From: Pseudomonas sp. R76
GTDB taxonomy: Bacteria; Pseudomonadota; Gammaproteobacteria; Pseudomonadales; Pseudomonadaceae
Length of the DNA: 64,000 nucleotides
Reading direction: 5' to 3'
Assembly: GCF_009834565.1 (NCBI RefSeq)
Contig: NZ_CP019428.1
Coordinates: 868,001 to 932,000 of the forward strand
Shown here: positions 1 to 64,000 of the stretch, one piece after another
How positions within the stretch are numbered: position 1 is the first letter of the stretch
How the letters are laid out: the number at the start of each line of letters is the position of its first letter
Program-made: the position numbers and the translations under genes
The notes under the pieces: generated by a model
The model's input: only the letters and a program-made list of their open reading frames with translations
What the model was told of the DNA's origin: nothing
Databases searched by the model: none

Positions 1-708
1 GAAGGCCGGGTCGACGCCGCAGGCTTTTGCATCACGGGCGCTGTTCGGCCCTGGCGCAGTGGCGTAGGCGATGATCAGCGAGACCACGATCAGCGCCAGC
101 AACATCACCCCGGATTGCCACAGGAAGATCGTGTCGGTGAACGGAATCACCCCGGTAATCGACAGAATCGACGGTGGCAAACTGGCCGGGTTGGCCTGCA
201 ACTGCGCGGCCGACGACGACAGCCCCAACGCCCAGACTGCGCCAAGGCCCAGATAGGCCGCAGCACCGGCTGCGCGGTAATCCATGCGCAAATCGGTACG
301 ACGCGCCAGCGCGCGCACCAGCAAGCCGCCGAACACCAGGGACAAGCCCCAGTTGAGCAAAGACGCAACCATGGAAATCAACGCGACCCAGGCCACGGCC
401 GAGCGGCCGTTCTTCGGGATGCGCGCCAGGCGGTCAATCAGCTTCACCGCCGGGGGCGAGCTGGCCACCACGTAACCGCCGATCACCACAAAGGCCATCT
501 GCATGGTGAACGGGATCAAGCTCCAGAACCCGTCACCAAAGGCTTTGGCGGCCTCGGTCGGCGCGGCGCCCATGCCCAGGGTCGCCACGGCGACGATGAT
601 CACCGCGAGGGCGGCAAACACCCAGGAGTCAGGAAACCAGCGTTCGGCGAAGTTGGAACAACGCAGGGCAAATCGGGCATAGCGGCTTTCTTCGATAGCA
701 TCGGCCAC
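1..708 (-). CDS. Short-chain fatty acid transporter, AtoE-like (5' part, cut by window edge)
   Basis: Only the first 236 codons are inside the window; the reading frame is open to base 1. The start is a GTG at 708 preceded by AGAGGA at a 7-base spacing, which decides the start because no in-frame ATG lies near it. The protein begins with a cytosolic stretch (ADAIEESRYARF) followed by hydrophobic segments. It carries family-like stretches FTMQMAFVVIGGY and SLLNWGLSLVFGGLL, which match the short-chain fatty acid (TIGR00366/AtoE) carriers that import butyrate- or acetoacetate-like acids across the inner membrane. The next gene, an MHS carrier, is divergent, so 709-894 should hold both promoters. 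Family assignment is by remembered motifs and the substrate is inferred. Confidence 0.8.
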   Translation of the reverse strand, partial: MADAIEESRYARFALRCSNFAERWFPDSWVFAALAVIIVAVATLGMGAAPTEAAKAFGDGFWSLIPFTMQMAFVVIGGYVVASSPPAVKLIDRLARIPKNGRSAVAWVALISMVASLLNWGLSLVFGGLLVRALARRTDLRMDYRAAGAAAYLGLGAVWALGLSSSAAQLQANPASLPPSILSITGVIPFTDTIFLWQSGVMLLALIVVSLIIAYATAPGPNSARDAKACGVDPAF

Positions 709-894
709 GAGGCATTCCTCTTGTATTTATTATGGGTGTTGGCAGTTTTACGGCATGTTCCGCTACGGCCATTGATAAGGGAATGCAGTTATCTTCATCG
801 ATCCATGAGTAAAACAAATATATCTGTCGCGATTGCCATCATTGGGCTCAGCTCATAACCTGCACGCCATTTTGTTTGTCTGCCGAGCTTGCAC

Positions 895-2199
895 ATGACT
901 GCCACCCTCTCCCCACAGGCGCAGCGTTTTTCCCGCTCCGACTACAAAACCCTGGGCCTGGCCGCCCTCGGCGGTGCCCTGGAAATCTACGACTTCATTA
1001 TCTTCGTGTTCTTTGCGCTGACCCTCAGCCAGCTGTTTTTCCCGCCGGAAATGCCCGAGTGGCTGCGCCTGCTGCAAAGTTTCGGCATCTTCGTGACCGG
1101 CTACCTGGCACGACCGCTCGGCGGCATCCTGATGGCGCATTTCGCCGATCACCTGGGGCGCAAACGCGTGTTCAGCCTGAGCATCCTGATGATGGCGCTG
1201 CCGTGCCTGCTGATCGGGATCATGCCGACCTACGCGCAAATCGGCTATTTCGCCCCGCTGATCCTGCTGGTGCTGCGTGTGTTGCAAGGCGCGGCGGTGG
1301 GCGGCGAAGTGCCCAGCGCCTGGACCTTCGTCGCCGAGCACGCCCCACGTCATCACCGCGGCTACGCCCTGGGCTTCCTGCAAGCCGGGCTGACCTTCGG
1401 CTACCTGCTCGGCGCACTCACCGCGACGCTGCTGGCGCAAGTCTTCACCCCGGCCGAAATCCTCGATTACGCCTGGCGCTTCCCGTTCCTGCTCGGCGGC
1501 GTGTTCGGCGTGATCGGCGTGTGGTTGCGCCGCTGGCTCAGCGAAACCCCGGTGTTCCTCGAAATGCAGGCCCGCCGCCAGGCTGCGGCTGAAATGCCGC
1601 TGCGCACCGTGTTGCGCGATCATCGCGCCGTGCTGCTGCCGGCGATGATCCTCACCTGCGTGCTCACCTCGGCCGTGGTGGTGCTGGTGGTCATCACGCC
1701 GACCATGATGCAAAAGACCTTCGGCATGAGCCCCAGCCACACCTTCGCCTTGAGCGCGCTGGGCATCGTCTTCCTGAATATCGGCTGCGTGCTCGCCGGC
1801 TTGCTGGTAGACCGCATCGGCGCCTGGCGCGCAGTGCTGGTCTACAGCCTGCTGCTGCCGGTGGGCATTGCGGTGTTATACGCCAGCCTGATCGGCGGCG
1901 GCGTGTGGCTGGGCGCGGCATACGCCGTGGCGGGCTTGAGTTGCGGCGTAGTCGGCGCGGTGCCGTCGGTGATGGTCGGGCTGTTCCCGGCGCAGGTGCG
2001 GGTATCGGGGATTTCGTTTACCTACAACATTGCCTACGCGCTGTGGGCTAGCACCACGCCGCTGCTGTTGATTGCGTTGATGCCGACCAGCCCGTGGATT
2101 TGCGTGGGGTATTGCGTGGTGATGGGCGCGGTGGGGGTGGTGAGTGTGGCGCTGTTTGGCAAGCGCCACCCAGTAAACGCTGTTACAAATGGCACTTAG
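895..2199 (+). CDS. MFS transporter, metabolite:H+ symporter (MHS) type
   Basis: A 434-residue inner-membrane carrier. The first cytoplasmic loop carries the MHS signature RPLGG then FADHLGRKR, and the membrane entry GGALEIYDFIIFVFF is typical of citrate/shikimate/proline-betaine-type symporters. About 12 hydrophobic segments can be followed to the C-terminus. An upstream in-frame TTG at 889 is possible, but ATG 895 is preferred; neither has a strong ribosome binding site. The gene diverges from the fatty acid transporter. The substrate cannot be read from the sequence, though a dicarboxylate or aromatic acid is common in this family. Confidence 0.85.
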   Translation: MTATLSPQAQRFSRSDYKTLGLAALGGALEIYDFIIFVFFALTLSQLFFPPEMPEWLRLLQSFGIFVTGYLARPLGGILMAHFADHLGRKRVFSLSILMMALPCLLIGIMPTYAQIGYFAPLILLVLRVLQGAAVGGEVPSAWTFVAEHAPRHHRGYALGFLQAGLTFGYLLGALTATLLAQVFTPAEILDYAWRFPFLLGGVFGVIGVWLRRWLSETPVFLEMQARRQAAAEMPLRTVLRDHRAVLLPAMILTCVLTSAVVVLVVITPTMMQKTFGMSPSHTFALSALGIVFLNIGCVLAGLLVDRIGAWRAVLVYSLLLPVGIAVLYASLIGGGVWLGAAYAVAGLSCGVVGAVPSVMVGLFPAQVRVSGISFTYNIAYALWASTTPLLLIALMPTSPWICVGYCVVMGAVGVVSVALFGKRHPVNAVTNGT

Positions 2200-2269
2200 G
2201 GCCATCAATTGACGGGTATTGCCGCCGTTCCTATAGTCACTTTCACTTCTGAACGGTATGTAAAACCTT

Positions 2270-3406
2270 ATGACGCAGACTGCCTTTATCAATCCCGCCA
2301 TCCTGTCCTGGTCTCGCCAGCGGGCGGGGTTGTCTGAGGCGCAAATTGCCAAAGGCCTTGCTCTCAAAATCGTAAAGGTGAAGAGGTGGGAGGGCGGGCA
2401 GAACCTTCCTACTTTCAACCAGGCGCAAAAGTGGGCAGTTATTACGCAAATTCCCTTTGGCTTTCTCTTTCTTAAGGCTCCTCCGCAAGAACATCTTCCG
2501 ATTCCAGACTTACGTACTGTGGGCGGTGTGTTTCCCCACAAACCTAGCTTGAACTTGATGGACACCGTAAGAGACGTGCTCCGTAAGCAAGACTGGTACT
2601 TGGAATACTTGCAGGATCACGAACGAGCTCCGCTGCCCTTTGTTGGACGTTTCAATAACCACTCGCCGATCAAAGACGTGGTCGCAGATATTCGTCGCGT
2701 ACTTGGCGTGACGGATGCCTTTGCTCGAATGGGTTACGAAGACTATGTAAGGGCTTTGGTGAGTGGTGCGGAAGAGGCCGGAATTCTCGTCATGCGAAGT
2801 GGTGTTGCCTTGGGCAACACCCACAGGAAACTCGATGTCAGTGAGTTTCGAGGTTTTGCGATCAGCAATCCGATGGCCCCGGTGGTTTTCATCAACAGTG
2901 CGGACGCTCCCACGGCGCGGCTTTTTACATTGATGCATGAACTGGCGCATATATGGATTGGTAGCACGGGCGTGTCTGATGGCAGCAGTCAAAGCGCCCG
3001 TCAGGAAGAGGCCTTCTGCAATGCGGTGGCGGGAGAGTTTCTAGCGCCGGAACTCATTTTTCGAGCGCATTGGGTTTCCGATGTTCACTGGGAAGAAAAC
3101 CTGGGGCCTTTGGCCGGACGCTTTCGTGTCAGCGCATTGGTGATTGCACGGCGCGCCCGTGATCTTGGCTACATCAGTAATGATCAATACGGCGCTTACT
3201 ACCGTCGGATCCTGCAGGAGTATCGAGATAAAGACGGTAGTGGAGGCGACTACTACCGCACAGCGGCTATCAGGAACAGCACTCGGTTGAGCAAGGCCGT
3301 TCTCGCAGAAGCACAGAGCGGGCGAATTTTGTTGCGGGACGCAGGAAAATTGCTGGGTGTACAGCCAGCTAAGCTGAAGACTTATGGGATGAAACTATCG
3401 GCATGA
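2270..3406 (+). CDS. XRE-type HTH plus ImmA/IrrE metallopeptidase domain protein
   Basis: 378 residues. Residues about 8-60 form an XRE-like helix-turn-helix (LSWSRQRAGLSEAQIAKGLA, then KVKRWEGG). The C-terminal half is an ImmA/IrrE (COG2856, DUF955) metallopeptidase domain with a complete HEXXH zinc motif at H223-E224-L-A-H227 and a downstream acidic EEAFCNAVAGEFLAP segment. In known relatives (ImmA of ICEBs1, IrrE of Deinococcus) this domain cleaves a repressor. The stop overlaps the next gene's start (ATGA), so the two form one translationally coupled unit, the usual layout of a toxin-antitoxin-like pair with DUF4411. Base composition is poorer in GC than the flanking transporter genes, which suggests an acquired module. 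Confidence 0.85.
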   Translation: MTQTAFINPAILSWSRQRAGLSEAQIAKGLALKIVKVKRWEGGQNLPTFNQAQKWAVITQIPFGFLFLKAPPQEHLPIPDLRTVGGVFPHKPSLNLMDTVRDVLRKQDWYLEYLQDHERAPLPFVGRFNNHSPIKDVVADIRRVLGVTDAFARMGYEDYVRALVSGAEEAGILVMRSGVALGNTHRKLDVSEFRGFAISNPMAPVVFINSADAPTARLFTLMHELAHIWIGSTGVSDGSSQSARQEEAFCNAVAGEFLAPELIFRAHWVSDVHWEENLGPLAGRFRVSALVIARRARDLGYISNDQYGAYYRRILQEYRDKDGSGGDYYRTAAIRNSTRLSKAVLAEAQSGRILLRDAGKLLGVQPAKLKTYGMKLSA

Positions 3407-3900
3407 AGCATCTATTGGATTCGAATACATTAATCGAGGCCAAGAACCGTTATTAAGGGATGACGATCTGCCCAGGCTATTGGGCATGGATACTTCAGCA
3501 GCATCAGGCCTTGGAAATTGCCAGTATTGTTCCAGTCAGAGACGAACTAGCCAAAGGCAATGATGAGTTGACGCTGTGGGTAAAGGGGAATGCTGGACTG
3601 TTTGAAGACTCGAGTGATCAACAGACCCAAGCGGCCTTTGGGAATATTGTCTCAAGAATTGCCGAGCAAGTACCGGTGATGAAGGCCGGCGCACTGGAAG
3701 AGTTTCTTGAGGGGGCAGATGCTTGGCTAATCGCCAAGGCGATGACGACAGGGGCCGTGGTTGTCACACATGAAGTCTACAACCCTGACATCAAGCGCAA
3801 ATACACCATTCCCAACGTGTGTGCTCTGTTTGGCGTTCCCTACATGAACACCTTCGAGTTGCTCAGTAAGCTCGACGCTCGTTTCGTTCTGCATCACTGA
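3403..3900 (+). pseudogene. DUF4411 (PIN-like) gene interrupted by an in-frame TAA at codon 18
   Basis: Translation from ATG 3403 (overlapping the previous stop as ATGA) gives MKHLLDSNTLIEAKNRY, then a TAA stop at 3454-3456, then continues in the same frame as GMTICPGYW to a natural stop at 3900. The N-terminal LLDSNTLI carries the aspartate that PIN-like nucleases use for metal binding. In DUF4411 proteins I recall, the position of the stop is a tyrosine, so a single change of TAC or TAT to TAA explains the break. A shortened 146-residue protein could restart at ATG 3460, but it would lack the aspartate. The rest of the frame (ADAWLIAKA, VVVTHEVYNP) is well preserved, so the lesion looks recent. 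A sequencing error is the main alternative. Confidence 0.75.
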
Positions 3901-3904
3901 CGAA

Positions 3905-3930
3905 GTGAGGGGAAGCGCGCTCCCCCTCGT
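3905..3930. terminator. GC-rich hairpin between convergent genes
   Basis: GAGGGG and CCCCTC arms around a short loop lie exactly between the DUF4411 stop (3900) and the convergent gntP stop (3941). There is no clear T-run, so its role as a shared terminator is inferred from position. Confidence 0.4.
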
Positions 3931-3940
3931 TACAAGTTCT

Positions 3941-5311
3941 TCAGGTCAAGAAGTGCCAGAGCACCAGCGTACCCACCAAACCGACAACAGAAACAATCGT
4001 CTGCAACACCGACCATACCCAAATCGTCTGCTTGAGTTGCAAGCCGAAGTACTCGCGCACCATCCAGAACCCGGCGTCGTTGACGTGGCAGAAGAACACC
4101 GAGCCGGCGCCAATTGCCAGCGCCACCAGTGAACTCTGGGTCGCCGCCAGCCCGGCCATCATCGGCGCGAGAATGCCCGCTGTGGTGGTGGTGGCGACGG
4201 TCGCCGAGCCGGTCGCCTGGCGCAGGGCCACGGCGATCAACCACGCCAGCAGCAGATACGGCATGTGCGCGCCTTCAGCGACTTTACTGATGGTCTGGCT
4301 GACGCCGGCGTCCAATAGCGTTTGCTTGAGGCCGCCACCGGCGCCGATGGTCAGCAGCAACACGGCGATGGGCGCTAGGGCTTTACGCAGCGTGTTGCCG
4401 ACTTCGGCGCGCGGCATGCCGGCGGCCCAGCCCAGGCAGATCACTGCGGCGATCACGGCCAGGCCAAGGGCGATCAGCGGTTCACCAAGGAACTTCAAGG
4501 TCAATGCCACTGGGTTTTCCGGCGACATGGCGACTTTGGCCAAGGTGCTGCCGAGCATCAAAATTACTGGCAACAGGATGATCAGCAGCGACACACCGAA
4601 GCTCGGCTGGCGCGGCGCCTTGGGCGGTGCGCTGAACAGCGCGCCGATGTCGGCCGGTTCATCCACGTGCAGGCGCTTGGACAGCCAGTTGCCATACAGC
4701 GGGCCGGCGAGAATAACCGCCGGCACCGCCAGGCAGAAGCCCAGCAACATGGTCAGGCCCAGGTCGGCGTGCAGCGCGCTCACCGCAATCAACGGCCCCG
4801 GATGCGGTGGCATCAAGGCGTGCAAAGTCGTCATGCCGGCCAGCGCCGGAATGGCGATTTTCAGCAGCGGCTGGTTCGAACGTTTGGCCATGACAAAGAT
4901 GATCGGCACCATCATCACCAGGCCTACTTCGAAGAACAGTGGCAAGCCGATCACCATGGCCACCAGCGCCATCACCCACGGCAACGACTTGCCTTTGCCC
5001 AGCCCGAGCAACGTGGTGGCGATACGGTCGGCCGCGCCGGATTCGGCCATCAATGCACCAAGCATCGAGCCCAGGGCAATGATGATCCCGGCTTCACCGA
5101 GGATCGCACCGGCGCCTTTGCTGAAGGCCTTGGCGACTTCTTCCGGGGGCAACCCGGCGCCCACACCGGCGATAAACGTGCCGATCAGAATCGACAGGAA
5201 TGGCGGCAGTTTGGTCGCGCTGATCAACACAATGATGCTGGCGATCGCCAGCAGAACGCAGAACATGAGGCGGGTGTCGTGAACCATCCACGCGGCAGTC
5301 GATAACTCCAA
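3941..5311 (-). CDS. gntP: Gluconate:H+ symporter, GntP family
   Basis: 456 residues, the usual length for GntP permeases, almost entirely hydrophobic. It contains the family stretches LPLFFEVGLVMMVPI, LHALMPPHPGPL and ATGSATVATTTTAGI. These inner-membrane symporters take up gluconate or related sugar acids with a proton. The start is the TTG at 5311 because AAGGAG precedes it at a 7-base spacing; the first in-frame ATG (5287) has no such site and would remove MELSTAAW. No gluconate kinase or GntR gene is adjacent, so the gene stands alone, convergent with the toxin-like pair and divergent from czcD. The substrate is inferred from the family. Confidence 0.9.
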   Translation of the reverse strand: MELSTAAWMVHDTRLMFCVLLAIASIIVLISATKLPPFLSILIGTFIAGVGAGLPPEEVAKAFSKGAGAILGEAGIIIALGSMLGALMAESGAADRIATTLLGLGKGKSLPWVMALVAMVIGLPLFFEVGLVMMVPIIFVMAKRSNQPLLKIAIPALAGMTTLHALMPPHPGPLIAVSALHADLGLTMLLGFCLAVPAVILAGPLYGNWLSKRLHVDEPADIGALFSAPPKAPRQPSFGVSLLIILLPVILMLGSTLAKVAMSPENPVALTLKFLGEPLIALGLAVIAAVICLGWAAGMPRAEVGNTLRKALAPIAVLLLTIGAGGGLKQTLLDAGVSQTISKVAEGAHMPYLLLAWLIAVALRQATGSATVATTTTAGILAPMMAGLAATQSSLVALAIGAGSVFFCHVNDAGFWMVREYFGLQLKQTIWVWSVLQTIVSVVGLVGTLVLWHFLT

Positions 5312-5527
5312 AACGGGACTCCTTATCGAACAGGTTGGCTAATTTGTTTCTTTTTGTTTCCTGCTGGAAAAGCATACCTGATAGAACTGTTCCAGAGCGT
5401 TCATGTGCGATTTTGGTGCGCAGCGTTTAACGGCGACCTGTCGCGCGTATGACAAATTTGCAACCCATGCGCTGGGATTTGGCCTATAGCTCTATGATCA
5501 ACGCACCCCACCTTTTGAGGACATTTC

Positions 5528-6433
5528 ATGAGCGCAGGACATAACCACGGCCAGGCCCGCGCCGGCCACGAGCGTCTTTTATGGATCGCGCTGGGCCTGA
5601 CCGGCAGCTTCATGATTGCCGAGGTGATCGGCGCCTTTATCACCGGCAGCCTGGCGCTGTTGTCCGACGCCGCGCACATGATGACCGACGCCCTGGCCCT
5701 GGCGATTTCCCTGGTCGCGATCCAGGTCGCCAAGCGCGCTGCCGACCGCAAACGCACCTTCGGTTATGCGCGTTTCGAGATATTGGCGGCGGCGTTCAAT
5801 GCGTTGCTGCTGTTCGCCGTGGCGTTTTACATCCTGTATGAGGCCTATCAACGGCTGCAGGCACCGGCTGAAATCCAGTCCACCGGCATGCTGGTGATTG
5901 CCGTGCTGGGGCTGGTCGTCAACCTGATTTCCATGAAGCTGCTCAGTGCCGCCAGCGGTGAAAGCCTGAATGTGAAGGGCGCTTACCTGGAAGTGTGGAG
6001 CGACATGCTCGGCTCCATCGGTGTGATCATCGCGGCGGTGGTGATCATGTTGACTGGCTGGGGCTGGATCGACTCCGTGGTCGCGGCGGCCATCGGCTTC
6101 TGGGTTTTACCGCGCACCTGGACCCTGCTCAAGGAAAGCATGAACGTGTTGCTGCAAGGCGTGCCGGATGGCATCGATATCGATCAGGTCGAGCAGGCAA
6201 TTCGAGGTGTGCCGGGCGTGAAGGACGTACATGACCTGCATATCTGGGCGCTCACCAGCGGCAAGAACGTGCTGAGCACGCACGTGGTGGCGGATTCGGC
6301 GCTGGGCACCGAGCAACAGATCCTCACGCGGGTGACGGAATTGCTGCACGAACAATTCGATATTTCCCACGTCACCTTGCAGGTCGAAGGCGAAGGTTTT
6401 CAGCACGACGAGCATGATGAGGTGCATGCCTGA
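5528..6433 (+). CDS. czcD: Cation diffusion facilitator, zinc/cadmium/cobalt exporter CzcD-like
   Basis: 301 residues with the CDF fold: a His-bearing N-terminus (GHNHGQ), six membrane helices and a cytosolic C-terminal domain. The metal-site motifs are present: SDAAHMMTDA in helix 2 (the HxxxD site) and a second site in EVWSDMLGSIGV. The C-terminal DVHDLHIWALTSG segment is the regulatory dimer domain and the tail is again His/Asp-rich. It exports Zn2+ (or Cd2+/Co2+) from cytoplasm to periplasm, where the CzcCBA pump encoded just downstream can expel it. It has its own upstream region (5312-5527) and is followed by 109 bp before czcC. Confidence 0.92.
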   Translation: MSAGHNHGQARAGHERLLWIALGLTGSFMIAEVIGAFITGSLALLSDAAHMMTDALALAISLVAIQVAKRAADRKRTFGYARFEILAAAFNALLLFAVAFYILYEAYQRLQAPAEIQSTGMLVIAVLGLVVNLISMKLLSAASGESLNVKGAYLEVWSDMLGSIGVIIAAVVIMLTGWGWIDSVVAAAIGFWVLPRTWTLLKESMNVLLQGVPDGIDIDQVEQAIRGVPGVKDVHDLHIWALTSGKNVLSTHVVADSALGTEQQILTRVTELLHEQFDISHVTLQVEGEGFQHDEHDEVHA

Positions 6434-6445
6434 TCCAGGCTAACG

Positions 6446-6483
6446 GATTTGTAATGTTGCGCCCACCGCCCTGATAAGTAACG
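6446..6483 (+). promoter_or_regulatory. Putative CzcR-type operator upstream of czcC
   Basis: The string TTGTAATGTTGCGCCCACC, followed by GATAAGTAA, is shared with the oprD/DUF2790 divergent region at 16475-16540. On the minus strand before the porin I read TTGTAATGTTG then CGCCACC; before DUF2790, CGCCCACC then GATAAGTAA. Repetition in front of three metal-linked units suggests one regulator, most likely CzcR. This is inference from shared sequence only. Confidence 0.45.
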
Positions 6484-6542
6484 AAAGCTACATTGCCCCC
6501 GCTGGGAAATCTCAGCGACTTCATGGGCGTGGAACTCTCGTT

Positions 6543-7763
6543 ATGGCACTTTCCGTTAAAACACTTTTGGGGGCAGCAGCGTTTTGGGTGGCCGCAAGCG
6601 CTGCCCAGGCCCAAACCCTCACCCTCGACTCAGCCCTGCAAGCCGCGTTCGCCAACAATCCTGATTTGGCTGCCGCGCAATGGGAAATCGACATCGCCCA
6701 AGGCGGTCGTCAACAGGCGGGCTTGATCCCCAACCCGGTGGCGTCCTGGGATGCCGAAGACACTCGCCGCAACTCGCGTACCACCTCCATCAAACTCAGC
6801 CAGACCCTGGAGCTCGGTGGCAAGCGCGGCGCGCGCATCGACGTGGCCACACGCGCACAGGACGCCGCCGCGCTGGCCCTGGAACAGCGTCGCAACGGCC
6901 TGCGCGCTGACGTGATCGACAGCTATTACGGCGCCCTGCGCGCCCAGGAACGCCTCGACCTGGCGCAACGCTCAATGGCCTTGGCCGAGCGCGGCCTGGT
7001 GGTCGCCAACGGCCGAGTCAAGGCGGGCAAGTCCTCGCCGGTGGAAGCCACGCGTGCCCAGGTGCAGGTGTCGGAGATTCGCCTGGAGTTGAACCGCGCG
7101 CAAATCGGCTTAAGCGATGCATATCGTCGCCTTGCCGCCAGTACCGGCAGCGCCACACCCGACTTCCAGGCCGTGGCCACGCAAAGCCAATCCGCACCGC
7201 CGTTGCCGGCCTCCGCGCAATTGCTGGCGCGGCTTGAGCAAACCACCGAACTGCGCCTGGCCGAGCTGCAGATTGTTCAAAGCGAAGCCAGCGTGGGCCT
7301 GGAAAAGGCCCAGCGGATTCCCGACCTCGATGTGTCGATTGGCAGCCAGTACGACGCCAGCGTGCGTGAGCGCGTGAACCTGGTGGGCGTGTCGATGCCG
7401 ATTCCGCTGTTCAACCGCAACCAGGGCAATGTGCTCGCTGCCAGCCGTCGCGCCGACCAGGCCCGCGACCTGCGCAATGCCGTCGAACTGCGCCTGCGCA
7501 CCGAAACGCGCCAGGCCCTGGACCTGTGGCAAACCGCGAATACCGAAGTGCGCACCTTCAACCAGCAAATCCTGCCCGCCGCCCAGAGCGCGGTGGACAG
7601 CGCCACCCGTGGTTTCGAGATGGGCAAGTTCAGCTTCCTCGACGTGCTCGACGCCCAGCGCACTTTGATCGCAGCCCGCACCCAATACCTCACGGCGACC
7701 GCCCAGGCCACCGACGCCTGGGTGCGCATCGAACGGATTTACGGCGACCTCGCCCGTTTTTGA
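6543..7763 (+). CDS. czcC: Heavy-metal efflux outer membrane channel CzcC
   Basis: 406 residues with a Sec signal peptide (MALSVKTLLGAAAFWVAASAA, cleavage near AQA). Two TolC-type repeats follow, each with long amphipathic helices: LDSALQAAFANNPDLAAAQ marks the first and LARLEQTTELRLAELQ the second. TolC-family trimers form the outer membrane exit duct of RND pumps. The gene opens the czcCBA operon: czcB starts 18 bp after its stop and czcA 19 bp after czcB. ATG 6543 is preceded by GGAA at a suitable spacing. The upstream region carries the putative CzcR-type operator. Confidence 0.9.
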   Translation: MALSVKTLLGAAAFWVAASAAQAQTLTLDSALQAAFANNPDLAAAQWEIDIAQGGRQQAGLIPNPVASWDAEDTRRNSRTTSIKLSQTLELGGKRGARIDVATRAQDAAALALEQRRNGLRADVIDSYYGALRAQERLDLAQRSMALAERGLVVANGRVKAGKSSPVEATRAQVQVSEIRLELNRAQIGLSDAYRRLAASTGSATPDFQAVATQSQSAPPLPASAQLLARLEQTTELRLAELQIVQSEASVGLEKAQRIPDLDVSIGSQYDASVRERVNLVGVSMPIPLFNRNQGNVLAASRRADQARDLRNAVELRLRTETRQALDLWQTANTEVRTFNQQILPAAQSAVDSATRGFEMGKFSFLDVLDAQRTLIAARTQYLTATAQATDAWVRIERIYGDLARF

Positions 7764-7780
7764 TTTTTCTGGAGTCTTTT

Positions 7781-8887
7781 ATGAAGCATAAACACGGTGT
7801 GGCGCTCGCCGTCGCCCTGGGCCTGATGCTGTCTGGTTTTGCACGGGCCGACGAAGAGGAAGGCACACTCGAGCTTACCGAGCAGCAGATCCAGGCCGCC
7901 GGTATTCAACTCGCCAAGGCCCAACCGCGCTCGATCAGCACGCTGCTGACGCTGCCGGGCGAAGTGCGATTCGACGAGGACCGCACCTCGCATATCGTCC
8001 CGCGCGCGGGCGGTGTGGTGGAGTCGGTGAAGGTCAACCTCGGCCAGTCAGTGAAAAAAGGCGAGCTGTTGGCGGTGATTTCCAGCCAGCAGATTTCCGA
8101 CCAGCGCAGCGAGCTGGCAGCCAGTGCGCGCCGCGTCGAATTGGCGCGCACCACCTTCCAGCGCGAGCGCCAATTGTGGAAGGACGAGATCTCCGCCGAG
8201 CAGGATTACCTGCTGGCGCGCCAGACCTTGCAAGAGGCCGAAATTGCCCTGAACAACGCCCGTCAGAAGATGACCGCACTCAGCGGCAGCGCAGTATTGG
8301 TGGGTGGCAATCGTTATGAACTGCGCGCGCCGTTCGCCGGCGTTGTGGTGGAAAAACACCTGGGCGTCGGTGAAGTGGTCGGCGAAACCAGCAACGCGTT
8401 CACGCTCTCGGATTTGTCCCAAGTGTGGGTCACCTTCGGCGTGTTTCCCAAGGATTTGAACAAGGTGCGCGTCGGTAAACCGGTAAAAGTCAGCTCCACG
8501 GAAATGGGCACCGAAGTGCTCGGCACCGTGGCTTACGTCGGCAACTTGCTCGGCGAGCAGACGCGCACTGCCACCGTGCGCGTGACCGTGCCGAACCCCG
8601 ACGACGCGTGGCGCCCAGGGCTGTTTGTCACTGTGCAACTGGCCACCGACACCTACCAGGCCAAGGTCACCGTCCCGCAAACCGCGATCCAGACCGTCGA
8701 GGACAAACCCTCGGTGTTCGTACGCACTGCGGACGGTTTCATCACCCGCCATCTCGAACTGGGTGTGAGTGAAAACGGCTACGTCGAGGTGCGCAAAGGT
8801 CTCGACGCCGGGGCACAAGTGGCGACCGAAGGCAGCTTCATCCTCAAGTCCGAACTGGGTAAAGGCTCGGCCGAGCACGCCCATTGA
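7781..8887 (+). CDS. czcB: Heavy-metal efflux periplasmic adaptor CzcB
   Basis: 368 residues beginning MKHKHGVALAVALGLMLSGF; the signal peptide ends near ARA. Membrane fusion protein layout: lipoyl half-motif GGVVESVKVNLGQSVKKGELL, an alpha-helical hairpin (about residues 105-165), second lipoyl half (YELRAPFAGVV), then beta-barrel and membrane-proximal domains. It links the inner membrane pump CzcA to CzcC. The same frame is open upstream into czcC, but ATG 7781 with GGAG upstream is the sensible start. The mature N-terminus is acidic (DEEEGTLELTE) and lacks a long His-rich metal-binding extension. Confidence 0.92.
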   Translation: MKHKHGVALAVALGLMLSGFARADEEEGTLELTEQQIQAAGIQLAKAQPRSISTLLTLPGEVRFDEDRTSHIVPRAGGVVESVKVNLGQSVKKGELLAVISSQQISDQRSELAASARRVELARTTFQRERQLWKDEISAEQDYLLARQTLQEAEIALNNARQKMTALSGSAVLVGGNRYELRAPFAGVVVEKHLGVGEVVGETSNAFTLSDLSQVWVTFGVFPKDLNKVRVGKPVKVSSTEMGTEVLGTVAYVGNLLGEQTRTATVRVTVPNPDDAWRPGLFVTVQLATDTYQAKVTVPQTAIQTVEDKPSVFVRTADGFITRHLELGVSENGYVEVRKGLDAGAQVATEGSFILKSELGKGSAEHAH

Positions 8888-8905
8888 TCCTGCGAGTGAT
8901 TCCCC

Positions 8906-11900
8906 ATGTTTGAGCGCCTTATCCAATTCGCCATCGAGCAGCGCATCATCGTGCTGCTGGCGGTGCTGTTGATGGCCGGTGTCGGCATCGCCAGCTATCA
9001 GAAGTTGCCCATCGACGCGGTGCCTGACATCACCAACGTGCAGGTGCAGATCAACTCGGCGGCGGCTGGTTTTTCGCCGCTGGAAACGGAACAGCGCATT
9101 ACCTTTCCGATAGAAACGGCCATGGCCGGCTTGCCGGGTTTGCAGCAGACGCGTTCGTTGTCGCGCTCCGGTTTGTCCCAGGTGACGGTGATCTTCAAAG
9201 ACGGCACCGACCTGTTCTTCGCCCGCCAGTTGGTCAACGAGCGCCTGCAAGTGGCGCGCGAGCAATTGCCTACGGGTATCGAAACCGCGATGGGGCCGAT
9301 TTCCACCGGCCTCGGGGAAATTTTCCTATGGACTGTCGAAGCGGAAGACGGCGCACTCAAGGACGACGGCACGCCTTACACACCGACGGACCTGCGCGTC
9401 ATTCAGGATTGGATCATCAAGCCGCAACTGCGCAACGTGCCGGGCGTGGCCGAGATCAACACCATTGGCGGCTTTGCCAAGGAATACCAGATCGCCCCGG
9501 ACCCAAAACGCCTGGCGGCCTACAACCTGACGTTGACCGATTTAGTCACGGCGCTTGAGCGTAACAACGCCAACGTCGGTGCCGGTTATATCGAGCGCAG
9601 CGGCGAGCAACTGTTGATTCGCGCACCAGGGCAAGTGGCGTCGATAGATGACATCGCCAACATCGTAATCACCACCTCAGGCGGCACACCCATCCGCGTG
9701 CGCAACGTGGCGCAGGTCGAGATCGGCCGTGAGTTGCGCACCGGCGCCGCCACCGAAAATGGCCGCGAAGTGGTGCTGGGCACGGTGTTCATGTTGATTG
9801 GTGAAAACAGCCGAACCGTGTCCCTGGCGGTGGCGAAAAAACTTGAAGAGATCAACCGCTCGTTGCCTGAAGGCGTGGTGGCCGTCACCGTCTACGACCG
9901 CACCAACCTGGTGGAAAAAGCCATCGCCACGGTGAAGAAAAACCTCTTCGAAGGCGCGTTGCTGGTGGTCGCGGTGCTGTTCCTGTTCCTGGGCAATATC
10001 CGCGCGGCGTTGATCACGGCGATGGTGATTCCCCTGGCAATGTTGTTCACCTTTACCGGGATGTTCACCAACAAAGTCAGCGCCAACCTTATGAGCCTGG
10101 GCGCGTTGGACTTCGGGATTATTGTCGACGGCGCGGTGGTGATCGTCGAAAACGCCATTCGCCGCCTGGCCCATGCGCAGCAACGCCATGGCCGCCTGCT
10201 GACGCGCAGCGAGCGCCTGCACGAAGTGTTCGCCGCCGCCAAGGAAGCGCGGCGCGCGTTGATTTACGGGCAATTGATCATCATGGTGGTGTACCTGCCG
10301 ATCTTCGCCCTCACCGGTGTGGCTGGGAAGATGTTCCACCCCATGGCGTTCACCGTGGTCATCGCCTTGCTCGGCGCGATGATTCTGTCGGTGACGTTCG
10401 TGCCGGCCGCGATCGCGCTGTTCGTCACCGGCAAGGTCAAGGAAGAAGAAAACCTGGTAATGCGCACCGCACGCCGCACCTATGCGCCGGTGCTTGATTG
10501 GGTGATGACGCGCCGTCCACTGGTGTTCGGCCTTGCGGTGCTGACCATTGTCGCCTCTGGGGCAGTGGCCAGTCGTATGGGCAGTGAATTTATCCCCAGC
10601 CTCAGCGAAGGTGACTTTGCCCAACAGGCCTTGCGCGTGCCCGGCACCAGCCTGACGCAATCGGTGCAGATGCAACAGCAGTTGGAAAAAACCTTGATGG
10701 CCCAGGTGCCGGAAATCGAGCGGGTCTTCGCACGGACCGGCACTGCGGAAATCGCTTCCGACCCGATGCCGCCGAATATTTCCGACAGCTATGTGATGCT
10801 TAAACCGAAGGACCAATGGCCGGATCCGAAAAAATCCCGCGAGGCTTTGATCGAAGATATCCAGCGTGCCAGTGCGATTGTGCCGGGCAGTGCGTATGAA
10901 CTGTCGCAACCGATCCAGCTGCGTTTCAACGAGCTGATTTCCGGGGTGCGCAGTGACGTGGCAGTGAAGGTATTTGGCGACGACATGGCGGTGCTCAACA
11001 AGACCGCCGGAGAAATCGCCGAGACCCTGCAAAAGCTTGAGGGCGCTTCGGAAGTGAAGGTCGAGCAGACCTCCGGGCTGCCGGTGCTGACCATCAATAT
11101 CGACCGCGACAAGGCCGCGCGTTTTGGCCTGAATGTGGGCGATGTGCAAGACACCATTGCCGTCGCGGTCGGTGGGCGCCAGGCCGGTACGTTGTACGAA
11201 GGCGACCGGCGCTTTGACATGGTCGTGCGGTTGTCCGACGCGCTGCGCACTGATATCGACGGGTTGTCGCGGTTGTTGATTCCGGTGCCGGCGCTGGCCA
11301 GTAGCGCGTCGGGGCAGTTGGGCTTTATTGCCTTGTCCCAGGTCGCCAGTCTGGATCTGGTGCTTGGCCCCAACCAGATCAGCCGCGAGAACGGTAAGCG
11401 CTTGGTGATCGTCAGCGCCAACGTACGCGGGCGAGATATCGGTTCGTTCGTTGACGAAGCCGAGGCGGCCATCAGCACCCAGGTGAAGGTGCCGGCGGGT
11501 TACTGGACCACTTGGGGCGGCCAGTTCGAACAGCTGAAGGAAGCCTCCGAGCGTTTGCGCATTGTGGTGCCGGTGGCGTTGCTGCTGGTGTTCGGGCTGC
11601 TGTTCATGATGTTCAACAACCTCAAGGACGGCCTGCTGGTGTTTACCGGGATTCCCTTCGCGTTGACCGGTGGGATCATGGCGCTGTGGCTGCGGGATAT
11701 TCCGCTGTCGATCTCGGCGGGCGTGGGCTTTATCGCGCTGTCCGGCGTGGCGGTGCTGAACGGCCTGGTGATGATTGCCTTTATCCGCAACCTGCGTGAG
11801 GAAGGGCGCCTGTTGTCGGTGGCCGTCAACGAAGGCGCACTCACGCGTTTGCGCCCGGTATTGATGACCGCATTGGTGGCATCGCTGGGGTTTATCCCCA

Positions 11901-12040
11901 TGGCGTTGGCCACCGGCACCGGCGCCGAGGTGCAGCGGCCGTTGGCGACGGTGGTGATCGGCGGGATTATTTCTTCTACGTTGCTCACGTTGCTGGTACT
12001 GCCGGCGCTGTATCAATGGGCGCATCGCAAGGAGGAATAA
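8906..12040 (+). CDS. czcA: HME-RND heavy-metal efflux pump CzcA
   Basis: 1044 residues, full length for the heavy-metal (HME) branch of RND pumps. The N-terminal transmembrane entry (FERLIQFAIEQRIIVLL), the periplasmic porter domain (VPDITNVQVQ), and the TM4 proton-relay region LGALDFGIIVDGAVVIVENA with the DFG..D..E charges typical of CzcA are all visible. The second half repeats the RND fold, ending with TM helices near LLTLLVLPALYQW. It is driven by the proton gradient and exports Zn2+, Cd2+ or Co2+. The last 24 bp of its coding sequence form the start of the 216-bp tandem repeat that follows. Confidence 0.95.
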   Translation: MFERLIQFAIEQRIIVLLAVLLMAGVGIASYQKLPIDAVPDITNVQVQINSAAAGFSPLETEQRITFPIETAMAGLPGLQQTRSLSRSGLSQVTVIFKDGTDLFFARQLVNERLQVAREQLPTGIETAMGPISTGLGEIFLWTVEAEDGALKDDGTPYTPTDLRVIQDWIIKPQLRNVPGVAEINTIGGFAKEYQIAPDPKRLAAYNLTLTDLVTALERNNANVGAGYIERSGEQLLIRAPGQVASIDDIANIVITTSGGTPIRVRNVAQVEIGRELRTGAATENGREVVLGTVFMLIGENSRTVSLAVAKKLEEINRSLPEGVVAVTVYDRTNLVEKAIATVKKNLFEGALLVVAVLFLFLGNIRAALITAMVIPLAMLFTFTGMFTNKVSANLMSLGALDFGIIVDGAVVIVENAIRRLAHAQQRHGRLLTRSERLHEVFAAAKEARRALIYGQLIIMVVYLPIFALTGVAGKMFHPMAFTVVIALLGAMILSVTFVPAAIALFVTGKVKEEENLVMRTARRTYAPVLDWVMTRRPLVFGLAVLTIVASGAVASRMGSEFIPSLSEGDFAQQALRVPGTSLTQSVQMQQQLEKTLMAQVPEIERVFARTGTAEIASDPMPPNISDSYVMLKPKDQWPDPKKSREALIEDIQRASAIVPGSAYELSQPIQLRFNELISGVRSDVAVKVFGDDMAVLNKTAGEIAETLQKLEGASEVKVEQTSGLPVLTINIDRDKAARFGLNVGDVQDTIAVAVGGRQAGTLYEGDRRFDMVVRLSDALRTDIDGLSRLLIPVPALASSASGQLGFIALSQVASLDLVLGPNQISRENGKRLVIVSANVRGRDIGSFVDEAEAAISTQVKVPAGYWTTWGGQFEQLKEASERLRIVVPVALLLVFGLLFMMFNNLKDGLLVFTGIPFALTGGIMALWLRDIPLSISAGVGFIALSGVAVLNGLVMIAFIRNLREEGRLLSVAVNEGALTRLRPVLMTALVASLGFIPMALATGTGAEVQRPLATVVIGGIISSTLLTLLVLPALYQWAHRKEE

Positions 12041-12641
12041 GGCGGGCGCGGTACTGAAATCCCAGGAATCAACTGTGGGAGCTGTCGAGCTTCAGCGAGG
12101 CTGCGAAAGCGGTGGTTCAGGCGATACTTCTATTGGCTGTGCCGCCGTCTTCGCGGCCTCGCTGAAGCTCGACGGCTCCCACATGGATCTGCTTGAGTTT
12201 GAAGTACCTGGCAGGCTGCACACATCACACAGTGGGCGCATCGCAAGGAGGAATGAGGCGGGTGCGGTACTGAAATCCCGGAGATCAACTGTGGGAGCTG
12301 TCGAGCTTTAGCGAGGCTGCGAAAGCGGTGGTTCAGTCGGCACTTCTATTGGCTGTGCCGCCGCCTTCGCGGCCTCGCTGAAGCTCGACGGCTCCCACAT
12401 GGATCTGCTTGAGTTTGAAGTACCTGGCAGGCTGCACACATCACACAGTGGGCGCATCGCAAGGAGGAATGAGGCGGACGCGGTACTGAAATCCCAGGGA
12501 TCAACTGTGGGAGCTGTCGAGCTTCAGCGAGGCTGCGAAAGTGGTGGTTCAGTCGATACTTCTATTGGCTGTGCAGCCGCCTTCGCGGCCTCGCTGAAGC
12601 TCGACGGCTCCCACATTGATCTGCTTGAGTTTGAAGTACCT
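12017..12641. repeat. 216-bp tandem repeat (2.9 copies) between czcA and czcS, each with a REPIN-like palindrome
   Basis: Copies start at 12017, 12233 and 12449; the spacing is exactly 216 bp both times. Each unit begins with the last codons of czcA (TGGGCGCATCGCAAGGAGGA) and contains a large inverted repeat with GTGGGAGC/GCTCCCAC ends enclosing CTGCGAAAG and CTTCGCGG. The first two units end in a stretch (CCTGGCAGGCTGC, CACATC) that matches the 3' coding end of czcS at about 12687-12706. The third copy runs directly into the czcS stop. The unit therefore fuses pieces of both neighbouring genes. Copies differ at scattered bases. Open frames across the repeat are not treated as genes. Confidence 0.9.
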
Positions 12642-14031
12642 AGGCAGCGACTTGAGGAAACACCAGGCGAAACAAGGTGAAACCACCTGGCAGGCTGCGC
12701 ACATCGGCTTGCCCCTGGTGCAGGGTCATGATCGACCGCACGATGGCCAGGCCCAGCCCGGTGCCGCCCTCGGTGCGGGCGCGGCTGCTGTCTACACGGT
12801 AGAAACGTTCGAACAGGTGCGGCAGGTGTTGCGCTTCGATTCCTGGCCCGGGGTTGCTGACGGACAGCGACACGTGGTTGCCGTAGGCCTCTACCAACAG
12901 CGAAATATGCGAACCCGCGGGGCTATGGCGGATCGCGTTGGACAGCAGGTTCGACAAGGCACGTTGGATCATCAGGCGATCACCGTGCACCTGGGCATCG
13001 CCACTGAGGGTCAGGGTCAGTTGTTTGTCTTCGGCGCTCAGTGCGAACAGGTCCATCACCCGGTTAGCTTCCTCCATTAACGACACGGCGACGAACGACG
13101 CCCGTGCCGCCGGGTGGCTGACCTGGGCCAGAAACAGCATGTCGGAGACGATGCGCGCCAGGCGCTCCAGCTCTTCGGTGTTGGATTCCAACACCGCTTT
13201 GTATGCTTCTGGCGGGCGCTGGCGCGACAGCGTCACTTGGGCCTTGCCCATCAGATTGGTCAGCGGCGCGCGCAGTTCGTGGGCGAGGTCGTCGGAAAAT
13301 TGCGACAGCTGCTGTACGCCCGCATCCAGGCGGTCGAGCATCACGTTGAAGCCGTGCGCCAACTCGCCCAGTTCCTTGGGCAGGTTGTCGACGGACAAGC
13401 GATGGGTCAGGTCCTGGGTGGTGACTTTGGCCGCCACACCGCTGAACTGTTTCAACGGCGCCAGCCCACGCTGCACCAGCCACCAGGCGCCCATGCCGAT
13501 CAATATCAAGAGCATGGGCAACGCGATGACTGTGGCGCGAAGATAGGCACTGAGCAGTGCCTGGTCGTCCATCCGGTCCAGGGACAGCAGCACGCGTACG
13601 CGTTCGCCGCTGGCCAGGCGCATCAGGCTGGAAGCGCTGAGTACTTGGTTACCATTGCTGTCGGCCCAGTTGAGGTAACCGAGGGTTTCGCGCGGTGTGA
13701 AGTCTGTCAGCAGCGGTTCCTGCGGTTTGGCCCCGGCGCTGAGTAACACGCTGTCATCGGGGGCTGTGCCGACGATGGTCAGGTAGAAGTTGTCATGGCC
13801 GATCACCAAGTCCATCAGCGCGTGCGGGCGAGCTCGGATAGCGCTGGCATCCAAGCCCTGTGACAGACTGTGCTGGATCTGTTCCATCTTGCTCTCCAGG
13901 CCCTTGCGCGCGAGTTTTTCCAGCTCGTGGGTCAGCGCCAGGTAGGCGAGGGTGGCCAGCAACAGCACCAGGCCTGCGCCCATCACGCTGACCGTCAGCC
14001 CCAGGCGCATCGACAAACTGCTGGCTTTCAT
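12640..14031 (-). CDS. czcS: Heavy-metal sensor histidine kinase CzcS
   Basis: 463 residues. The N-terminal TM helix (LGLTVSVMGAGLVLLLATLAYLAL), a periplasmic sensor domain of about 130 residues, a second TM (VIALPMLLILIGMGAWWLV), a HAMP linker, a HisKA box DDLAHELRAPLTNLMG (phosphorylated His) and an HATPase domain with N-, G1- and G2-box features (RALSNLLSNAIRHS, GTGLGLAIV). It belongs to the heavy-metal sensor kinase family that senses periplasmic Zn/Cd/Co and phosphorylates CzcR. Its start overlaps the czcR stop by 4 bp. Here czcRS is convergent with czcCBA rather than next to the czcC promoter. The 3' end abuts the tandem repeat. Confidence 0.92.
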   Translation of the reverse strand: MKASSLSMRLGLTVSVMGAGLVLLLATLAYLALTHELEKLARKGLESKMEQIQHSLSQGLDASAIRARPHALMDLVIGHDNFYLTIVGTAPDDSVLLSAGAKPQEPLLTDFTPRETLGYLNWADSNGNQVLSASSLMRLASGERVRVLLSLDRMDDQALLSAYLRATVIALPMLLILIGMGAWWLVQRGLAPLKQFSGVAAKVTTQDLTHRLSVDNLPKELGELAHGFNVMLDRLDAGVQQLSQFSDDLAHELRAPLTNLMGKAQVTLSRQRPPEAYKAVLESNTEELERLARIVSDMLFLAQVSHPAARASFVAVSLMEEANRVMDLFALSAEDKQLTLTLSGDAQVHGDRLMIQRALSNLLSNAIRHSPAGSHISLLVEAYGNHVSLSVSNPGPGIEAQHLPHLFERFYRVDSSRARTEGGTGLGLAIVRSIMTLHQGQADVRSLPGGFTLFRLVFPQVAA

Positions 14032-14702
14032 TGACGCGCCTCCAGCACATATCCCACACCGCGAATGGTGTGGATCAGCTTGACCTCACTCTGGTCATCC
14101 ACCTTGGCGCGCAGGCGGCTGATAGACACTTCCACCACGTTGGTGTCGCAGTCGAAATTCATGTCCCACACCAGCGAAATAATTTGCGTACGGGTCAGCA
14201 CTTCACCGGTCTGGCGCATCAGCACCTGCAGCAGCGCGAATTCCTTGGTGGTCAGGTCGATACGCCGGGTACCGCGGTACGCGCGATGGCGGCGTGGGTC
14301 CAGCTCCAGGTCCTGCACGCGGAATACGTCCGGCTGTGGGATATGTTCGCTGCGGCGCAACAGCGTGCGCACCCGCGCGAGCAGCTCGGGAAATTCGAAG
14401 GGTTTGACCAGGTAATCATCGGCGCCCATGTCCAGGCCCTTGATCTTGTCGGCCAGCCGGCCGCGGGCAGTCAGCATCATGACGCGTTGGCTGCCATTGC
14501 GGCGCAATTGCTCCAGCACTTCCCAGCCATCCTTGCCTGGCAGGTTGACGTCGAGGATGACCAGCTCATAGGCGTGCTGCCCGGCCAGGTGCAGGCCGTC
14601 GATACCGTTGGACGCACAGTCGACCACATAACCACTTTCATTCAGGCCTTGCTGCAGGTAGTCGGCGGTTTTTTGCTCGTCCTCAACTACAAGGATACGC
14701 AT
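14028..14702 (-). CDS. czcR: OmpR-type response regulator CzcR
   Basis: 224 residues. Receiver domain with the acidic pair VVEDEQ, phospho-acceptor aspartate in LVILDVNLPGKDGWE, the conserved Thr in VMMLTARG and Lys in DDYLVKPFEF. The C-terminal winged helix ends LIHTIRGVGYVLEARQ, typical of OmpR/PhoB regulators. It should bind promoters of czcCBA and, by analogy with P. aeruginosa, the OprD-type porin. First gene of czcRS; its own promoter has an unusual 19-bp spacer (separate entry). Confidence 0.93.
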   Translation of the reverse strand: MRILVVEDEQKTADYLQQGLNESGYVVDCASNGIDGLHLAGQHAYELVILDVNLPGKDGWEVLEQLRRNGSQRVMMLTARGRLADKIKGLDMGADDYLVKPFEFPELLARVRTLLRRSEHIPQPDVFRVQDLELDPRRHRAYRGTRRIDLTTKEFALLQVLMRQTGEVLTRTQIISLVWDMNFDCDTNVVEVSISRLRAKVDDQSEVKLIHTIRGVGYVLEARQ

Positions 14703-14774
14703 GGGGATTTACCTTTTTCGGGTGAGAGAAGGGCGCCATTTCCTTATGGAATAGGGTGTCTTGGGAGTAGGAAA

Positions 14775-14805
14775 AGTCTGAAGTGTGAAGTAGCTTCAGG
14801 GTCAA
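14775..14805 (-). promoter_or_regulatory. czcR promoter with 19-bp spacer and central palindrome (MerR-like layout)
   Basis: On the minus strand: -35 TTGACC, then 19 bp containing the perfect palindrome TGAAG-CTA-CTTCA, then -10-like CAGACT. A 19-bp spacer with a dyad between the hexamers is the hallmark of promoters activated by MerR-family metal sensors. It lies about 73 bp upstream of the czcR start. No MerR gene is in the window. It could instead be a CzcR autoregulatory site. Confidence 0.4.
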
Positions 14806-14838
14806 CTGCGACCATTGGTCGCGATTAAGCCGGCGCGC

Positions 14839-14867
14839 AAAAAAAACGCCCCAGAGGGGCGTTAAAA
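14839..14867 (-). terminator. Intrinsic terminator
   Basis: ACGCCCC/GGGGCGT stem with a 3-base loop and an uninterrupted T-run on the minus strand. A-rich flanks make it potentially bidirectional. It lies downstream of the porin gene and of the candidate small RNA, and upstream of the czcR promoter. Confidence 0.85.
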
Positions 14868-14950
14868 AATCATCTCTTTCCAAAGGAGCTCCGAAAAAGC
14901 TTCAGAGATGAATGTTGCTCGGTGTAAAAAAGTTTGAGCGAGTATAGGAA
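14843..14950 (-). ncRNA. Candidate small RNA between the OprD porin and czcR
   Basis: Read on the minus strand, a TATACT -10-like hexamer lies at about 14940-14945. About 100 nt follow, including a long stem whose arms are CATCTCT and AGAGATG (about 14867-14906). A strong intrinsic terminator comes next (ACGCCCC-TCT-GGGGCGT then eight T). No open frame with a ribosome site fits here. The -35 element is weak. The alternative is that the terminator simply ends the porin transcript. Confidence 0.35.
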
Positions 14951-15060
14951 GCTCAACTTAACGGGAAGCTGGGGCTAATATTACAGTTTTGATAGTTATC
15001 ACTTTGTGAGCAAATGTTAGTTAAGGGCGAACGAATGTAAACGTTCCCGGCAATGATTAT

Positions 15061-16380
15061 TCAGAGAGCCACCAGTGGGTATTCGGCAATCAGGCGAACT
15101 TCCTCCAGGTCCGATTCGAAAGCACTCGAGCGAACGGTTGCCTGGCGCAACCGCAACGACAAATCCTTCAGGTTGCCACTTTGCACCACGTACTTGGCCT
15201 CGAAGTTTCGCTCCCAGCGGCGTTGGTCCGTCAGCGGGTTACCCGCCGAATCGCGGCGCATATACACAGCGTTCGAGTTGCTGTAGTCGGCGCCGCTGCC
15301 TTTTGCGTAACGGGTCATGAATGACAGGCCGGGAACACCGAAGGCTTGCATGTCCAAGTCATAGCGTGCCATCCACGAGCGTTCCTTGGGCGAGTTGAAG
15401 TCGCTGTACTGGATGGAGTTGTTGAGGAAAATCGAGTCCGATTGACGCAGGTAATCGAAGTCGTCATCACCGTTGTTACGCTGGTGCGACACGGCCAGGC
15501 TGTGGGCGCCGACCTTGACCCCAAGCCGCGCGCTCCAGATGTTGTTATCGAATTGCCCCAGCAGCTTTTTGCCCTCGTCCACGGCCTTGTAATAGTTGAA
15601 GTCGCCGAACAACGACACGTCGTCATTCAGCGGGTAACTGGCGGCACTGCCGAAATAGTACTGGTCCCAGGCGTCCTTCAGGCGGCTGCTGTACAGGCTG
15701 ACACTGAGGTGTTTATTGACGCTGTATTCACCGCCGAAATAGCCGGCCCAGGGCGAATCGACCTTGCCCGCATAGAAGGTCGCAAAGCCCTTGTTCATGC
15801 CGCTTTCGCTGGGCTGGCTCATGCCGCTCAGGCGTCCGCCCTGAACGCTCAAGCCCTCAATGCTGGTGTTCTGTGCGGTGACGCCGCGAAAACTTTCCGG
15901 CAATAAACGCGAGTCACCGGCGGCCACCACCGGCGTGGCCGGGAACACGTCGCCGGCCTTGATGACGGTGTCCAACACACGCAATTTCGCGGCGCCGCCG
16001 AACTTGCTGTAGCCACTTTCAGGGTGATTGTCGCTGTCTACCGGCAATACGCCAAACGAGCCCTTGCCGCCGCTGCGGCCGGTGCCCGAGTCGAGTTTCA
16101 GGCCGTACATGGCAAACGCATCCAGGCCAAATCCCACGGTGCCTTGAGTAAACCCGGATTCGAATTTACCGATCAAACCCTGCGCCCAGGCTTCCGAATA
16201 GCCATTGCCGGTAGGGCTGGATTGGCCCTTGCGGTCGTCGCGGTTGAAGTAAAAGTTGCGCGCCAGCACGTTCACGCTGCTGCCTTCGATAAAGCCTTCA
16301 GGTTTGTTTTCCACGGCGACGGCTGCCAGTGGCAGTGCGGCAATCAGTGAAAAGGGAAGGGTGTAGTAAGCAATGTTCAT
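15061..16380 (-). CDS. OprD-family outer membrane porin
   Basis: 439 residues. Signal peptide MNIAYYTLPFSLIAALPLAAVA, then the OprD start pattern EGSSVNVLARNFYFNRD. The body has alternating beta-strand patterns and ends in an aromatic/aliphatic strand RLIAEYPLVAL. OprD-family porins are 18-strand channels specific for basic amino acids or carboxylates. The position beside czcRS fits the known link in P. aeruginosa in which CzcR represses oprD on zinc exposure. The upstream region shares a sequence element with the czcC promoter. The specific substrate cannot be told. Confidence 0.9.
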   Translation of the reverse strand: MNIAYYTLPFSLIAALPLAAVAVENKPEGFIEGSSVNVLARNFYFNRDDRKGQSSPTGNGYSEAWAQGLIGKFESGFTQGTVGFGLDAFAMYGLKLDSGTGRSGGKGSFGVLPVDSDNHPESGYSKFGGAAKLRVLDTVIKAGDVFPATPVVAAGDSRLLPESFRGVTAQNTSIEGLSVQGGRLSGMSQPSESGMNKGFATFYAGKVDSPWAGYFGGEYSVNKHLSVSLYSSRLKDAWDQYYFGSAASYPLNDDVSLFGDFNYYKAVDEGKKLLGQFDNNIWSARLGVKVGAHSLAVSHQRNNGDDDFDYLRQSDSIFLNNSIQYSDFNSPKERSWMARYDLDMQAFGVPGLSFMTRYAKGSGADYSNSNAVYMRRDSAGNPLTDQRRWERNFEAKYVVQSGNLKDLSLRLRQATVRSSAFESDLEEVRLIAEYPLVAL

Positions 16381-16474
16381 GTTTCGCTCCTGGGGGTTGG
16401 CAGTTTTCAGCTTCTTATAGGGTGGGCGTTCTTATTGATCTGGCCCGGGCTGATAGTTGCAAACGGCGGATAAC

Positions 16475-16540
16475 GGTTAGGTGGCGTCAACATTACAATT
16501 CTGGAAACTCACGCCCACCTAACAGATAAGTAATGTTTTA
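16475..16540. promoter_or_regulatory. Divergent regulatory region with 9-bp inverted repeat, shared with czcC upstream region
   Basis: GTTAGGTGG (from 16476) and CCACCTAAC (to 16522) form an inverted repeat between the porin and DUF2790 genes. Flanking it are AACATTACAA at 16489 and AAGTAATGTT at 16528. Both halves match the czcC upstream element in opposite orientations, consistent with one response regulator controlling both divergent promoters. Confidence 0.45.
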
Positions 16541-16605
16541 GTGAACATTGCGACAGGGTCGGTTGATTAGTCTCGTTACTGAACTTTTCAATCGAGGAAA
16601 CTGTT

Positions 16606-16938
16606 ATGAACGCTTTTAAAATCGGCTTGGGTGTATTAGCGGCAGTCTTGTCATTCGGTGCTTTGGCAGAAGGCGGCGGGGATCGCACCTTTGCCCTGAT
16701 GATGGAGCGCAATGAAAAAGCCATGGCGGCCTACGCCGAAAGAAAGGGCAAACCGATGCCTGAGGTTCAGGCCTACCGCTACGGCATGAAGCTGGACATT
16801 GCCAAAGTCGTCAACGTGACGCCGCCGATCCGTTCGTGCAACCCGGTGCCGTCGCGCATGACTTATGAAGACTCCAGCGGCAAGCTCAATACCCTTGAGT
16901 ATCAAGTGATGGGCGTGTGCAAAAATAACGGTGGTTAA
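16606..16938 (+). CDS. DUF2790 family small periplasmic protein
   Basis: 110 residues. Signal peptide [21 protein letters not shown], then a mature domain with the DUF2790 pattern [13 protein letters not shown] and two cysteines (RSCNPV and GVCKNNGG) that could form a disulfide. These small secreted proteins are typical of Pseudomonas and often sit beside copper/zinc resistance genes; their function is unknown. GAGGAAACT precedes the ATG. Its upstream region shares the putative CzcR element, so metal-responsive expression is likely by inference. Confidence 0.85.
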
Positions 16939-17042
16939 TGGATCCAAGAAAACAGTTGGCCCGGCGTGAAAAAACGCTTCAGAAAACGCCGACAGCGCCG
17001 ATGCAGGTCAGATCCACCTCCCCAAATGACCATCGGTGCCCA

Positions 17043-18359
17043 ATGTTCAACACCCGTTTGAAGCAGGAGCTGTCGGCTCTTCGCGAAGAGTTGTCCAGCT
17101 TGCAACAGGTCAAGGAGAGCCTGGAAAGCGAAATGCTGTGCCTGACGCTGGACGCCGATGGCCGGGTGGAGTGGGCGAACGCCAACTTCCTGCAAGAACT
17201 GTCGTACCAGGCCAGCAACATTCTGGGGCGTCACATTGATGACCTGGTGCCGACACACCTGCGCCAGGACGCGTTTCAACTGCGCTTCAAGAATGCCCTG
17301 GTGCGCGGCGAACACTTCGCCGGCACCGTGCGGCTGATGCGTGGCAACGGCAAGGAGGCGTGGCTGCGCTCGATCCTGCAACCGGTGCGCACTTCGAACG
17401 GGCGCATCAAGCATTTTTCGATCTACTCCAGCGACCTCACTCGCACCATCGAGGCGTCGCGCGAGCATGAAAACCTGATCACCGCGCTGGTGCGTTCCAC
17501 GGCGGTCATCGAGTTCGACCTTGGCGGGCATGTGTTGACCGCCAATGACCGCTTCCTCGGTGGCATGGGTTACAGCCTGGCGCAGATTCAGGGCAAACAT
17601 CACCGCATGTTCTGCGAGCCGGAGGAATACAACAGCGCCGAGTACCAGCAGTTCTGGAAGCGTTTGAACGCCGGTGAATTTGTTGCGGCGCGCTTCAAGC
17701 GGGTCGATAGCCATGGCCGCGTGGTGTGGCTCGAGGCGACCTACAACCCGGTGCTGGATGCCAACGATCGGCTGTACAAAGTGGTCAAGTTCGCCACCGT
17801 GATCACCGACCAGGTCAATCAGGAACAGGCCGTGGCCGAAGCCGCCAACATCGCCTACAGCACCTCGCTGCACACCGACAACAGTGCCCAGCGCGGCACC
17901 GCTGTGGTGACGCAGGCGGTGGATGTCATGCGTGACCTGGCCAAGCACATGCAGCAGGCCGGCGACGGAATCGAGGCGCTGAACGCCCAGTCCCAAGTGA
18001 TTGGCACCATCGTCAAGACCATCAGCGGCATCGCCGAGCAGACCAACTTGCTCGCGCTTAACGCGGCCATTGAGGCCGCGCGTGCGGGTGAGCAAGGCCG
18101 TGGTTTTGCCGTGGTGGCCGATGAGGTGCGCCAGTTGGCATCGCGTACCAGCAAGGCCACCGAGGAAATTGTCGGTGTGGTGCGTCAGAACCAGGACATG
18201 GCCCGTGATGCGGTGAGCTTGATGACCGAGGGCCGCCAGCAAGCCGAGCATGGTTTGGCGCTGGCCGCCGAGGCGGGCACGGTGATTGTGGAGATCCAGG
18301 ACGGTGCGCAAAAAGTGGTCAGCGCGGTCGGGCAGTTCGCCAATCAGCTGTCGAGCTGA
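17043..18359 (+). CDS. Soluble PAS-PAS methyl-accepting chemotaxis protein
   Basis: 438 residues from [19 protein letters not shown], the start familiar from related Pseudomonas receptors. An upstream in-frame ATG at 16938, overlapping the DUF2790 stop as TAATG, would add 35 unconserved-looking residues. Two PAS domains (about 25-135, [17 protein letters not shown]; and 145-260, [17 protein letters not shown]) precede an MCP signalling domain with the hairpin tip [35 protein letters not shown]. No transmembrane helix is present. It resembles BdlA/Aer-type sensors linked to biofilm dispersal or energy taxis. The C-terminal helix after the tip is short. The ligand is unknown. Confidence 0.88.
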
Positions 18360-18419
18360 CCCGTCGGGCTTGTGCTTGAGGTATCGTAGGTTTTTTCTTG
18401 CTTGAAGAGCCGTCCCTCC

Positions 18420-18995
18420 ATGAGCCCGACCCACCGTCGCCCCGTTCCGCTGTCCAAGGCCTACCGCTTGCTTAACCACGGGCCGACCGTGCTGGTGAGC
18501 GCGGCCCACGACGGCAAGCGCAATATCATGGCCGCTGCCTGGGCCATGCCGCTGGATTTCGAACCGCCGAAAGTCGCCGTGGTGCTGGACAAGGCCACCT
18601 GGACCCGCCAACTGCTGGAAGGCGCCGGTACCTTCGTGCTGCAAGTGCCTTGCGTGGCCCAGGCCGACCTGGTGCAGACGGTCGGCAACACCAGCGGCGC
18701 AGACACCGACAAGTTCGCCGCCTACGGCCTGCAGACATTTAACGGTGAACACACCGAAGCGCCGTTGCTGGAAGGTTGCGTGGCGTGGCTGGAATGCCGT
18801 CTGTTGCCCGAGCCTCATAACCAGCAGACCTACGATTTATTCCTCGGCGAAGTGGTCGCGGCCTATGCCGACGAACGCGTGTTCAGCGACGGGCACTGGC
18901 ACTTCGAAGGCCACGATTCATTGCGCACCTTGCATCACATCGCCGGTGGGAATTTCCTCACCATCGGCGAGCCGGTGGTCGGGCGTCAGCTGTAG
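18420..18995 (+). CDS. Flavin reductase family (FMN-binding split barrel) protein
   Basis: 191 residues with the split-barrel flavin pattern: GPTVLVSAAHDGKRNIMAAAW, then PPKVAVVLDKATWTRQLLEGAGTFVLQVP. Members bind FMN and act as flavin reductases or oxygen-sensitive oxidoreductases. ATG 18420 is preferred to an upstream TTG at 18402. Its stop is 3 bp from the stop of the convergent LysR gene. No partner monooxygenase is adjacent, so the role stays open. Confidence 0.85.
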   Translation: MSPTHRRPVPLSKAYRLLNHGPTVLVSAAHDGKRNIMAAAWAMPLDFEPPKVAVVLDKATWTRQLLEGAGTFVLQVPCVAQADLVQTVGNTSGADTDKFAAYGLQTFNGEHTEAPLLEGCVAWLECRLLPEPHNQQTYDLFLGEVVAAYADERVFSDGHWHFEGHDSLRTLHHIAGGNFLTIGEPVVGRQL

Positions 18996-18998
18996 GTT

Positions 18999-19883
18999 TT
19001 ACCAGCGTGCGTTTGCCAGCGCTTCGGCAAACGCCATCAGCTTCGGCGAATATTGTCGGGACGGCGGATAGACCAGCGAAATCGCCCGACTGCGCCCGGC
19101 AACGTCCTCCAGCAGCGGCACCAATCGGCCCGCAGCCAGGTCATCGCGCACGGCAAAATCCATCACCTGGGCGATGCCGAATCCCCCCACCGCGCCGTCT
19201 ACCAGCGCATCGCCAATATCAAAAATCAGCCGCCCTTCGACGCTGACGTCCTGCACGTTGCCATCAATCATGAACTGCCAATCCACCATGCGCCCGCTGC
19301 GCAAATTGCGCACGGTGAGGCAGTTGTGGTCCTTGAGTTCATCAATGCTGTGCGGCGTGCCGAAACGCGCCAGGTAGGCCGGGGAAGCCACCGTGACCCA
19401 GCGCAATGGCGGCAGGGCACGGGCGATCAAGCGTTGGTCCTGGATTTCGCCGGTGCGCAGCAGCGCGTCGAAGCCTTCGTCGACGATATCCACCAGGCGG
19501 TCGGTCATCACCGCTTCGATACGCAAGTCGGGGTAGCGCAAGGTCAATTCGCCGATAACCGGCATCACTACCTTGCGCCCGAACAGCGACGGCGTGCTGA
19601 TCTTCAACAGGCCGGACGGAGTGCTGCGGCGGTCGAGCATCAGTTTTTCGGCTTCGGCCAATTCCGCCAACAACGGCGCACTGCGCTCATAGAGCATCTG
19701 CCCGTCGGGCGTGAGGCTGACGCTGCGGGTATTGCGTTGCAGCAGGCGCACGCCCAGCTCGTTTTCAAGGCGCGAGATGGCGCGTGACAGCCCGGACTGC
19801 GTCAGCCCCAAGTCACCGGCGGCGCGGGTGAAGCTGCGAGTTTCGGCCACGCGGACCAGCAGTCGAACAGCGTTCAGATCCAT
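18999..19883 (-). CDS. LysR-type transcriptional regulator
   Basis: 294 residues from MDLNAVRLLVRVAETRSFTRAA, the canonical LysR start; upstream in-frame codons are ignored. The N-terminal winged HTH (LGLTQSGLSRAISRLENELGVRLLQRNTRSVSLT) is followed by a periplasmic-binding-type effector domain (PSGLLKISTPSLFGRKVV). Divergent from the MFS gene with about 96 bp between starts, the standard arrangement for a LysR regulator controlling its neighbour. The inducer is unknown. Confidence 0.92.
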   Translation of the reverse strand: MDLNAVRLLVRVAETRSFTRAAGDLGLTQSGLSRAISRLENELGVRLLQRNTRSVSLTPDGQMLYERSAPLLAELAEAEKLMLDRRSTPSGLLKISTPSLFGRKVVMPVIGELTLRYPDLRIEAVMTDRLVDIVDEGFDALLRTGEIQDQRLIARALPPLRWVTVASPAYLARFGTPHSIDELKDHNCLTVRNLRSGRMVDWQFMIDGNVQDVSVEGRLIFDIGDALVDGAVGGFGIAQVMDFAVRDDLAAGRLVPLLEDVAGRSRAISLVYPPSRQYSPKLMAFAEALANARW

Positions 19884-19979
19884 GATTAAAGTCATTACTG
19901 AAAGAGTGATAGCGCTATTTATCATCTGTTGCGCATGAAAGACACTGGCCGCCTCTCATTTTTCAGGCAGGACGCTGTG

Positions 19980-21350
19980 ATGTCTTCCTCTCGACCTTCC
20001 GGCTGGATGCTCTTACTGCTGGCCACCGCGCAACTGATCATCGCCCTGGATGCAACCATTGTGTTTGTTGCGTTGCCGCAAATCGGCACGCATCTGGATT
20101 TTTCCGCCCAGCAGTTGCAGTGGGTGGTCAGCGCCTACAGTGTGGCCTTTGGCGGCTTCCTGTTGCTGGGCGGGCGGGCCACGGATTTGCTCGGCAAGCG
20201 CCGGTTGTATCGGGTGGGCCAGTCGCTGTATGCGCTGGCGTCCCTGGCCGCGGTGCTCGGCGGCAGCGCGATGTTGCTGGTGCTGGCGCGAGCGGTACAA
20301 GGCGTGGGTGGAGCGATGTTGTTCCCGGCCACGTTGGCGTTGATCAACACCCACTATGCCGAAGGGCCTGCGCGTAACCGGGCGTTTGCGGTGTGGAGTG
20401 CGGCGTCGGCAGCGGGCTTGGCGTTGGGCGCATTGCTCGGCGGCGTGCTGACGCAGGTGTGGGGCTGGGAAGCGGTGTTCCTGGTGAACGTGCCGCTGGC
20501 GGGCGGTTGCGCCTGGGCGGCGCGTTACTGGATTCCTGCTGATAGCGAACGAGTGCGCGGGCGCAAATTCGATATCAGCGACGCCTTGACCGTGACGGTC
20601 GGTGGCACCTTGCTGGTGTTCTCGCTGGTGCAAGGCCCGGAGTGGGGCTGGGCGGCGCCGTTGACCCTGGGTTGCATCGCCCTGGCGGTGTTGCTGCTCG
20701 GGTTGTTCGCCTGGATCGAACATCGCGGCCGCGATCCGCTGATGCCGCTGCGCCTGTTCGCCTACCGCGAGTTGCGCATGGCCATGGTGCTGACGGCGGT
20801 GTTCATGAGCAGCTTTGGCGTGCAGTACTACTTCCTGGCGCTGTATTACCAACAGGTCTATGGCTACAGCGTGTTGCAGGCCGGGCTGGCGTTTTTGCCG
20901 GCGACTTTGGTGTGCACCTTCGGCATCTGGCTGGCGGAACGCTCGCTGCTCAAGTTGGGGTTGCGTAACACCTTGGTCAGCGGCCAACTGGCGGGCGCGG
21001 TGGGGATTGCGCTGGTGTGCTGGGCGCTGCCGACGGGTGTGGGGTTCTGGTCGTTGCTGCCGGGCATCTTCATCTTGAGCATTGGCCAGGGCATGACCTG
21101 GACGGCGATGTGGGTGGCGGCCGGGCTGGGGATTCGGCCGGGCGAGCAGGGCGTGGCAGCGGGCATGGCGTCTACCAGCCAGCAGATCGGCGGCGCATTG
21201 GGCCTGGCGGTGCTGGTGTCGGTGGCGAATGCCGGCGGGATTGAACTGGCGTTGTGGTGGAGCGCGGCGATTGCCTTGGTGGGTGCGGTGTTGGCGTTGC
21301 GGCTCAAACAACAGGCTCCAGCGTCGAGCGTGATATTGGAAACAACATAG
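19980..21350 (+). CDS. MFS drug:H+ antiporter, DHA2-type
   Basis: 456 residues. ATG 19980 has AGGA eight bases upstream; in-frame starts at 19929 (TTG) and 19935 (ATG) lack a site. The first helix ends in LDATIVFVALPQIGTHL, the DHA2 (14-helix, QacA/EmrB-like) signature, followed by the motif-A loop GGRATDLLGKRR and motif C-like GLALGALLGGVLTQ. Such proteins export hydrophobic drugs or metabolites. It is divergently paired with the LysR gene, which probably controls it, and is followed immediately by a REPIN. Confidence 0.88.
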   Translation: MSSSRPSGWMLLLLATAQLIIALDATIVFVALPQIGTHLDFSAQQLQWVVSAYSVAFGGFLLLGGRATDLLGKRRLYRVGQSLYALASLAAVLGGSAMLLVLARAVQGVGGAMLFPATLALINTHYAEGPARNRAFAVWSAASAAGLALGALLGGVLTQVWGWEAVFLVNVPLAGGCAWAARYWIPADSERVRGRKFDISDALTVTVGGTLLVFSLVQGPEWGWAAPLTLGCIALAVLLLGLFAWIEHRGRDPLMPLRLFAYRELRMAMVLTAVFMSSFGVQYYFLALYYQQVYGYSVLQAGLAFLPATLVCTFGIWLAERSLLKLGLRNTLVSGQLAGAVGIALVCWALPTGVGFWSLLPGIFILSIGQGMTWTAMWVAAGLGIRPGEQGVAAGMASTSQQIGGALGLAVLVSVANAGGIELALWWSAAIALVGAVLALRLKQQAPASSVILETT

Positions 21351-21357
21351 TTCTAAT

Positions 21358-21444
21358 GTGGGAGCTGGCTTGCCTGCGATAGCGTCGGATCAGTCTGTTT
21401 AGGAATGTCTGACAGACCGTCATCGCAGGCAAGCCAGCTCCCAC
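21358..21444. repeat. REPIN (inverted REP pair, GTGGGAGC type)
   Basis: Two inverted arms, GTGGGAGCTGGCTTGCCTGC and its near-perfect complement, enclose about 45 bp between the MFS stop and the convergent araC-type gene. This is the typical intergenic REP doublet of the P. fluorescens group, mobilised in trans by a REP-associated transposase (RAYT) that is not in the window. Confidence 0.9.
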
Positions 21445-21469
21445 ATTGATTGCATTTCAAATCAGCTAT

Positions 21470-22279
21470 TCAGCGCCCAAGCATCTTCACCCAACGCGAT
21501 GGCGGCATGCCGTAGGTGCTGCGAAATTGCCGGGTCATATGGCTTTGGTCGGTGAAACCTGCAGTCAGCGCCGCATCGACCAGCGATTGGCCTTGGGCGA
21601 GCAAACTGCGCACCAAGTCCAGCCGTCGCATGGTCAGGTAACGATAGGGGCTGGTGCCAAACAGCAACCGGAAATCCCGCGACAAGGCCCAGCGATCACG
21701 ACCGCAATGGTCGGCCATTTCATCCAGCGTGATGCTGCGGCCCAAGGCACTGTGGATAAATTCCCGGGCGCGTTCGGCGGCGACATAATCGAAGGATTTA
21801 CGGCTGATGATCACCCCCGACGCAGCGCTCAACGCCTGCGCCAGGTCGTACAGCGCATCCTGCTCCTGCATCGGGTCAACCGGGCAGTCCAGGTTTTGCA
21901 GCAACACTTCGCTGGCGCGAAACAGGCGTGGGTCCGTCGACAGGCCGTTGTGGATAAACGGCAACGGCCTGCCGCCGAGAATCTGCTGGATCAGCGCCGG
22001 CTCCACATAAATCATGCGGTACTTGAAGCCCTCAACACTGCTGGCGCGGCCGTCGTGGGATTCGTCCGGGTGAATCACCATGGTCGTGCCGGGCAGGCTG
22101 TGAGTCATGCAGCCGCGGTAGTGGTAACTCTGCACGCCAAACAGCGTGCGCCCGATGGCGTAGGTGTCGTGGCGATGCGGGTCGAACGCAAAGCCCGCAA
22201 AGTACGCTTCGATACGGTCCAGGCCGCTGGCGTGCGGGGCGCGGTGCAGCCAGTCGAGGGTGGAAGTGGGTTGGCCCAT
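21470..22279 (-). CDS. AraC-family transcriptional regulator
   Basis: 269 residues. N-terminal cupin-like sensor domain (FDPHRHDTYAIGRTLFGVQSYHYRG) and a C-terminal double HTH: ITLDEMADHCGRDRWALSRDFRLLFGTSPYRYL and VDAALTAGFTDQSHMTRQFRSTYGMPPSRW. It resembles AraC regulators paired with LysE-type exporters, and a LysE gene is divergent 139 bp away, so it probably controls that exporter. The effector is likely an amino acid, by inference. Confidence 0.92.
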   Translation of the reverse strand: MGQPTSTLDWLHRAPHASGLDRIEAYFAGFAFDPHRHDTYAIGRTLFGVQSYHYRGCMTHSLPGTTMVIHPDESHDGRASSVEGFKYRMIYVEPALIQQILGGRPLPFIHNGLSTDPRLFRASEVLLQNLDCPVDPMQEQDALYDLAQALSAASGVIISRKSFDYVAAERAREFIHSALGRSITLDEMADHCGRDRWALSRDFRLLFGTSPYRYLTMRRLDLVRSLLAQGQSLVDAALTAGFTDQSHMTRQFRSTYGMPPSRWVKMLGR

Positions 22280-22418
22280 GGTGACTTGTCACAAGTAGTG
22301 GTGGAAACACGTTAACCCAGTCTGCATCGGCCTGTCTTCCTGGGTCTTGTACGATTGTGCAGGGTGAAAGCGAGGCCTATGATCGTTGCTCGTACGTTGC
22401 GCTGACGGAGCTGCCCCT

Positions 22419-23057
22419 ATGGATTTTTTCAACCCCGCCTATGTGGCGCCGTTGGTCTCACTGGCCGTGCTGTGGACGGTGGCAGTCGTGACACCGGGCC
22501 CCAACTTTTTCAACACCGCGCAGCTGGCGGCGAGTTGTTCGCGCCGACATGGCGTGGTGGCCTCGGCCGGCGTGGCCTGCGGCACGATTATTTGGGGGCT
22601 GGCGGGTGGTCTGGGCATCAAGTCGCTGTTCACCGCTGCGCCCATGCTCTACCTGGCATTCAAGATCATCGGCGGCTGCTACCTGATCTATCTGGGGCTG
22701 AAACTGTTCAAGCGTTCGGCCCCTGCCAGCAACCAGGCGATGTTGCCAGACGAACCCCGGCGCTCGCTGTTCTCCGCCTGGCGCTTCGGTTTGCTGGGCA
22801 ACCTGTCCAACCCCAAGGCCGCGCTGTTCGTCGCCACGGCCTTTGCCTCGACCATGCCGCCTTCGCCGTCGCCAACGTTGTTGGCCCTGGCGGTCATCAC
22901 CATGGCCACCTTGTCATTCAGTTGGTACACCAGCGTAGCCCTGGTGTTTTCCAGCGAGCGCATGGCCAACCTTTACAGCCGTTCACGCAAGTGGCTCGAC
23001 CGGTTTGCCGGTGGTTGCTACCTGTTGTTCGGTGCACATCTGGTGGCGAATCGCTGA
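22419..23057 (+). CDS. LysE/RhtB-family amino acid exporter
   Basis: 212 residues from MDFFNPAYVAPLVSL. Five to six hydrophobic segments with the LysE signature VTPGPNFFNTAQLA and the later GLLGNLSNPKAALFV. The family exports amino acids or homoserine lactone-like compounds. Starts before 22419 are in frame but less plausible. Divergent from the AraC gene; ddl follows 44 bp downstream on the same strand. Confidence 0.9.
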   Translation: MDFFNPAYVAPLVSLAVLWTVAVVTPGPNFFNTAQLAASCSRRHGVVASAGVACGTIIWGLAGGLGIKSLFTAAPMLYLAFKIIGGCYLIYLGLKLFKRSAPASNQAMLPDEPRRSLFSAWRFGLLGNLSNPKAALFVATAFASTMPPSPSPTLLALAVITMATLSFSWYTSVALVFSSERMANLYSRSRKWLDRFAGGCYLLFGAHLVANR

Positions 23058-23101
23058 CCGCTCATGGTAAGAAGCCTTACTTTCAACAGTGAGGCCGAGT
23101 C

Positions 23102-24196
23102 ATGAGCAAGGTGCGGGTAGGTATTATTTTTGGTGGCCGTTCGGCCGAGCACGAAGTCTCGCTGCAATCGGCGCGCAATATCGTCGACGCACTTGACCGT
23201 TCGCGCTTCGAGCCCGTGCTGATCGGCATCGATAAGGCCGGCCACTGGCACCTCAACGACACCTCGAACTTCCTGATCAACCAGGAAAACCCGGCCCTGA
23301 TCGCCCTCAACCAATCCAACCGCGAATTGGCGGTGGTGCCGGGCAAGGCCAGCCAGCAAGTGGTGGAAACCTCGGGTCAGGGCCTGCTGCAACACATCGA
23401 TGTGATCTTGCCTATTGTCCACGGCACGCTCGGTGAAGACGGCTGCCTGCAGGGGTTGCTGCGTATGGCTGACTTGCCTTTCGTCGGCTCCGATGTACTC
23501 GGCTCGGCCGTGTGCATGGACAAGGACATCAGCAAACGCCTGCTGCGCGATGCCGGGATTGCCGTCACCCCGTTCATCACCCTGAACCGTCGCAATGCGG
23601 CGCGCACCTCTTTTGCCATGGCAGTGAACACGCTGGGCTTGCCGATGTTCGTCAAACCCGCCAACCAGGGTTCCTCGGTGGGCGTGAGTAAAGTCGGCAA
23701 CGAGGCCGAGTACCATGCCGCCGTCGAACTGGCCTTGGGTTTTGATGAAAAGGTGCTGGTGGAATCCGCCGTGCAAGGGCGCGAAATTGAATGTGCCGTG
23801 TTGGGCAACGACAACCCCATCGCCAGCGGTTGTGGCGAGATCGTCGTCGGCAGCGGCTTTTATTCCTACGACAGCAAGTACATCGATGACCAGGCCGCCC
23901 AAGTGGTGGTGCCGGCGGATATCAGCGTCGAGGCCAGCGAGCGCATTCGCCACCTTGCCATCCAAGCGTTCGAGGTGTTGGGCTGTGCCGGGTTGGCGCG
24001 CGTCGACGTGTTCCTCACCGACGACGGTGAAGTGCTGATCAATGAAATCAACTCACTGCCCGGCTTCACTCGCATCAGCATGTACCCCAAGCTGTGGCAG
24101 GCGGCGGGGATGAGTTACAGCGAGTTGGTCAGCCGGTTGATTGAGCTGGCGCTGGAGCGGCATGCGGGGCGCAAGGGCTTGAAGATCAGTCGCTGA
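23102..24196 (+). CDS. ddlA: D-alanine--D-alanine ligase
   Basis: 364 residues, an ATP-grasp ligase of peptidoglycan synthesis that joins two D-Ala with ATP. N-terminal [19 protein letters not shown], the [14 protein letters not shown] loop, ATP-grasp core ([18 protein letters not shown]) and metal-binding [15 protein letters not shown] are all intact. The length and the inserted middle ([15 protein letters not shown]) fit the longer DdlA branch rather than the DdlB of the mur/fts cluster. A second ddl elsewhere is expected. Followed by REP palindromes. Confidence 0.93.
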
Positions 24197-24221
24197 CGTT
24201 AGCAGGTGTGAGGGTCAACCC

Positions 24222-24352
24222 TGTGGCGAGGGAGCTTGCTCCCGTTGGGGCGCGAAGCGCCCCCAGTCGGTTTGACGGGGGCTGTCAGGAAGGACGCGGT
24301 GATTGTTTTGGGGCTGCTTCGCAGCCCAACGCGGGGCAAGCCCGCTCGCCAC
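24222..24352. repeat. REP doublet with GTGGCGAG ends
   Basis: GTGGCGAGGGAGCTTGCTCC at the left and a matching inverted end (GGGGCAAGCCCGCTCGCCAC) at the right enclose a further GGGGCTGCTTCGCAGCCCAA stem-loop. This is the second REP subtype in the window, placed between ddl and the convergent pgeF. A partial copy (CAAGCCCGCTCG) follows to about 24366. Confidence 0.85.
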
Positions 24353-24387
24353 GACAAGCCCGCTCGTCAAAGAGTGGAGGGGCTTCT

Positions 24388-25116
24388 TTAGGGTTTTCGA
24401 GCAATCCACGAATAGATCAGCGTCTTCGGCTCCGCAGGGTTATGTGTCCGCCTGCGGTAGCTGGCAAAGGTCGGTGAGGTGCAATAAGTGCACACCTCAC
24501 TGACTTCGATCTGCTCACGGCCCAGCCCCGCCGCTTGCAGCAGCATCACCCCGTAACCACTCAAATCAAACCAGGCGCTTCCCGTCTGTCTTGCATGGGG
24601 CGGCGCAATCTGCGGTGACAGTTGAGGGGCCGGTTGTTCGAGGTGCCACAAGTGCCCCTGGTCCGCCTGAAACTGCGCAATAAAGCTCTCGCTTACCTCG
24701 TAACAACAGGGTTTGATCGACGGCCCGATAGCGACGTGCAACTGGTCCACGGCGATGCCCTGGGCGGCAAATTGCTGCACGGCATTGGCGATAATCCCGG
24801 CTTGCAGCCCCTTCCAGCCGCCGTGCACTGCGGCAACCATTTCGCCGTTTTTTGCAGCGATAAGCACGGGCAGGCAATCGGCGGTAATCACCGCGATGGG
24901 CTGATGCTCGCCCGTAAACACACCATCCGCCTCAACGGTATTGGTCACCTGATCCGCCTGCCACTCGATCACCGTGGCACTGTGCACCTGCTTGCAGATG
25001 AACACCTCGTCCGGTCGCAACGGGTCATTGATCGAACAAAAACCATGGTCGACGCCGGGGAGGGCGCCGAGATTGTTTGCCTGCTGCAAGGGACGCTCTC
25101 CGCTCAATAAACTCAA
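24388..25116 (-). CDS. pgeF: Peptidoglycan editing factor PgeF (YfiH, multicopper-oxidase-like fold)
   Basis: 242 residues. The CNF1/YfiH fold is marked by KQVHSATVIEW, EADGVFTGEHQPIAVITADCLPVL and the metal-site motif AAVHGGWKGLQAGI, plus the late C of YCTSPTFASYRR. PgeF removes wrongly incorporated L-Ser from UDP-MurNAc precursors. It starts inside the end of ggt (4-bp overlap), so the two are co-translated; both act on peptidyl-type substrates. Confidence 0.92.
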   Translation of the reverse strand: MSLLSGERPLQQANNLGALPGVDHGFCSINDPLRPDEVFICKQVHSATVIEWQADQVTNTVEADGVFTGEHQPIAVITADCLPVLIAAKNGEMVAAVHGGWKGLQAGIIANAVQQFAAQGIAVDQLHVAIGPSIKPCCYEVSESFIAQFQADQGHLWHLEQPAPQLSPQIAPPHARQTGSAWFDLSGYGVMLLQAAGLGREQIEVSEVCTYCTSPTFASYRRRTHNPAEPKTLIYSWIARKP

Positions 25117-26942
25117 TCGCCGACCGCTTCGCCTTCACGCCGAGGGTCGGCGCCTCCGCTCAGTGACACCTTGCCTTGGGCATCTTGCGTGCGAACGATG
25201 GCCTGAATGCCGCTGGTCATATCAATCTCGCTTAACGCGTGGCCCTTGTCCCTCAGCGCTTGCTTCACTGCGGGGCTGAACAGGCCGGCTTCCAGCTCGG
25301 TAGCACCGTTGCGGCTACCAAAGTTGGGCAGGCTGATGGCCGCTTGCGGGTCGAGGTTCCAATCAAGCATTGCAACCAAGGATTTGCTCACGTATTCGAT
25401 GATCTGCGAACCGCCCGGTGAACCCACGGTTGCCAGCAACTCGCCGCTCTTGCGGTCGAACACCAGCGTCGGCGCCATGGCCGAGCGTGGGCGTTTGCCG
25501 GGCTCGACGCGGTTGGCCACCGGTTGGCCGTTTTCTTCAGGGATGAACGAGAAGTCGGTCATCTGATTGTTCAGCAAAAAGCCCTGAACCATCACGTGCG
25601 AACCGAACGCCGCTTCCACCGTGGTCGTCATCGACACGGCGCCGCCCAGGTCATCCACCGCCACCACTTGCGAGGTGGAAATGCGCAATGGCGAGCGGTC
25701 CGGGGCGTACGCTACCTGGACCCCCGCAGGTGTGCCCGGCTTGGCAATGCCCATGCTGCGCTCACCGATCAGCGCGGCGCGCTTGGCCAGGTAGTCCGGG
25801 GCGACAAGGCCGGCAGTCGGCACCGGCACGAAGTCGGCGTCGGCCACGTACAGCGCGCGGTCGGCGAACGCCAGCCGACCGGCTTCAGCGAGCATGTGCA
25901 CGGCTTGCGGTGTGGGCTCAAGGCCAGCGGGTGAGGTGCTTTTTACCGGCTTCATTGGTGCGATGGCCAGGCGCGGGTCGCGGGTTTCCAGGGCCTGCAA
26001 CGTGCCCAGGATCTGTGCGACGGCAATCCCGCCCGACGACGGCGGTGGCATGCCACATAGTTGGTATTGCTTGTAGTCAGTGCACAGCGGCGTGCGTTCC
26101 TTGGCGGTGTAACCCTTGAGGTCGGCCTGGGACAGGCTGCCCGCATTGCGGTTGCCCTGGACCTTGCGCGCGATCTCATCGGCAATCGGCCCTTGGTACA
26201 ACGCGTCCGGCCCTTCCTTGGCGATGCGTTTGAACACGGCGGCCAGCGCCGGGTTTTTCAACAGGGTGCCGGTGGCTTTAGGCGTGCCGTCGGCATTCAG
26301 AAAATAGGCGGCCATGTCGGGTGATTGCGCGATGTACCGGTCGGCAGCAATCAGCGCGTGCAGGCGCGGGGAAATCGCAAAGCCTTGCTCCGACAAACGA
26401 ATCGCCGGTTCAAACAACTTGGCCCATTGCAGGTGGCCGGTCTTCTTGTGTGCCATTTCCAACGCCCGCAAGACGCCCGGCGTGCCCACCGAACGCCCGC
26501 CAATCTGCGCTTCGGGAAACGCCATCGGCGTGCCGTCGGCTTTAAGGAACAAGCGCTCAGTCGCCCCGGCCGGCGCTGTTTCGCGGCCGTCATACGCGTG
26601 CACGTTTTTGCCATCCCACAGCATGATGAACGCGCCGCCGCCGATGCCGGAAGACTGCGGTTCCACCAGGGTCAACACGGCCTGCATGGCAATCGCCGCG
26701 TCAATGGCCGAGCCGCCCTGGCGCAGCATTTCGCGCCCGGCTTCGGCGGCCAGCGGGTTGGCGGCGGCGGCCATATGGCGCTCGGCGTGGCGGGTGCTGA
26801 GGTCGGTGCGATAACCCGACCCCAACTCCGGCGCCGGCGGTTGTTCCGTGACGGGGGCGTGACAGCCGGCCAGGGCGAGGGCTGCGGCAATCACTGACAG
26901 TTGACGGCGGGAAATCGAAAACACGCGCTGAACTCCGTTCAT
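25113..26942 (-). CDS. ggt: Gamma-glutamyltransferase (lipoprotein or periplasmic)
   Basis: 609 residues. The N-terminal signal ends in a lipobox, ALALAGC, with Cys27 as the likely lipid anchor. The proenzyme begins AAANPLAAEAGREMLRQGGSAIDAAIA. By alignment of remembered E. coli residues, the nucleophile that starts the small subunit is the Thr in STSQVVAVDD, and the GGAVSMTTTVEAAFGS stretch follows. The enzyme autocleaves and hydrolyses or transfers gamma-glutamyl groups of glutathione in the periplasm. Overlaps pgeF. Confidence 0.93.
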   Translation of the reverse strand: MNGVQRVFSISRRQLSVIAAALALAGCHAPVTEQPPAPELGSGYRTDLSTRHAERHMAAAANPLAAEAGREMLRQGGSAIDAAIAMQAVLTLVEPQSSGIGGGAFIMLWDGKNVHAYDGRETAPAGATERLFLKADGTPMAFPEAQIGGRSVGTPGVLRALEMAHKKTGHLQWAKLFEPAIRLSEQGFAISPRLHALIAADRYIAQSPDMAAYFLNADGTPKATGTLLKNPALAAVFKRIAKEGPDALYQGPIADEIARKVQGNRNAGSLSQADLKGYTAKERTPLCTDYKQYQLCGMPPPSSGGIAVAQILGTLQALETRDPRLAIAPMKPVKSTSPAGLEPTPQAVHMLAEAGRLAFADRALYVADADFVPVPTAGLVAPDYLAKRAALIGERSMGIAKPGTPAGVQVAYAPDRSPLRISTSQVVAVDDLGGAVSMTTTVEAAFGSHVMVQGFLLNNQMTDFSFIPEENGQPVANRVEPGKRPRSAMAPTLVFDRKSGELLATVGSPGGSQIIEYVSKSLVAMLDWNLDPQAAISLPNFGSRNGATELEAGLFSPAVKQALRDKGHALSEIDMTSGIQAIVRTQDAQGKVSLSGGADPRREGEAVGD

Positions 26943-26978
26943 TTTGAGAATGATCTGTTGTCCTTGGGGTACTGCTTT

Positions 26979-27758
26979 TTACAGGTAAATCACGCCTTGC
27001 AGGTAGAGCACGGCATGGCCCGAAATGATCACGCGATCGCCCTTGAGTTCACAGCGCAGTTGCCCACGGCGCTTGCCGCCCTGTTCGGCGGTCAATATTG
27101 ACTTGCCCAAACGCTCGGCCCAGAACGGTGCCAGCGAGGTGTGGGCGGAGCCGGTGACCGGGTCTTCATTGACGCCCACGTTGGGGCCGAACCAGCGTGA
27201 AACAAAATCAAGCCGGGTGCTTTTGGCCGTCACCGCAATCCCGCGTTTGGGCAAGCCCTTGAGGCGTGCGAAGTCCGGCGTCAGGGCGGCGATTTGAGCT
27301 TCGTCGTCAACCAATACGATGTAGTCATCAGCGGCAAACACCTCGGCGTGTTCAATCCCCAATGCGTTCAACAGGCCGCTTGGCGGCTCGCAGGGCTGGG
27401 GCTGTTTGGCCGGAAAATCCATCGCCAGTTCGTCGCCATTGCGCGTCACGCGAAGTTCGCCGCTGCGAGTGGCAAAACGCAACACTTCAGGCGCATCCGC
27501 CAGCTGGTGGATCAACACCCACGCCGCGGCCAGCGTGGCATGGCCGCACAGGTCCACTTCGACTTCGGGGGTGAACCAGCGCAACTCATAAAAATCGCCA
27601 CGGGGTACGAAGTAGGCGGTTTCGGAGAGGTTGTTTTCAGCGGCGATATTTTGCAGTTGTTCGTCTGGCAGCCACTCGGTGAGCGGGCAGACGGCTGCCG
27701 GGTTGCCGCCGAAAGGCTGTTGGCTGAAAGCGTCGACTTGGTAGATATCCAATTTCAT
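26979..27758 (-). CDS. PhzF-family isomerase/epimerase
   Basis: 259 residues from MKLDIYQVDAFSQQPFGGNPAAV, the diagnostic PhzF start. The catalytic Glu lies in NLSETAYFV, and the paired motifs DLCGHATLAAAWVL and DPVTGSAHTSLAPFW are those of the diaminopimelate-epimerase-like fold. The frame is open about 90 codons upstream without a matching domain, so ATG 27758 is used. No phenazine genes are nearby, so it is a lone PhzF homologue of unknown substrate. Confidence 0.9.
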   Translation of the reverse strand: MKLDIYQVDAFSQQPFGGNPAAVCPLTEWLPDEQLQNIAAENNLSETAYFVPRGDFYELRWFTPEVEVDLCGHATLAAAWVLIHQLADAPEVLRFATRSGELRVTRNGDELAMDFPAKQPQPCEPPSGLLNALGIEHAEVFAADDYIVLVDDEAQIAALTPDFARLKGLPKRGIAVTAKSTRLDFVSRWFGPNVGVNEDPVTGSAHTSLAPFWAERLGKSILTAEQGGKRRGQLRCELKGDRVIISGHAVLYLQGVIYL

Positions 27759-27859
27759 CCGGGGCACTCCGTGTAGGGGAGGCTGGACACTAACAGTGGC
27801 TCGGGGAGGCGTCAAAATACAGATACGCAGTTTTTTTGCGCGCGAACACCAAGGCCTGC

Positions 27860-28693
27860 TCAGCCCAGGCGCAGCAGCATCGCCCCGGCAGCAATGACAC
27901 ACGCGGCAATGATGCGCACGCGCGTGAGGTGTTCTTTCAGCACCCATGCCGAGATCACCACGCCGAACAAAATCGAGGTTTCGCGCAAGGCTGAAACGGT
28001 GGCGATGGGGGCGGCGGTCATGGCCCAAAGCGCCAGGCCATAGGAGGCTATCGTGCCCACGCCGCCGACGATGCCCAGGTGCCAGTTACCGGCTACGTAG
28101 TCAACGAACACCCTGCGCCGGGCTGCTAACGCCCACGCTGCGAGTGGAATACCGGTCAGCAGGAAGATCCACAGCGTGTAAGCCACCGGCGCGCCGGACT
28201 TGCGCACGCCCAGGCCATCGATAAGGGTATAACCCGCGATCACTCCTGCGTTGATCAATGCCAGGGCCAAGCCTTTGCGCGGTCCTGTTGATGGGGCTAT
28301 GGCCATGCTCAAGATGCCCAGAGAAATCACCGCAATGCCGAGCCAGGCGAACGCCGACAATGACTCGGACAACACAAGCACACTCACCGTCGCCACCAGC
28401 AGCGGCGCAGTACCGCGCATGATCGGGTAGGTCTGGCTCATGTCGGCAATGCGGTATGTCGAGGCCACCAGCACGAAATACAGTACTTGGAGAATCACCG
28501 ACGCACCGATGAACGGCCAGCTCTCTTTTGCCGGCAACGCCAGAAACGGGGTGGCGGCCAACGCGATCAACGAGGCGACGGAGGCGATCATGCAGGTGGT
28601 CAACAGCTTGTCGGCGCCACCTTTGACCACGGCATTCCAGGTGGCGTGCAGAGCAGCGCCGAGCAGGATGATGGCGAATACGTCGAAGCTCAT
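27860..28693 (-). CDS. EamA/DMT-family transporter
   Basis: 277 residues with ten hydrophobic helices in two EamA repeats: LLGAALHATWNAVVKGG opens the first, and TVSALRETSILFGVVISAWVLKEHLT is the characteristic second-repeat motif. An inner-membrane metabolite exporter of unknown substrate. GTG 28702 is an alternative start three codons upstream. It is the last core gene before the integrated element. Confidence 0.88.
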   Translation of the reverse strand: MSFDVFAIILLGAALHATWNAVVKGGADKLLTTCMIASVASLIALAATPFLALPAKESWPFIGASVILQVLYFVLVASTYRIADMSQTYPIMRGTAPLLVATVSVLVLSESLSAFAWLGIAVISLGILSMAIAPSTGPRKGLALALINAGVIAGYTLIDGLGVRKSGAPVAYTLWIFLLTGIPLAAWALAARRRVFVDYVAGNWHLGIVGGVGTIASYGLALWAMTAAPIATVSALRETSILFGVVISAWVLKEHLTRVRIIAACVIAAGAMLLRLG

Positions 28694-28764
28694 GGATGGC
28701 ACTCAAAGCAGCGTTGTGGTGTGTGGGCCGCTGCGAGTATGCCTGAGCACTTTTCGGCAGGCAT

Positions 28765-28798
28765 AAAAAAACGGCCTACCTTTCGGTAAGCCGTTTTT
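28765..28798. terminator. Intrinsic terminator, probably the original tRNA-Met terminator
   Basis: ACGGCCTACC-TTTC-GGTA-AGCCGT stem with A- and T-runs on both sides. Read leftward, it directly follows the tRNA-Met 3'-end remnant at 28800-28832, which suggests it terminated tRNA-Met before the element inserted. It can also serve the EamA side. Confidence 0.8.
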
Positions 28799-28799
28799 A

Positions 28800-28832
28800 G
28801 TACTTGGTGGTACACAGTCATTTGAACTGACA
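28800..28832 (-). repeat. Distal attachment site: diverged copy of the tRNA-Met 3' end
   Basis: GTACTTGGTGG is identical to 45044-45054. It is followed by TACACAG (45056-45062 reads the same after one extra C) and by TTGAAC. On the minus strand this is a tRNA-Met T-arm and acceptor end with one base missing and several changes. It marks the left boundary of the integrated element. The short identical core (11 bp, or 18 bp with an indel) is less than many P4-type elements show. Confidence 0.7.
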
Positions 28833-28880
28833 GTATAAGGCTTTGTATTTAAAGTATTTAATGTGTTGTGTTTAAGTTGG

Positions 28881-28900
28881 GCATACACATAGGCATACAC
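28881..28900 (+). repeat. Left arm-type integrase sites
   Basis: GCATACAC occurs at 28881 and 28893, two direct copies 12 bp apart. The same pair with the same 12-bp spacing and orientation lies at 44915 and 44927 at the other end. This geometry is expected for arm sites bound by the integrase N-terminal domain. Confidence 0.6.
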
Positions 28901-28990
28901 GCTGCGTTGTTCTGGCTACAGATATCGTCGTACTCCACTAGGTAAAGCACCGCCAGATGTTTGGTGTTTTGTTGCTATTCGGCCGGGTAG

Positions 28991-29212
28991 TTACTTCTTT
29001 GTCCGACCTTCTGCCGCCAGTGAGGCGAGGGCGAGGGTGATGAATCCTGCATTTTCATCCAAGGTGTCCAGTGCCCCTCGGATGTTTTGTGCCACGTCTG
29101 TAGATCCTCTTTGCTCAACCCAGTTCGACAGCTCCTCGATAGCTGCCCCCAATGCCAGTTGGTTTTCATTCATGCGCTTTAGCAGTGATGCAAGCAGTGA
29201 GACATCTACCAT
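28991..29212 (-). CDS. Small hypothetical protein (73 aa)
   Basis: MVDVSLLASLLKRMNENQL opens a helical, acidic 73-residue protein with no signal peptide or membrane segment (AIEELSNWVEQRGS, ALDTLDENAGFITLALASL). I do not recognise a family. It lies 91 bp inside the left end of the element. The frame is open upstream to 29452, but ATG 29212 gives the only coherent protein. Rho-type helical composition may suggest a small regulator, but nothing supports this directly. Confidence 0.5.
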   Translation of the reverse strand: MVDVSLLASLLKRMNENQLALGAAIEELSNWVEQRGSTDVAQNIRGALDTLDENAGFITLALASLAAEGRTKK

Positions 29213-29360
29213 AGCGATCTCCAAGGGCTGCGTTCCTTTGAACCTGGCTGTAGAGCCCAAGTATCTATTGGCTCTAGAGTGTTCTCGTTTTTGAGGTGAT
29301 ACAGGAAAAGATGCAAGCATGGGCCATGCGTCACTCATGTCAAAGCAGTCGGGAGAGCAT

Positions 29361-30215
29361 TTAACCCGCCGCTGGTACACCTGCGAAGCCGAATAGGGCG
29401 CTTGTGATGGGCCCCGCATAAACGATAACGGAACCTTCGCCTTCTCCCACAAGAGTCAATGGTTTTGGACGCTCGCGAGAGCAGAAACTCAATTCATCTT
29501 GGGTGATCACCACGGCTACATCTTTATCGGGCCAGCATCCCTGTACCCTCACGATGCCAGGTTTTACCACTTCGATGTCTAGCGCGACGATGCGGTTGTT
29601 CGCTGCAAAATCAGGGTTCCGGGCTTGAATTTGCTGTATGAGCCAGCGTGGAACAAAGTCCTCGGTGGCCGGTACCGTCACCCTCACTCGCCCAGCGCGA
29701 TAGTCAAAGATAATGCTTTCATTCTTGGCTACTCGAACATGATTCTCTATGACTCGTAGAAGCTCCTTTCCCGATTGGTCCTGCAGCCGAATGCTTACGA
29801 GCAGTAGATCCCGATCTAGTACTCGAATCTTTAGGTGGTTTGAGTTGGATAGCTCAAACAAAGCGGCCTGATCATTTGTCGTGGTGAAGCTGATGCTGCC
29901 CGTCAGAAGCTTCAGTTCAACTCCTGGCTCAACGTATAGATGAATCGAGTTAGGGAGAGAGGCTCGAACTATGTCTTTCCATTGGTAAAGCATTTCATCG
30001 GTGATTTGGAGGTGCCCGTAGTGTGCGGCGTCATGGCACGAAGGGCAGACTGCAATCATGTCATCAGCGGTATGGGCCTTGTAGATTGCCCAATGTTTTA
30101 TGTGATGGATGTGGACGCGCCAGTTAGAGCATCCAGGATTCGCACATTTACCCCCCGCTTTTTCGATCAAAATTCGTTTGAGTGCCGGCTTGATCTTCCT
30201 CTGTGCGCTGGCCAT
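29361..30215 (-). CDS. HNH endonuclease-domain protein with unknown C-terminal domain
   Basis: 284 residues. The N-terminal 75 residues form a zinc-bound HNH motif: GGKCANPGCSN, then VHIHHIKHWA and ICPSCH-type cysteines (AVCPSCHDAAHYGHL). All four cysteines and the catalytic His pair (HHI) are present. The remaining 200 residues are beta-rich (FEVEPG, LTGSISFTTT, VRVQGCWPDKDVAVVI) and unrecognised; they may sense a ligand or target. HNH proteins of this layout are common cargo of phage-like islands and may act in defence. No partner gene overlaps it. Confidence 0.8.
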   Translation of the reverse strand: MASAQRKIKPALKRILIEKAGGKCANPGCSNWRVHIHHIKHWAIYKAHTADDMIAVCPSCHDAAHYGHLQITDEMLYQWKDIVRASLPNSIHLYVEPGVELKLLTGSISFTTTNDQAALFELSNSNHLKIRVLDRDLLLVSIRLQDQSGKELLRVIENHVRVAKNESIIFDYRAGRVRVTVPATEDFVPRWLIQQIQARNPDFAANNRIVALDIEVVKPGIVRVQGCWPDKDVAVVITQDELSFCSRERPKPLTLVGEGEGSVIVYAGPITSALFGFAGVPAAG

Positions 30216-30333
30216 GAAATCTACTCTTTAAGGTATGGGACTAACCTAGCCTGTTTGCGCGTGCCAGACATAGTGCCTCGTGACAAATAGTCTACTCGTG
30301 GATCATATGAGGCTCGGATGTCAAAAGGTCGCC

Positions 30334-30636
30334 GGGGACCCTGAGAGCTTTCGATGGGTACGGGGCATGAAACCCGCGGGATCGAGTTAGTGGGAGGCAT
30401 TGGAAGTTACTGAAATTTCAATCGTTGAAATTGAAAGGATCTTGAAGAAAAAGGGCCATCGTTACAGCTTCGGTAAAGGTGGGTGTATCTGTTGCTGATA
30501 GTGAACACCTGCATAGCGTCAACCACGGTAATGGGTGTCAACCACGTCAACCTGTCAACCAACTTAAAAAAACCAGCCGCTAACACGAACGCGCGGGTTT
30601 CCTACCCCGTACCTTCAAGAGTGCTCCAGGGTCCCC
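30334..30636. repeat. Imperfect 46-bp inverted repeat flanking a GTCAACC repeat cluster
   Basis: Left arm 30334-30380 (GGGGACCCTG, GGTACGGGG, AAACCCGCG blocks) matches the reverse complement of 30591-30636 block by block with small gaps. Between them, GTCAACC occurs four times at 30517-30562. No target-site duplication is visible, so a MITE is not supported. A protein-binding or replication-control role is possible. Confidence 0.55.
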
Positions 30637-30724
30637 ACAACCGAACCAAAGCTAAGAGCATGACCCACATCGCTTCGCTGGAGGAGCAATACTAATGGGG
30701 CTAGGGGGATACCCTAATAGAACC

Positions 30725-30845
30725 GTGTTACGGGTGTTACGCGTGTTACATGGTTAGATAAACATCTGATTTTAAAGTATTTTTGTTGTGTTACACAGCT
30801 GTGGCTGATTTGCCGATATGCGTGTTACATGGCAAATAGGTGTTA
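30725..30845 (+). repeat. Iteron cluster (GTGTTAC), left
   Basis: Three GTGTTAC units at 30725, 30734 and 30743 (exact 9-bp period), then further copies near 30788, 30822 and 30840. The first three with their spacers form a 25-bp string that recurs perfectly, inverted, at 43586-43610. Tandem iterons of this kind are origin or crr sites bound by P4-alpha-type initiators; the element encodes such a protein. Confidence 0.65.
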
Positions 30846-31186
30846 CATCAATGAACGCCTTGGGAGGAGCTGTTTTGTGATGATTACGGCGTGTGTCATC
30901 GAACTAGGGGCTTTCGCTTAGAAGGGCCGCTACCGGCCAAAAGCTGTCAGTCAGAGGTGCACGACTCGGGTATAGCCCACCTATTTTTTTAGCAGGCAAA
31001 CTGCTTTGAGCTGTGCGGATTTGTGTCAGGCAAAAAATTTGGACGGAGCGACATCATATTGCTATCTTTCTTCAAGATTTGAGCTCAGAGTAAAAATGTA
31101 ATTTTGGAATCGGCCTGCTCGGCAGGCCACGTCTGCATGCAATCAGCTCTTTGGGATGGAGCCAATGTATAAAGCAAACCAATGGA

Positions 31187-31474
31187 ATGTTGCCCGTGAC
31201 GAATATCAATCTCATCTTTCCTGAGTCATCTCTGGCCGAGCTTTGGATCGATATCAATCGACCTTTATCACTTTCTATTCAAGCTGAATTGATTCATCGA
31301 GGGTACGAGTTGCGGCAGGTGGACGCGGGCTTTCAGGCGCGCTGTTCAAAAAAATCGAACACTCACAAATTTAACGAGCTTTTGACGCAATTATTGGATG
31401 ACGAAGTTACTCGTAGGAAAATTCCACCCAACAACTTAGTGCGGTTGGATATGTTTATTGGGGTCTCTGAATGA
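31187..31474 (+). CDS. hxsD: His-Xaa-Ser system protein HxsD
   Basis: 95 residues from ATG 31187 (MLPVTNINLIFPESSLAELW); GTG 31196 with GGAA upstream is an equally possible start. A small soluble alpha/beta protein: LSIQAELIHRGYELRQVDAGFQARCSKK, then a helical end ELLTQLLDDEVTRRKI that resembles the LLNDYxLRE-type tail I recall for HxsD. Its stop overlaps hxsB as ATGA. In the Hxs (TIGR03976-03979) gene set this is the small accessory protein; a substrate-delivery role similar to PqqD is only a guess. First gene of the operon. Confidence 0.7.
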   Translation: MLPVTNINLIFPESSLAELWIDINRPLSLSIQAELIHRGYELRQVDAGFQARCSKKSNTHKFNELLTQLLDDEVTRRKIPPNNLVRLDMFIGVSE

Positions 31475-32916
31475 ACGCCAACATCATTGTGGGAGACCTG
31501 CTGCCATTCGGTTTTCATCGATTCGACGATCAGTCCGTTGTAGCTGTTAGTGCTGCAGGTGATCATGCCTTTTTGACGCAACAGGAATTGTTGAGTCTAG
31601 TTCAAGCACCTGAAAATCTAGAGCTCAAAAAGCGCGCCGAACTACAATCTAAGTATTTTCTAACCGGAAAAAAATCTTCCGGAACTCAAGAACTATTACG
31701 ATCACGAATAGCAGCCCGAAAAGAAACTGTATTGGCAGGTCAGTCACTGCATATAATTGTGCCCACCCTTCAATGCGAACATTCTTGTCAATACTGCCAA
31801 GTCAGCAGACGCCTTGAAGATGTAGGGCACTCAATGACCCCAACTCAGATTGATGATGCTTGCGCGACTATCTTTCAAAGTCAGGCCGATGCTCTGACAA
31901 TTGAGTTTCAAGGTGGCGATCCGTTGCTCCGTTTTGATCTTATTCAACGAGCAGTTGATCTTATTCAAAAAATGAATCTGCAACACAAGCGCCGTATCCG
32001 TTTCGTGGTCACATCAACATTGCACCAGTTAACCGCTGGGATGTGTGAGTACTTTAGAAGTAATCAGGTTTACCTCTCAACGAGCCTTGACGGCCCGGCA
32101 ACGTTGCACAATAAAAACCGCCCATTACCATCGCGTGATTCGCATGCCCGGACTTTAGCAGGAGTCGAACTGGCACGGAGTATCATAGGCCCACAAGCGG
32201 TTGCAGCATTGATGACTACAACTAAAGCCTCTCTTGCGTACCCTGAGGCCATTGTGGACGAGTATGTAAAAAATGGATTTACCGAAATCTTCATGCGACC
32301 TTTAAGCTTGTATGGATTTGCCAAGCGCAACATCAAGCATTTGGGATACACCCTTCCAGAGTTTACAAACTTTTATCAGAAAGCTTTGCATCGTGTCTTA
32401 GAATGGAACGCCAGAGGTACTGAGTTACGCGAAGGTACCGCCGCACTAATTTTTAACAAGCTTTTATCACCTTTCGATGCGGGTTATGTCGACTTGCAAA
32501 GCCCGACAGGGTCTGGTCTTGCTGTTCTGGTCTACAACTACGATGGTTATGTCTATCCCAGCGACGAGGCCCGGATGCTTGCCGAAACGGGAGATTGCTC
32601 TTTACGTTTAGGTTCTATTGGTGACTCTCTTGCACAGTTAATGACTTCTCCTGTCATGAGGCAGCTGATAGAAACAAGTATTTCTACTAAAGCGGTGGGC
32701 TGCGAAACCTGCGCATTCAATAGTTTTTGTGGGCCTGATCCAGTGGGGGCGCAAGCCGAATTTGGCGACATGAGGGCTGTTGCTTTGCTTACTGAACACT
32801 GCAAACGCCATAAATGGCTTTTCGAATACTTTTTTCATAAGTTACGAGGTGCCGACGACGTTTTTCTCGATATTGCCTACCGCTGGGCTCACCCCGCTGG
32901 ACATTCCAATGCGTAA
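31471..32916 (+). CDS. hxsB: Radical SAM maturase HxsB
   Basis: 481 residues. The radical SAM cluster motif is CEHSCQYC (C102, C106, C109), followed by the Gly-rich EFQGGDPLLRFD strand and a TIM-barrel-like body (VYLSTSLDGPATLHNKNRP). A C-terminal SPASM-like region (GCETCAFNSFCGPDPV, later HC) can hold an auxiliary FeS cluster. The N-terminal 90 residues may be a recognition domain. It should generate a 5'-deoxyadenosyl radical and modify a peptide, presumably the HxS repeats of HxsA. Overlaps hxsD by 4 bp and hxsC by 8 bp, so translation is coupled. Confidence 0.88.
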   Translation: MNANIIVGDLLPFGFHRFDDQSVVAVSAAGDHAFLTQQELLSLVQAPENLELKKRAELQSKYFLTGKKSSGTQELLRSRIAARKETVLAGQSLHIIVPTLQCEHSCQYCQVSRRLEDVGHSMTPTQIDDACATIFQSQADALTIEFQGGDPLLRFDLIQRAVDLIQKMNLQHKRRIRFVVTSTLHQLTAGMCEYFRSNQVYLSTSLDGPATLHNKNRPLPSRDSHARTLAGVELARSIIGPQAVAALMTTTKASLAYPEAIVDEYVKNGFTEIFMRPLSLYGFAKRNIKHLGYTLPEFTNFYQKALHRVLEWNARGTELREGTAALIFNKLLSPFDAGYVDLQSPTGSGLAVLVYNYDGYVYPSDEARMLAETGDCSLRLGSIGDSLAQLMTSPVMRQLIETSISTKAVGCETCAFNSFCGPDPVGAQAEFGDMRAVALLTEHCKRHKWLFEYFFHKLRGADDVFLDIAYRWAHPAGHSNA

Positions 32917-34090
32917 GGTCCGTGTACAAACGCATGGCGTTGAATATCGAACAGTAGCTAGAGTCATTTCCCTCGAGAACTTGAGCGCGCAGTGGCGACC
33001 CGAATTGAGATTTTTAGTGAGGGCCGCAGATGTGGAGGGGATCACCAAAGTTGCGCAACTGCGTAATGCTGGGCTAACTAACCTGATTTTACTGACACCT
33101 AATCTCTATGCTGCAGGCCAATGGCAGTCGGAAACCGTAGTTGAAACCGATGGCATTCTGATGGACGAAGACGTAGTAGCCGTTGCCGACCATATGAATC
33201 ACGCGCATGTCTTATTTCGGTATACGGACCAGCACCACACTGTTTTCCTCACCAATCGGTGCAATAGCTATTGCCTCATGTGCTCGCAGCCCCCGACAAA
33301 ACATGATGATAGCTGGCTGGTAAACGAGGCAGTAGAAGTCGCCAATCATATAGCTAGCTCTCCGTATATATTGGGATTTTCCGGAGGGGAGCCTTTGTTG
33401 TTGGGCGAGCATCTGCGTCTAGTGCTTGATACCTTTGCTCATCAACACCCTAGCACTAGGTACGACGTGTTGAGCAACGGAAGACTGTTAGCTGACTCGA
33501 TCTATGCTGAGCGCATGTTAAAGGGGCTGGGTGAGCGCGTGACATGGATGGTACCGCTCTATGGACATGCTGACTTTCTACATGACTTTGTCGTTCAGAG
33601 TCCGGGGGCATTTGAGGAGACACTGGCGGGTCTACTGAATCTTCGTCGATTTGGGCAAGCCGTTCAGCTGAGAATCGTGCTGATTCGCCCTGTTTTGGAA
33701 AACCTTGCAGCGCTTTGCGAATTCATTGGTCGTAATTTGCCTTTCGTCCGTGAAGTCGCATTAATGGCATGTGAACCCGTTGGCTTTGCTTTGGCTAACC
33801 CCAAACTGACCGACATTGACCTTCGAGACTGGAGCGCGGAACTCAGTCACGGTTTTAGGACACTGAAGCGAGCGAAGGTACCTGCCATTTTGATGAATGC
33901 TCCACTCTGCGCTCTGCCACAAACTCTGTGGCCGTATGCACACAAAAGCATCTCCGATTGGAAGCGTACGTTTGCTGAGGACTGTGCTACTTGCAGCGTG
34001 AAAACAGATTGTGCAGGGCTTTTTTCATGGCATCACCCAGATAAACATTCGATGAAAATCCAAAAAATTGAAGGGATTATCAATGTCTAA
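32909..34090 (+). CDS. hxsC: Radical SAM maturase HxsC
   Basis: 393 residues from MRKVRVQTHGVEYRT; the frame is open farther upstream inside hxsB, but ATG 32909 is the family-like start. The cluster motif is CNSYCLMC (C118, C122, C125) followed by SQPPTKHDD, a signature I associate with HxsC. LGFSGGEPLLLG is the SAM-binding GGE motif and VLSNGRLL the next strand. A late cysteine set CATCSVKTDCAGLF may bind a second cluster. It has no PqqD-like domain of its own. With HxsB it forms the paired-maturase arrangement of Hxs systems. Confidence 0.88.
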   Translation: MRKVRVQTHGVEYRTVARVISLENLSAQWRPELRFLVRAADVEGITKVAQLRNAGLTNLILLTPNLYAAGQWQSETVVETDGILMDEDVVAVADHMNHAHVLFRYTDQHHTVFLTNRCNSYCLMCSQPPTKHDDSWLVNEAVEVANHIASSPYILGFSGGEPLLLGEHLRLVLDTFAHQHPSTRYDVLSNGRLLADSIYAERMLKGLGERVTWMVPLYGHADFLHDFVVQSPGAFEETLAGLLNLRRFGQAVQLRIVLIRPVLENLAALCEFIGRNLPFVREVALMACEPVGFALANPKLTDIDLRDWSAELSHGFRTLKRAKVPAILMNAPLCALPQTLWPYAHKSISDWKRTFAEDCATCSVKTDCAGLFSWHHPDKHSMKIQKIEGIINV

Positions 34091-34712
34091 ATTCATCACT
34101 TCGCTTTCAGCATTCGTCGCCGGGACTTCTATGGTGAACACTGATGTGCAAGCCCTGGAGCAGGGACTGAAGGACCCTTTCGCCAGCAGACTCGATCCGG
34201 TCAGTCTACGTCCCCTTAACATGCCAGGCGACAACCTATACGCCGCCCATCGATCCCACTCGTCACATTCCTCGCATTCATCTCACAGTTCAGGAAGCGG
34301 TTCTTACTCTACTCCAAGCCGGACTTACACTGCTCCAAGTAAGACTTATTCCCCCCCTAGTCCTGCCTATTCAGCACCAAAAACGCCTTACTCAAGCAAC
34401 TTTGGAACGAACGGCTCGAACAGTCTTGGTGGTTCCACCGGTAGCCGAAATCCTGTAGACGCAGGAAGACCTACGACAGTCAGCCCCATCGGCTCAGATT
34501 TTGACCCTAATAATAAAAAACTCATGGAGTTAATTCGGCGCGTACAGATGGGTTTGATTATCAAAGGTTATGAGCCTGGCACCATAGACGGCGTGATGGG
34601 CGAGCAAACTCGTGTGGCACTGAAATTATTCCAGTCTCATAACCGCTTGCCTGTAGATGGCATGATGGGTACGCAAACACTGAACGCCTTAGGCGTGATT
34701 GTTCCCAAATGA
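34083..34712 (+). CDS. hxsA: His-Xaa-Ser repeat protein HxsA with peptidoglycan-binding domain
   Basis: 209 residues. The N-terminus has a weak export signal (FITSLSAFVAGTSMVNTDVQA). Residues 56-70 contain five consecutive H-x-S units (His at 56, 59, 62, 65, 68), followed by a Ser/Pro/Thr/Tyr-rich linker to about 145 with YS(T/A)P-like repeats. Residues about 150-205 are a PG_binding_1 domain (GYEPGTIDGVMGEQTRVAL, LPVDGMMGTQTLNALG). It is the presumed substrate of HxsB/HxsC, anchored to the cell wall. ATG 34083 lies 13 bases after an AAGGG site and overlaps hxsC. Confidence 0.88.
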   Translation: MSKFITSLSAFVAGTSMVNTDVQALEQGLKDPFASRLDPVSLRPLNMPGDNLYAAHRSHSSHSSHSSHSSGSGSYSTPSRTYTAPSKTYSPPSPAYSAPKTPYSSNFGTNGSNSLGGSTGSRNPVDAGRPTTVSPIGSDFDPNNKKLMELIRRVQMGLIIKGYEPGTIDGVMGEQTRVALKLFQSHNRLPVDGMMGTQTLNALGVIVPK

Positions 34713-35104
34713 ATCGCAAGATCTATAGAAATATTCGATTTTGGGCTCCCATGATATGTGTGATCGGACTGTGCTTAATTGTCTTCCATGATTATATTCG
34801 ACCGCTTATCGCCGAATATAGTCATGGTGATGAGTACAAGCGACTCGCTTTAGAGTGCGACTTGGCTATGCATGAGGAAGCTGCCCTACGGGACTTGATC
34901 GGAAATGATCCACACACAGAACGTCTCAGGTTAAGTGCAGACGTTGGGATGATTGTCTGTCACGAATACGACTTACTTCGTAAAAAGCTATTAATAAATG
35001 GATTATCAGAAGACCGACTGGCAATGTTAGGCTTGGAGGTACTTGAAGTAGAACAAATCACGGTACAGCAGATGGTCGATGCTCATCGCATGGATAGATT
35101 TTAA
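34709..35104 (+). CDS. Hxs-associated single-pass membrane protein
   Basis: 131 residues, starting inside the hxsA stop (ATGA). One N-terminal TM helix (WAPMICVIGLCLIVFHDYI) after a basic start (MNRKIYRNIR) points to a periplasmic C-terminal domain that is helical and acidic (CDLAMHEEAALRDLIG, VLEVEQITVQQMVD) and carries Cys residues near positions 51 and 77. I believe a small family of this size has been described as a further Hxs system component, but I cannot confirm it. It may hold HxsA or the di-heme enzyme at the inner membrane. It ends 1 bp before the next start. Confidence 0.6.
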   Translation: MNRKIYRNIRFWAPMICVIGLCLIVFHDYIRPLIAEYSHGDEYKRLALECDLAMHEEAALRDLIGNDPHTERLRLSADVGMIVCHEYDLLRKKLLINGLSEDRLAMLGLEVLEVEQITVQQMVDAHRMDRF

Positions 35105-35105
35105 T

Positions 35106-36470
35106 ATGAGAAGGTGGGTTCTTACGTATTTTCTTTTCCTTTCTTCGATTAGCCATCTGCAGGCGTCACAACTTAGTCATGAAGATCAACTTCTGAGGAA
35201 GGTGCTCGCTGCATACCGGGTTGAACCCATGACCAGCAGAACGTTGTCCATGGGGCCGAAGGAAAAGTTAGGGCAGATGCTGTTTTTTGACCCCATTATG
35301 GGGGGGCCAAACAACACGACTTGTGCGACTTGTCACGTCCGAAGCAAAGGCAGTGTTGACGGGTTGCCTATGGCCGTGGGTATCGGCTCAAGCGGAGTGG
35401 GGGAACAAAGGCTTAAATCTCCAGAAGCCTTCGTCGTACCGAGAAATGTGCTCCCTTTTTTTAATCGTGGAAAGAGCGATTTTACTGCTTTATTTTGGGA
35501 CGGACGAGTACAGATGGGCGAAAATGGGAGTTTTGAATCGCCTATGGGTAATAAATTGCCTAAGGGATTCGAAAATCTACTTGCCGTGGCAGCAAGCTTT
35601 CCCCAAGTGGAACCTGATGAAATGCTGGGCCGATCTGGACGCCGCGGGGGTGAGAGTGAAACCACCTACCATGCGGATTTAGTCGACATAACAGTTGACC
35701 CTGATAATTTTCAAGAGCGAACTCTGAATGTATATAGTAATTTGGTTAAACGCTTACTAGGCACTTCAGTCTCCTCGACCACTATGCAATCAGAATATAG
35801 AAAACTCTTCCAGTCAGCTTATCCGGATACAAGCGAGTTTAATATTACTCATGTCGGTAATGCCTTGGCAGCATACATTTCCTTAGCGTTTCAGCTTAAA
35901 CCAGCAGCTTGGGATATGTATGTAGGAGGAGAAATCGCAGCTTTATCCCAGCAGCAAAAAAAAGGAGCGATGATTTTCTTCGGCAAAGGGCGCTGCGCGG
36001 TTTGTCATACAGGTGAGGAGTTCTCGGACTTTAAATATCACGGACTTGCCGTGCCGCAACTCGATGTTGGCAAGCACGGAGGTTATTTAGATTATGGAAG
36101 GGCAAAAGCGACGGGGTTGGCCATAGATCGCTTTCAATTTCGCACTCCACCGCTACGTAATGTCACGCGAACTGGGCCATGGGGGCACAACGGGGTATTC
36201 ACATCCTTGGAAGAAGTCATTAGTCATCACTTCAACCCCATTCCATTAATGTTTGCCGCACAGAAAGGTCGACCTCGCGAAGCGGAACTCGCGGGGCGCC
36301 TGCTGAGGTACCGCTCCCCCATCCTTGCCGAGATCTACCCGATGGCGCCAAACGACGTGCAGGCAGTCGTTGCGTTTTTAGAGGCACTGCAATCAGACCC
36401 TATATTGTCAACGGATGAAGCGCTGCCTAAATCAGTACCCTCAGGGATGAATCAGTTCATTGTCGAGTGA
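35106..36470 (+). CDS. Exported di-heme cytochrome c peroxidase/MauG-family enzyme
   Basis: 454 residues. Signal peptide MRRWVLTYFLFLSSISHLQA. Two covalent heme sites: CATCH (C73, C76, H77) and CAVCH (C297, C300, H301). The family stretch FRTPPLRNVTRTGPWGHNG is present. Such enzymes reduce peroxide or, as in MauG, use two hemes to oxidise a protein substrate at a distance. ATG 35106 is chosen because the signal peptide begins there; the frame opens at 35079 within the previous gene. It ends the Hxs operon, so a role in oxidising modified HxsA in the periplasm is a reasonable but untested inference. Confidence 0.85.
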   Translation: MRRWVLTYFLFLSSISHLQASQLSHEDQLLRKVLAAYRVEPMTSRTLSMGPKEKLGQMLFFDPIMGGPNNTTCATCHVRSKGSVDGLPMAVGIGSSGVGEQRLKSPEAFVVPRNVLPFFNRGKSDFTALFWDGRVQMGENGSFESPMGNKLPKGFENLLAVAASFPQVEPDEMLGRSGRRGGESETTYHADLVDITVDPDNFQERTLNVYSNLVKRLLGTSVSSTTMQSEYRKLFQSAYPDTSEFNITHVGNALAAYISLAFQLKPAAWDMYVGGEIAALSQQQKKGAMIFFGKGRCAVCHTGEEFSDFKYHGLAVPQLDVGKHGGYLDYGRAKATGLAIDRFQFRTPPLRNVTRTGPWGHNGVFTSLEEVISHHFNPIPLMFAAQKGRPREAELAGRLLRYRSPILAEIYPMAPNDVQAVVAFLEALQSDPILSTDEALPKSVPSGMNQFIVE

Positions 36471-36545
36471 GTCGCGCAATATCGTGAACACATAGAATGA
36501 CTGCTTTTGGCCGAAAGCGGTCCTAAGTCCACAGCCGCCAAAAAT

Positions 36546-36620
36546 CAGAAGCCAGAAAAATCTGGAGGCTTGTTTCGTAATGTGAGGATCTAGCGAAGCG
36601 AAAGCTGCCTAAGCTTTCGC
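36546..36620. terminator. Two hairpins after the Hxs operon
   Basis: AAGCCAGA with TCTGGAGGCTT then GTTT (about 36549-36575) is a plausible terminator for the + strand operon. GCGAAAGC-TGCCTAA-GCTTTCGC (36598-36620) is a perfect 8-bp stem close to the end of the convergent small gene. T-runs are short. Confidence 0.45.
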
Positions 36621-36627
36621 CACTTTA

Positions 36628-36837
36628 TCAGTCACCTTTTCCTTTGAGTTGGAGGTCAATGAAGGCAAGCTCTGCCTTGATTGCATCAATCGTGAGTGTC
36701 TCGACTCGAGTGCTTTTGTTTGCTTTTACATTGAGCTTCTTCATGCTAGCTATGCCGACAATTATCCCGTTCAAATGCAGCTTTCGGGCCTTTAGGTAAT
36801 CAGGCATCTGAGCACTGTTCTGTGGTGGTTTATTCAT
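36628..36837 (-). CDS. Small hypothetical protein (69 aa)
   Basis: 69 residues beginning MNKPPQNSAQMPDYLKARKLH. Basic middle part with KKLNVKANKS and an acidic helical end (TIDAIKAELAFIDLQLKGKGD). No recognised family. It follows the coiled-coil gene on the same strand 63 bp downstream and may be transcribed with it. It has an adequate length for a DNA-binding or antitoxin-like protein, but no motif supports that. Confidence 0.5.
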   Translation of the reverse strand: MNKPPQNSAQMPDYLKARKLHLNGIIVGIASMKKLNVKANKSTRVETLTIDAIKAELAFIDLQLKGKGD

Positions 36838-36900
36838 GGTTAGACCGATGGTTGGCCCGAAGCAGCCGACCCTCGCCGGTTGCCTTGGGGAGAGTTCAGG

Positions 36901-37743
36901 TTAGGCCGCCAGTAGGTCAATAAGGCTGTGTTGGCGCGAGCGATCTATGAGTTCTCGCCAAGTCCAGCTTCCAAAATGCTCGCCCTGTTCAGGGATATCC
37001 AACTTCATCAGTGCAACCGGGTCACGATTGATCAGATCTCGTGCGGCCCACAGCTTACCGCCAGTTTCCAACAACTCTTTCGCGGCCTCGTTCCACTTTT
37101 CTTCTAGCACTGTGTTCGCCAGATGTGCCGCTTTGTTCTCGATCTTGGCGCGTTCTTTTTGTGCCTCCGTGATATGCAGATCAATCGTCACCAGCTCCTG
37201 CTCCAGGGCGGTGATGAGCAGTTGTTGGCGGCGGTGATGCTCAGCAGCACCCGTGAGGTTCTTTGCTGCCTTTTGAGCTTCTGCGTTAGCAGCTTTCTCG
37301 CCCTCCACATCGCCCCACGCGACGGCCTGTGCATAGGCAGTGGCTGCGTCAGTTTCAGCTTGTCGGGCCTTTGCCATGTCTTCCTGATCGCTCTGGCGGA
37401 CCTGCTGCAACCGGGTCTCGATGCTGCTGCGCTTTTCGTTGAGTTCCATCTCGTCGGCTTTCCAGTTCGCCATTTCGCTGAGATATCCCGCAGCCAGGCT
37501 CTCACGGTTTGCCAATGTCTCAATGCGATAAATCTTTTGATTCAGGTTGCTGATTTCCAGATTTCGCAAGTCGATGCGTCTTTTGTGATCGTTGATTTCA
37601 TCTTGCACGGCTCGTTGACGGCCCTGCTGGATGACCTCTGGGCTTTCCAGCGCCTCTTCGAAGGGAGCCAGGTCACCCTGAATGCTCTCCATTTCGAGGG
37701 TCAGTGTGTCGCGGCGGTCTTTCAGTTCTTGGATAGTGTTCAT
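36901..37743 (-). CDS. Coiled-coil protein of unknown function (280 aa)
   Basis: Nearly the whole protein is charged heptad-like helix (LKDRRDTLTLEMESIQGDL, INDHKRRIDLRNLEISNLNQ, ERAKIENKAAHLANTVLEEKW). The C-terminal 50 residues look globular (LDIPEQGEHFGSWTWRELI). No signal peptide or membrane segment. I recognise no family. It lies 95 bp downstream of the primase gene on the same strand, so it could be the last part of the replication operon or an independent cargo gene. Confidence 0.65.
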   Translation of the reverse strand: MNTIQELKDRRDTLTLEMESIQGDLAPFEEALESPEVIQQGRQRAVQDEINDHKRRIDLRNLEISNLNQKIYRIETLANRESLAAGYLSEMANWKADEMELNEKRSSIETRLQQVRQSDQEDMAKARQAETDAATAYAQAVAWGDVEGEKAANAEAQKAAKNLTGAAEHHRRQQLLITALEQELVTIDLHITEAQKERAKIENKAAHLANTVLEEKWNEAAKELLETGGKLWAARDLINRDPVALMKLDIPEQGEHFGSWTWRELIDRSRQHSLIDLLAA

Positions 37744-37838
37744 CTGTATAGTCTCTGAGCATTACGTTTGATAGGAATGGTTGAACGGCTGGCGAGGCCG
37801 GGAATTAGCCGGCGCTACCTCGATCAGCAGGCCTGTCG

Positions 37839-40727
37839 TCAGGCGGCCTTGGCCTCGCTTTCATCCGTTCCAGGGACTGTCTTCACCACATAGCAGCGTT
37901 GAGGTCCTAACCCGGGCAGGCGAATCAAGCTGTACGCCTTTCCATCACTTCCCGGCTCGAGCACGCCCCGTTGCAGCAGCTCCTTGTTCACCGCACTGAT
38001 ATTCATGCCCTTGAAGATCTCGGCCCTCCAGGCTTCAGGCAGCACGTAGTAGGTGTTGGTGGTGTGCAGGGCGTCGCCCATGCCGTGTTCCAGGGTCTTG
38101 CGAAAGCCCAACCGATCAATCGTGCGTGGGCCGTGCTCATCGATCTTGGCGGCGGCAGATTCCCAGCGGGTAAAGCGGCTTTCTCCGAATCGCTCGATGA
38201 CCTGGCGTAGTCGTGCCAGGATCGCATCGCCCTCGAAGTTACCGGCGCCGCCGCGTTCGGCCAGCCATGCATGCAGGCACACACGTGCGGCGGTCGTGGC
38301 CGTACCGTCCGGCCAGCCGGTGACGCCGAAGGCGGTGGCCAACTCTCCGGCCGCTGCTGCGAGGCCAAAGCGAAGGGCGGCACGCTGGGCCTGGCCGCTG
38401 GCCGAGGCGGGCAGGTTTTGAGTGATGAACTGCTCCACCGTGCGGCGAACAATCACCGCCCATCTGAGCATTTCTCCAGGCGCACATAGTGCGTGCAGGA
38501 AGGCGGTGAGGGGCGTGCCGTAGTACTTGGCTACGCGAGCCTTGAGCGCATCGGAGAGGGCAGCAGCATCCTCAAAACCGTTCAACACATCGAACATGCC
38601 GAGACCTTTGCTCGCATCGGCTGGGACGGCGAGCATGCGCACCTCCATACCGGCTTTCAGCTCCTTGTTGGCATCCGCCATGTGCTGCGCCAACGTCTTC
38701 TCGCCGGTCGAGAGAAACAGCAAGCGCCACTCCTGCACCTGTCGGCCCGCTTGTCCTCGATCATTCGCTCGGGCCTTACCGGTGCCGTTGCCGAGCATGT
38801 AGACCGTCTCGCCAATAATGCGCGGGTCGCACATGCCGATTTCATCCAGCACCAGGAGGCCGTCTGAGTGTGCAGCAGCGATGGACTCCAAGGCGTTATC
38901 GGTCGAGCGCCACGAGCGCACCAGACGCGGCCCTCCATAGACTGAGGCGGCGACCTGCAAGTGGGTGGTCTTGCCACCGGAGCTGTCGCCGTACAGGTGG
39001 AAACCGCCCGACTCATGTCCGAGCAGGTTCAGCAACGGGCCTGCAAAGGCCACAGAAACGACAAATGCCAAGCGGTGGTTGCCAACGCACAGCGCGCCGA
39101 TTTGCTGCTGCCACTGCTCCAGAGAGCCCGCCTCGCTGATCGGTGGTAACTGGGCTCCGGCCTCATAAAAATGCAGGTGTTCGGCGTGCGAGCCGATCTG
39201 TTGTTCGGGCAATAAAAACGCCTTGTCGTGCCAGCCCAGGCGCGTCACCAAGCGTGCGCGCTGGGCGCTGTCGAAGCCGCCGAGATAACTCTGTAGGTCA
39301 TTGCGGGCATTGCGTCCTGATCGGCTTCCGGCAAGGCGCAGCCCCATGTCTACCAGTGGGCCGAGTACATCCTTGCCGAAGTCGCCGGTCATGGTCCTGG
39401 CTGGAATGTTCCAGCGTTTTTTGGCGCCGTCCGGGTCGTCGAATTCCACCAACAAGCCCCAGTTGTGGCCCTTGTCGTCGCGAGTGCGAGCGATGATTTC
39501 GAGAGGCGAACATACAGGACGCGCCTCGCCATCATCGCCGGAATAAAACACCCCTTCAGGCGTCAGCCGAAAGCCGCCCGGCAACAGATCATTTTTCGAT
39601 TTCGCGAGGCGTTTGGCGGGCGCCTTGGCCGCCTGTTCTTGGGGTTCAGTTGGCTCAGCGGCACCGCCGAATAACTCACCGCTGCGCACCAGCTCGGCGA
39701 CGTGGTCTGCGGTCCAGCCTTTGGCTAATGCATCCGCTGCATCATCGCCTTCCGCCCATCTTCCACCCTTAATGAGCGTCGGTTTGCCGCCTTTGCTGCT
39801 GGGCTTGAGCTTGAACACGTCGAGCGAGATTCGTTGTACTGATGCGGCGCTCAGCTCAATCAGCTTGAGCTCGATGGCGTCCATGCACGTCTTACCGCTG
39901 GCATCGTTATCCGGCCATAGCACCACAGCGCGCCCTTTGAGTGGCGTCAGGTCAGCCTTGTGCCAAGAGTTGGAGCCGTTCGGCCAACAGGTGGCGACGT
40001 AGTCGGGCATCAGTTCAGCGGCGGCGTCAGCAGCCTTTTCGCCTTCACATAACACCACTGGCGCATCGGCCCGCTGTGACAGCTCATCCAGGCGTAGCAG
40101 TGGCCGAGGCTCCAGCAATCCTTGCCAGCGCCATTGCGTGGTTTGACCATCGGAGCGTTTGCACCAGGTCAACGGCGCAAAGACCTTTCTCGACTTGCCG
40201 TCTTCATCGGAGCCCAGGTCGAAGCGATACAGCGCCATGACCGGCAGGCCCTGCGCATCCCGATAGATCCACACCTTGGACGGAACACCGTGTTGCCGGT
40301 GTTTGGCTGGGCACTTGTTCATAGCCTCGGCCGGGATCGGTTGAATTGCAATCCACTCTGCCATTGCGCTCTTAGGCGGTGCGGTCTTGGTGGTTGCAGA
40401 TCCTGCGGAAACGCTGAGCAGATCTGCCAGTTTTTTACAGGCCTCGACGTCCGTGCCGCCGTCGATGTAGCGCACCAGGTCGATCAGGTCGCCGCCCTTA
40501 TCGCCGGTGGCAAAGTCCGCCCAGGTGCCTTTGCTCAAATTCACCTTGAGTGAGCCTGCACGTTTGTCCGTGCGCGTCGGGTTCGGTGCTGTGTACTCCT
40601 TGCCGCCGTCGACGCGTTTGCCGTTCGGCAGCCATTGAGCAAGCACGCGGTCGATGTTCTTGAGAGCAGCGATTTTTACGTCGGCAAAGCTGGGACGTTT
40701 TGAGGTGTTGCCGGTGCGCAGAGTCAT
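37839..40727 (-). CDS. P4-alpha-like primase/helicase with Toprim and DUF927 domains
   Basis: 962 residues. The N-terminal part resembles a primase zinc/DNA-binding region ending WADFATGDKGGDLIDLVRYI. A Toprim domain follows (VLCEGEKAADAAAEL, then VVLWPDNDASGK). Residues from about 380 form a DUF927 helicase domain with Walker A YGDSSGGKTTHLQ and Walker B-like LLVLDEIGM. This fusion is the replication protein of P4-like satellites and some integrative elements; it should prime and unwind at the GTGTTAC iterons. It starts inside the upstream DUF3077 stop (ATGA). Full length, no disruption seen. Confidence 0.85.
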   Translation of the reverse strand: MTLRTGNTSKRPSFADVKIAALKNIDRVLAQWLPNGKRVDGGKEYTAPNPTRTDKRAGSLKVNLSKGTWADFATGDKGGDLIDLVRYIDGGTDVEACKKLADLLSVSAGSATTKTAPPKSAMAEWIAIQPIPAEAMNKCPAKHRQHGVPSKVWIYRDAQGLPVMALYRFDLGSDEDGKSRKVFAPLTWCKRSDGQTTQWRWQGLLEPRPLLRLDELSQRADAPVVLCEGEKAADAAAELMPDYVATCWPNGSNSWHKADLTPLKGRAVVLWPDNDASGKTCMDAIELKLIELSAASVQRISLDVFKLKPSSKGGKPTLIKGGRWAEGDDAADALAKGWTADHVAELVRSGELFGGAAEPTEPQEQAAKAPAKRLAKSKNDLLPGGFRLTPEGVFYSGDDGEARPVCSPLEIIARTRDDKGHNWGLLVEFDDPDGAKKRWNIPARTMTGDFGKDVLGPLVDMGLRLAGSRSGRNARNDLQSYLGGFDSAQRARLVTRLGWHDKAFLLPEQQIGSHAEHLHFYEAGAQLPPISEAGSLEQWQQQIGALCVGNHRLAFVVSVAFAGPLLNLLGHESGGFHLYGDSSGGKTTHLQVAASVYGGPRLVRSWRSTDNALESIAAAHSDGLLVLDEIGMCDPRIIGETVYMLGNGTGKARANDRGQAGRQVQEWRLLFLSTGEKTLAQHMADANKELKAGMEVRMLAVPADASKGLGMFDVLNGFEDAAALSDALKARVAKYYGTPLTAFLHALCAPGEMLRWAVIVRRTVEQFITQNLPASASGQAQRAALRFGLAAAAGELATAFGVTGWPDGTATTAARVCLHAWLAERGGAGNFEGDAILARLRQVIERFGESRFTRWESAAAKIDEHGPRTIDRLGFRKTLEHGMGDALHTTNTYYVLPEAWRAEIFKGMNISAVNKELLQRGVLEPGSDGKAYSLIRLPGLGPQRCYVVKTVPGTDESEAKAA

Positions 40728-40996
40728 GGTGCTGTCCTCGTTGCATACAGCGCATCGTTGACGTCATCGATCAGTGCTTTTGCCATCTCGCCCAGGTAGA
40801 ACGCCGGCCAACTGAAACGCTCGCCCTCGTTACTCATGGCAGCATCGAGGGTCAGTTGATTGGCGTAGTGCTGAAACAGCGATATGGCCTCAAGTGCGTC
40901 CTCGATCGGCACGCCTGCATTGACCCTAAACAGCTTTTGAGGACCGCTGGCAACGCATGAGAATTCGGCACGCCCGAGGGTGTTGGCAGTGTTCAT
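40724..40996 (-). CDS. DUF3077 family protein
   Basis: 90 residues matching the DUF3077 pattern known in Pseudomonas: FRVNAGVPIEDALEAISLFQ, then TLDAAM and YLGEMAKALIDDV. Small, soluble, all-helical, function unknown. Both ends overlap neighbours by ATGA, so it is translated with the primase. DUF3077 proteins are frequent in such islands and may be regulators of copy number or partners of the initiator. Confidence 0.8.
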   Translation of the reverse strand: MNTANTLGRAEFSCVASGPQKLFRVNAGVPIEDALEAISLFQHYANQLTLDAAMSNEGERFSWPAFYLGEMAKALIDDVNDALYATRTAP

Positions 40997-41277
40997 AGAG
41001 CACCGCCTTTCTGACCCATTGGCACAGAGGAGGCATCACCATACAAGGCGAGTGTTTTGATCAAGCCCAAGGTGCCGCGCACGTCCCAAATGACGGATGA
41101 CAGCACGCGGTTGGAGAGTGCGGGTTTATCGCCGTCTAAATGATCTTCCAGCAGCATGAGAACTGAATCGGCACGGTCGAGGGCGCAGGTGATAGCGTCG
41201 ATGGGAATACCGGCTTCAGCGTCCTGGCTGACGCAGAGCAGATCCTCGGGCAGTGAAAAGCCTGGGAGCATGCTCAT
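40993..41277 (-). CDS. Hypothetical protein, replication operon (94 aa)
   Basis: 94 residues, MSMLPGFSLPEDLLCVSQD. Helical and acidic (DAITCALDRADSVLMLLEDHLDG, VIWDVRGTLGLIKTLALYG). It looks distantly like the DUF3077 protein that follows. Start ATG 41277 has a GGGGGTG site, and its first bases overlap the stop of the upstream 52-residue gene. No function can be given. Confidence 0.6.
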   Translation of the reverse strand: MSMLPGFSLPEDLLCVSQDAEAGIPIDAITCALDRADSVLMLLEDHLDGDKPALSNRVLSSVIWDVRGTLGLIKTLALYGDASSVPMGQKGGAL

Positions 41278-41432
41278 TGGGCACCCCCGGCGGCTTCCAG
41301 GGCGCGAGCCTTTGACATATGGGCGTTGTAACGGGAAAGGCGTGTAGCGAGGCTGGAGTTGGCGTGTAAAGCGGCGAGAGCCATAGCTCGATGAGCAGCG
41401 GCGCGAATTTTGGACGGATTGAGGGCGTGCAT
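41274..41432 (-). CDS. Small basic protein heading the replication operon (52 aa)
   Basis: 52 residues: MHALNPSKIRAAAHRAMALA then AALHANSSLATRLSRYNAHM, ending EAAGGAQ. Arg/Ala-rich helix, net positive, no Cys. The ATG at 41432 has GGAG at an 8-base spacing, and the stop overlaps the next ATG as ATGA, which supports real translation. It is the first gene after the leader with complementary segments. In P4 a small kil-type gene holds this place, but no sequence similarity is claimed. Confidence 0.6.
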   Translation of the reverse strand: MHALNPSKIRAAAHRAMALAALHANSSLATRLSRYNAHMSKARALEAAGGAQ

Positions 41433-41650
41433 AGGTGGCGCTCCAAGTTTTGACTATGGAACTGCCACGATCCTTTCCACGGGATTGGGTGGCAGCTGTG
41501 CATGGGGTGGAAATACCGGGAAACTTGGAACCCGGCCAGGCCGAAGCCTGCCCACACACAGCCGCCATAACTCGAAATCGAAGGCGTAAAAAAAGACGCC
41601 TGCAATCGTAATGGGGGCGCCTGTGCGCCAAGTTTTCAAACGGGTTTCCA
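41433..41650 (-). promoter_or_regulatory. Replication-operon leader with seqA/seqB/seqC-like complementary segments
   Basis: In the leftward transcript, AAAACTTGGCGC (about 41628-41636) and AAAACTTGGAGCGCC (about 41439-41450) are near-repeats. Between them lies GGTTCCAAGTTTCCCGG (about 41518-41534), complementary to both over 8-10 bases. P4 prophage immunity has exactly this plan: the seqB-containing CI RNA pairs with seqA and seqC in the alpha-operon leader. A hairpin AGGCGT/ACGCCT (41582-41601) lies between. A promoter candidate (TTGCAC, 17 bp, TACTCT) lies at 41683-41711. Inference from layout and complementarity. Confidence 0.45.
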
Positions 41651-41810
41651 CGCCCGGTCGCTGAATTTGCAGCGACAGCTAGAGAGTAACGTCCGTTTTT
41701 TGAAAGTGCAACTGTGCAGATCACTTGCGGATTTTTTGGATGCGGCATAAATTGATCAGGCATGTAGATTTACCTCAACGCCTCCGGTTGCCGCCGGGGG
41801 CGTTTTCGTT
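41651..41810. other. Intergenic region with hairpin downstream of the AlpA operon
   Basis: Contains the putative leftward promoter above. It also holds a stable hairpin AACGCC...GGGGGCGTT (41777-41804) followed by TTTCGTTT on the + strand, placed right after the stop of the 101-residue gene. A terminator or insulator role is likely. Confidence 0.4.
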
Positions 41811-42116
41811 TCAGGCATGGATGTCCCAGCGCAGGGAGACAAAGGGCAACAGGTCGCCTTCGAGGCAGGCGCGTGCATCCTCATAGGCGTCTATCTGTTG
41901 CCCTTCGTCGACGATGATTGCTTGCGGGGCTTGGCAAGGAACTGACAATGCGCACCAGATGCCATCTCTCCATCGCATCACCATGACGTCCCGGTTCAGG
42001 CGTTTTTGCTCCGTGCGGTAACGTTCAAATCGCTGCATACCGCGTGATGAGAAACCCACTTTTCTGAGCACAGAAAAGGGCTGCAGGATTGCCCTGTTGG
42101 CAGCTCGATTTTTCAT
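41811..42116 (-). CDS. Hypothetical phage-island protein (101 aa)
   Basis: 101 residues, MKNRAANRAILQPFSVLRKV. Basic N-terminal half (RFERYRTEQKRLNRDVMVMRW) and an acidic C-terminal half (IIVDEGQQIDAYEDARACLEGD). Starts at the alpA stop (ATGA overlap), so translation depends on AlpA. Not recognised. An upstream in-frame start at 42182 would lie within alpA and is less likely. Confidence 0.6.
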   Translation of the reverse strand: MKNRAANRAILQPFSVLRKVGFSSRGMQRFERYRTEQKRLNRDVMVMRWRDGIWCALSVPCQAPQAIIVDEGQQIDAYEDARACLEGDLLPFVSLRWDIHA

Positions 42117-42367
42117 GCTGCCACCTGATCGCGGGCAGCGATGCGTGCACGTGTCCATGCCTGAACTTCCCCCAATACCCACGCAACCGGAGCGCTTCGG
42201 GCATTGCTGTTACTCAGCTTTACCGGCAACGGGAATCCGCTTTCAGGTTGACGCATCAGCTTGTAGATAGTCGGGCGTGCGAGCCCTACGATTGAAATGA
42301 CCTCGGGCATGCGGATGAGGGTCATTGAGGGATCGTGCGAGGGAATTGCTTTTAATACGGTAGTCAT
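42113..42367 (-). CDS. AlpA-family excisionase/transcription regulator
   Basis: 84 residues. The winged HTH of AlpA is clear: LIRMPEVISIVGLARPTIYKLM, then FPLPVKLSNSN and AWVLGEVQAWTRARIA. AlpA-type proteins activate the integrase or late promoter of P4-like elements and can act as excisionases. It precedes the 101-residue gene in a two-gene unit transcribed away from the integrase. ATG 42367 is the only good start. Presence of AlpA beside the integrase and primase supports the P4-like class. Confidence 0.88.
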   Translation of the reverse strand: MTTVLKAIPSHDPSMTLIRMPEVISIVGLARPTIYKLMRQPESGFPLPVKLSNSNARSAPVAWVLGEVQAWTRARIAARDQVAA

Positions 42368-42449
42368 AGCGAGCTAACCCTTTGTTAATTGAGACAACGG
42401 GTCATACGCTACGCAGGGGAGGAAGAGTGGACTGTGTCCGCTCCCTTTT

Positions 42450-43394
42450 TTATTTCAGAGGTCTAAGGCCCAGAGCGGTTAAATGCTCTCGAATGGTTTT
42501 TTTTGTGCCGTGGCTCTTCCGTTCGGAAAGAATATTGGTCAGCTCAGCATCGGACAGGCTTCGCATTTCAATTTTCCGACCATTAATGATTTGCTCGGCA
42601 GCCGCCTTGATTTTTGCTCGTCTATCCATTGTGTCAGTCTGTACTTTTGAGCTGGGATCTCGGTTTCCCTTACCGGCTTCCTGGCCCCTTCTCGTCGCCT
42701 TTGTCGACAAGGCGTCGTTGAGAATTCGATGCATCAGGCTTGATGTATTGAAGCCTTTTTTAAACACATCCATCTGCTCCACCTGGCGATAAAGACTCGC
42801 CATCAGCAGCGCTTGATTCGCCTCGCCTAGTAACGTCGCGAATTCTTCTCGTGCCCTGATCTCATTCCCGCTGCTGCGATCCCGCTCCTTTTTGATCAGG
42901 GCAAGGTACTGGCGTGGTGAGTCATGTTTCAGCTGCTCTATCAGGTCTGCATCAATGTCGTAAGTGGTGAGCTCAAGGTCGAACAGCCAATTTGCAAGCG
43001 TTTCCACAGCCTGCGTTCCCATTACAAGGGCAAAGGTCGCCGCAAGCTGTGAGTCTGCTGCGGAATGACTCACCCCAAGAAACCGTCGAATGACACTGGG
43101 CAATGAGCCTGCCTCTGCATAACTGGCATGCTCGCTAATGGGATCGCGAAGTCGATAAAGGGTTGTTGTTACCGACTCTGCACACGGAGCGTAGGAGCCC
43201 TCCTCAAGCCAGAACGAGGTAGCCGTGTTGATCAGATCAAAGGCATCTCTGAAGTGTTCGTTGAACTGCCGAAACAGCGCAAGATTGCGAACGGCTGCCT
43301 CGACATCGTCCTGATCCCACACCAAGCACGTTACGTCGAAACCTGCGATTTCGAGCTCGAGTTCTTCTGCCTCGATGCCCCGCTCAAAGTCCAT
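42450..43394 (-). CDS. Hypothetical protein (314 aa) between integrase and AlpA
   Basis: 314 residues starting MDFERGIEAEELELEIAGFD. Mostly helical, acidic N-terminus; a basic linker (STKATRRGQEAGKGNRD) precedes a C-terminal helical domain with RRAKIKAAAEQIINGRKIEM. That domain ends in a possible HTH-like TIREHLTALGLRPLK. No known family. It lies just beside the right iteron cluster, so an origin-binding or copy-control role is possible, but nothing in the sequence proves it. Confidence 0.6.
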   Translation of the reverse strand: MDFERGIEAEELELEIAGFDVTCLVWDQDDVEAAVRNLALFRQFNEHFRDAFDLINTATSFWLEEGSYAPCAESVTTTLYRLRDPISEHASYAEAGSLPSVIRRFLGVSHSAADSQLAATFALVMGTQAVETLANWLFDLELTTYDIDADLIEQLKHDSPRQYLALIKKERDRSSGNEIRAREEFATLLGEANQALLMASLYRQVEQMDVFKKGFNTSSLMHRILNDALSTKATRRGQEAGKGNRDPSSKVQTDTMDRRAKIKAAAEQIINGRKIEMRSLSDAELTNILSERKSHGTKKTIREHLTALGLRPLK

Positions 43395-43488
43395 TTAGAT
43401 CTCCCCTCCGCCCCGACGCCGGTAGGCTGTTACAGCGATTCCCTAATGGAAACGCTGATGCCAGCAGGGTTGCCGGTGTTCTCTTTCT

Positions 43489-43610
43489 GTAACACGACTG
43501 CCCGATGTAACGCGCGGCGCTCAGAAGCTTTGCAGTGCGTGTAACGCTAAATATATTCAATAAATACAATGGGTTATTGGTAGGCGTAACACGCGTAACA
43601 CCCGTAACAC
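43489..43610 (-). repeat. Iteron cluster (GTAACAC on + strand), right
   Basis: Three exact GTAACAC units at 43586, 43595 and 43604 with 9-bp period; another at 43489 and relaxed copies (TGTAACGC) near 43505 and 43538. The three-unit block is the perfect reverse complement of the left cluster's first 25 bp. It sits in the 246-bp gap between the integrase and the 314-residue gene, in an AT-rich context (TAAATATATTCAATAAATAC). Confidence 0.65.
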
Positions 43611-43640
43611 GATTTTTGAGGGGGTATAGGGCTAACGGCT

Positions 43641-44882
43641 TCACACGGCCTTCCCAAATTGACCTTGCACTACATTTCCGGCCTCTAGGGAATCAAGATG
43701 ATCGGCGTACCACTGCATCATCTGCGAGCGTTGCTCAAGGTATTGAGCCTTGTTGTAAATCCCGCGGACACCTTGTGCCTTGTGGCTGAGTTGGGCCTCG
43801 ATATGGTCAGCAGGATATCCGTGCTCGTTGAGGATCGTACTGGCGATGTGGCGGAAGCCATGACCGGTCTGGCGCCCTTCGTAGCCAAGGCGTCTGAGTG
43901 CCATTAGGAACACGGTATCGCTGCGGGGTTTAGTGCGGTCGCTTCTACCTGGAAACAGGAGTGGGTAAGCGCCGGTGAGTTGCCGAAGCTCCAATAGGGC
44001 TTCGACTGCTTGAGTGCATAGTGGTACCAGGTGCTCACGACCTTTCTTACGACCCTTGCGCTCGACTGGAACGGTCCACAGCATCTTGTCGAAATCGAAC
44101 TCTACCCAGTGTGCTTCTCGGAGTTCGCTGGGGCGTACAGCCATCAGGGTCAACAGCCTTAGGCCAAGCTGCACATCTTTGGCGTGGGGATAGGAGCGTA
44201 TCGCTCGGAGTAACCCTGGAAGCTCATCAGGGGAGACATGGGCGTAGTTCTCTGCCTTTCCCGAGGACAGAAATTTATGCACACCCTCCAGCGGATTGTT
44301 GACTGCTCTGCCGGTCACTCGAGCTAGATCATAGATATCTTTGCAGTAAGCCCTCACACGGCTCATCTGTTCCAGAATCCCCTGACGCTCAAGCCCTCTC
44401 AATAGCTCCATCCACTCCATCGACATGATTGAGGTGTAGGGGCGTTTACCGAGCGAGGGGAATACATGGCGTTCAAGTGCGCCAAGTATCCTTTTAGCCG
44501 TACCAGCATCCCAGCCGCTAAGGCGAGACGTGTGCCACTCCCTTGCCAATGCTTCAAAGGTGTCGTTGGCCGCATCGATCTCGGCGGCTTGGCGAGCTTT
44601 CTTGGAGGTGATCGGGTTCTTGCCTTCCGATGCGTCGGAGCGTAGATCAGCCGCTTTCTGTCGAGCGAAAGCGCCACCCACTTCCGGGTAGCCGCCAAGA
44701 CCAAGCCATGACCATTTGCCGTCCGGCTTCTTGTAGCGTAATTCCCAGGACTTTTGGCCGTTTGGCTTGACCCTGAAATACAGCCCTGGGCTGTCTAGTT
44801 CGCGGTATGCCCCCGCCTCAGGCTCCAGGCTGGAAAGTGTCGTGTCAGCGAGAGGGCGTCGCTTGATATCTGTGCGTTTCAT
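43641..44882 (-). CDS. int: Tyrosine site-specific integrase, P4-type
   Basis: 413 residues. The N-terminal arm-binding domain (DUF4102-like) shows YRELDSPGLYFRVKPNGQKSWELRY and WLGLGGYPEV. The catalytic domain has the R of VRPSELREAHW, the H-x-x-R of HGFRHIAST and LSHKAQGVRGIYNKAQY with the nucleophilic Tyr. Complete catalytic set, so probably active. It lies 166 bp from the tRNA-Met gene and is flanked by the right arm sites, the usual order for elements that integrate into tRNA 3' ends. Confidence 0.95.
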   Translation of the reverse strand: MKRTDIKRRPLADTTLSSLEPEAGAYRELDSPGLYFRVKPNGQKSWELRYKKPDGKWSWLGLGGYPEVGGAFARQKAADLRSDASEGKNPITSKKARQAAEIDAANDTFEALAREWHTSRLSGWDAGTAKRILGALERHVFPSLGKRPYTSIMSMEWMELLRGLERQGILEQMSRVRAYCKDIYDLARVTGRAVNNPLEGVHKFLSSGKAENYAHVSPDELPGLLRAIRSYPHAKDVQLGLRLLTLMAVRPSELREAHWVEFDFDKMLWTVPVERKGRKKGREHLVPLCTQAVEALLELRQLTGAYPLLFPGRSDRTKPRSDTVFLMALRRLGYEGRQTGHGFRHIASTILNEHGYPADHIEAQLSHKAQGVRGIYNKAQYLEQRSQMMQWYADHLDSLEAGNVVQGQFGKAV

Positions 44883-44914
44883 CCTTGTATGCCTTCAGTT
44901 CAATTATTTATGAA

Positions 44915-44934
44915 GCATACACGTGGGCATACAC
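44915..44934 (+). repeat. Right arm-type integrase sites
   Basis: GCATACAC at 44915 and 44927, the same motif, orientation and 12-bp spacing as the left pair at 28881 and 28893. They lie between the integrase start and the tRNA-Met end. Confidence 0.6.
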
Positions 44935-44976
44935 GGAGGGGAAGGATAGGGATAGATAGAGGTGGACAGCCAGAAA

Positions 44977-45006
44977 CAAGAAAGCCCGCACTAGGCGGGC
45001 TTCTTG
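44977..45006. terminator. Intrinsic terminator after tRNA-Met (element-borne)
   Basis: CAAGAAGCCCGCC-TAGT-GGGCGGGC-type stem: on the minus strand AGCCCGCC...GGCGGGCTTTCTTG. It terminates the tRNA transcript and probably replaced the original terminator now at 28765-28798. Confidence 0.75.
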
Positions 45007-45048
45007 AGGTGATTCATAGACTGCTGTAGACATCTATGGATCGGTACT

Positions 45049-45125
45049 TGGTGGCTACACAGGGACTTGAACCCCGGACCCCAGCATTATGAATGCTATG
45101 CTCTAACCAACTGAGCTATGTAGCC
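45049..45125 (-). tRNA. tRNA-Met (CAT anticodon)
   Basis: 77 nt with a cloverleaf: acceptor GGCTACA/TGTAGCC, D-arm GCTCAGTTGGTTAGAGC, anticodon stem-loop TAGCA-TTCATAA-TGCTG with CAT, T-arm GGGGTTCAAGTCCC, and an encoded CCA end. Elongator type, because the acceptor starts G-C paired. It is the integration target of the element to its left. Confidence 0.95.
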
Positions 45126-45275
45126 AAGTGGCGCGCATTATTCGCGTAGAACGGGAATGCGTCAAGCGTTTATTTTCAATTTTTATCTACGCTTTCAACC
45201 GTTTAACCGAAAATGCCGGTTCGGGCGACGAGTGGCGTGGGGGTTTCTCCTACTCAGGACGCCACGCAAATCCCT

Positions 45276-45363
45276 GTGAGAGCTGGCTTGGCTGCGATGA
45301 CGGCGGCATATTCAACCTCATCATCGGCTGACCCACTGCAATAGCAGGCAAGCCAGCTCCCAC
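45276..45363. repeat. REPIN (GTGGGAGC type, partly diverged)
   Basis: GTGAGAGCTGGCTTGGCTGC and the inverted GCAGGCAAGCCAGCTCCCAC end enclose a spacer, the same subtype as at 21358-21444. One end carries mismatches (GTGAGAGC). It lies between tRNA-Met and the T3SS locus. Confidence 0.85.
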
Positions 45364-45499
45364 AGTGGATTGGTGTTAGCCGTTAGCGTGTACAGAGCAG
45401 AGTATCGAGCGAGTGGCGGCGATACAGCTGCTGCGTATGAAAAGCGTAATTCGGTTGGGCAGATATCCCTGCCGCCCAACGATTACCCTTTAAAGGGCC
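45364..45499. other. Intergenic region downstream of rspL
   Basis: Holds a hairpin with 7-bp arms, GTTGGGC...GCCCAAC (about 45453-45480), without a clear T-run; it may end the rspL transcript. Nothing else was identified. Confidence 0.35.
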
Positions 45500-46051
45500 T
45501 TACGGTTGCGACGGGGTGTGTGTGACACGCTTCAGGTGTTCACGCGCGCGTGACAAGCGTGAGCGAACGGTGCCGATCGGGATGTCCAATACGTCGGCCG
45601 TGTCCTGGTAACTACCGTCAGTCTCCAGCGAGGCGTACAGCGTCTTGCGCATTTCTACTGGCAGGTGGTCGATCGCCGTCAGGGTTTTTTCCAGTCGGCG
45701 GTTGATCTCGAACTCCCAATCCAGATTGTTGTTTTCCTCTTGGCCGTGCCACAGCGATTCATCGAATTCGCAATGCACCGGCTTGGCGTACAGGCGTCGA
45801 AAATGGTTGCGCACCAGGTTCTGCGCAATGCCGCACATCCAGGTACTGAGGCTTGCCTGGCCGCTGAAACGCTCCCTGTTGCGCCACGCCTCCAGGTACG
45901 TCAGTTGCAGAATGTCGTCGGCATCTTCGGGGTTGAGTACGCGCTTGTGAATGAAGCGCCGAAGTTTTTTTTGTTGATCGTCCGTCAGGTGATGCATGAA
46001 TTGAGGCGAGCTGCCAACCAGGTGCGCTAAAGCTTCAATAGGGATATTCAT
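45500..46051 (-). CDS. rspL: ECF sigma factor RspL (HrpL type)
   Basis: 183 residues, the length of HrpL. Region 2 (RVLNPEDADDILQLTYLEAWRN, then ASLSTWMCGIAQNLVRNHFR) and region 4 (LPVEMRKTLYASLETDGSYQDTADVLDIPIGTVRSRLSRAREHL) are complete. ATG 46051 has GAGGAAAA upstream. HrpL-type factors direct polymerase to hrp boxes of T3SS genes. Its promoter is a sigma-54 site; the activator RspR is encoded at the far end of the locus. Nothing suggests the gene is broken. Confidence 0.9.
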   Translation of the reverse strand: MNIPIEALAHLVGSSPQFMHHLTDDQQKKLRRFIHKRVLNPEDADDILQLTYLEAWRNRERFSGQASLSTWMCGIAQNLVRNHFRRLYAKPVHCEFDESLWHGQEENNNLDWEFEINRRLEKTLTAIDHLPVEMRKTLYASLETDGSYQDTADVLDIPIGTVRSRLSRAREHLKRVTHTPSQP

Positions 46052-46103
46052 GATTTTTTCCTCAGGGTAGACGCTATCGAAATGTTTTCGATGCGAACCC
46101 CTT

Positions 46104-46119
46104 TGCACTGGCTATGCCA
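46104..46119 (-). promoter_or_regulatory. Sigma-54 promoter of rspL
   Basis: On the minus strand TTGGCATAGCCAGTGC: GG at -24 and GC at -12 separated by exactly 10 bp, close to the consensus TGGCAC-N5-TTGC. It lies about 53 bp before the rspL start. It would need an activator of the HrpR/HrpS class, which RspR provides. Confidence 0.7.
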
Positions 46120-46253
46120 ATGGAAAAATCTTCTCAACCTATTGATTTATATAAATAAATATATTGAATTCATTATTTTTTACGCCGTAATTTGCAAAAA
46201 GCGCCGACGGTTTGTGCGGGTCTTTGCAAGTGTGTCTAAAGTCGAGTTTTGAT

Positions 46254-46282
46254 GGAACCGTATCGGCAGGCCTCGCCACATA
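46254..46282 (+). promoter_or_regulatory. hrp box of the rspJ operon
   Basis: Perfect GGAACC (46254-46259), a 16-bp spacer and CCACATA (46276-46282) match the HrpL-dependent consensus GGAACC-N15/16-CCACNNA. It lies 25 bp before the rspJ start. Confidence 0.88.
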
Positions 46283-46306
46283 GGGACACACTCTTCCCTT
46301 CTTGGC

Positions 46307-47368
46307 ATGCTTATGAAAGTCGAATCCCCCAAAGATGCGCCCTCTACCCAGCGCCTGGATCAACAATCCACTGCGCCTGTCTCCAAACCCGCGTCAGAGA
46401 AGGTCGATGAGCTTGCCCCGCTATTCGACCAGGACTTGATCGCCAATAACCGGAATCTGCGGTTGGCGCCGATACGCGTTCCCCCCGTCGAGCAGCTTGC
46501 ACAACTGTATGACCAATTGGGCCATCCGGCTCAGGAGTCGTTGGCAGCTATTTCTCTACGGTTCAGGCAGCAATTGCAGCAGCACTCCAGTGTCGACAAG
46601 CTGCTGCAGCTTGCCGAGGGCGACCCCGCGCGTGCGTTCGTGGTGCTCAAGCATTTGGAAAACCAGGCGTCCAATGACGCGCGCGCCTCTGACGCGGCCT
46701 TGGCGCGGGATGCCATCGCCGCGCTGACGGTCGGCTTCAAAGGGGAAATCCAGGCGGGCCTTAAGTTCGCCACGGCGTTGACGCAGGCCGGAGGTGATGC
46801 GCAGGAACGCCAAGCGCTGCGCGCGCTTTATTACTCCAGTGTAGCCACGCGCCAGTCTCTGGCTACGATGATGCAGGCCCTGCTGGGTGTATATGGTGGC
46901 GATACGTTTTCCGCCAGGCTCGGCAGCATGCGCAAAGCCTTGGCTGACGACATCGCGACGCTGGTGTCGAAAACGTCCACGCCGCGGTTGCGCACCTTGT
47001 TGCTGGCTCTGCAAAGCTGCGGGAAGCTGGGCACAGTGTTGGCCGCCGGCCAGGCGTTGATCGAGCGCCTGGGCCTGAACCATGACGCCGTGAGCCTTTT
47101 GCAGCGCCAGCTGGGGTATGCCGACAGCGGTATCGATGAGCCTGAAATCCTGCGGTTTGGGCAGGATCTGGGGAATGGCACGAGTACCCGACAAGTGGTA
47201 CTCCTCAACGCGCTTTACCCCATGACTCGCGATTTGCCTTTGGACTTGTGGTCTGACAGCCGGGTACGCGATAAGGCTTTGGGTAGCTTTTTGGCGGTGT
47301 TGGACGAACTGCGCCGCGGCGAGCAGGGCCCTGGAAAGTTTTCCGGTGACTTGGGGGCGTCTGCGTGA
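46307..47368 (+). CDS. rspJ: T3SS gatekeeper RspJ (HrpJ/YopN family)
   Basis: 353 residues, close to HrpJ. Two starts, ATG 46307 (MLMKVESPKD) and 46313, are near each other. Helical protein with the InvE/YopN-like core (LAALYDQL, KLLQLAEGDPARAFVVLKHLEN; ARQSLATMMQALLGVYG). HrpJ controls the order of secretion at the export gate. First gene of the operon downstream of the hrp box; its stop overlaps rscV. Identity rests mainly on position and size. Confidence 0.82.
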   Translation: MLMKVESPKDAPSTQRLDQQSTAPVSKPASEKVDELAPLFDQDLIANNRNLRLAPIRVPPVEQLAQLYDQLGHPAQESLAAISLRFRQQLQQHSSVDKLLQLAEGDPARAFVVLKHLENQASNDARASDAALARDAIAALTVGFKGEIQAGLKFATALTQAGGDAQERQALRALYYSSVATRQSLATMMQALLGVYGGDTFSARLGSMRKALADDIATLVSKTSTPRLRTLLLALQSCGKLGTVLAAGQALIERLGLNHDAVSLLQRQLGYADSGIDEPEILRFGQDLGNGTSTRQVVLLNALYPMTRDLPLDLWSDSRVRDKALGSFLAVLDELRRGEQGPGKFSGDLGASA

Positions 47369-49458
47369 ATGCACTCTCGGCCATCAACCGCGTCTTGCTC
47401 AAAGTGGCACAGCGTGCCGAAGTGCTGGGCGCGGTGGTGGTCCTGGGCATTGTGTTTATCTTTATCGTGCCGCTGCCGACCTGGCTCGTGGACATCCTGA
47501 TTGCGATCAACATTTGCATCTCTTGCCTGTTGATTGTGCTGGCGCTGTATTTGCCGGGGCCTTTGGCGTTTTCATCGTTTCCTTCGATTCTGCTGCTGAC
47601 CACCATGTTTCGTCTGGCGCTGTCGATCGCCACCACGCGCCTGATTCTGTTGGAGCAGGACGCTGGCGACATCGTTGAGGCTTTCGGCAATTTCGTGGTG
47701 GGTGGCAACCTGGCGGTGGGCATGGTGATCTTTCTGATCCTGACCCTGGTCAACTTCCTGGTCATCACCAAGGGCTCGGAACGGGTCGCCGAGGTTGCGG
47801 CGCGGTTCAGCCTGGACGCGATGCCGGGTAAACAGATGTCTATCGACAGTGACCTGCGTGCCGGCCTGATCGACGGCACACAAGCGCGGGACAAGCGTGA
47901 GCAGTTATCCCGCGAGAGCCAATTGTTCGGCGCCATGGACGGGGCCATGAAGTTCGTCAAAGGCGACGCCGTCGCCGGTTTGATTATCGTCGTGGTCAAC
48001 CTGTTGGGTGGTTTCACCACGGGCATGTTTCAACATAACTTGAGCGCTGGCGAGTCGATCCAGCTGTATTCGGTACTGACCATCGGCGATGGCCTGATTG
48101 CACAGATTCCTGCGCTGCTGATCTCCCTGACGGCGGGCATGATTATCACCCGTGTGGCGCCGGACGGGCGCAAGGGCATCAGTAACATGGGCGCCGAAAT
48201 CGCCCGGCAAATGACCAGCGAACCCAAGAGTTGGATGATCGCGTCGGTGGGGATGCTCGCGTTTGCGATAGTGCCCGGCATGCCCACCCTGGTGTTTATC
48301 CTGATTTCCATGGCAACTGGCGGCCTGGGTTATTACTTGATGCGCCAGCGTCAACGCGCAGAGGCGCCCGCCGATGAAGCCGTCGACGCCGTACGCCCCG
48401 AACAGAACGGTGATGAAGACTTGCGCGGGTTCGATCCGTCGCGGCCTTACTTGCTGCAGTTTCCCCCGAGCCTGCGAGGCACCCCTGAGGTTACGGATCT
48501 TATTCACGGGATTCGCCTGGCTCGAAACACGCTGGTCGCCAATATTGGTCTGACACTGCCGCCGTTTGAAGTCGAACTCGATGACTCGCTGGCCAATGAT
48601 GAAATGCGTTTTTGCGTACATGAAGTGCCGATGGTCAAGGCCTCGGTCGTTAACCATGTGGCCGTGGATCGCAAGGCACTGACAGTCGTACCTGAGCACG
48701 CTATACCGGGGCTTGCCGAGCGTGATGAGCAGGATTGGGTGTGGTTGGCTCCTGATGATCCGCTGCTGGATGACCCGCAGTTGGAGCGCTTCACCGCGAC
48801 GAGTTTGATCATCGAACGCATGAGGCAGGCGATGATGCTCAGCGGGCCGCAGTTCCTGGGTATCCAGGAGAGTAAGTCGATCCTCAGTTGGCTTGAACAC
48901 AACCAGCCGGAATTGGTGCAGGAGTTGCAACGCATCATGCCGCTCTCGCGGTTTTCGGCGGTGTTGCAACGCCTGGCCAGTGAAGGGGTGCCGTTGCGTG
49001 CCGTGCGGCTGATTGTCGAGTCGCTGATCGAGTACGGCCAGCATGAGCGTGAGCCTGATGCGTTAGCTGACTATGCGCGCATTGCCCTCAAGGCACAGAT
49101 CTTCCATCAGTACAGCGAGGAGGACGGCCTGCATGCCTGGCTGCTCTCGCCGCGCACCGAGAACATTTTGCGCGAGGCGCTGCGCCAGACTCAGACCGGG
49201 GTGTTTTTTGCGCTCGACAACGAAAACAGCGCCGCGTTGATCAACCTCCTTAACCAGGCCTTTACCGCACGTTCCAAGAGCAAAAGTGTGATGTTGGTGG
49301 CGCAAGACCTGCGTAGCCCACTGCGCACCCTGCTCCTGGAAGAGTTCAACCATGTGCCGGTGCTGTCCTTTGCCGAGTTGGGAAGCGCTTCGAAGGTGAA
49401 AGTGCTTGGGCGTTTTGACCTGGCTCAGGATGAGCTGATGCGCGGTGCGGTGGCATGA
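47365..49458 (+). CDS. rscV: T3SS export gate protein RscV (HrcV/LcrD/FlhA family)
   Basis: 697 residues, full length. The GTG 47365 overlaps rspJ. The N-terminal half has about eight TM helices with the FHIPEP-like signature region PSILLLTTMFRLALSIATTRLIL and LDAMPGKQMSIDSDLRAGLI. The C-terminal cytosolic domain (RPYLLQFPPSLRG, then VLSFAELGSASKVKVLGRF) forms the nonameric ring that docks substrates. Intact in frame. However, partner gate components (hrcR, S, T, U) are not in the window. Confidence 0.93.
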   Translation: MNALSAINRVLLKVAQRAEVLGAVVVLGIVFIFIVPLPTWLVDILIAINICISCLLIVLALYLPGPLAFSSFPSILLLTTMFRLALSIATTRLILLEQDAGDIVEAFGNFVVGGNLAVGMVIFLILTLVNFLVITKGSERVAEVAARFSLDAMPGKQMSIDSDLRAGLIDGTQARDKREQLSRESQLFGAMDGAMKFVKGDAVAGLIIVVVNLLGGFTTGMFQHNLSAGESIQLYSVLTIGDGLIAQIPALLISLTAGMIITRVAPDGRKGISNMGAEIARQMTSEPKSWMIASVGMLAFAIVPGMPTLVFILISMATGGLGYYLMRQRQRAEAPADEAVDAVRPEQNGDEDLRGFDPSRPYLLQFPPSLRGTPEVTDLIHGIRLARNTLVANIGLTLPPFEVELDDSLANDEMRFCVHEVPMVKASVVNHVAVDRKALTVVPEHAIPGLAERDEQDWVWLAPDDPLLDDPQLERFTATSLIIERMRQAMMLSGPQFLGIQESKSILSWLEHNQPELVQELQRIMPLSRFSAVLQRLASEGVPLRAVRLIVESLIEYGQHEREPDALADYARIALKAQIFHQYSEEDGLHAWLLSPRTENILREALRQTQTGVFFALDNENSAALINLLNQAFTARSKSKSVMLVAQDLRSPLRTLLLEEFNHVPVLSFAELGSASKVKVLGRFDLAQDELMRGAVA

Positions 49459-49495
49459 ATCTGCAGTTGGCTGCAACGCACGGGAGGGCTCGATA

Positions 49496-50389
49496 ATGTT
49501 TGAGTTGCGGGTACTCAATGGCTTGCGCCAGGGCGCCGCGTTGCCGCTTTTTGGTGAGCAGTGGAGCATTGGCGCGCACCCCGACGCTGACCTGATGCTC
49601 AATGATCCGGGGATCGCCGAGCAGCACGCGCGGTTGCGACTGATCGGCTCAAACTGGTCGGTGCAGGCCGAGGCCGGGCTGCTGCACGACCATGAGGGGC
49701 AAGTGCTGGCACAGATCGCGAGTCTGGTGCTGAACCTGCCGTTTTCAGTGGGGGCTATCCGGCTGTGTGTCACCTTGGCGGATCAACCATGGCCTGAAGC
49801 GCCCGCCCCTGCGTCACCGTCGCGGCCCACGCAAGCGCCGCGAGTGCTGCAATTATCATCCATCTCGCAAACGCAGCAAAAACGTCTGATCAGCGCAGTG
49901 CTGGTGGTTGCGATAGTCCTCGTAGTGGTGGGGTTGGCGTCCACGGGGGAGCGTCAGGCCCAGGCCTCGTTGATGCCTCCCGTGGTGGTAAAACACGAAC
50001 TGGCCTCACCGTTTGAAGTGCGCCAGCAGCTGTTGAAGATGCTCAGTGAGCGTGAGTTGAGCAAACGGGTCAGCTTGCAAGTGATCAATGGCCAAGTCGC
50101 GCTCAGCGGCGAGGTTTCCCAGGACGATGTGGAGTTGGTATCGCGCATGCTCAACCGTTTTGGTGAGCTGTATGACAGCGCGGTCCCGGTGATCAGCCGC
50201 GTGCGTGTACGCGACGGGACACTGCCGTTCAAGATTGTGCAGATTGTTGGCGGGCCGAACGGCCATGTCGTGCTGGAAGAGGGCAGCCGGTTGTTTGTCG
50301 GTGATGAAGTGGACGGTTTGCGTCTGGTGCTGATCGACAACAGCAAGGTGGTCTTCGACGGCGCACAGCGTTTTGAGGTGCGCTGGTGA
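49496..50389 (+). CDS. rspQ: T3SS basal body protein RspQ (HrpQ/YscD-like)
   Basis: 297 residues from [18 protein letters not shown]. The N-terminal FHA-like domain ([27 protein letters not shown]) lies in the cytosol. One TM helix follows ([19 protein letters not shown]), then a periplasmic part with BON-like repeats ([22 protein letters not shown]). This is the inner membrane ring partner of HrcJ. ATG 49496 has GGGAGGG upstream. The downstream rscN starts within its stop. Confidence 0.85.
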
Positions 50390-51372
50390 GCGAGGAACTG
50401 CAAACGCGTCTGGATGCCTGGCGAGAACGCCAGGCCCAGTCGCTGGTCAACCTGATGCCGGTGACCATGCGCGGCCGGGTCCAGCGCGTCAACGGCATGC
50501 TGTTGCAGTGCCGATTGCCCGACGCGCGTATCGGTGACTTGTGCCAGGTTGAAAAGTCTGCCGACGAGTACATGCTCGCCGAGATCATCGGTTTCGATCA
50601 GCAGGATGCCGTACTCAGTGCCCTGGGCAACCTTGAAGGCATACGCGTGGGTGCCAGCGTGGAGCGCCTGGGTGTGTCGCATCAGGTACGGGTCAGTGAT
50701 GAGCTGTTGGGCCAGGTGCTCGATGGTTTCGGTCGGCCGATTACCGGCGTTGGCCCCAGTGCGTTCGTCGAGACCGACGGCCCGGATGCAAGCATGGTGT
50801 TGTGTGAGGCGCCGTTGCCGACCGAGCGGCCGAGGATCAATCGAGCCTTGGCCACCGGCGTGCGCTCGATCGATGGTTTGCTGACGCTCGGCGAAGGCCA
50901 GCGTGTGGGCCTGTTTGCCGGTGCCGGCTGTGGCAAGACCACCTTGCTGGCGGAGATCGCCCGTAACGTCGAGTGCGATGTGATCGTGTTTGGCCTGATC
51001 GGCGAGCGTGGTCGGGAGCTGCGGGAGTTTCTCGATCATGAGCTGGACGATCAGTTGCGGGCCAAAGCCGTGCTGGTGTGCGCCACGTCCGACCGTTCAA
51101 GCATGGAGCGTGCCCGTGCAGCGTTCACCGCCACCGCGTTGGCTGAAGGCTATCGACGCAAGGGCAAACGTGTGCTGCTGCTGATTGACTCCTTGACGCG
51201 TTTTGCCCGCGCCCAGCGGGAAATCGGCCTGGCGGCCGGTGAGCCCTTGGGCCGCGGTGGTTTACCGCCCTCGGTGTACAGCTTGTTGCCGCGTCTGGTG
51301 GAGCGCGCCGGGTTGACCCGCGACGGCGTTATCACTGCGATCTACACGGTACTGACCCACGCGCGCAGATAG
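50386..51372 (+). pseudogene. rscN: T3SS ATPase RscN, C-terminally truncated
   Basis: 328 residues against about 450 for HrcN. The N-terminal domain, the P-loop ([10 protein letters not shown]), Walker B ([13 protein letters not shown]) and [21 protein letters not shown] are perfect. After [10 protein letters not shown] the sequence breaks off into THARR and stop, losing the last about 120 residues including the C-terminal helical bundle that recognises chaperone-substrate complexes. Its last 31 bp overlap the 3' end of a convergent hrpD-like gene, the scar of a deletion. An unassisted ATPase could still fold in part, but secretion is unlikely. Confidence 0.85.
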
Positions 51373-51728
51373 TGCAGTGGGTCGTCGATGCTTACCGGGA
51401 TCGGGTCGGGTGGCAGTGCCTTGCTCAAGCGCTGGCACCAAAGAATCTGATCCTGATTTAACCGGCTGTCGTGGGGCGCGTTGTACACCTCATTGACGAG
51501 TGCCAGTGCAAGGTCCCGTTGTTGCGCGTTGCTCAGTACCAGCTGTAACAAGGGCGCAGACGTAGGCGGGGGAAGCGCAGGTTCGATGCCGAACAGGCTG
51601 CTCACCCGACCATGATGGCTGCGTGAAAGCGCTGGCGTTTCCACAAAGCCGGTTTTTGTGAGCCAGTCGATGTGAGCATCCTCCCAGGGGAAGGCCCACC
51701 ATCTAACCCAACTGAGCGCTTCACTCAT
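51342..51728 (-). pseudogene. HrpD-like T3SS protein, 3'-truncated
   Basis: Begins MSEALSWVRWWAFPWEDAHIDW, overlapping the rscJ stop by 8 bp, and runs 128 residues; P. syringae HrpD is about 176. The last residues (LRAWVSTV) are read from the reverse strand of rscN, so the natural end is missing. In hrp clusters hrpD follows hrcJ in this order, followed by hrpE and the hrpF/hrcC genes, none of which is here. Identity is from position; similarity is modest. Confidence 0.6.
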
Positions 51729-52506
51729 GAGCGGGTGCCACGGCAGGCGCCACCGCCGGAATGAGCCCTTTGCGACGACGCCAGACCAGCCAGCCAATGC
51801 CGCCCAGCAGAATAACGATCACAGGCGCCACAAGGCTGGTGCGCCAAAATCCAAGCTCTTGTACCGGCACCAGAAAGGGCCCGAAATGAGTGAGTTGCTG
51901 CTGCTCTGTGTAGGCCGTGGCCGGTACAAAAATGACGGTCAGTTTTGTGGTGTTGTCTATGGCTGAGGCCATGCCCGGAATGCTGCTGGCAACCATCCTG
52001 CGAACACGCGGATTGATATTGTCGGGGTCCAGTCGCGGATTGTGCTTGATGAATACCGAGGCAGAGGCCGGCTGTACCGGCTCGCCTGGCGCTACCCGTT
52101 CAGGCAGCACCACATGGACTCGCGCGACGATCACGCCGTCTATGTTCGACAAGGTCGATTCCAGTTCCTGCGACAGCGCATAGATGTAGCGTGCGCGCTC
52201 TTCCAGCGGGGTGGAGATGACGCCTTCTTTGCGAAAGATATCCCCCAGCGTCGAGCGCGCCGTCCGGGGCAGCCCGGCGGCGTCCAGCGTACGAACAGCT
52301 CGACTGATGTCATTTGCCTTGACGCGAACAGCGACGCCGTCTTTTCCTGGAATCTTCTGCGCCCGGATCTGCTTGTCTGCCAGTTCCGCAATGACTTCGT
52401 TGGCTTCCTGTTCAGAAATATTGCGATGAAGCTCGACGCTTTCACCGCAGCCGGAGAGCATCAACACCGTTGACAAAAGCACGAGGGTGGTCAGGCGACG
52501 GAACAT
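51721..52506 (-). CDS. rscJ: T3SS inner ring lipoprotein RscJ (HrcJ/YscJ family)
   Basis: 261 residues. Signal peptide with lipobox LMLSGC (Cys20). YscJ domain motifs: RNISEQEANEVIAELADKQIRAQKI, VRTLDAAGLPR, EGVISTPLEERARYIYALSQELESTL and VVLPERVAPGE. A C-terminal TM helix (APVIVILLGGIGWLVW) ends in a basic tail. Forms the periplasmic inner membrane ring. Full length. Starts 4 bp after the hrpB-like stop. Confidence 0.92.
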   Translation of the reverse strand: MFRRLTTLVLLSTVLMLSGCGESVELHRNISEQEANEVIAELADKQIRAQKIPGKDGVAVRVKANDISRAVRTLDAAGLPRTARSTLGDIFRKEGVISTPLEERARYIYALSQELESTLSNIDGVIVARVHVVLPERVAPGEPVQPASASVFIKHNPRLDPDNINPRVRRMVASSIPGMASAIDNTTKLTVIFVPATAYTEQQQLTHFGPFLVPVQELGFWRTSLVAPVIVILLGGIGWLVWRRRKGLIPAVAPAVAPAHE

Positions 52507-52510
52507 GCAT

Positions 52511-52876
52511 CTAGCCCATGCTTGAAATTTTATCGACGCCTTTTGTGATGGCGCTGATCACCTTGACCCGTGACATCACGTCGATGTGCGCTTCGGCGAG
52601 CGATTGGGGGAATTCATTCGCATCCCTGGACCTCTTGTTCTGGCTGGCATCCCGGAACCCCTTGGATACGCGCCTCGATAACGAATCCGACTCTTCCGAG
52701 CCCCAGGAAGGAACGGGCGATGCCATGACAGGGCCAACTGCTTTGCCGGACGGTTCGTTGGCGTTGAGTTGAGCGTTGAAAAAATTGACGTCGGAGGCTC
52801 GGTTGAGCGTGCCAGACGCATCGGCCTGAGTCGTGAAATTACCGTTTTCCGGGAACCCTGGGGTGATGATGTTCAT
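52511..52876 (-). CDS. T3SS HrpB-like (inner rod) protein
   Basis: 121 residues from MNIITPGFPENGNFTTQAD; P. syringae HrpB is about 124. The start at 52876 is chosen because GGAG sits just upstream and an earlier ATG (52888) would overlap that site. Polar N-terminus and helical C-terminus (ANEFPQSLAEAHIDVMSRVKVISAITKGVDKISSMG) typical of small rod/needle proteins (YscI-like). Position directly before hrcJ matches hrpB. Confidence 0.75.
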   Translation of the reverse strand: MNIITPGFPENGNFTTQADASGTLNRASDVNFFNAQLNANEPSGKAVGPVMASPVPSWGSEESDSLSRRVSKGFRDASQNKRSRDANEFPQSLAEAHIDVMSRVKVISAITKGVDKISSMG

Positions 52877-52925
52877 CTGAATCTCCATCGAACGTATCTA
52901 TTGTTGTGCCTGTCGTTACAGTGAA

Positions 52926-52954
52926 ACCTCCCCAACCTGAAGGGCTGGGGAGGT
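52926..52954 (-). terminator. Hairpin between the pilin-position gene and hrpB
   Basis: ACCTCCCCA...TGGGGAGGT arms (9 bp) followed on the minus strand by TTTCA. It probably attenuates read-through so the first gene is made in excess, as expected for a pilin or needle subunit. Confidence 0.55.
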
Positions 52955-52963
52955 CGGTTTGGC

Positions 52964-53134
52964 TTAGGCGAAGCGCAAAGTTTTGACACGGCCGGCTATG
53001 GCTGTAACTTCTTCTTGTTTAGCACTCATCCTGGCCTCCTGGACTACCCTCGCTCCTTTGTCATTGTTGATTTGCTGCAGTTGTTGCATGTGGGCAGGGC
53101 TCAAATCGGAGGTAGAGTTATTGACTCCAGACAT
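52964..53134 (-). CDS. Small T3SS protein at the hrpA (pilin) position
   Basis: 56 residues: MSGVNNSTSDLSPAHMQQLQ, then a helical QINNDKGARVVQEARMSAKQ and a C-terminal VTAIAGRVKTLRFA. Helical, Cys-free, small and first in the operon behind an hrp box; these properties fit a T3SS pilus or needle subunit such as HrpA. I see no direct similarity to HrpA of P. syringae, which is about twice as long. hrpZ, normally between hrpA and hrpB, is absent. Confidence 0.6.
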   Translation of the reverse strand: MSGVNNSTSDLSPAHMQQLQQINNDKGARVVQEARMSAKQEEVTAIAGRVKTLRFA

Positions 53135-53220
53135 AGATCACCTTCTTTTTTCTAATCAAAGACGGATAGCGAATGTCAGCTATCGTTGCGTGTTGAATGA
53201 TTTGGAAACCACTCATATTT

Positions 53221-53249
53221 TATGTGGTGGGTTGCAGGTAAAGTGTTCC
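53221..53249 (-). promoter_or_regulatory. hrp box of the pilin-hrpB-rscJ operon
   Basis: On the minus strand GGAACA, 16 bp, CCACATA; one mismatch (A for C) from the HrpL consensus. Same spacer length and same CCACATA as the rspJ box, so one sigma factor probably reads both. It is 87 bp before the small gene. Confidence 0.75.
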
Positions 53250-53455
53250 AATTTTAGAGTGGCTATTTATTTAAAAATGTTTCACTGAAGGGCTTTTATA
53301 CGGCTTTCTGCGCCTCCTCAAATGTGTTTAATAATGCTTGGATGAGGCGAGTGGCGTACGGTTTTCTATTTTGTTTACTAACTTAATATTCGAGAGTATG
53401 TCGGGCTAACATTCGGAAAACTCCGCTTGTTATGCTCTGGCGCAGCCTGCGGCAG

Positions 53456-54370
53456 TTATATCTCAAGTTGTTTCATTCGATAGTAAAGTGTTCGCTTGGC
53501 GAGCCCTAGCTCAACTGACACGTTATCGACACAGTGGTCGTTGCGGTGCAGCGACTCTTCTATCAGCGCTTTCTCAATTTGTTGCAGGCGGGCCTTCAGG
53601 CTCATTTCACTGTCCTGCGGTTTGCTCATGGGCATTGAGAGCGCTGGCAGACCTAGCACAAACCGCTTGGCCGCCGAGCGCAATTCGCGAATATTGCCCA
53701 GCCAGGTGTGGCACAGCAATTGTTGCAGCAGCTCCGCTGGCGGGGTCGGGGCCGGGCATTTGAACTGTTCGGCTTCTTCCTGGAGCATCTTCAGGAACAA
53801 CGGAATGATCCGCTCTCGCTGGTGCCGCAGGGCCGGAAGTTCGAGGCTGACGACATTCAGGCGAAAGTACAGGTCACGCCTGAAGGTGCCCAGCTCGACC
53901 ATTTGGTGCAGCGACTGCTGGGCTGACGCGATAACACGCATATCGACCGGAATGAAGCGGGTCGAGCCCAGGCGCTCTACGCCACGCGACTCCAGCACCC
54001 GCAGCAATTTGGCTTGCAGGTTCAGGGGCATACTGTCGATTTCGTCGAGGTACAAAGTGCCTAGATGAGCGGCTTCGACAAAACCGGCTCGCGACTGTAT
54101 CGCCCCGGTAAAGGCGCCGCTGTTAACGCCGAACAATTGGCTTTCTGCGAGGCTTTCCGGGATGGCCGCGCAGTTCACTGCAACAAAGTTGCCTTTTCGC
54201 CCCGACAACCGATGGACCCGTTGGGCCAAGGTGTCTTTCCCGGTACCCGTCTCTCCGAGTAACAGGATGTCAATGTTCAGTGATGCTGTGCTGTTAAGTG
54301 TGTTTTCAATGTCTGATCCTGCAATGATTGAACGATCCGTTTCAACTTCCCCAAGGTTGGAGTCCGACAT
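53456..54370 (-). CDS. rspR: Sigma-54 enhancer-binding activator RspR (HrpR/HrpS type)
   Basis: 304 residues, the short HrpR/HrpS form with no receiver domain. AAA+ core with Walker A GETGTGKDTLAQ, the sigma-54 contact loop GAFTGA, LYLDEIDSM (Walker B) and the R-finger region. A C-terminal Fis-like HTH (IEKALIEESLHRNDHCVDNVSVELGLAKRTLYYRMKQL). P. syringae has two such genes; only one is here. It should activate the sigma-54 promoter of rspL. Confidence 0.9.
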   Translation of the reverse strand: MSDSNLGEVETDRSIIAGSDIENTLNSTASLNIDILLLGETGTGKDTLAQRVHRLSGRKGNFVAVNCAAIPESLAESQLFGVNSGAFTGAIQSRAGFVEAAHLGTLYLDEIDSMPLNLQAKLLRVLESRGVERLGSTRFIPVDMRVIASAQQSLHQMVELGTFRRDLYFRLNVVSLELPALRHQRERIIPLFLKMLQEEAEQFKCPAPTPPAELLQQLLCHTWLGNIRELRSAAKRFVLGLPALSMPMSKPQDSEMSLKARLQQIEKALIEESLHRNDHCVDNVSVELGLAKRTLYYRMKQLEI

Positions 54371-54615
54371 CGAGTAGGTGCTCCATTATTACTGTGCGTT
54401 ATTCAAAGGCGGTCGGCAGTGTGGGGATTATAAATTTTATGTGCTTATCTTGAAGTAGGAACTTACGCAGATGGTGTAGGAGAAATTAGAGATGTTAGGG
54501 CGCTAATTTGCTCAGTCGTTTAGCCGGGCAGGTGCCTGAAGGTAATAGGAGAAGTCTTAAAGCGGTTGGTAGTTTGACGTAATAAGACTACTTCGTACGT
54601 GAAACCGTTGCCCAC
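54371..54615. other. Intergenic region upstream of rspR
   Basis: AT-rich 245 bp that should hold the rspR promoter. No gene or repeat was recognised; no sigma-54 or hrp-box match was found by eye. Confidence 0.4.
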
Positions 54616-54645
54616 AAAAAAGCCGATGCAGGGCATCGGCTTTTT
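54616..54645 (-). terminator. Intrinsic terminator of ychF
   Basis: AAAAAGCCGATGCCCTGCATCGGCTTTTTT: an 8-bp stem with A/T runs on both sides, 28 bp after the ychF stop; end of the core operon. Confidence 0.9.
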
Positions 54646-54672
54646 ATTTGCGGTGGGCGCCGCAGGTATTAT

Positions 54673-55773
54673 TTACACGTTGAAACGGAAGTGCATCACG
54701 TCGCCATCTTTGACGATATATTCCTTGCCTTCCAGGCGCCATTTACCGGCTTCCTTGGTGCCGGCTTCACCCTTGTACTGGATGAAGTCGTTGTAGGCGA
54801 TGACTTCGGCGCGGATAAAGCCTTTTTCGAAGTCGGTGTGGATCACACCGGCGGCCTGTGGCGCTGTGGCGCCGACTTTGACGGTCCAGGCACGCACTTC
54901 TTCGACACCGGCGGTGAAGTAAGTCTGCAGGTGCAGCATTTCGTAGCCGGCACGGATCACACGGTTCAAGCCAGGCTCTTCCAGGCCCAGGGCCTCGAGA
55001 AACATGTCTTTCTCTTCGCCGTCATCCAGCTCGGCAATTTCTGCTTCGATCTTGTTGCACACCGGCACCACGATCGCGCCTTCTTCCTCGGCGATGGCCT
55101 TGACCACGTCGAGCAGCGGGTTGTTCTCGAAACCGTCTTCAGCGACGTTGGCGATGTACATGACCGGCTTGGTGGTCAGCAGGTGGAAGCCTTTGATGAC
55201 GATTTTTTCGTCGGCGCTCATGCTCTTCATCAGGCTGCGCGCGGGCTTGCCCAAGGTGAAGTGAGCGATCAACTGCTCCAGCAGGCCTTTCTGGACCACT
55301 GCGTCCTTGTCGCCGCCTTTGGCGTTACGCGCGACTTTCTGCAGTTGTTTTTCGCAGCTGTCGAGGTCGGCGAAGATCAGCTCCAGGTCGATGATCTCGA
55401 TGTCGCGTTTCGGGTCGACGCTGTTGGAAACGTGAATCACGTTCTCGTCTTCAAAGCAGCGGACCACGTGAGCGATGGCATCGGTCTCACGGATGTTGGC
55501 CAGAAACTTGTTGCCCAGGCCTTCACCTTTCGACGCGCCGGCCACCAGGCCTGCGATGTCGACGAATTCCATGGTGGTCGGCAGGATGCGCTTGGGGTTA
55601 ACGATCGCCGCCAATTCCTGCAGGCGCGGGTCAGGCATGGCCACGATGCCGCTGTTGGGTTCGATGGTGCAGAAGGGGAAGTTCTCCGCCGCAATACCGG
55701 ATTTGGTCAAGGCGTTGAACAGGGTGGATTTGCCGACGTTGGGCAGGCCGACGATGCCGCAATTGAATCCCAT
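54673..55773 (-). CDS. ychF: Redox-regulated ATPase YchF
   Basis: 366 residues. OBG-type P-loop [34 protein letters not shown] switch region, a central coiled coil and the C-terminal TGS-like domain ([21 protein letters not shown]). YchF uses ATP rather than GTP and takes part in ribosome-linked stress responses. Last gene of the conserved lolB-to-ychF run; it starts 21 bp after pth. Confidence 0.95.
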
Positions 55774-55794
55774 GGTGTTTCCCCTCGGTAAGAG

Positions 55795-56379
55795 TCAGGC
55801 CTTCTGGCTGTGCAGGTTTTTCATCGCGCGGTTCCATTCACCGGCGAAGATATCCGGCAGCACGCCGAGGGCAAAGTCGATGCTGGCATCGAGTTTTTCC
55901 TGTTCGGCGCGTGGCGCACGACCCAGGACGAAATTTGAAACCATACTGGCAACGCCTGGGTGGCCAATGCCGAGCCGCAGACGGTAAAAATTATTCTGAT
56001 TGCCCAACTGCGCGATGATGTCGCGCAAGCCATTGTGCCCGCCATGCCCGCCGCCCAACTTGAGTTTGGCAACGCCGGGTGGCAGGTCCAGTTCGTCATG
56101 GGCCACCAGGATTTCTTCGGGTTTGATCCGAAAGAAGCCCGCGAGCGCCGCGACAGCCTGGCCGCTGCGGTTCATGTAGGTGGTGGGAATCAGCAGACGA
56201 ACATCCTGACCCTGATGCGAGAAGCGCCCGGTCAGACCAAAATATTTGCGATCAGCCGTAAGGTTTACACCTTGGGCGTGCGCGATACGCTCAACAAAAA
56301 GGGCCCCCGCGTTATGCCGGGTCTGTTCGTATTCGGCGCCTGGATTTCCCAGGCCAACGATCAGTTTAATGGCAGTCAC
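55795..56379 (-). CDS. pth: Peptidyl-tRNA hydrolase
   Basis: 194 residues, as in E. coli. GTG 56379 is the start ([23 protein letters not shown]), and the frame open upstream has no family residues. Catalytic His in TRHNAG, asparagine in TTYMNRSG, and the substrate loop ELDLPPG with the [10 protein letters not shown] turn. Recycles peptidyl-tRNA released from stalled ribosomes. Neighbours rplY and ychF in the usual order. Confidence 0.95.
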
Positions 56380-56547
56380 GACAGGGGCCCTTCCTTTGGA
56401 GTTTTGGATAACATCACCGACACCTGCGTGCGGCGAAAGTGGACAACAAAAGATCATTTACTCAAGAGTAAACGCCGCGTTATCGCCCGCTTTCTCGCTA
56501 CGTTTCGGTCCGCGATGTTTCCTCAAGCTCCGGCAATACAGAGTGAA

Positions 56548-57147
56548 TTACTCTGCAGCGCCTTCTTCAGCTTCTGGTGCAACGCGTGGAGCGTGAACGT
56601 TTGCAACAGCTTTGTCATCACCGTGAACCAGTGCAACAAACTCAACGCCTTTAGGGGCTTTGAGGTCGGACAGGTGGATGATGGCGCCGATTTCCAGAGC
56701 CGACAGGTCGACTTCGATGAACTCAGGCAGGTCTTTCGGCAGGCAGGTCACTTCGATTTCGTTCAGGACGTGCGAGATTTCGCCGCCTTTCTTAACCGGA
56801 GCTTCTTCGCCGACGAAGTGTACTGGAACGATGGCGGTCAGTTTCTGACCGGCAACAACGCGTACAAAGTCAGCGTGCAGCACGTGGCCTTTGGCCGGGT
56901 GACGTTGCAGCGCCTTGATGATTACGTTTTGCTTTTTGCCGCCAACGTTCAGTTCGATAACGTGGCTGTAAGCAGCATCGTTTTCGAGCAGTTTGGCGAT
57001 TTCTTTAGCCAGCATGCTGATGGATTCAGGGGCTTTTTCGCCACCGTAAACTACAGCTGGAACCAGGCTTGCGAGACGACGCAGGCGGCGGCTCGCACCT
57101 TTCCCCAGGTCGGAACGCAGTTCAGCATTCAAAGTAAAATCGTTCAT
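56548..57147 (-). CDS. rplY: 50S ribosomal protein L25 (Ctc form)
   Basis: 199 residues, the longer Ctc type. The N-terminal L25 domain binds 5S rRNA ([27 protein letters not shown]), the C-terminal TL5 domain follows ([15 protein letters not shown]), and the tail is acidic ([10 protein letters not shown]). ATG 57147 is used; an earlier in-frame start (57171) adds eight residues with no family match. It follows prs after a terminator. Confidence 0.95.
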
Positions 57148-57212
57148 GTTGTATCTCCAAAATAACCACATTCGCCCCAGCGTTTGCGACCAGCGCTAAA
57201 GGCGATATGGGC

Positions 57213-57255
57213 AAAAAAGCCCCGCCCCAACAGTAGGTTGGGGCGGGGCGCTTTT
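57213..57255 (-). terminator. Intrinsic terminator between prs and rplY
   Basis: GCCCCGCCCCAAC...GTTGGGGCGGGGC stem of 13 bp with A- and T-rich flanks, located in the 139 bp between the prs stop and the rplY start. Strong, and may be bidirectional. Confidence 0.9.
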
Positions 57256-57286
57256 CGTCAGTGGGGTGCTTCGTAAGGTTTGACCC

Positions 57287-58228
57287 TTAACGGAACATCG
57301 CGCTGATCGATTCTTCGTTGCTGATGCGGCGAACCGCTTCGGCAACTACCGGTGCGATATCCAGTTGACGGATACGCGAACAGGCTTGAGCTGCAGCGGA
57401 CAACGGGATGGTGTTAGTCACCACCAGTTCGTCCAGCATGGAATTCTCGATGTTCTCGATCGCTCGGCCCGACAGCACAGGGTGTGTGCAGTAGGCGAAG
57501 ACTTTTGCTGCACCGTGCTCTTTCAAGGCTTTCGCCGCGTGGCACAGGGTGCCGGCGGTATCGACCATGTCATCAACCAGAATACAGGTACGCCCTTCGA
57601 CATCACCGATGATATGCATCACTTCAGAGTGATTGGCTTTTTCACGGCGTTTGTCGATGATCCCGAGGTCCACGCCCAGGGATTTGGCAACAGCCCGTGC
57701 ACGCACGACGCCACCAATGTCCGGGGACACGATCATCAGGTTTTCAAAGCGCTGGTCTTCGATGTCATCCACCAATACGGGGGAGCCGTAGATGTTATCC
57801 ACTGGAATATCGAAGAACCCCTGGATTTGGTCTGCGTGCAGGTCAACCGTGAGAACACGGTCGATGCCTACCACGGTCAGCATGTCAGCCACGACTTTCG
57901 CGCTGATAGCCACACGTGCGGAGCGCGGACGGCGATCCTGACGGGCATAACCAAAGTAAGGGATTACAGCTGTGATTCGAGTCGCTGAGGAGCGGCGGAA
58001 GGCATCAGCCATCACGACGAGTTCCATCAGGTTATCGTTGGTCGGAGCGCAAGTCGGCTGAATAATGAAGACATCTTTACCGCGAACGTTTTCATTGATC
58101 TCGGCTGTAATTTCGCCGTCGGAGAATTTACCGACAGAGATGTCACCGAGAGGGATATGCAGCTGACGTACGACACGTCGAGCCAGATCGGGGTTAGCGT
58201 TCCCCGTAAAGACCATCATCTTGGACAC
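57287..58228 (-). CDS. prs: Ribose-phosphate pyrophosphokinase
   Basis: 313 residues. N-terminal [31 protein letters not shown], the ATP loop [27 protein letters not shown], and the PRPP-binding loop [14 protein letters not shown]. Makes PRPP for nucleotides, His and Trp. Encoded between tRNA-Gln and rplY as in other pseudomonads. The C-terminal [13 protein letters not shown] is complete. Confidence 0.96.
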
Positions 58229-58274
58229 GCGCAGTACCTAGAGGCTGAGGGTAACCTGGATGAGTATTAGAAAA

Positions 58275-58349
58275 TGGCAGGGGCGGCTGGATTCGAACCA
58301 ACGCATGGCAGGATCAAAACCTGCTGCCTTACCGCTTGGCGACGCCCCT
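58275..58349 (-). tRNA. tRNA-Gln (TTG anticodon)
   Basis: 75 nt with a full cloverleaf: acceptor AGGGGCG/CGCCCCT, D-arm, anticodon loop with TTG (GGTTTTGATCC), T-arm TTGGTTCGAATCCAG, and CCA encoded. It sits in the ispE-prs gap, as in other Pseudomonas. Confidence 0.95.
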
Positions 58350-58386
58350 GTATCTGTTGCAACGAGTACCCAGTACTCGGTTCCTT

Positions 58387-59235
58387 TTAGAGCAGACTTT
58401 GCAGCTTGCGATGCAACATCGAAACGTTGCTTCCCTTTGCTACAAACCCTGTAAGGGTCTCTGTAAGAAGGGCCGAGACTTTATCAGCTTCAGCTTTGCT
58501 TGGGAAGCCCCCAAACACACAACTTCCAGTTCCGGTTAATTTTGCTTCGGTAAATTTACCTAACAAATTCAAAGCGTTACGTACCTCTGGATAACGCCTT
58601 GCTACAACCGGTAAGCAGTCATTTCGACTGTTTCCCTTGGGAACGGGGCGCACTTTAATGGGAGGAGAGTTACGTGTCAACAGTGGATCTGAAAAAATTT
58701 CTGCTGTACTTACAGATACTTGCGGAACAAGCACGACATACCACGGCTCTTCGGGGTATTCCGGGGTGAGTTTCTCCCCCACGCCCTCGGCAAAAGCTGC
58801 GTGCCCACGCACGAAAACCGGGACGTCGGCGCCCAGCGTCAGGCCCAGCGTGGCCAGGCGATCATGGTCCCAACCCAGTTGCCACAAGTGATTCAGGCCA
58901 AGCAGCGTCGTCGCAGCATTTGAGCTGCCGCCACCAATGCCACCGCCCATGGGCAAGATTTTATCGATCCAGATGTCGATGCCGAGCGAGCAACCGGATT
59001 GCGCTTGAAGTTTTTTCGCGGCCTTCACGATCAGATTGCTGTCGTGGGGCACGCCTTCGAATTCGGTATGCAGCTGGATCACGCCATCGTCGCGTACGGC
59101 GAAGGTCAGTTCATCGCCGTAGTCGAGAAACTGAAACAGCGTCTGCAGCTCGTGGTAGCCGTCTTCACGGCGCCCCAGAATGTGCAGCATCAAATTGAGT
59201 TTGGCCGGGGAGGGCAACGTCAGCTTTGCAGTCAC
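58387..59235 (-). CDS. ispE: 4-diphosphocytidyl-2-C-methyl-D-erythritol kinase
   Basis: 282 residues of the GHMP kinase family. Start [24 protein letters not shown], then the ATP loop [18 protein letters not shown] and [10 protein letters not shown] near the C-terminus. Phosphorylates CDP-ME in the MEP isoprenoid pathway. It begins 2 bp after the lolB stop, so the two are likely co-translated. Confidence 0.95.
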
Positions 59236-59237
59236 GT

Positions 59238-59855
59238 TTATTGCCCCAGCTTGCGCGGTTGCCAGTCCTTGATCACCAGCGTGACGTCAAGGTCGGTGCC
59301 ATGCAGCTTGATGCGCTCGGGCAACCAATAACCACTTTGCTGCACGTAGCTGAGGTACTCGACCTGCCAGCCATCCTGCTCCAGCGTGGCGAGGCGGCTA
59401 TCGCCATTGAGGCTCAGGCGACTTTTGCTGTCTGGCGCGGGCAAACCGCGTACCCACCACACCAGGTGTGATACGGGCAGCTTCCAGCCCATTTGCTGTT
59501 CCAGCAATTCTTCCGGCGAGGCCGCTTCGTAGCGGCCCTGGTTGGCCACTTCGAGGCTGACTTGCCCCGGGCGACCGGTCAGGCGTGCAGCGCCTCGGCC
59601 AAGCGGGCCGGAGAGGCGAATGTCGTAATAGTCCTGGCGTTGCAGCCAAAACAAGGTGCCGCTGCCGGAATCTTTTGGCGCGCGAACCCCGACCTTGCCT
59701 TCGATCTGCCAGCCATCGATGCTGCTGAGCTGGTCCTTGTGCTGTTTCCATTGCGCCGGGTTGCCCTGGCCTTCAACGGATTCGCGGGCGCCGAAACCCG
59801 CGCAACCGGCGAGCAAGGCGATGAGGCTGAAAACAATAACGTGGCGCAAGAACAT
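59238..59855 (-). CDS. lolB: Outer membrane lipoprotein receptor LolB
   Basis: 205 residues. Lipobox LLAGC (Cys18). LolB core with [52 protein letters not shown] and [10 protein letters not shown]. It takes lipoproteins from LolA and inserts them into the outer membrane. Starts 5 bp after the TPR gene stop. Confidence 0.93.
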
Positions 59856-59859
59856 AAGC

Positions 59860-61584
59860 TTAAAGGGTCTCGGATCCGGTCAGGCGCTTGATGGTGCCGC
59901 GCAGGATTGGGCTTTCGGGTTGTTCCTTGAGGAATTTTTCCCAGATTTGTCGCGCTTCGCGCTGTTTGCCATTGGCCCAGAGCACTTCGCCCAGGTGAGC
60001 GGCCACTTCCTGATCGGGGAAGCGCTCCAGTGCCTGGCGCAGCAAGCGCTCAGCTTCGTCGAGATTGCCCAGGCGGTAATTCACCCAGCCCAGGCTATCG
60101 AGTACGGCCGGGTCTTCCGGGTTCAGCTTGTGGGCTTGCTCGATCAACACCTTGGCTTCGGCGTAGCGCGTCGTACGGTCGGACAAGGTGTAACCCAAGG
60201 CGTTCAGCGCCATGGCGTTGTCCGGGTCGCGCTTGATGATCAGGCGCAGGTCTTTTTCCATTTGCGCCAAGTCATTGCGTTTTTCCGCCTGCATGGCGCG
60301 GGTGTACAGCAGGTTCAAGTCGTCGGGGTATTGCAGCAACGCTTGTTGCAGCAACTTCCAGGCGCGCTCGCCCTGCTTGTTGGCGGACAAGGTCTCGGCC
60401 TGGATCAGGTACAGCTGGATCGCGTAATCCGGCTCGGCATCACGCGCCGCGGCCAGGCGTTTTTCCGCCTCGTCGGTGCGGCCATTGCTCATCAGAATAT
60501 CGGCCTGGCGCAACTGGGCCGGCAGATAGTCATTGCCGGGGCCGACCTGGGCGTATTCCAGCAGTGCAGCCTGCGGGTCGTTGCGCTCTTCAGCGATACG
60601 GCCCAGGTTCAGATGTGCCGAGTCCACGTGGCTTTCGCGCTGGATCAGCTCTTCCAGGTAACCCTTGGCCTCGTCCCACGCCTTGGCTTCCAGGCACACC
60701 AGTGCCAGGGAATAGCGCAATTCGTCGTCGTCCGGGTATTGCTGGACCAGGTTGGCGAACTGTACTTTGGCGTCCTCCATACGGTCCTGCTCAACCAGCG
60801 TGCGCGCATAGGTCAGGCGCAGGCGCTTGTCGTCCGGGTATTTCTTGATGCTTTTTTCCAGCAGCGGAATCGCTTCCTTGCCGCGATTGAGGTTCTGCAG
60901 CAGGCGTGCGCGCAGCAGAATCGGCGCGATCTCGCCGTCGTCCGGCGGGTTCTGCTCCAGCAACTTCAGGGCCGCGTCGGCTTCATCATCCTGTTGCAGC
61001 AGCAACGCCTTGCCGAAAATCAGCTGGCTGTTCTTTGGATGCTTTTGCAGCAGGCGGTCGAAACTCTTCATCAGGCCATTGCGCGTGTCCTGGTCGGTGT
61101 CGGCAGCCGACAGCGCGAGGAAGTCGAAATGGGTGTCGCCCTTGCCCTGCAGGACTTTCTCCATATAGACCATGGAGTCGTCATAGCGCCCCGCGCGCGC
61201 CAGTTGGATGGCCGCTGCACGCTGCGCTTCCAGGTCATCCGGCGCGTTTTTCGCCCAGATCAGCGAGGTGTCCAGCGCGGCCTGATCGGCGCCCAGGTAT
61301 TCGGCGATGCGAAATGCACGCTCGGAAATGCCCGGGTCCTGGGTATTGATGGCCTGGGTCACGTAGTTATCCAGGGCAATATCGAAGCGATTGCGCTGGC
61401 CGGCGAGTTCCGCGGTCAGCAGGCTGTAGATCGTTTCTTCATTGAACGAGGAATAAACCTTGGGCTTTTCAGGGGCGGGGGTGCTGTCTTCTACCGGCGG
61501 CGTACCGTCCGGCGACACGGGGGCCAAGGCCTGGCAGCCGCTGAGGAAGACAAAAGCAAGGAGCAACGCGGAGGATCTATTCAT
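59860..61584 (-). CDS. TPR-repeat outer membrane lipoprotein
   Basis: 574 residues. Lipobox FLSGC (Cys17), then a Pro-rich linker and tandem TPR helices ([63 protein letters not shown] among others). This is the conserved pseudomonad gene before lolB, thought to be a scaffold at the envelope; no reaction is assigned. Starts an operon with lolB and ispE, divergent from hemA with a 182-bp gap. Confidence 0.9.
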
Positions 61585-61766
61585 ATAGGAAGAGGACGAC
61601 TAACCTGCGGTCGGATCATCATGACACAAGCCTTCGGCCAAACATAACCGAGTCTCAGTTGGTGCCTTTATAGGCATAAGCTACTAGGACAATAGACGAC
61701 GGTGGTTGTTCTGGGTCTTTCGAAGTAGGACAATTGTCGGCTTCCCGACATCATCAGCGATATTGA

Positions 61767-63056
61767 ATGGCCTTCCTCGCACTCGGTATTAACCACAAGA
61801 CTGCTTCCGTAGACGTGCGCGAGCGCGTGGCGTTCACGCCAGAGCAGTTGGTTGAGGCCTTGCAGCAGCTCTGCCGGATCACCGACAGCCGCGAAGCTGC
61901 GATCCTTTCGACCTGCAATCGCAGTGAGCTTTATATAGAGCAGGAACATCTTTCAGCGGATGTGGTGCTGCGCTGGCTGGCCGATTATCACCATTTGAGC
62001 CTCGATGACCTGCGCGCCAGTGCCTATGTGCACGAAGAGGATGCGGCAGTTCGTCACATGATGCGCGTCGCCGCAGGGCTCGACTCGCTGGTGTTGGGCG
62101 AGCCGCAAATCCTCGGCCAGATGAAGTCCGCCTACGCCGTGGCCCGCGAGGCCGGCACTGTCGGCCCGTTGCTGGGCCGCTTGTTCCAGGCCACCTTCAA
62201 CTCCGCCAAGCAGGTGCGTACCGACACGGCCATCGGTGAAAACCCCGTGTCCGTGGCATTTGCCGCCGTCAGCCTGGCCAAACAGATTTTCAGCGACTTG
62301 CAGCGCAGCCAGGCCCTGCTGATCGGCGCCGGTGAAACCATCACCCTGGTCGCCCGTCATCTGCACGAGCTGGGTGTGAAGCGTATTGTGGTCGCCAACC
62401 GCACGCTGGAGCGCGCCAGCATCCTGGCTGAGCAGTTCGGCGCCCACGCGGTGTTGCTGTCGGACATTCCGGCCGAACTGGTGCGCAGCGATATTGTGAT
62501 CAGCTCCACCGCCAGCCAACTGCCGATCCTTGGCAAAGGCGCGGTCGAGAGCGCGCTGAAGCTGCGTAAGCACAAACCGATCTTTATGGTGGATATCGCC
62601 GTTCCCCGCGATATCGAGCCGGAAGTCGGCGAGTTGGACGACGTTTACCTCTATAGCGTCGACGATCTGCACGAAGTGGTCGCCGAAAACCTCAAGAGTC
62701 GCCAGGGCGCTGCCCAGGCCGCCGAGGAAATGGTCAGCACCGGCGCCGAAGACTTTATGGTGCGCCTGCGTGAACTGGCGGCGGTCGACGTGCTCAAGGC
62801 GTATCGTCAGCAGGGCGAACGCCTGCGCGACGAAGAGTTGGTCAAGGCCCAGCGGATGCTGGCCAACGGCAGCGGCGCCGAAGAGGTGCTGATGCAACTG
62901 GCCCGTGGCCTGACCAACAAGTTGCTCCACGCCCCCAGCGTTCAGTTGAAAAAGCTTACCGCCGAAGGCCGCCTCGATGCGCTGGCCATGGCCCAGGAAC
63001 TCTTTGCCCTCGGTGAGGGCGCGTCAGATAGCTCTTCGGATAAAAAACCGCAATGA
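61767..63056 (+). CDS. hemA: Glutamyl-tRNA reductase
   Basis: 429 residues. Catalytic Cys in [11 protein letters not shown], the [16 protein letters not shown] segment, the NADPH-binding [16 protein letters not shown] and the dimerisation helices. It reduces Glu-tRNA to glutamate-1-semialdehyde, the first step of tetrapyrrole synthesis. ATG 61767 gives the full [15 protein letters not shown] start. The stop overlaps prfA (ATGA), so the two are coupled. Confidence 0.96.
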
Positions 63057-64000
63057 AAGCGTCACTGCTCAATAAACTGGACGTGCTCCAGGACCGTTTC
63101 GAAGAACTGACCGCCTTGCTCGGCGATGGCGAGGTCATCTCCGATCAGACCAAATTCCGCGCCTATTCCAAGGAATACGCCGAAGTTGAGCCGATTGTGG
63201 CCACCTACAAGCACCTGACCAAAGTGCAAGCCGACCTCGAAGGCGCCCAGGCGCTGCTCAAGGACAGCGACCCGGACATGCGCGAAATGGCCGTGGAAGA
63301 AGTTCGCGAAGCCAAGGAAAAACTCGCCGAGCTGGAAGGCGATCTGCAGCGCATGTTGCTGCCCAAAGACCCTAACGACGGGCGCAACGTGTTCCTCGAA
63401 ATCCGCGCCGGCACCGGTGGCGACGAGGCGGCGATTTTCTCCGGCGACCTGTTCCGCATGTATTCGCGCTACGCCGAGCGTCGCGGCTGGCGTGTCGAGA
63501 TTCTGTCCGAGAACGAAGGCGAACACGGCGGCTATAAAGAAGTCATCGCCCGGGTTGAAGGCGACAACGTCTACGGCAAGCTCAAATTCGAATCCGGCGC
63601 CCACCGCGTGCAGCGGGTTCCGGCGACAGAATCCCAGGGCCGTATCCACACCTCGGCGTGCACCGTGGCCGTGTTGCCTGAGCCGGACGAGCAGGAAGCC
63701 ATTGAGATCAACCCGGCGGACTTGCGTGTCGACACCTATCGTTCGTCGGGCGCCGGTGGCCAGCACGTCAACAAGACCGACTCGGCGATCCGCATCACGC
63801 ACTTGCCGTCGGGCATTGTGGTGGAGTGCCAGGAAGAACGTTCCCAGCACAAAAACCGTGCGCGGGCCATGTCCTGGCTGTCGGCCAAACTCAACGACCA
63901 GCAGACCAGCGCCGCCGCCAACGCGATTGCCAGCGAGCGCAAGCTGCTGGTGGGTTCGGGCGACCGCTCCGAACGCATTCGTACTTACAATTTTGCCCAG
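63053..64000 (+). CDS. prfA: Peptide chain release factor 1 (3' end beyond window)
   Basis: 316 codons are visible from ATG 63053. The RF1 stop-codon motif PAT in [14 protein letters not shown] and the GGQ catalytic motif [10 protein letters not shown] are both present, and the frame remains open at the window edge. The N-terminal helical domain ([21 protein letters not shown]) is intact. Releases peptide at UAA and UAG; prmC is expected next in this operon. Confidence 0.95.

What the first reader, a model, noticed from the sequence alone, without database searches (positions are those of the whole stretch)
31187..36470. His-Xaa-Ser (Hxs) cluster with a linked di-heme MauG-like enzyme: candidate undescribed modification system
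Six overlapping genes encode an H-x-S repeat protein with a peptidoglycan-binding domain (HxsA), two radical SAM enzymes with complete CxxxCxxC motifs, a small HxsD, a single-pass membrane protein and an exported enzyme with two CxxCH hemes. All neighbours overlap by 4-8 bp or are 1 bp apart, so they work together. The Hxs family set is named in databases, but to my knowledge its chemistry and role are unknown. The combination suggests that HxsA repeats are modified in the cytoplasm, exported to the cell wall and then oxidised or metal-loaded by the di-heme enzyme.
Basis: partly seen in the sequence, partly recalled or inferred. Interest (0 to 1): 0.85.

Follow-up and report, generated by a model that had tools for sequence, protein, structure and literature searches.

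The report
Mobile radical-enzyme cassette modifying His-x-Ser repeats
A Pseudomonas-like bacterium carries, on a small mobile gene cassette, a known set of enzymes of unsolved chemistry that probably cross-link a His-x-Ser repeat in a wall-bound protein, together with a rare extra heme enzyme that is unlikely to work the way its famous relative MauG does.

Summary
In detail: six overlapping genes at 31187-36470 encode an HxsD-position protein, HxsB, HxsC, HxsA, a TIGR03982 protein and a di-heme MauG-like enzyme (TIGR03981). NCBIfam already names the di-heme protein 'His-Xaa-Ser system-associated', so the link is not new. What I add: (1) The di-heme gene is a rare accessory, in 3 of 68 assessable hxs loci in genomes; yet all 4 genomes with an over-cut-off copy have it beside hxsA and TIGR03982. 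(2) The H-x-S triad is the selected unit: Ser in 464 of 465 triads, 13 different middle residues. The likeliest chemistry is a His-to-Ser i,i+2 radical cross-link (triceptide-like); inferred. (3) The di-heme enzyme has His where MauG has its Tyr ligand; that change abolishes the bis-Fe(IV) signal in MauG and BthA, so MauG-type oxidation is doubtful. (4) The six genes form one ~5.6 kb block with inverted-repeat borders, found at 84-93% identity in five other sequences whose flanks do not match the window's. No structure prediction could be run. Function remains inference.

The parts
30927..30948 (-). left border inverted repeat of the cassette (22 bp, read on the - strand)
   Evidence: 19 of 22 bases shared with the right copy, against at most 16 in 294 random segment pairs
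30934..36475 (+). block of DNA shared at 84-93% identity with five other sequences, whose flanks do not match the window's
   Evidence: in L148 the match is 31038-36512, in L107 30934-36514
31187..31474 (+). divergent HxsD-position protein, 95 aa
   Evidence: position and D-x3-R motif only; no NCBIfam hit
31471..32916 (+). HxsB radical SAM maturase with auxiliary Fe-S cysteines (C411, C414, C420, C444)
   Evidence: TIGR03978 549 bits; these Cys invariant in 51 rows
32909..34090 (+). HxsC radical SAM maturase with auxiliary cysteines C334, C359, C362, C368
   Evidence: TIGR03977 345 bits; these Cys in 101 of 101 rows
34083..34712 (+). HxsA precursor/target: signal-peptide-like start (by eye), H-x-S array, Tyr/Pro-rich linker, peptidoglycan-binding domain
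   Evidence: TIGR03979 159 bits; PF01471
34248..34292 (+). five H-x-S triads (HRS HSS HSS HSS HSS), HxsA residues 56-70
34530..34691 (+). PG_binding_1 domain of HxsA (residues 150-203)
34709..35104 (+). TIGR03982 protein: one apparent membrane span (by eye), then a part with conserved Cys, CHEYD-like and HR motifs
   Evidence: TIGR03982 89 bits; homologues read
35106..36470 (+). di-heme MauG-like protein with signal-peptide-like start (by eye)
   Evidence: TIGR03981 535 bits, CCP_MauG
35322..35336 (+). first heme motif C73-x2-C76-H77
35496..35498 (+). W131, taken as the counterpart of the inter-heme Trp93 of MauG
35994..36008 (+). second heme motif C297-x2-C300-H301
36228..36230 (+). H375, at the place of the MauG Tyr ligand and of the peroxidase Met
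36499..36520 (+). right border inverted repeat (22 bp)
37839..40727 (-). DUF927 primase/helicase of the surrounding P4-like element
42113..42367 (-). AlpA-type regulator
43641..44882 (-). tyrosine integrase of the surrounding element
   Evidence: Phage_integrase, Phage_int_M, Arm-DNA-bind_3
45049..45125 (-). tRNA-Met beside the integrase

Best explanation
This is a His-Xaa-Ser (Hxs) protein-modification system carried as a mobile cassette. HxsB and HxsC, probably helped by the HxsD-position protein, act on unfolded HxsA in the cytoplasm and make one radical C-H functionalisation per H-x-S triad; the likeliest product is a covalent link between the His imidazole and the Ser beta carbon two residues on, as in triceptides (loss of 2 H per triad, up to about 10 Da for the five triads here). 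HxsA is then exported and held at peptidoglycan, presenting a rigid row of imidazoles. The TIGR03982 protein and the di-heme protein are a rare paired periplasmic redox module that serves the modified HxsA (or removes peroxide near it), more probably by peroxidase-type electron transfer than by MauG-type bis-Fe(IV) oxidation. Shown here: gene content, triad conservation, dN/dS well under 1, co-transfer, and the His at the aligned ligand position. Inferred: the reaction, the export, the role of the redox pair and the biological purpose.
For: Over-cut-off profiles for HxsA, B, C and both accessory proteins. In 76 distinct arrays, position 3 is Ser in 464 of 465 triads while the middle residue takes 13 values (arrays were chosen for holding at least two H-x-S, which builds in part of the Ser count). 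Serine at position 3 uses both AGY and TCN codons within one array in 66 of 92 proteins, near-copies included (the window's own array is not one of the 66, but uses four different TCN codons), so the repeat is held by selection on protein rather than by DNA repetition. Known radical SAM triceptide enzymes link residue i to i+2, including C2(His)-Cb(Ala), C2(His)-Cb(Arg) and C4(Phe)-Cb(Ser) (PMC11002830, passages). HxsB profile hits include cyclophane-forming GrrM/OscB (64.6 bits) and AmcB (56.7), both far under cut-off. Auxiliary cysteines are invariant in both enzymes. dN/dS in four comparisons: hxsB 0.10-0.15, hxsC 0.10-0.14, hxsA 0.09-0.13, di-heme 0.10-0.15, TIGR03982 0.19-0.32, hxsD 0.30-0.46. 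His stands at the MauG Tyr ligand place; Y463H in BthA and, as cited there, Y294H in MauG lose the near-infrared bis-Fe(IV) feature, and BthA Y463H keeps peroxide reduction (PMC6405878, passages). Over-cut-off di-heme copies found by direct search sit with hxsA and TIGR03982 in 4 of 4 genomes.
Against: HxsB is not over the cut-off of any cyclophane-forming family; it scores higher against thioether-type maturases (PapB 80.9 bits, CcpM 72.5), and its best solved relatives are 5wgg ('Radical SAM domain protein', CteB by recall) and an anaerobic sulfatase maturase, so homology does not settle the bond. No PqqD-type recognition domain was found in HxsB or HxsD by profile comparison (a weak test). 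The precursor has a secretion-like start rather than a classical leader. The His ligand is an alignment inference; no structure could be predicted (21 attempts, machine busy). Nothing here shows that the modification exists.
Confidence: 0.4

Rival explanations
1. HxsB works like the anaerobic sulfatase maturase: it abstracts H from the Ser beta carbon and oxidises each triad serine to formylglycine, giving a row of aldehydes flanked by histidines (also minus 2 Da per triad).
For: The HxsB profile matches a solved anaerobic sulfatase maturase over positions 92-454 of 466, and the NCBIfam sulfatase maturase model scores 57.4 bits, under its cut-off. Ser is kept in 464 of 465 triads.
Against: The invariant His two residues before Ser is not part of the formylglycine recognition motif (recalled), and a second radical SAM enzyme would not be needed.
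Confidence: 0.15
2. One reading: the di-heme enzyme oxidises or metal-loads the radical-SAM-modified repeats in the periplasm in the way MauG makes tryptophan tryptophylquinone.
For: Tight co-transfer and low dN/dS of the di-heme gene; a Trp at the inter-heme place is kept (W131), though the two solved peroxidases shown aligned to MauG have WDGR there as well, so it does not single out MauG.
Against: His at the MauG Tyr ligand place, a change that abolishes the bis-Fe(IV) signal in MauG and BthA; 105 bits against the MauG model with a cut-off of 443.85; absent from 65 of 68 assessable hxs loci in genomes; the window's HxsA has no Trp.
Confidence: 0.12
3. A metal-binding surface: the H-x-S row, modified or not, chelates Cu, Zn or Ni at the wall, and the redox pair manages the metal or peroxide.
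For: His density and wall-binding domain; hxs genes beside a mercury operon in a Klebsiella plasmid (one case).
Against: Plain chelation would not need Ser at every third position (464 of 465) or two radical SAM enzymes. No metal family among the 25 most frequent of 152 Pfam families in 144 neighbouring proteins (the rest of the list was not shown).
Confidence: 0.2
4. The system is a competition or anti-phage trait, kept as cargo on satellites, prophages and plasmids.
For: 345 plasmid records (316 Klebsiella), two phage records and 14 viral contigs hold HxsB relatives; a Gabija-like GajA/GajB pair lies next to hxs in what are most likely two viral contigs; the window copy sits in a P4-like element; relatives of the window's integrase lie in 8 of the loci held.
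Against: At least two copies lie in records titled chromosome (L060, L102); among 144 of 165 nearest-neighbour proteins Phage_integrase matched only 2; no defence profile matches the six proteins beyond weak radical SAM likeness to viperins.
Confidence: 0.13

Closest known systems
His-Xaa-Ser (Hxs) system, NCBIfam TIGR03976-TIGR03979 with TIGR03981 and TIGR03982
   Same: HxsA, HxsB, HxsC and both accessory proteins pass curated cut-offs.
   Different: The HxsD-position gene has no hit to TIGR03976; the rare di-heme pair is present; the repeat lacks the terminal HYS triad seen in 44 of 49 distinct long arrays without a di-heme gene.
Triceptides / three-residue cyclophane-forming radical SAM enzymes (OscB, HaaB, YhhB, MscB)
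   Same: Aromatic-x-acceptor triad i to i+2, radical SAM with auxiliary Fe-S cysteines.
   Different: Not over any cyclophane family's cut-off; two maturases; the substrate is a larger protein with a wall-binding domain; His-Ser is not among the pairs named in the review passages I saw.
MauG, MbnH and BthA di-heme enzymes
   Same: Sequence family, two c-type heme motifs, a Trp at the inter-heme place as in MauG.
   Different: His at the sixth-ligand place; 105 and 110 bits against TIGR03791 and TIGR04039, far under cut-off.
P4-like satellites
   Same: Integrase at a tRNA gene, AlpA, weak Ash-family match, DUF927 primase.
   Different: No attachment-site duplication found; the hxs block also occurs beside other integrases and sites.

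Membership tests
Hxs system | HxsB over TIGR03978 cut-off | tested here: met
   549 vs 370 bits
Hxs system | HxsC over TIGR03977 cut-off | tested here: met
   345 vs 267.9 bits
Hxs system | HxsA over TIGR03979 cut-off with H-x-S repeat | tested here: met
   159.3 vs 121.65 bits; five triads
Hxs system | HxsD (TIGR03976) | tested here: inconclusive
   No profile hit at E<=0.01, weak profile-profile match (13.5%, E 0.0021); place in operon and D-x3-R motif agree; 36 of 37 HxsD-position proteins from other loci, picked by motif, do hit the model
MauG (TIGR03791) | profile cut-off | tested here: not met
   105.2 vs 443.85 bits
MauG (TIGR03791) | Tyr as sixth ligand of the low-spin heme | tested here: not met
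   His in all six aligned Hxs copies; alignment only, no structure
MauG (TIGR03791) | two CxxCH motifs and inter-heme Trp | tested here: met
   shared with peroxidases, so not specific
Triceptide maturase (3-CyFE) | over the cut-off of a curated cyclophane-forming family | tested here: not met
   GrrM/OscB 64.6 of 310, AmcB 56.7 of 425, YhhB 36.1 of 445 bits
Triceptide maturase (3-CyFE) | substrate triad with aromatic residue i and acceptor i+2 | tested here: met
   H-x-S, 464 of 465 triads
Triceptide maturase (3-CyFE) | C-C bond between i and i+2 | not testable with these tools
   needs MS and NMR
RiPP pathway | PqqD-like recognition domain | tested here: inconclusive
   no profile match of the HxsB N-terminus or HxsD to a PqqD profile from at most 24 retrieved sequences, a shallow profile (Neff 2.2); fold prediction unavailable
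P4-like satellite | integrase at tRNA, AlpA, primase | tested here: met
P4-like satellite | duplicated attachment site | tested here: not met
   no exact direct repeat of 12 bp or more between 44971-45125 and 24001-44900; best other match to the last 20 tRNA bases in the whole window has 6 mismatches
Transposon-like cassette | terminal inverted repeats | tested here: met
   19 of 22 bases, none of 294 random segment pairs above 16
Transposon-like cassette | target-site duplication and transposase | tested here: inconclusive
   no transposase gene recognised between the repeats; no clear duplication seen by eye at the edges

The most novel reading that the evidence does not exclude
The H-x-S array becomes a ladder of His-Ser cyclophanes on a secreted, wall-bound protein, a structural or redox polymer rather than a released peptide, and a bis-His di-heme enzyme with a membrane partner exchanges electrons with it; the whole pathway moves between satellites and islands as a 5.6 kb inverted-repeat-bounded unit without a transposase of its own.
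Probability: 0.2. Interest if true: 0.85.

Novelty: new member of a known kind. Interest (0 to 1): 0.5.

Why it matters
HxsB relatives occur in many phyla (tree) and in 345 plasmid records, yet my searches of the open-access library showed no experimental study of the chemistry. The triad statistics give a precise, cheap prediction (minus 2 Da per H-x-S, lost on mutating His or Ser), so an open question becomes directly testable. The ligand prediction says in advance that the di-heme enzyme should not behave like MauG.

Tried and rejected
Structure prediction was asked for 21 times, 20 for HxsD (A3) and once for HxsB (A4); the machine was always busy, so no fold evidence exists. HxsD or the HxsB N-terminus as a PqqD-like recognition domain: no profile match. 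HxsD relatives among solved structures: best E 0.09. Attachment-site duplication of the island: not found. An empty-site comparison failed: of 99 genomes of the genus searched with the left-flank gene, only G466 besides the own genome matched, and its 12 kb stretch shares nothing else with the window and holds no tRNA. Recurrent extra partner genes: apart from hxsA-D, the clusters seen in more than 14 of 103 loci were none; the di-heme plus TIGR03982 pair is in 5 of the 103 loci with an HxsB frame. Defence-system membership: no specific PADLOC hit for the six proteins. A link between the di-heme gene and loss of the terminal HYS triad (0 of 4 distinct di-heme-positive arrays against 44 of 49 without) was considered, but the Klebsiella-type relatives of G030 also lack Tyr without a di-heme gene, so shared ancestry explains at least part of it. 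The HxsB tree puts di-heme-positive copies on two distant branches; L108 counts as negative there, but its contig ends right after hxsA, so it is really unknown. The uniqueness of the border 15-mer in the genome is weak by itself: the control, the pattern read backwards, also occurs once, and the pattern was taken from the two sites; the fair control is. The foundational Hxs description (Haft and Basu, recalled; cited in PMC9062424) was looked up by a recalled DOI and is not held.
Full report
WHAT IS THERE. The window lies in a 6.83 Mb genome (G000:C1:868001-932000) whose name is not given; the named genomes with the closest cassettes are Pseudomonas. Six genes on the + strand run from 31187 to 36470 with 4-8 bp overlaps or a 1 bp gap. 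HxsB, HxsC, HxsA, the TIGR03982 protein and the TIGR03981 di-heme protein pass curated NCBIfam cut-offs. HxsA carries five H-x-S triads (residues 56-70, 34248-34292) and a C-terminal PG_binding_1 domain. The gene at the hxsD position does not hit TIGR03976 and matches 37 other HxsD-position proteins only weakly, while 36 of those 37 hit the model. Because TIGR03981 is already named 'His-Xaa-Ser system-associated MauG-like protein', the link is known to the database.

IS THE DI-HEME ENZYME PART OF THE SYSTEM? Two directions were tested. Of the 80, 3 have the di-heme gene, 65 do not although at least 4.5 kb is held downstream of hxsB, and 12 are too short to judge; of 14 viral contigs 1 has it, 12 do not, and 1 is too short. 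From di-heme to hxs: over-cut-off TIGR03981 matches were found in 2 of 38 relatives, 3 of 398 genomes of the genus and 1 of 369 of the class, the window's own genome being one in each; in all four genomes (G000, G030, G440, G732) hxsA and TIGR03982 lie beside it. A further 16 of the 369 class genomes have matches at E<=1e-70 but under the cut-off; in their 18 fetched loci, about 4 kb each, no other Hxs protein and no H-x-S array was found. TIGR03982 was found in 1 of 339 class genomes, the window's own. So the pair is a rare, faithful accessory of Hxs, not part of its core. In a tree of 69 HxsB rows, di-heme-positive copies fall on two distant branches (window/Salinicola, and G030 beside Klebsiella-type copies).

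THE REPEAT. Across 76 distinct arrays with 465 triads, position 3 is Ser in 464 (the exception is an HSY in L122), while position 2 is S, R, Y, A, G, V, N, Q, T, E, H, W or C. Arrays were picked for holding at least two H-x-S, so part of the Ser count is built in, but the contrast with position 2 is not. Within one array both serine codon families occur in 66 of 92 proteins, near-copies included; the window's array uses TCN codons only, four kinds of them. The residue at -2 before the array is Ala in 48 of 53 long and 20 of 25 short forms, a possible recognition element. Long forms (with more than 60 residues after the array) mostly follow hxsC; short forms mostly end at the repeat and precede hxsD, with exceptions both ways such as L078 and L111. 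This pattern says that the triad, not the His content, is what selection holds, which is what a bond between residue i and i+2 would demand. Radical SAM triceptide enzymes make such bonds, including His C2 to the beta carbon of Ala or Arg and Phe to the beta carbon of Ser (PMC11002830, passages). HxsB's own likeness does not decide the bond: it matches thioether-type maturases and the sulfatase maturase at least as well.

THE DI-HEME PROTEIN. In a MAFFT alignment with a true MauG (L141, 471.5 bits to TIGR03791), the MauG sequence VIRHY aligns to VISHH (window) and VVLFH (G030); H375 is invariant in six copies. In the two solved bacterial peroxidases shown aligned to the same MauG, Met stands at the Tyr. 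That this is the sixth ligand place is recalled for the peroxidase Met; for MauG Tyr294 and BthA Tyr463 it rests on PMC6405878 (passages), which reports that replacing the Tyr by His in BthA stops the near-infrared bis-Fe(IV) feature, cites the same for MauG, and finds that BthA keeps peroxide reduction. A Trp at the inter-heme place is kept as W131, in MauG and in those peroxidases alike. I therefore expect a bis-His low-spin heme with inter-heme electron transfer but no MauG-type state. The TIGR03982 partner has conserved Cys, CHEYD-like and HR motifs in the copies read; its role is unknown.

MOBILITY. The DNA block 30934-36475 (to 36514 in L107) is 92.6, 92.6, 91.8, 90.7 and 84.2% identical in L027, L028, L149, L107 and L148, and nothing else of the window matches there at E<=1e-10 (L148 starts at 31038). 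L027, L028 and L149 have a tmRNA gene nearby, L107 a tRNA-Cys about 9 kb away, L148 no tRNA in the 19 kb held; the window has a tRNA-Met and its own integrase, to which the integrase in L027 and L028 is only 34% identical. The borders carry an inverted 22-bp repeat (30927-30948 and 36499-36520), identical at 19 of 22 bases; the best match in 294 random pairs of window segments was 16. Its core pattern occurs exactly twice in the genome, while the pattern read backwards occurs once. Copies with up to 2 mismatches lie at the left edge of L027, L028 and L149, at both edges of L107 and at the right edge of L148; at that tolerance a few sites elsewhere also match. No transposase gene was recognised between them. 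G+C is 0.481 inside against 0.609 and 0.580 in the outer flanks. Elsewhere HxsB relatives occur in 345 of 72,556 plasmid records (316 Klebsiella), 2 of 50,697 phage records and 5 of 369 genomes of the class at E<=1e-90. A DNA search of E. coli genomes found none at its sensitivity.

SELECTION. In four comparisons (L149, L028, L107, L148) dN/dS is 0.10-0.15 for hxsB, 0.10-0.14 for hxsC, 0.09-0.13 for hxsA, 0.10-0.15 for the di-heme gene, 0.19-0.32 for TIGR03982 and 0.30-0.46 for hxsD (no significance test). With L029, synonymous sites are saturated and no ratio is given; hxsD had no match there. The cassette is kept as a working whole.

NOVELTY AND LITERATURE. Searches of the open-access library for Hxs names gave two relevant papers: PMC9062424, which names HxsB and HxsC as annotated, putative maturases (passages), and PMC8446631, which lists hxs genes among conjugation and phage genes of P. 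aeruginosa isolates (passage). Subscription journals are mostly not held, so chemistry published there would be missed. I file the locus as a new member of the known Hxs kind with a rare accessory pair; the cross-link, the non-MauG prediction and the inverted-repeat cassette are the parts that could be new.

Noticed in passing
30927-30948 and 36499-36520: Inverted repeat at both cassette borders, 19 of 22 bases; a possible non-autonomous transposon-like unit without a recognised transposase.
   Followed up: partly
L112:3833-7699 and L115:5246-8952: A GajA/GajB-like (Gabija) pair next to hxs in two viral contigs; the tally shows two members for each profile without naming them, L112 and L115 are inferred from position, size and reading.
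   Followed up: partly
L019:12416-13601: In a Klebsiella IncN plasmid hxsDBC remain but hxsA ends just before the repeat, where another frame begins.
   Followed up: no
long HxsA arrays: The last triad is HYS in 44 of 49 distinct long arrays without a di-heme gene and in 0 of 4 distinct ones with it, which also have fewer triads (one of the four is cut short in that count by an HSY triad, and L108, counted without, is unknown); confounded by ancestry.
   Followed up: partly
L123-L140: A wider di-heme family without Hxs genes nearby (16 of 369 class genomes); the four members aligned keep His at the ligand place, and three of the four have His instead of the inter-heme Trp.
   Followed up: partly
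L113:4407-8075: hxs next to what look like P2-type phage tail genes (recognised by eye).
   Followed up: no
5528-14031: Frames that look like a heavy-metal efflux cluster with a sensor kinase, outside the island (read by eye, not profiled).
   Followed up: no
29361-30215: HNH endonuclease gene (PF01844) in a stretch of lower G+C (0.497) between the EamA-like gene (by eye) and the cassette.
   Followed up: no
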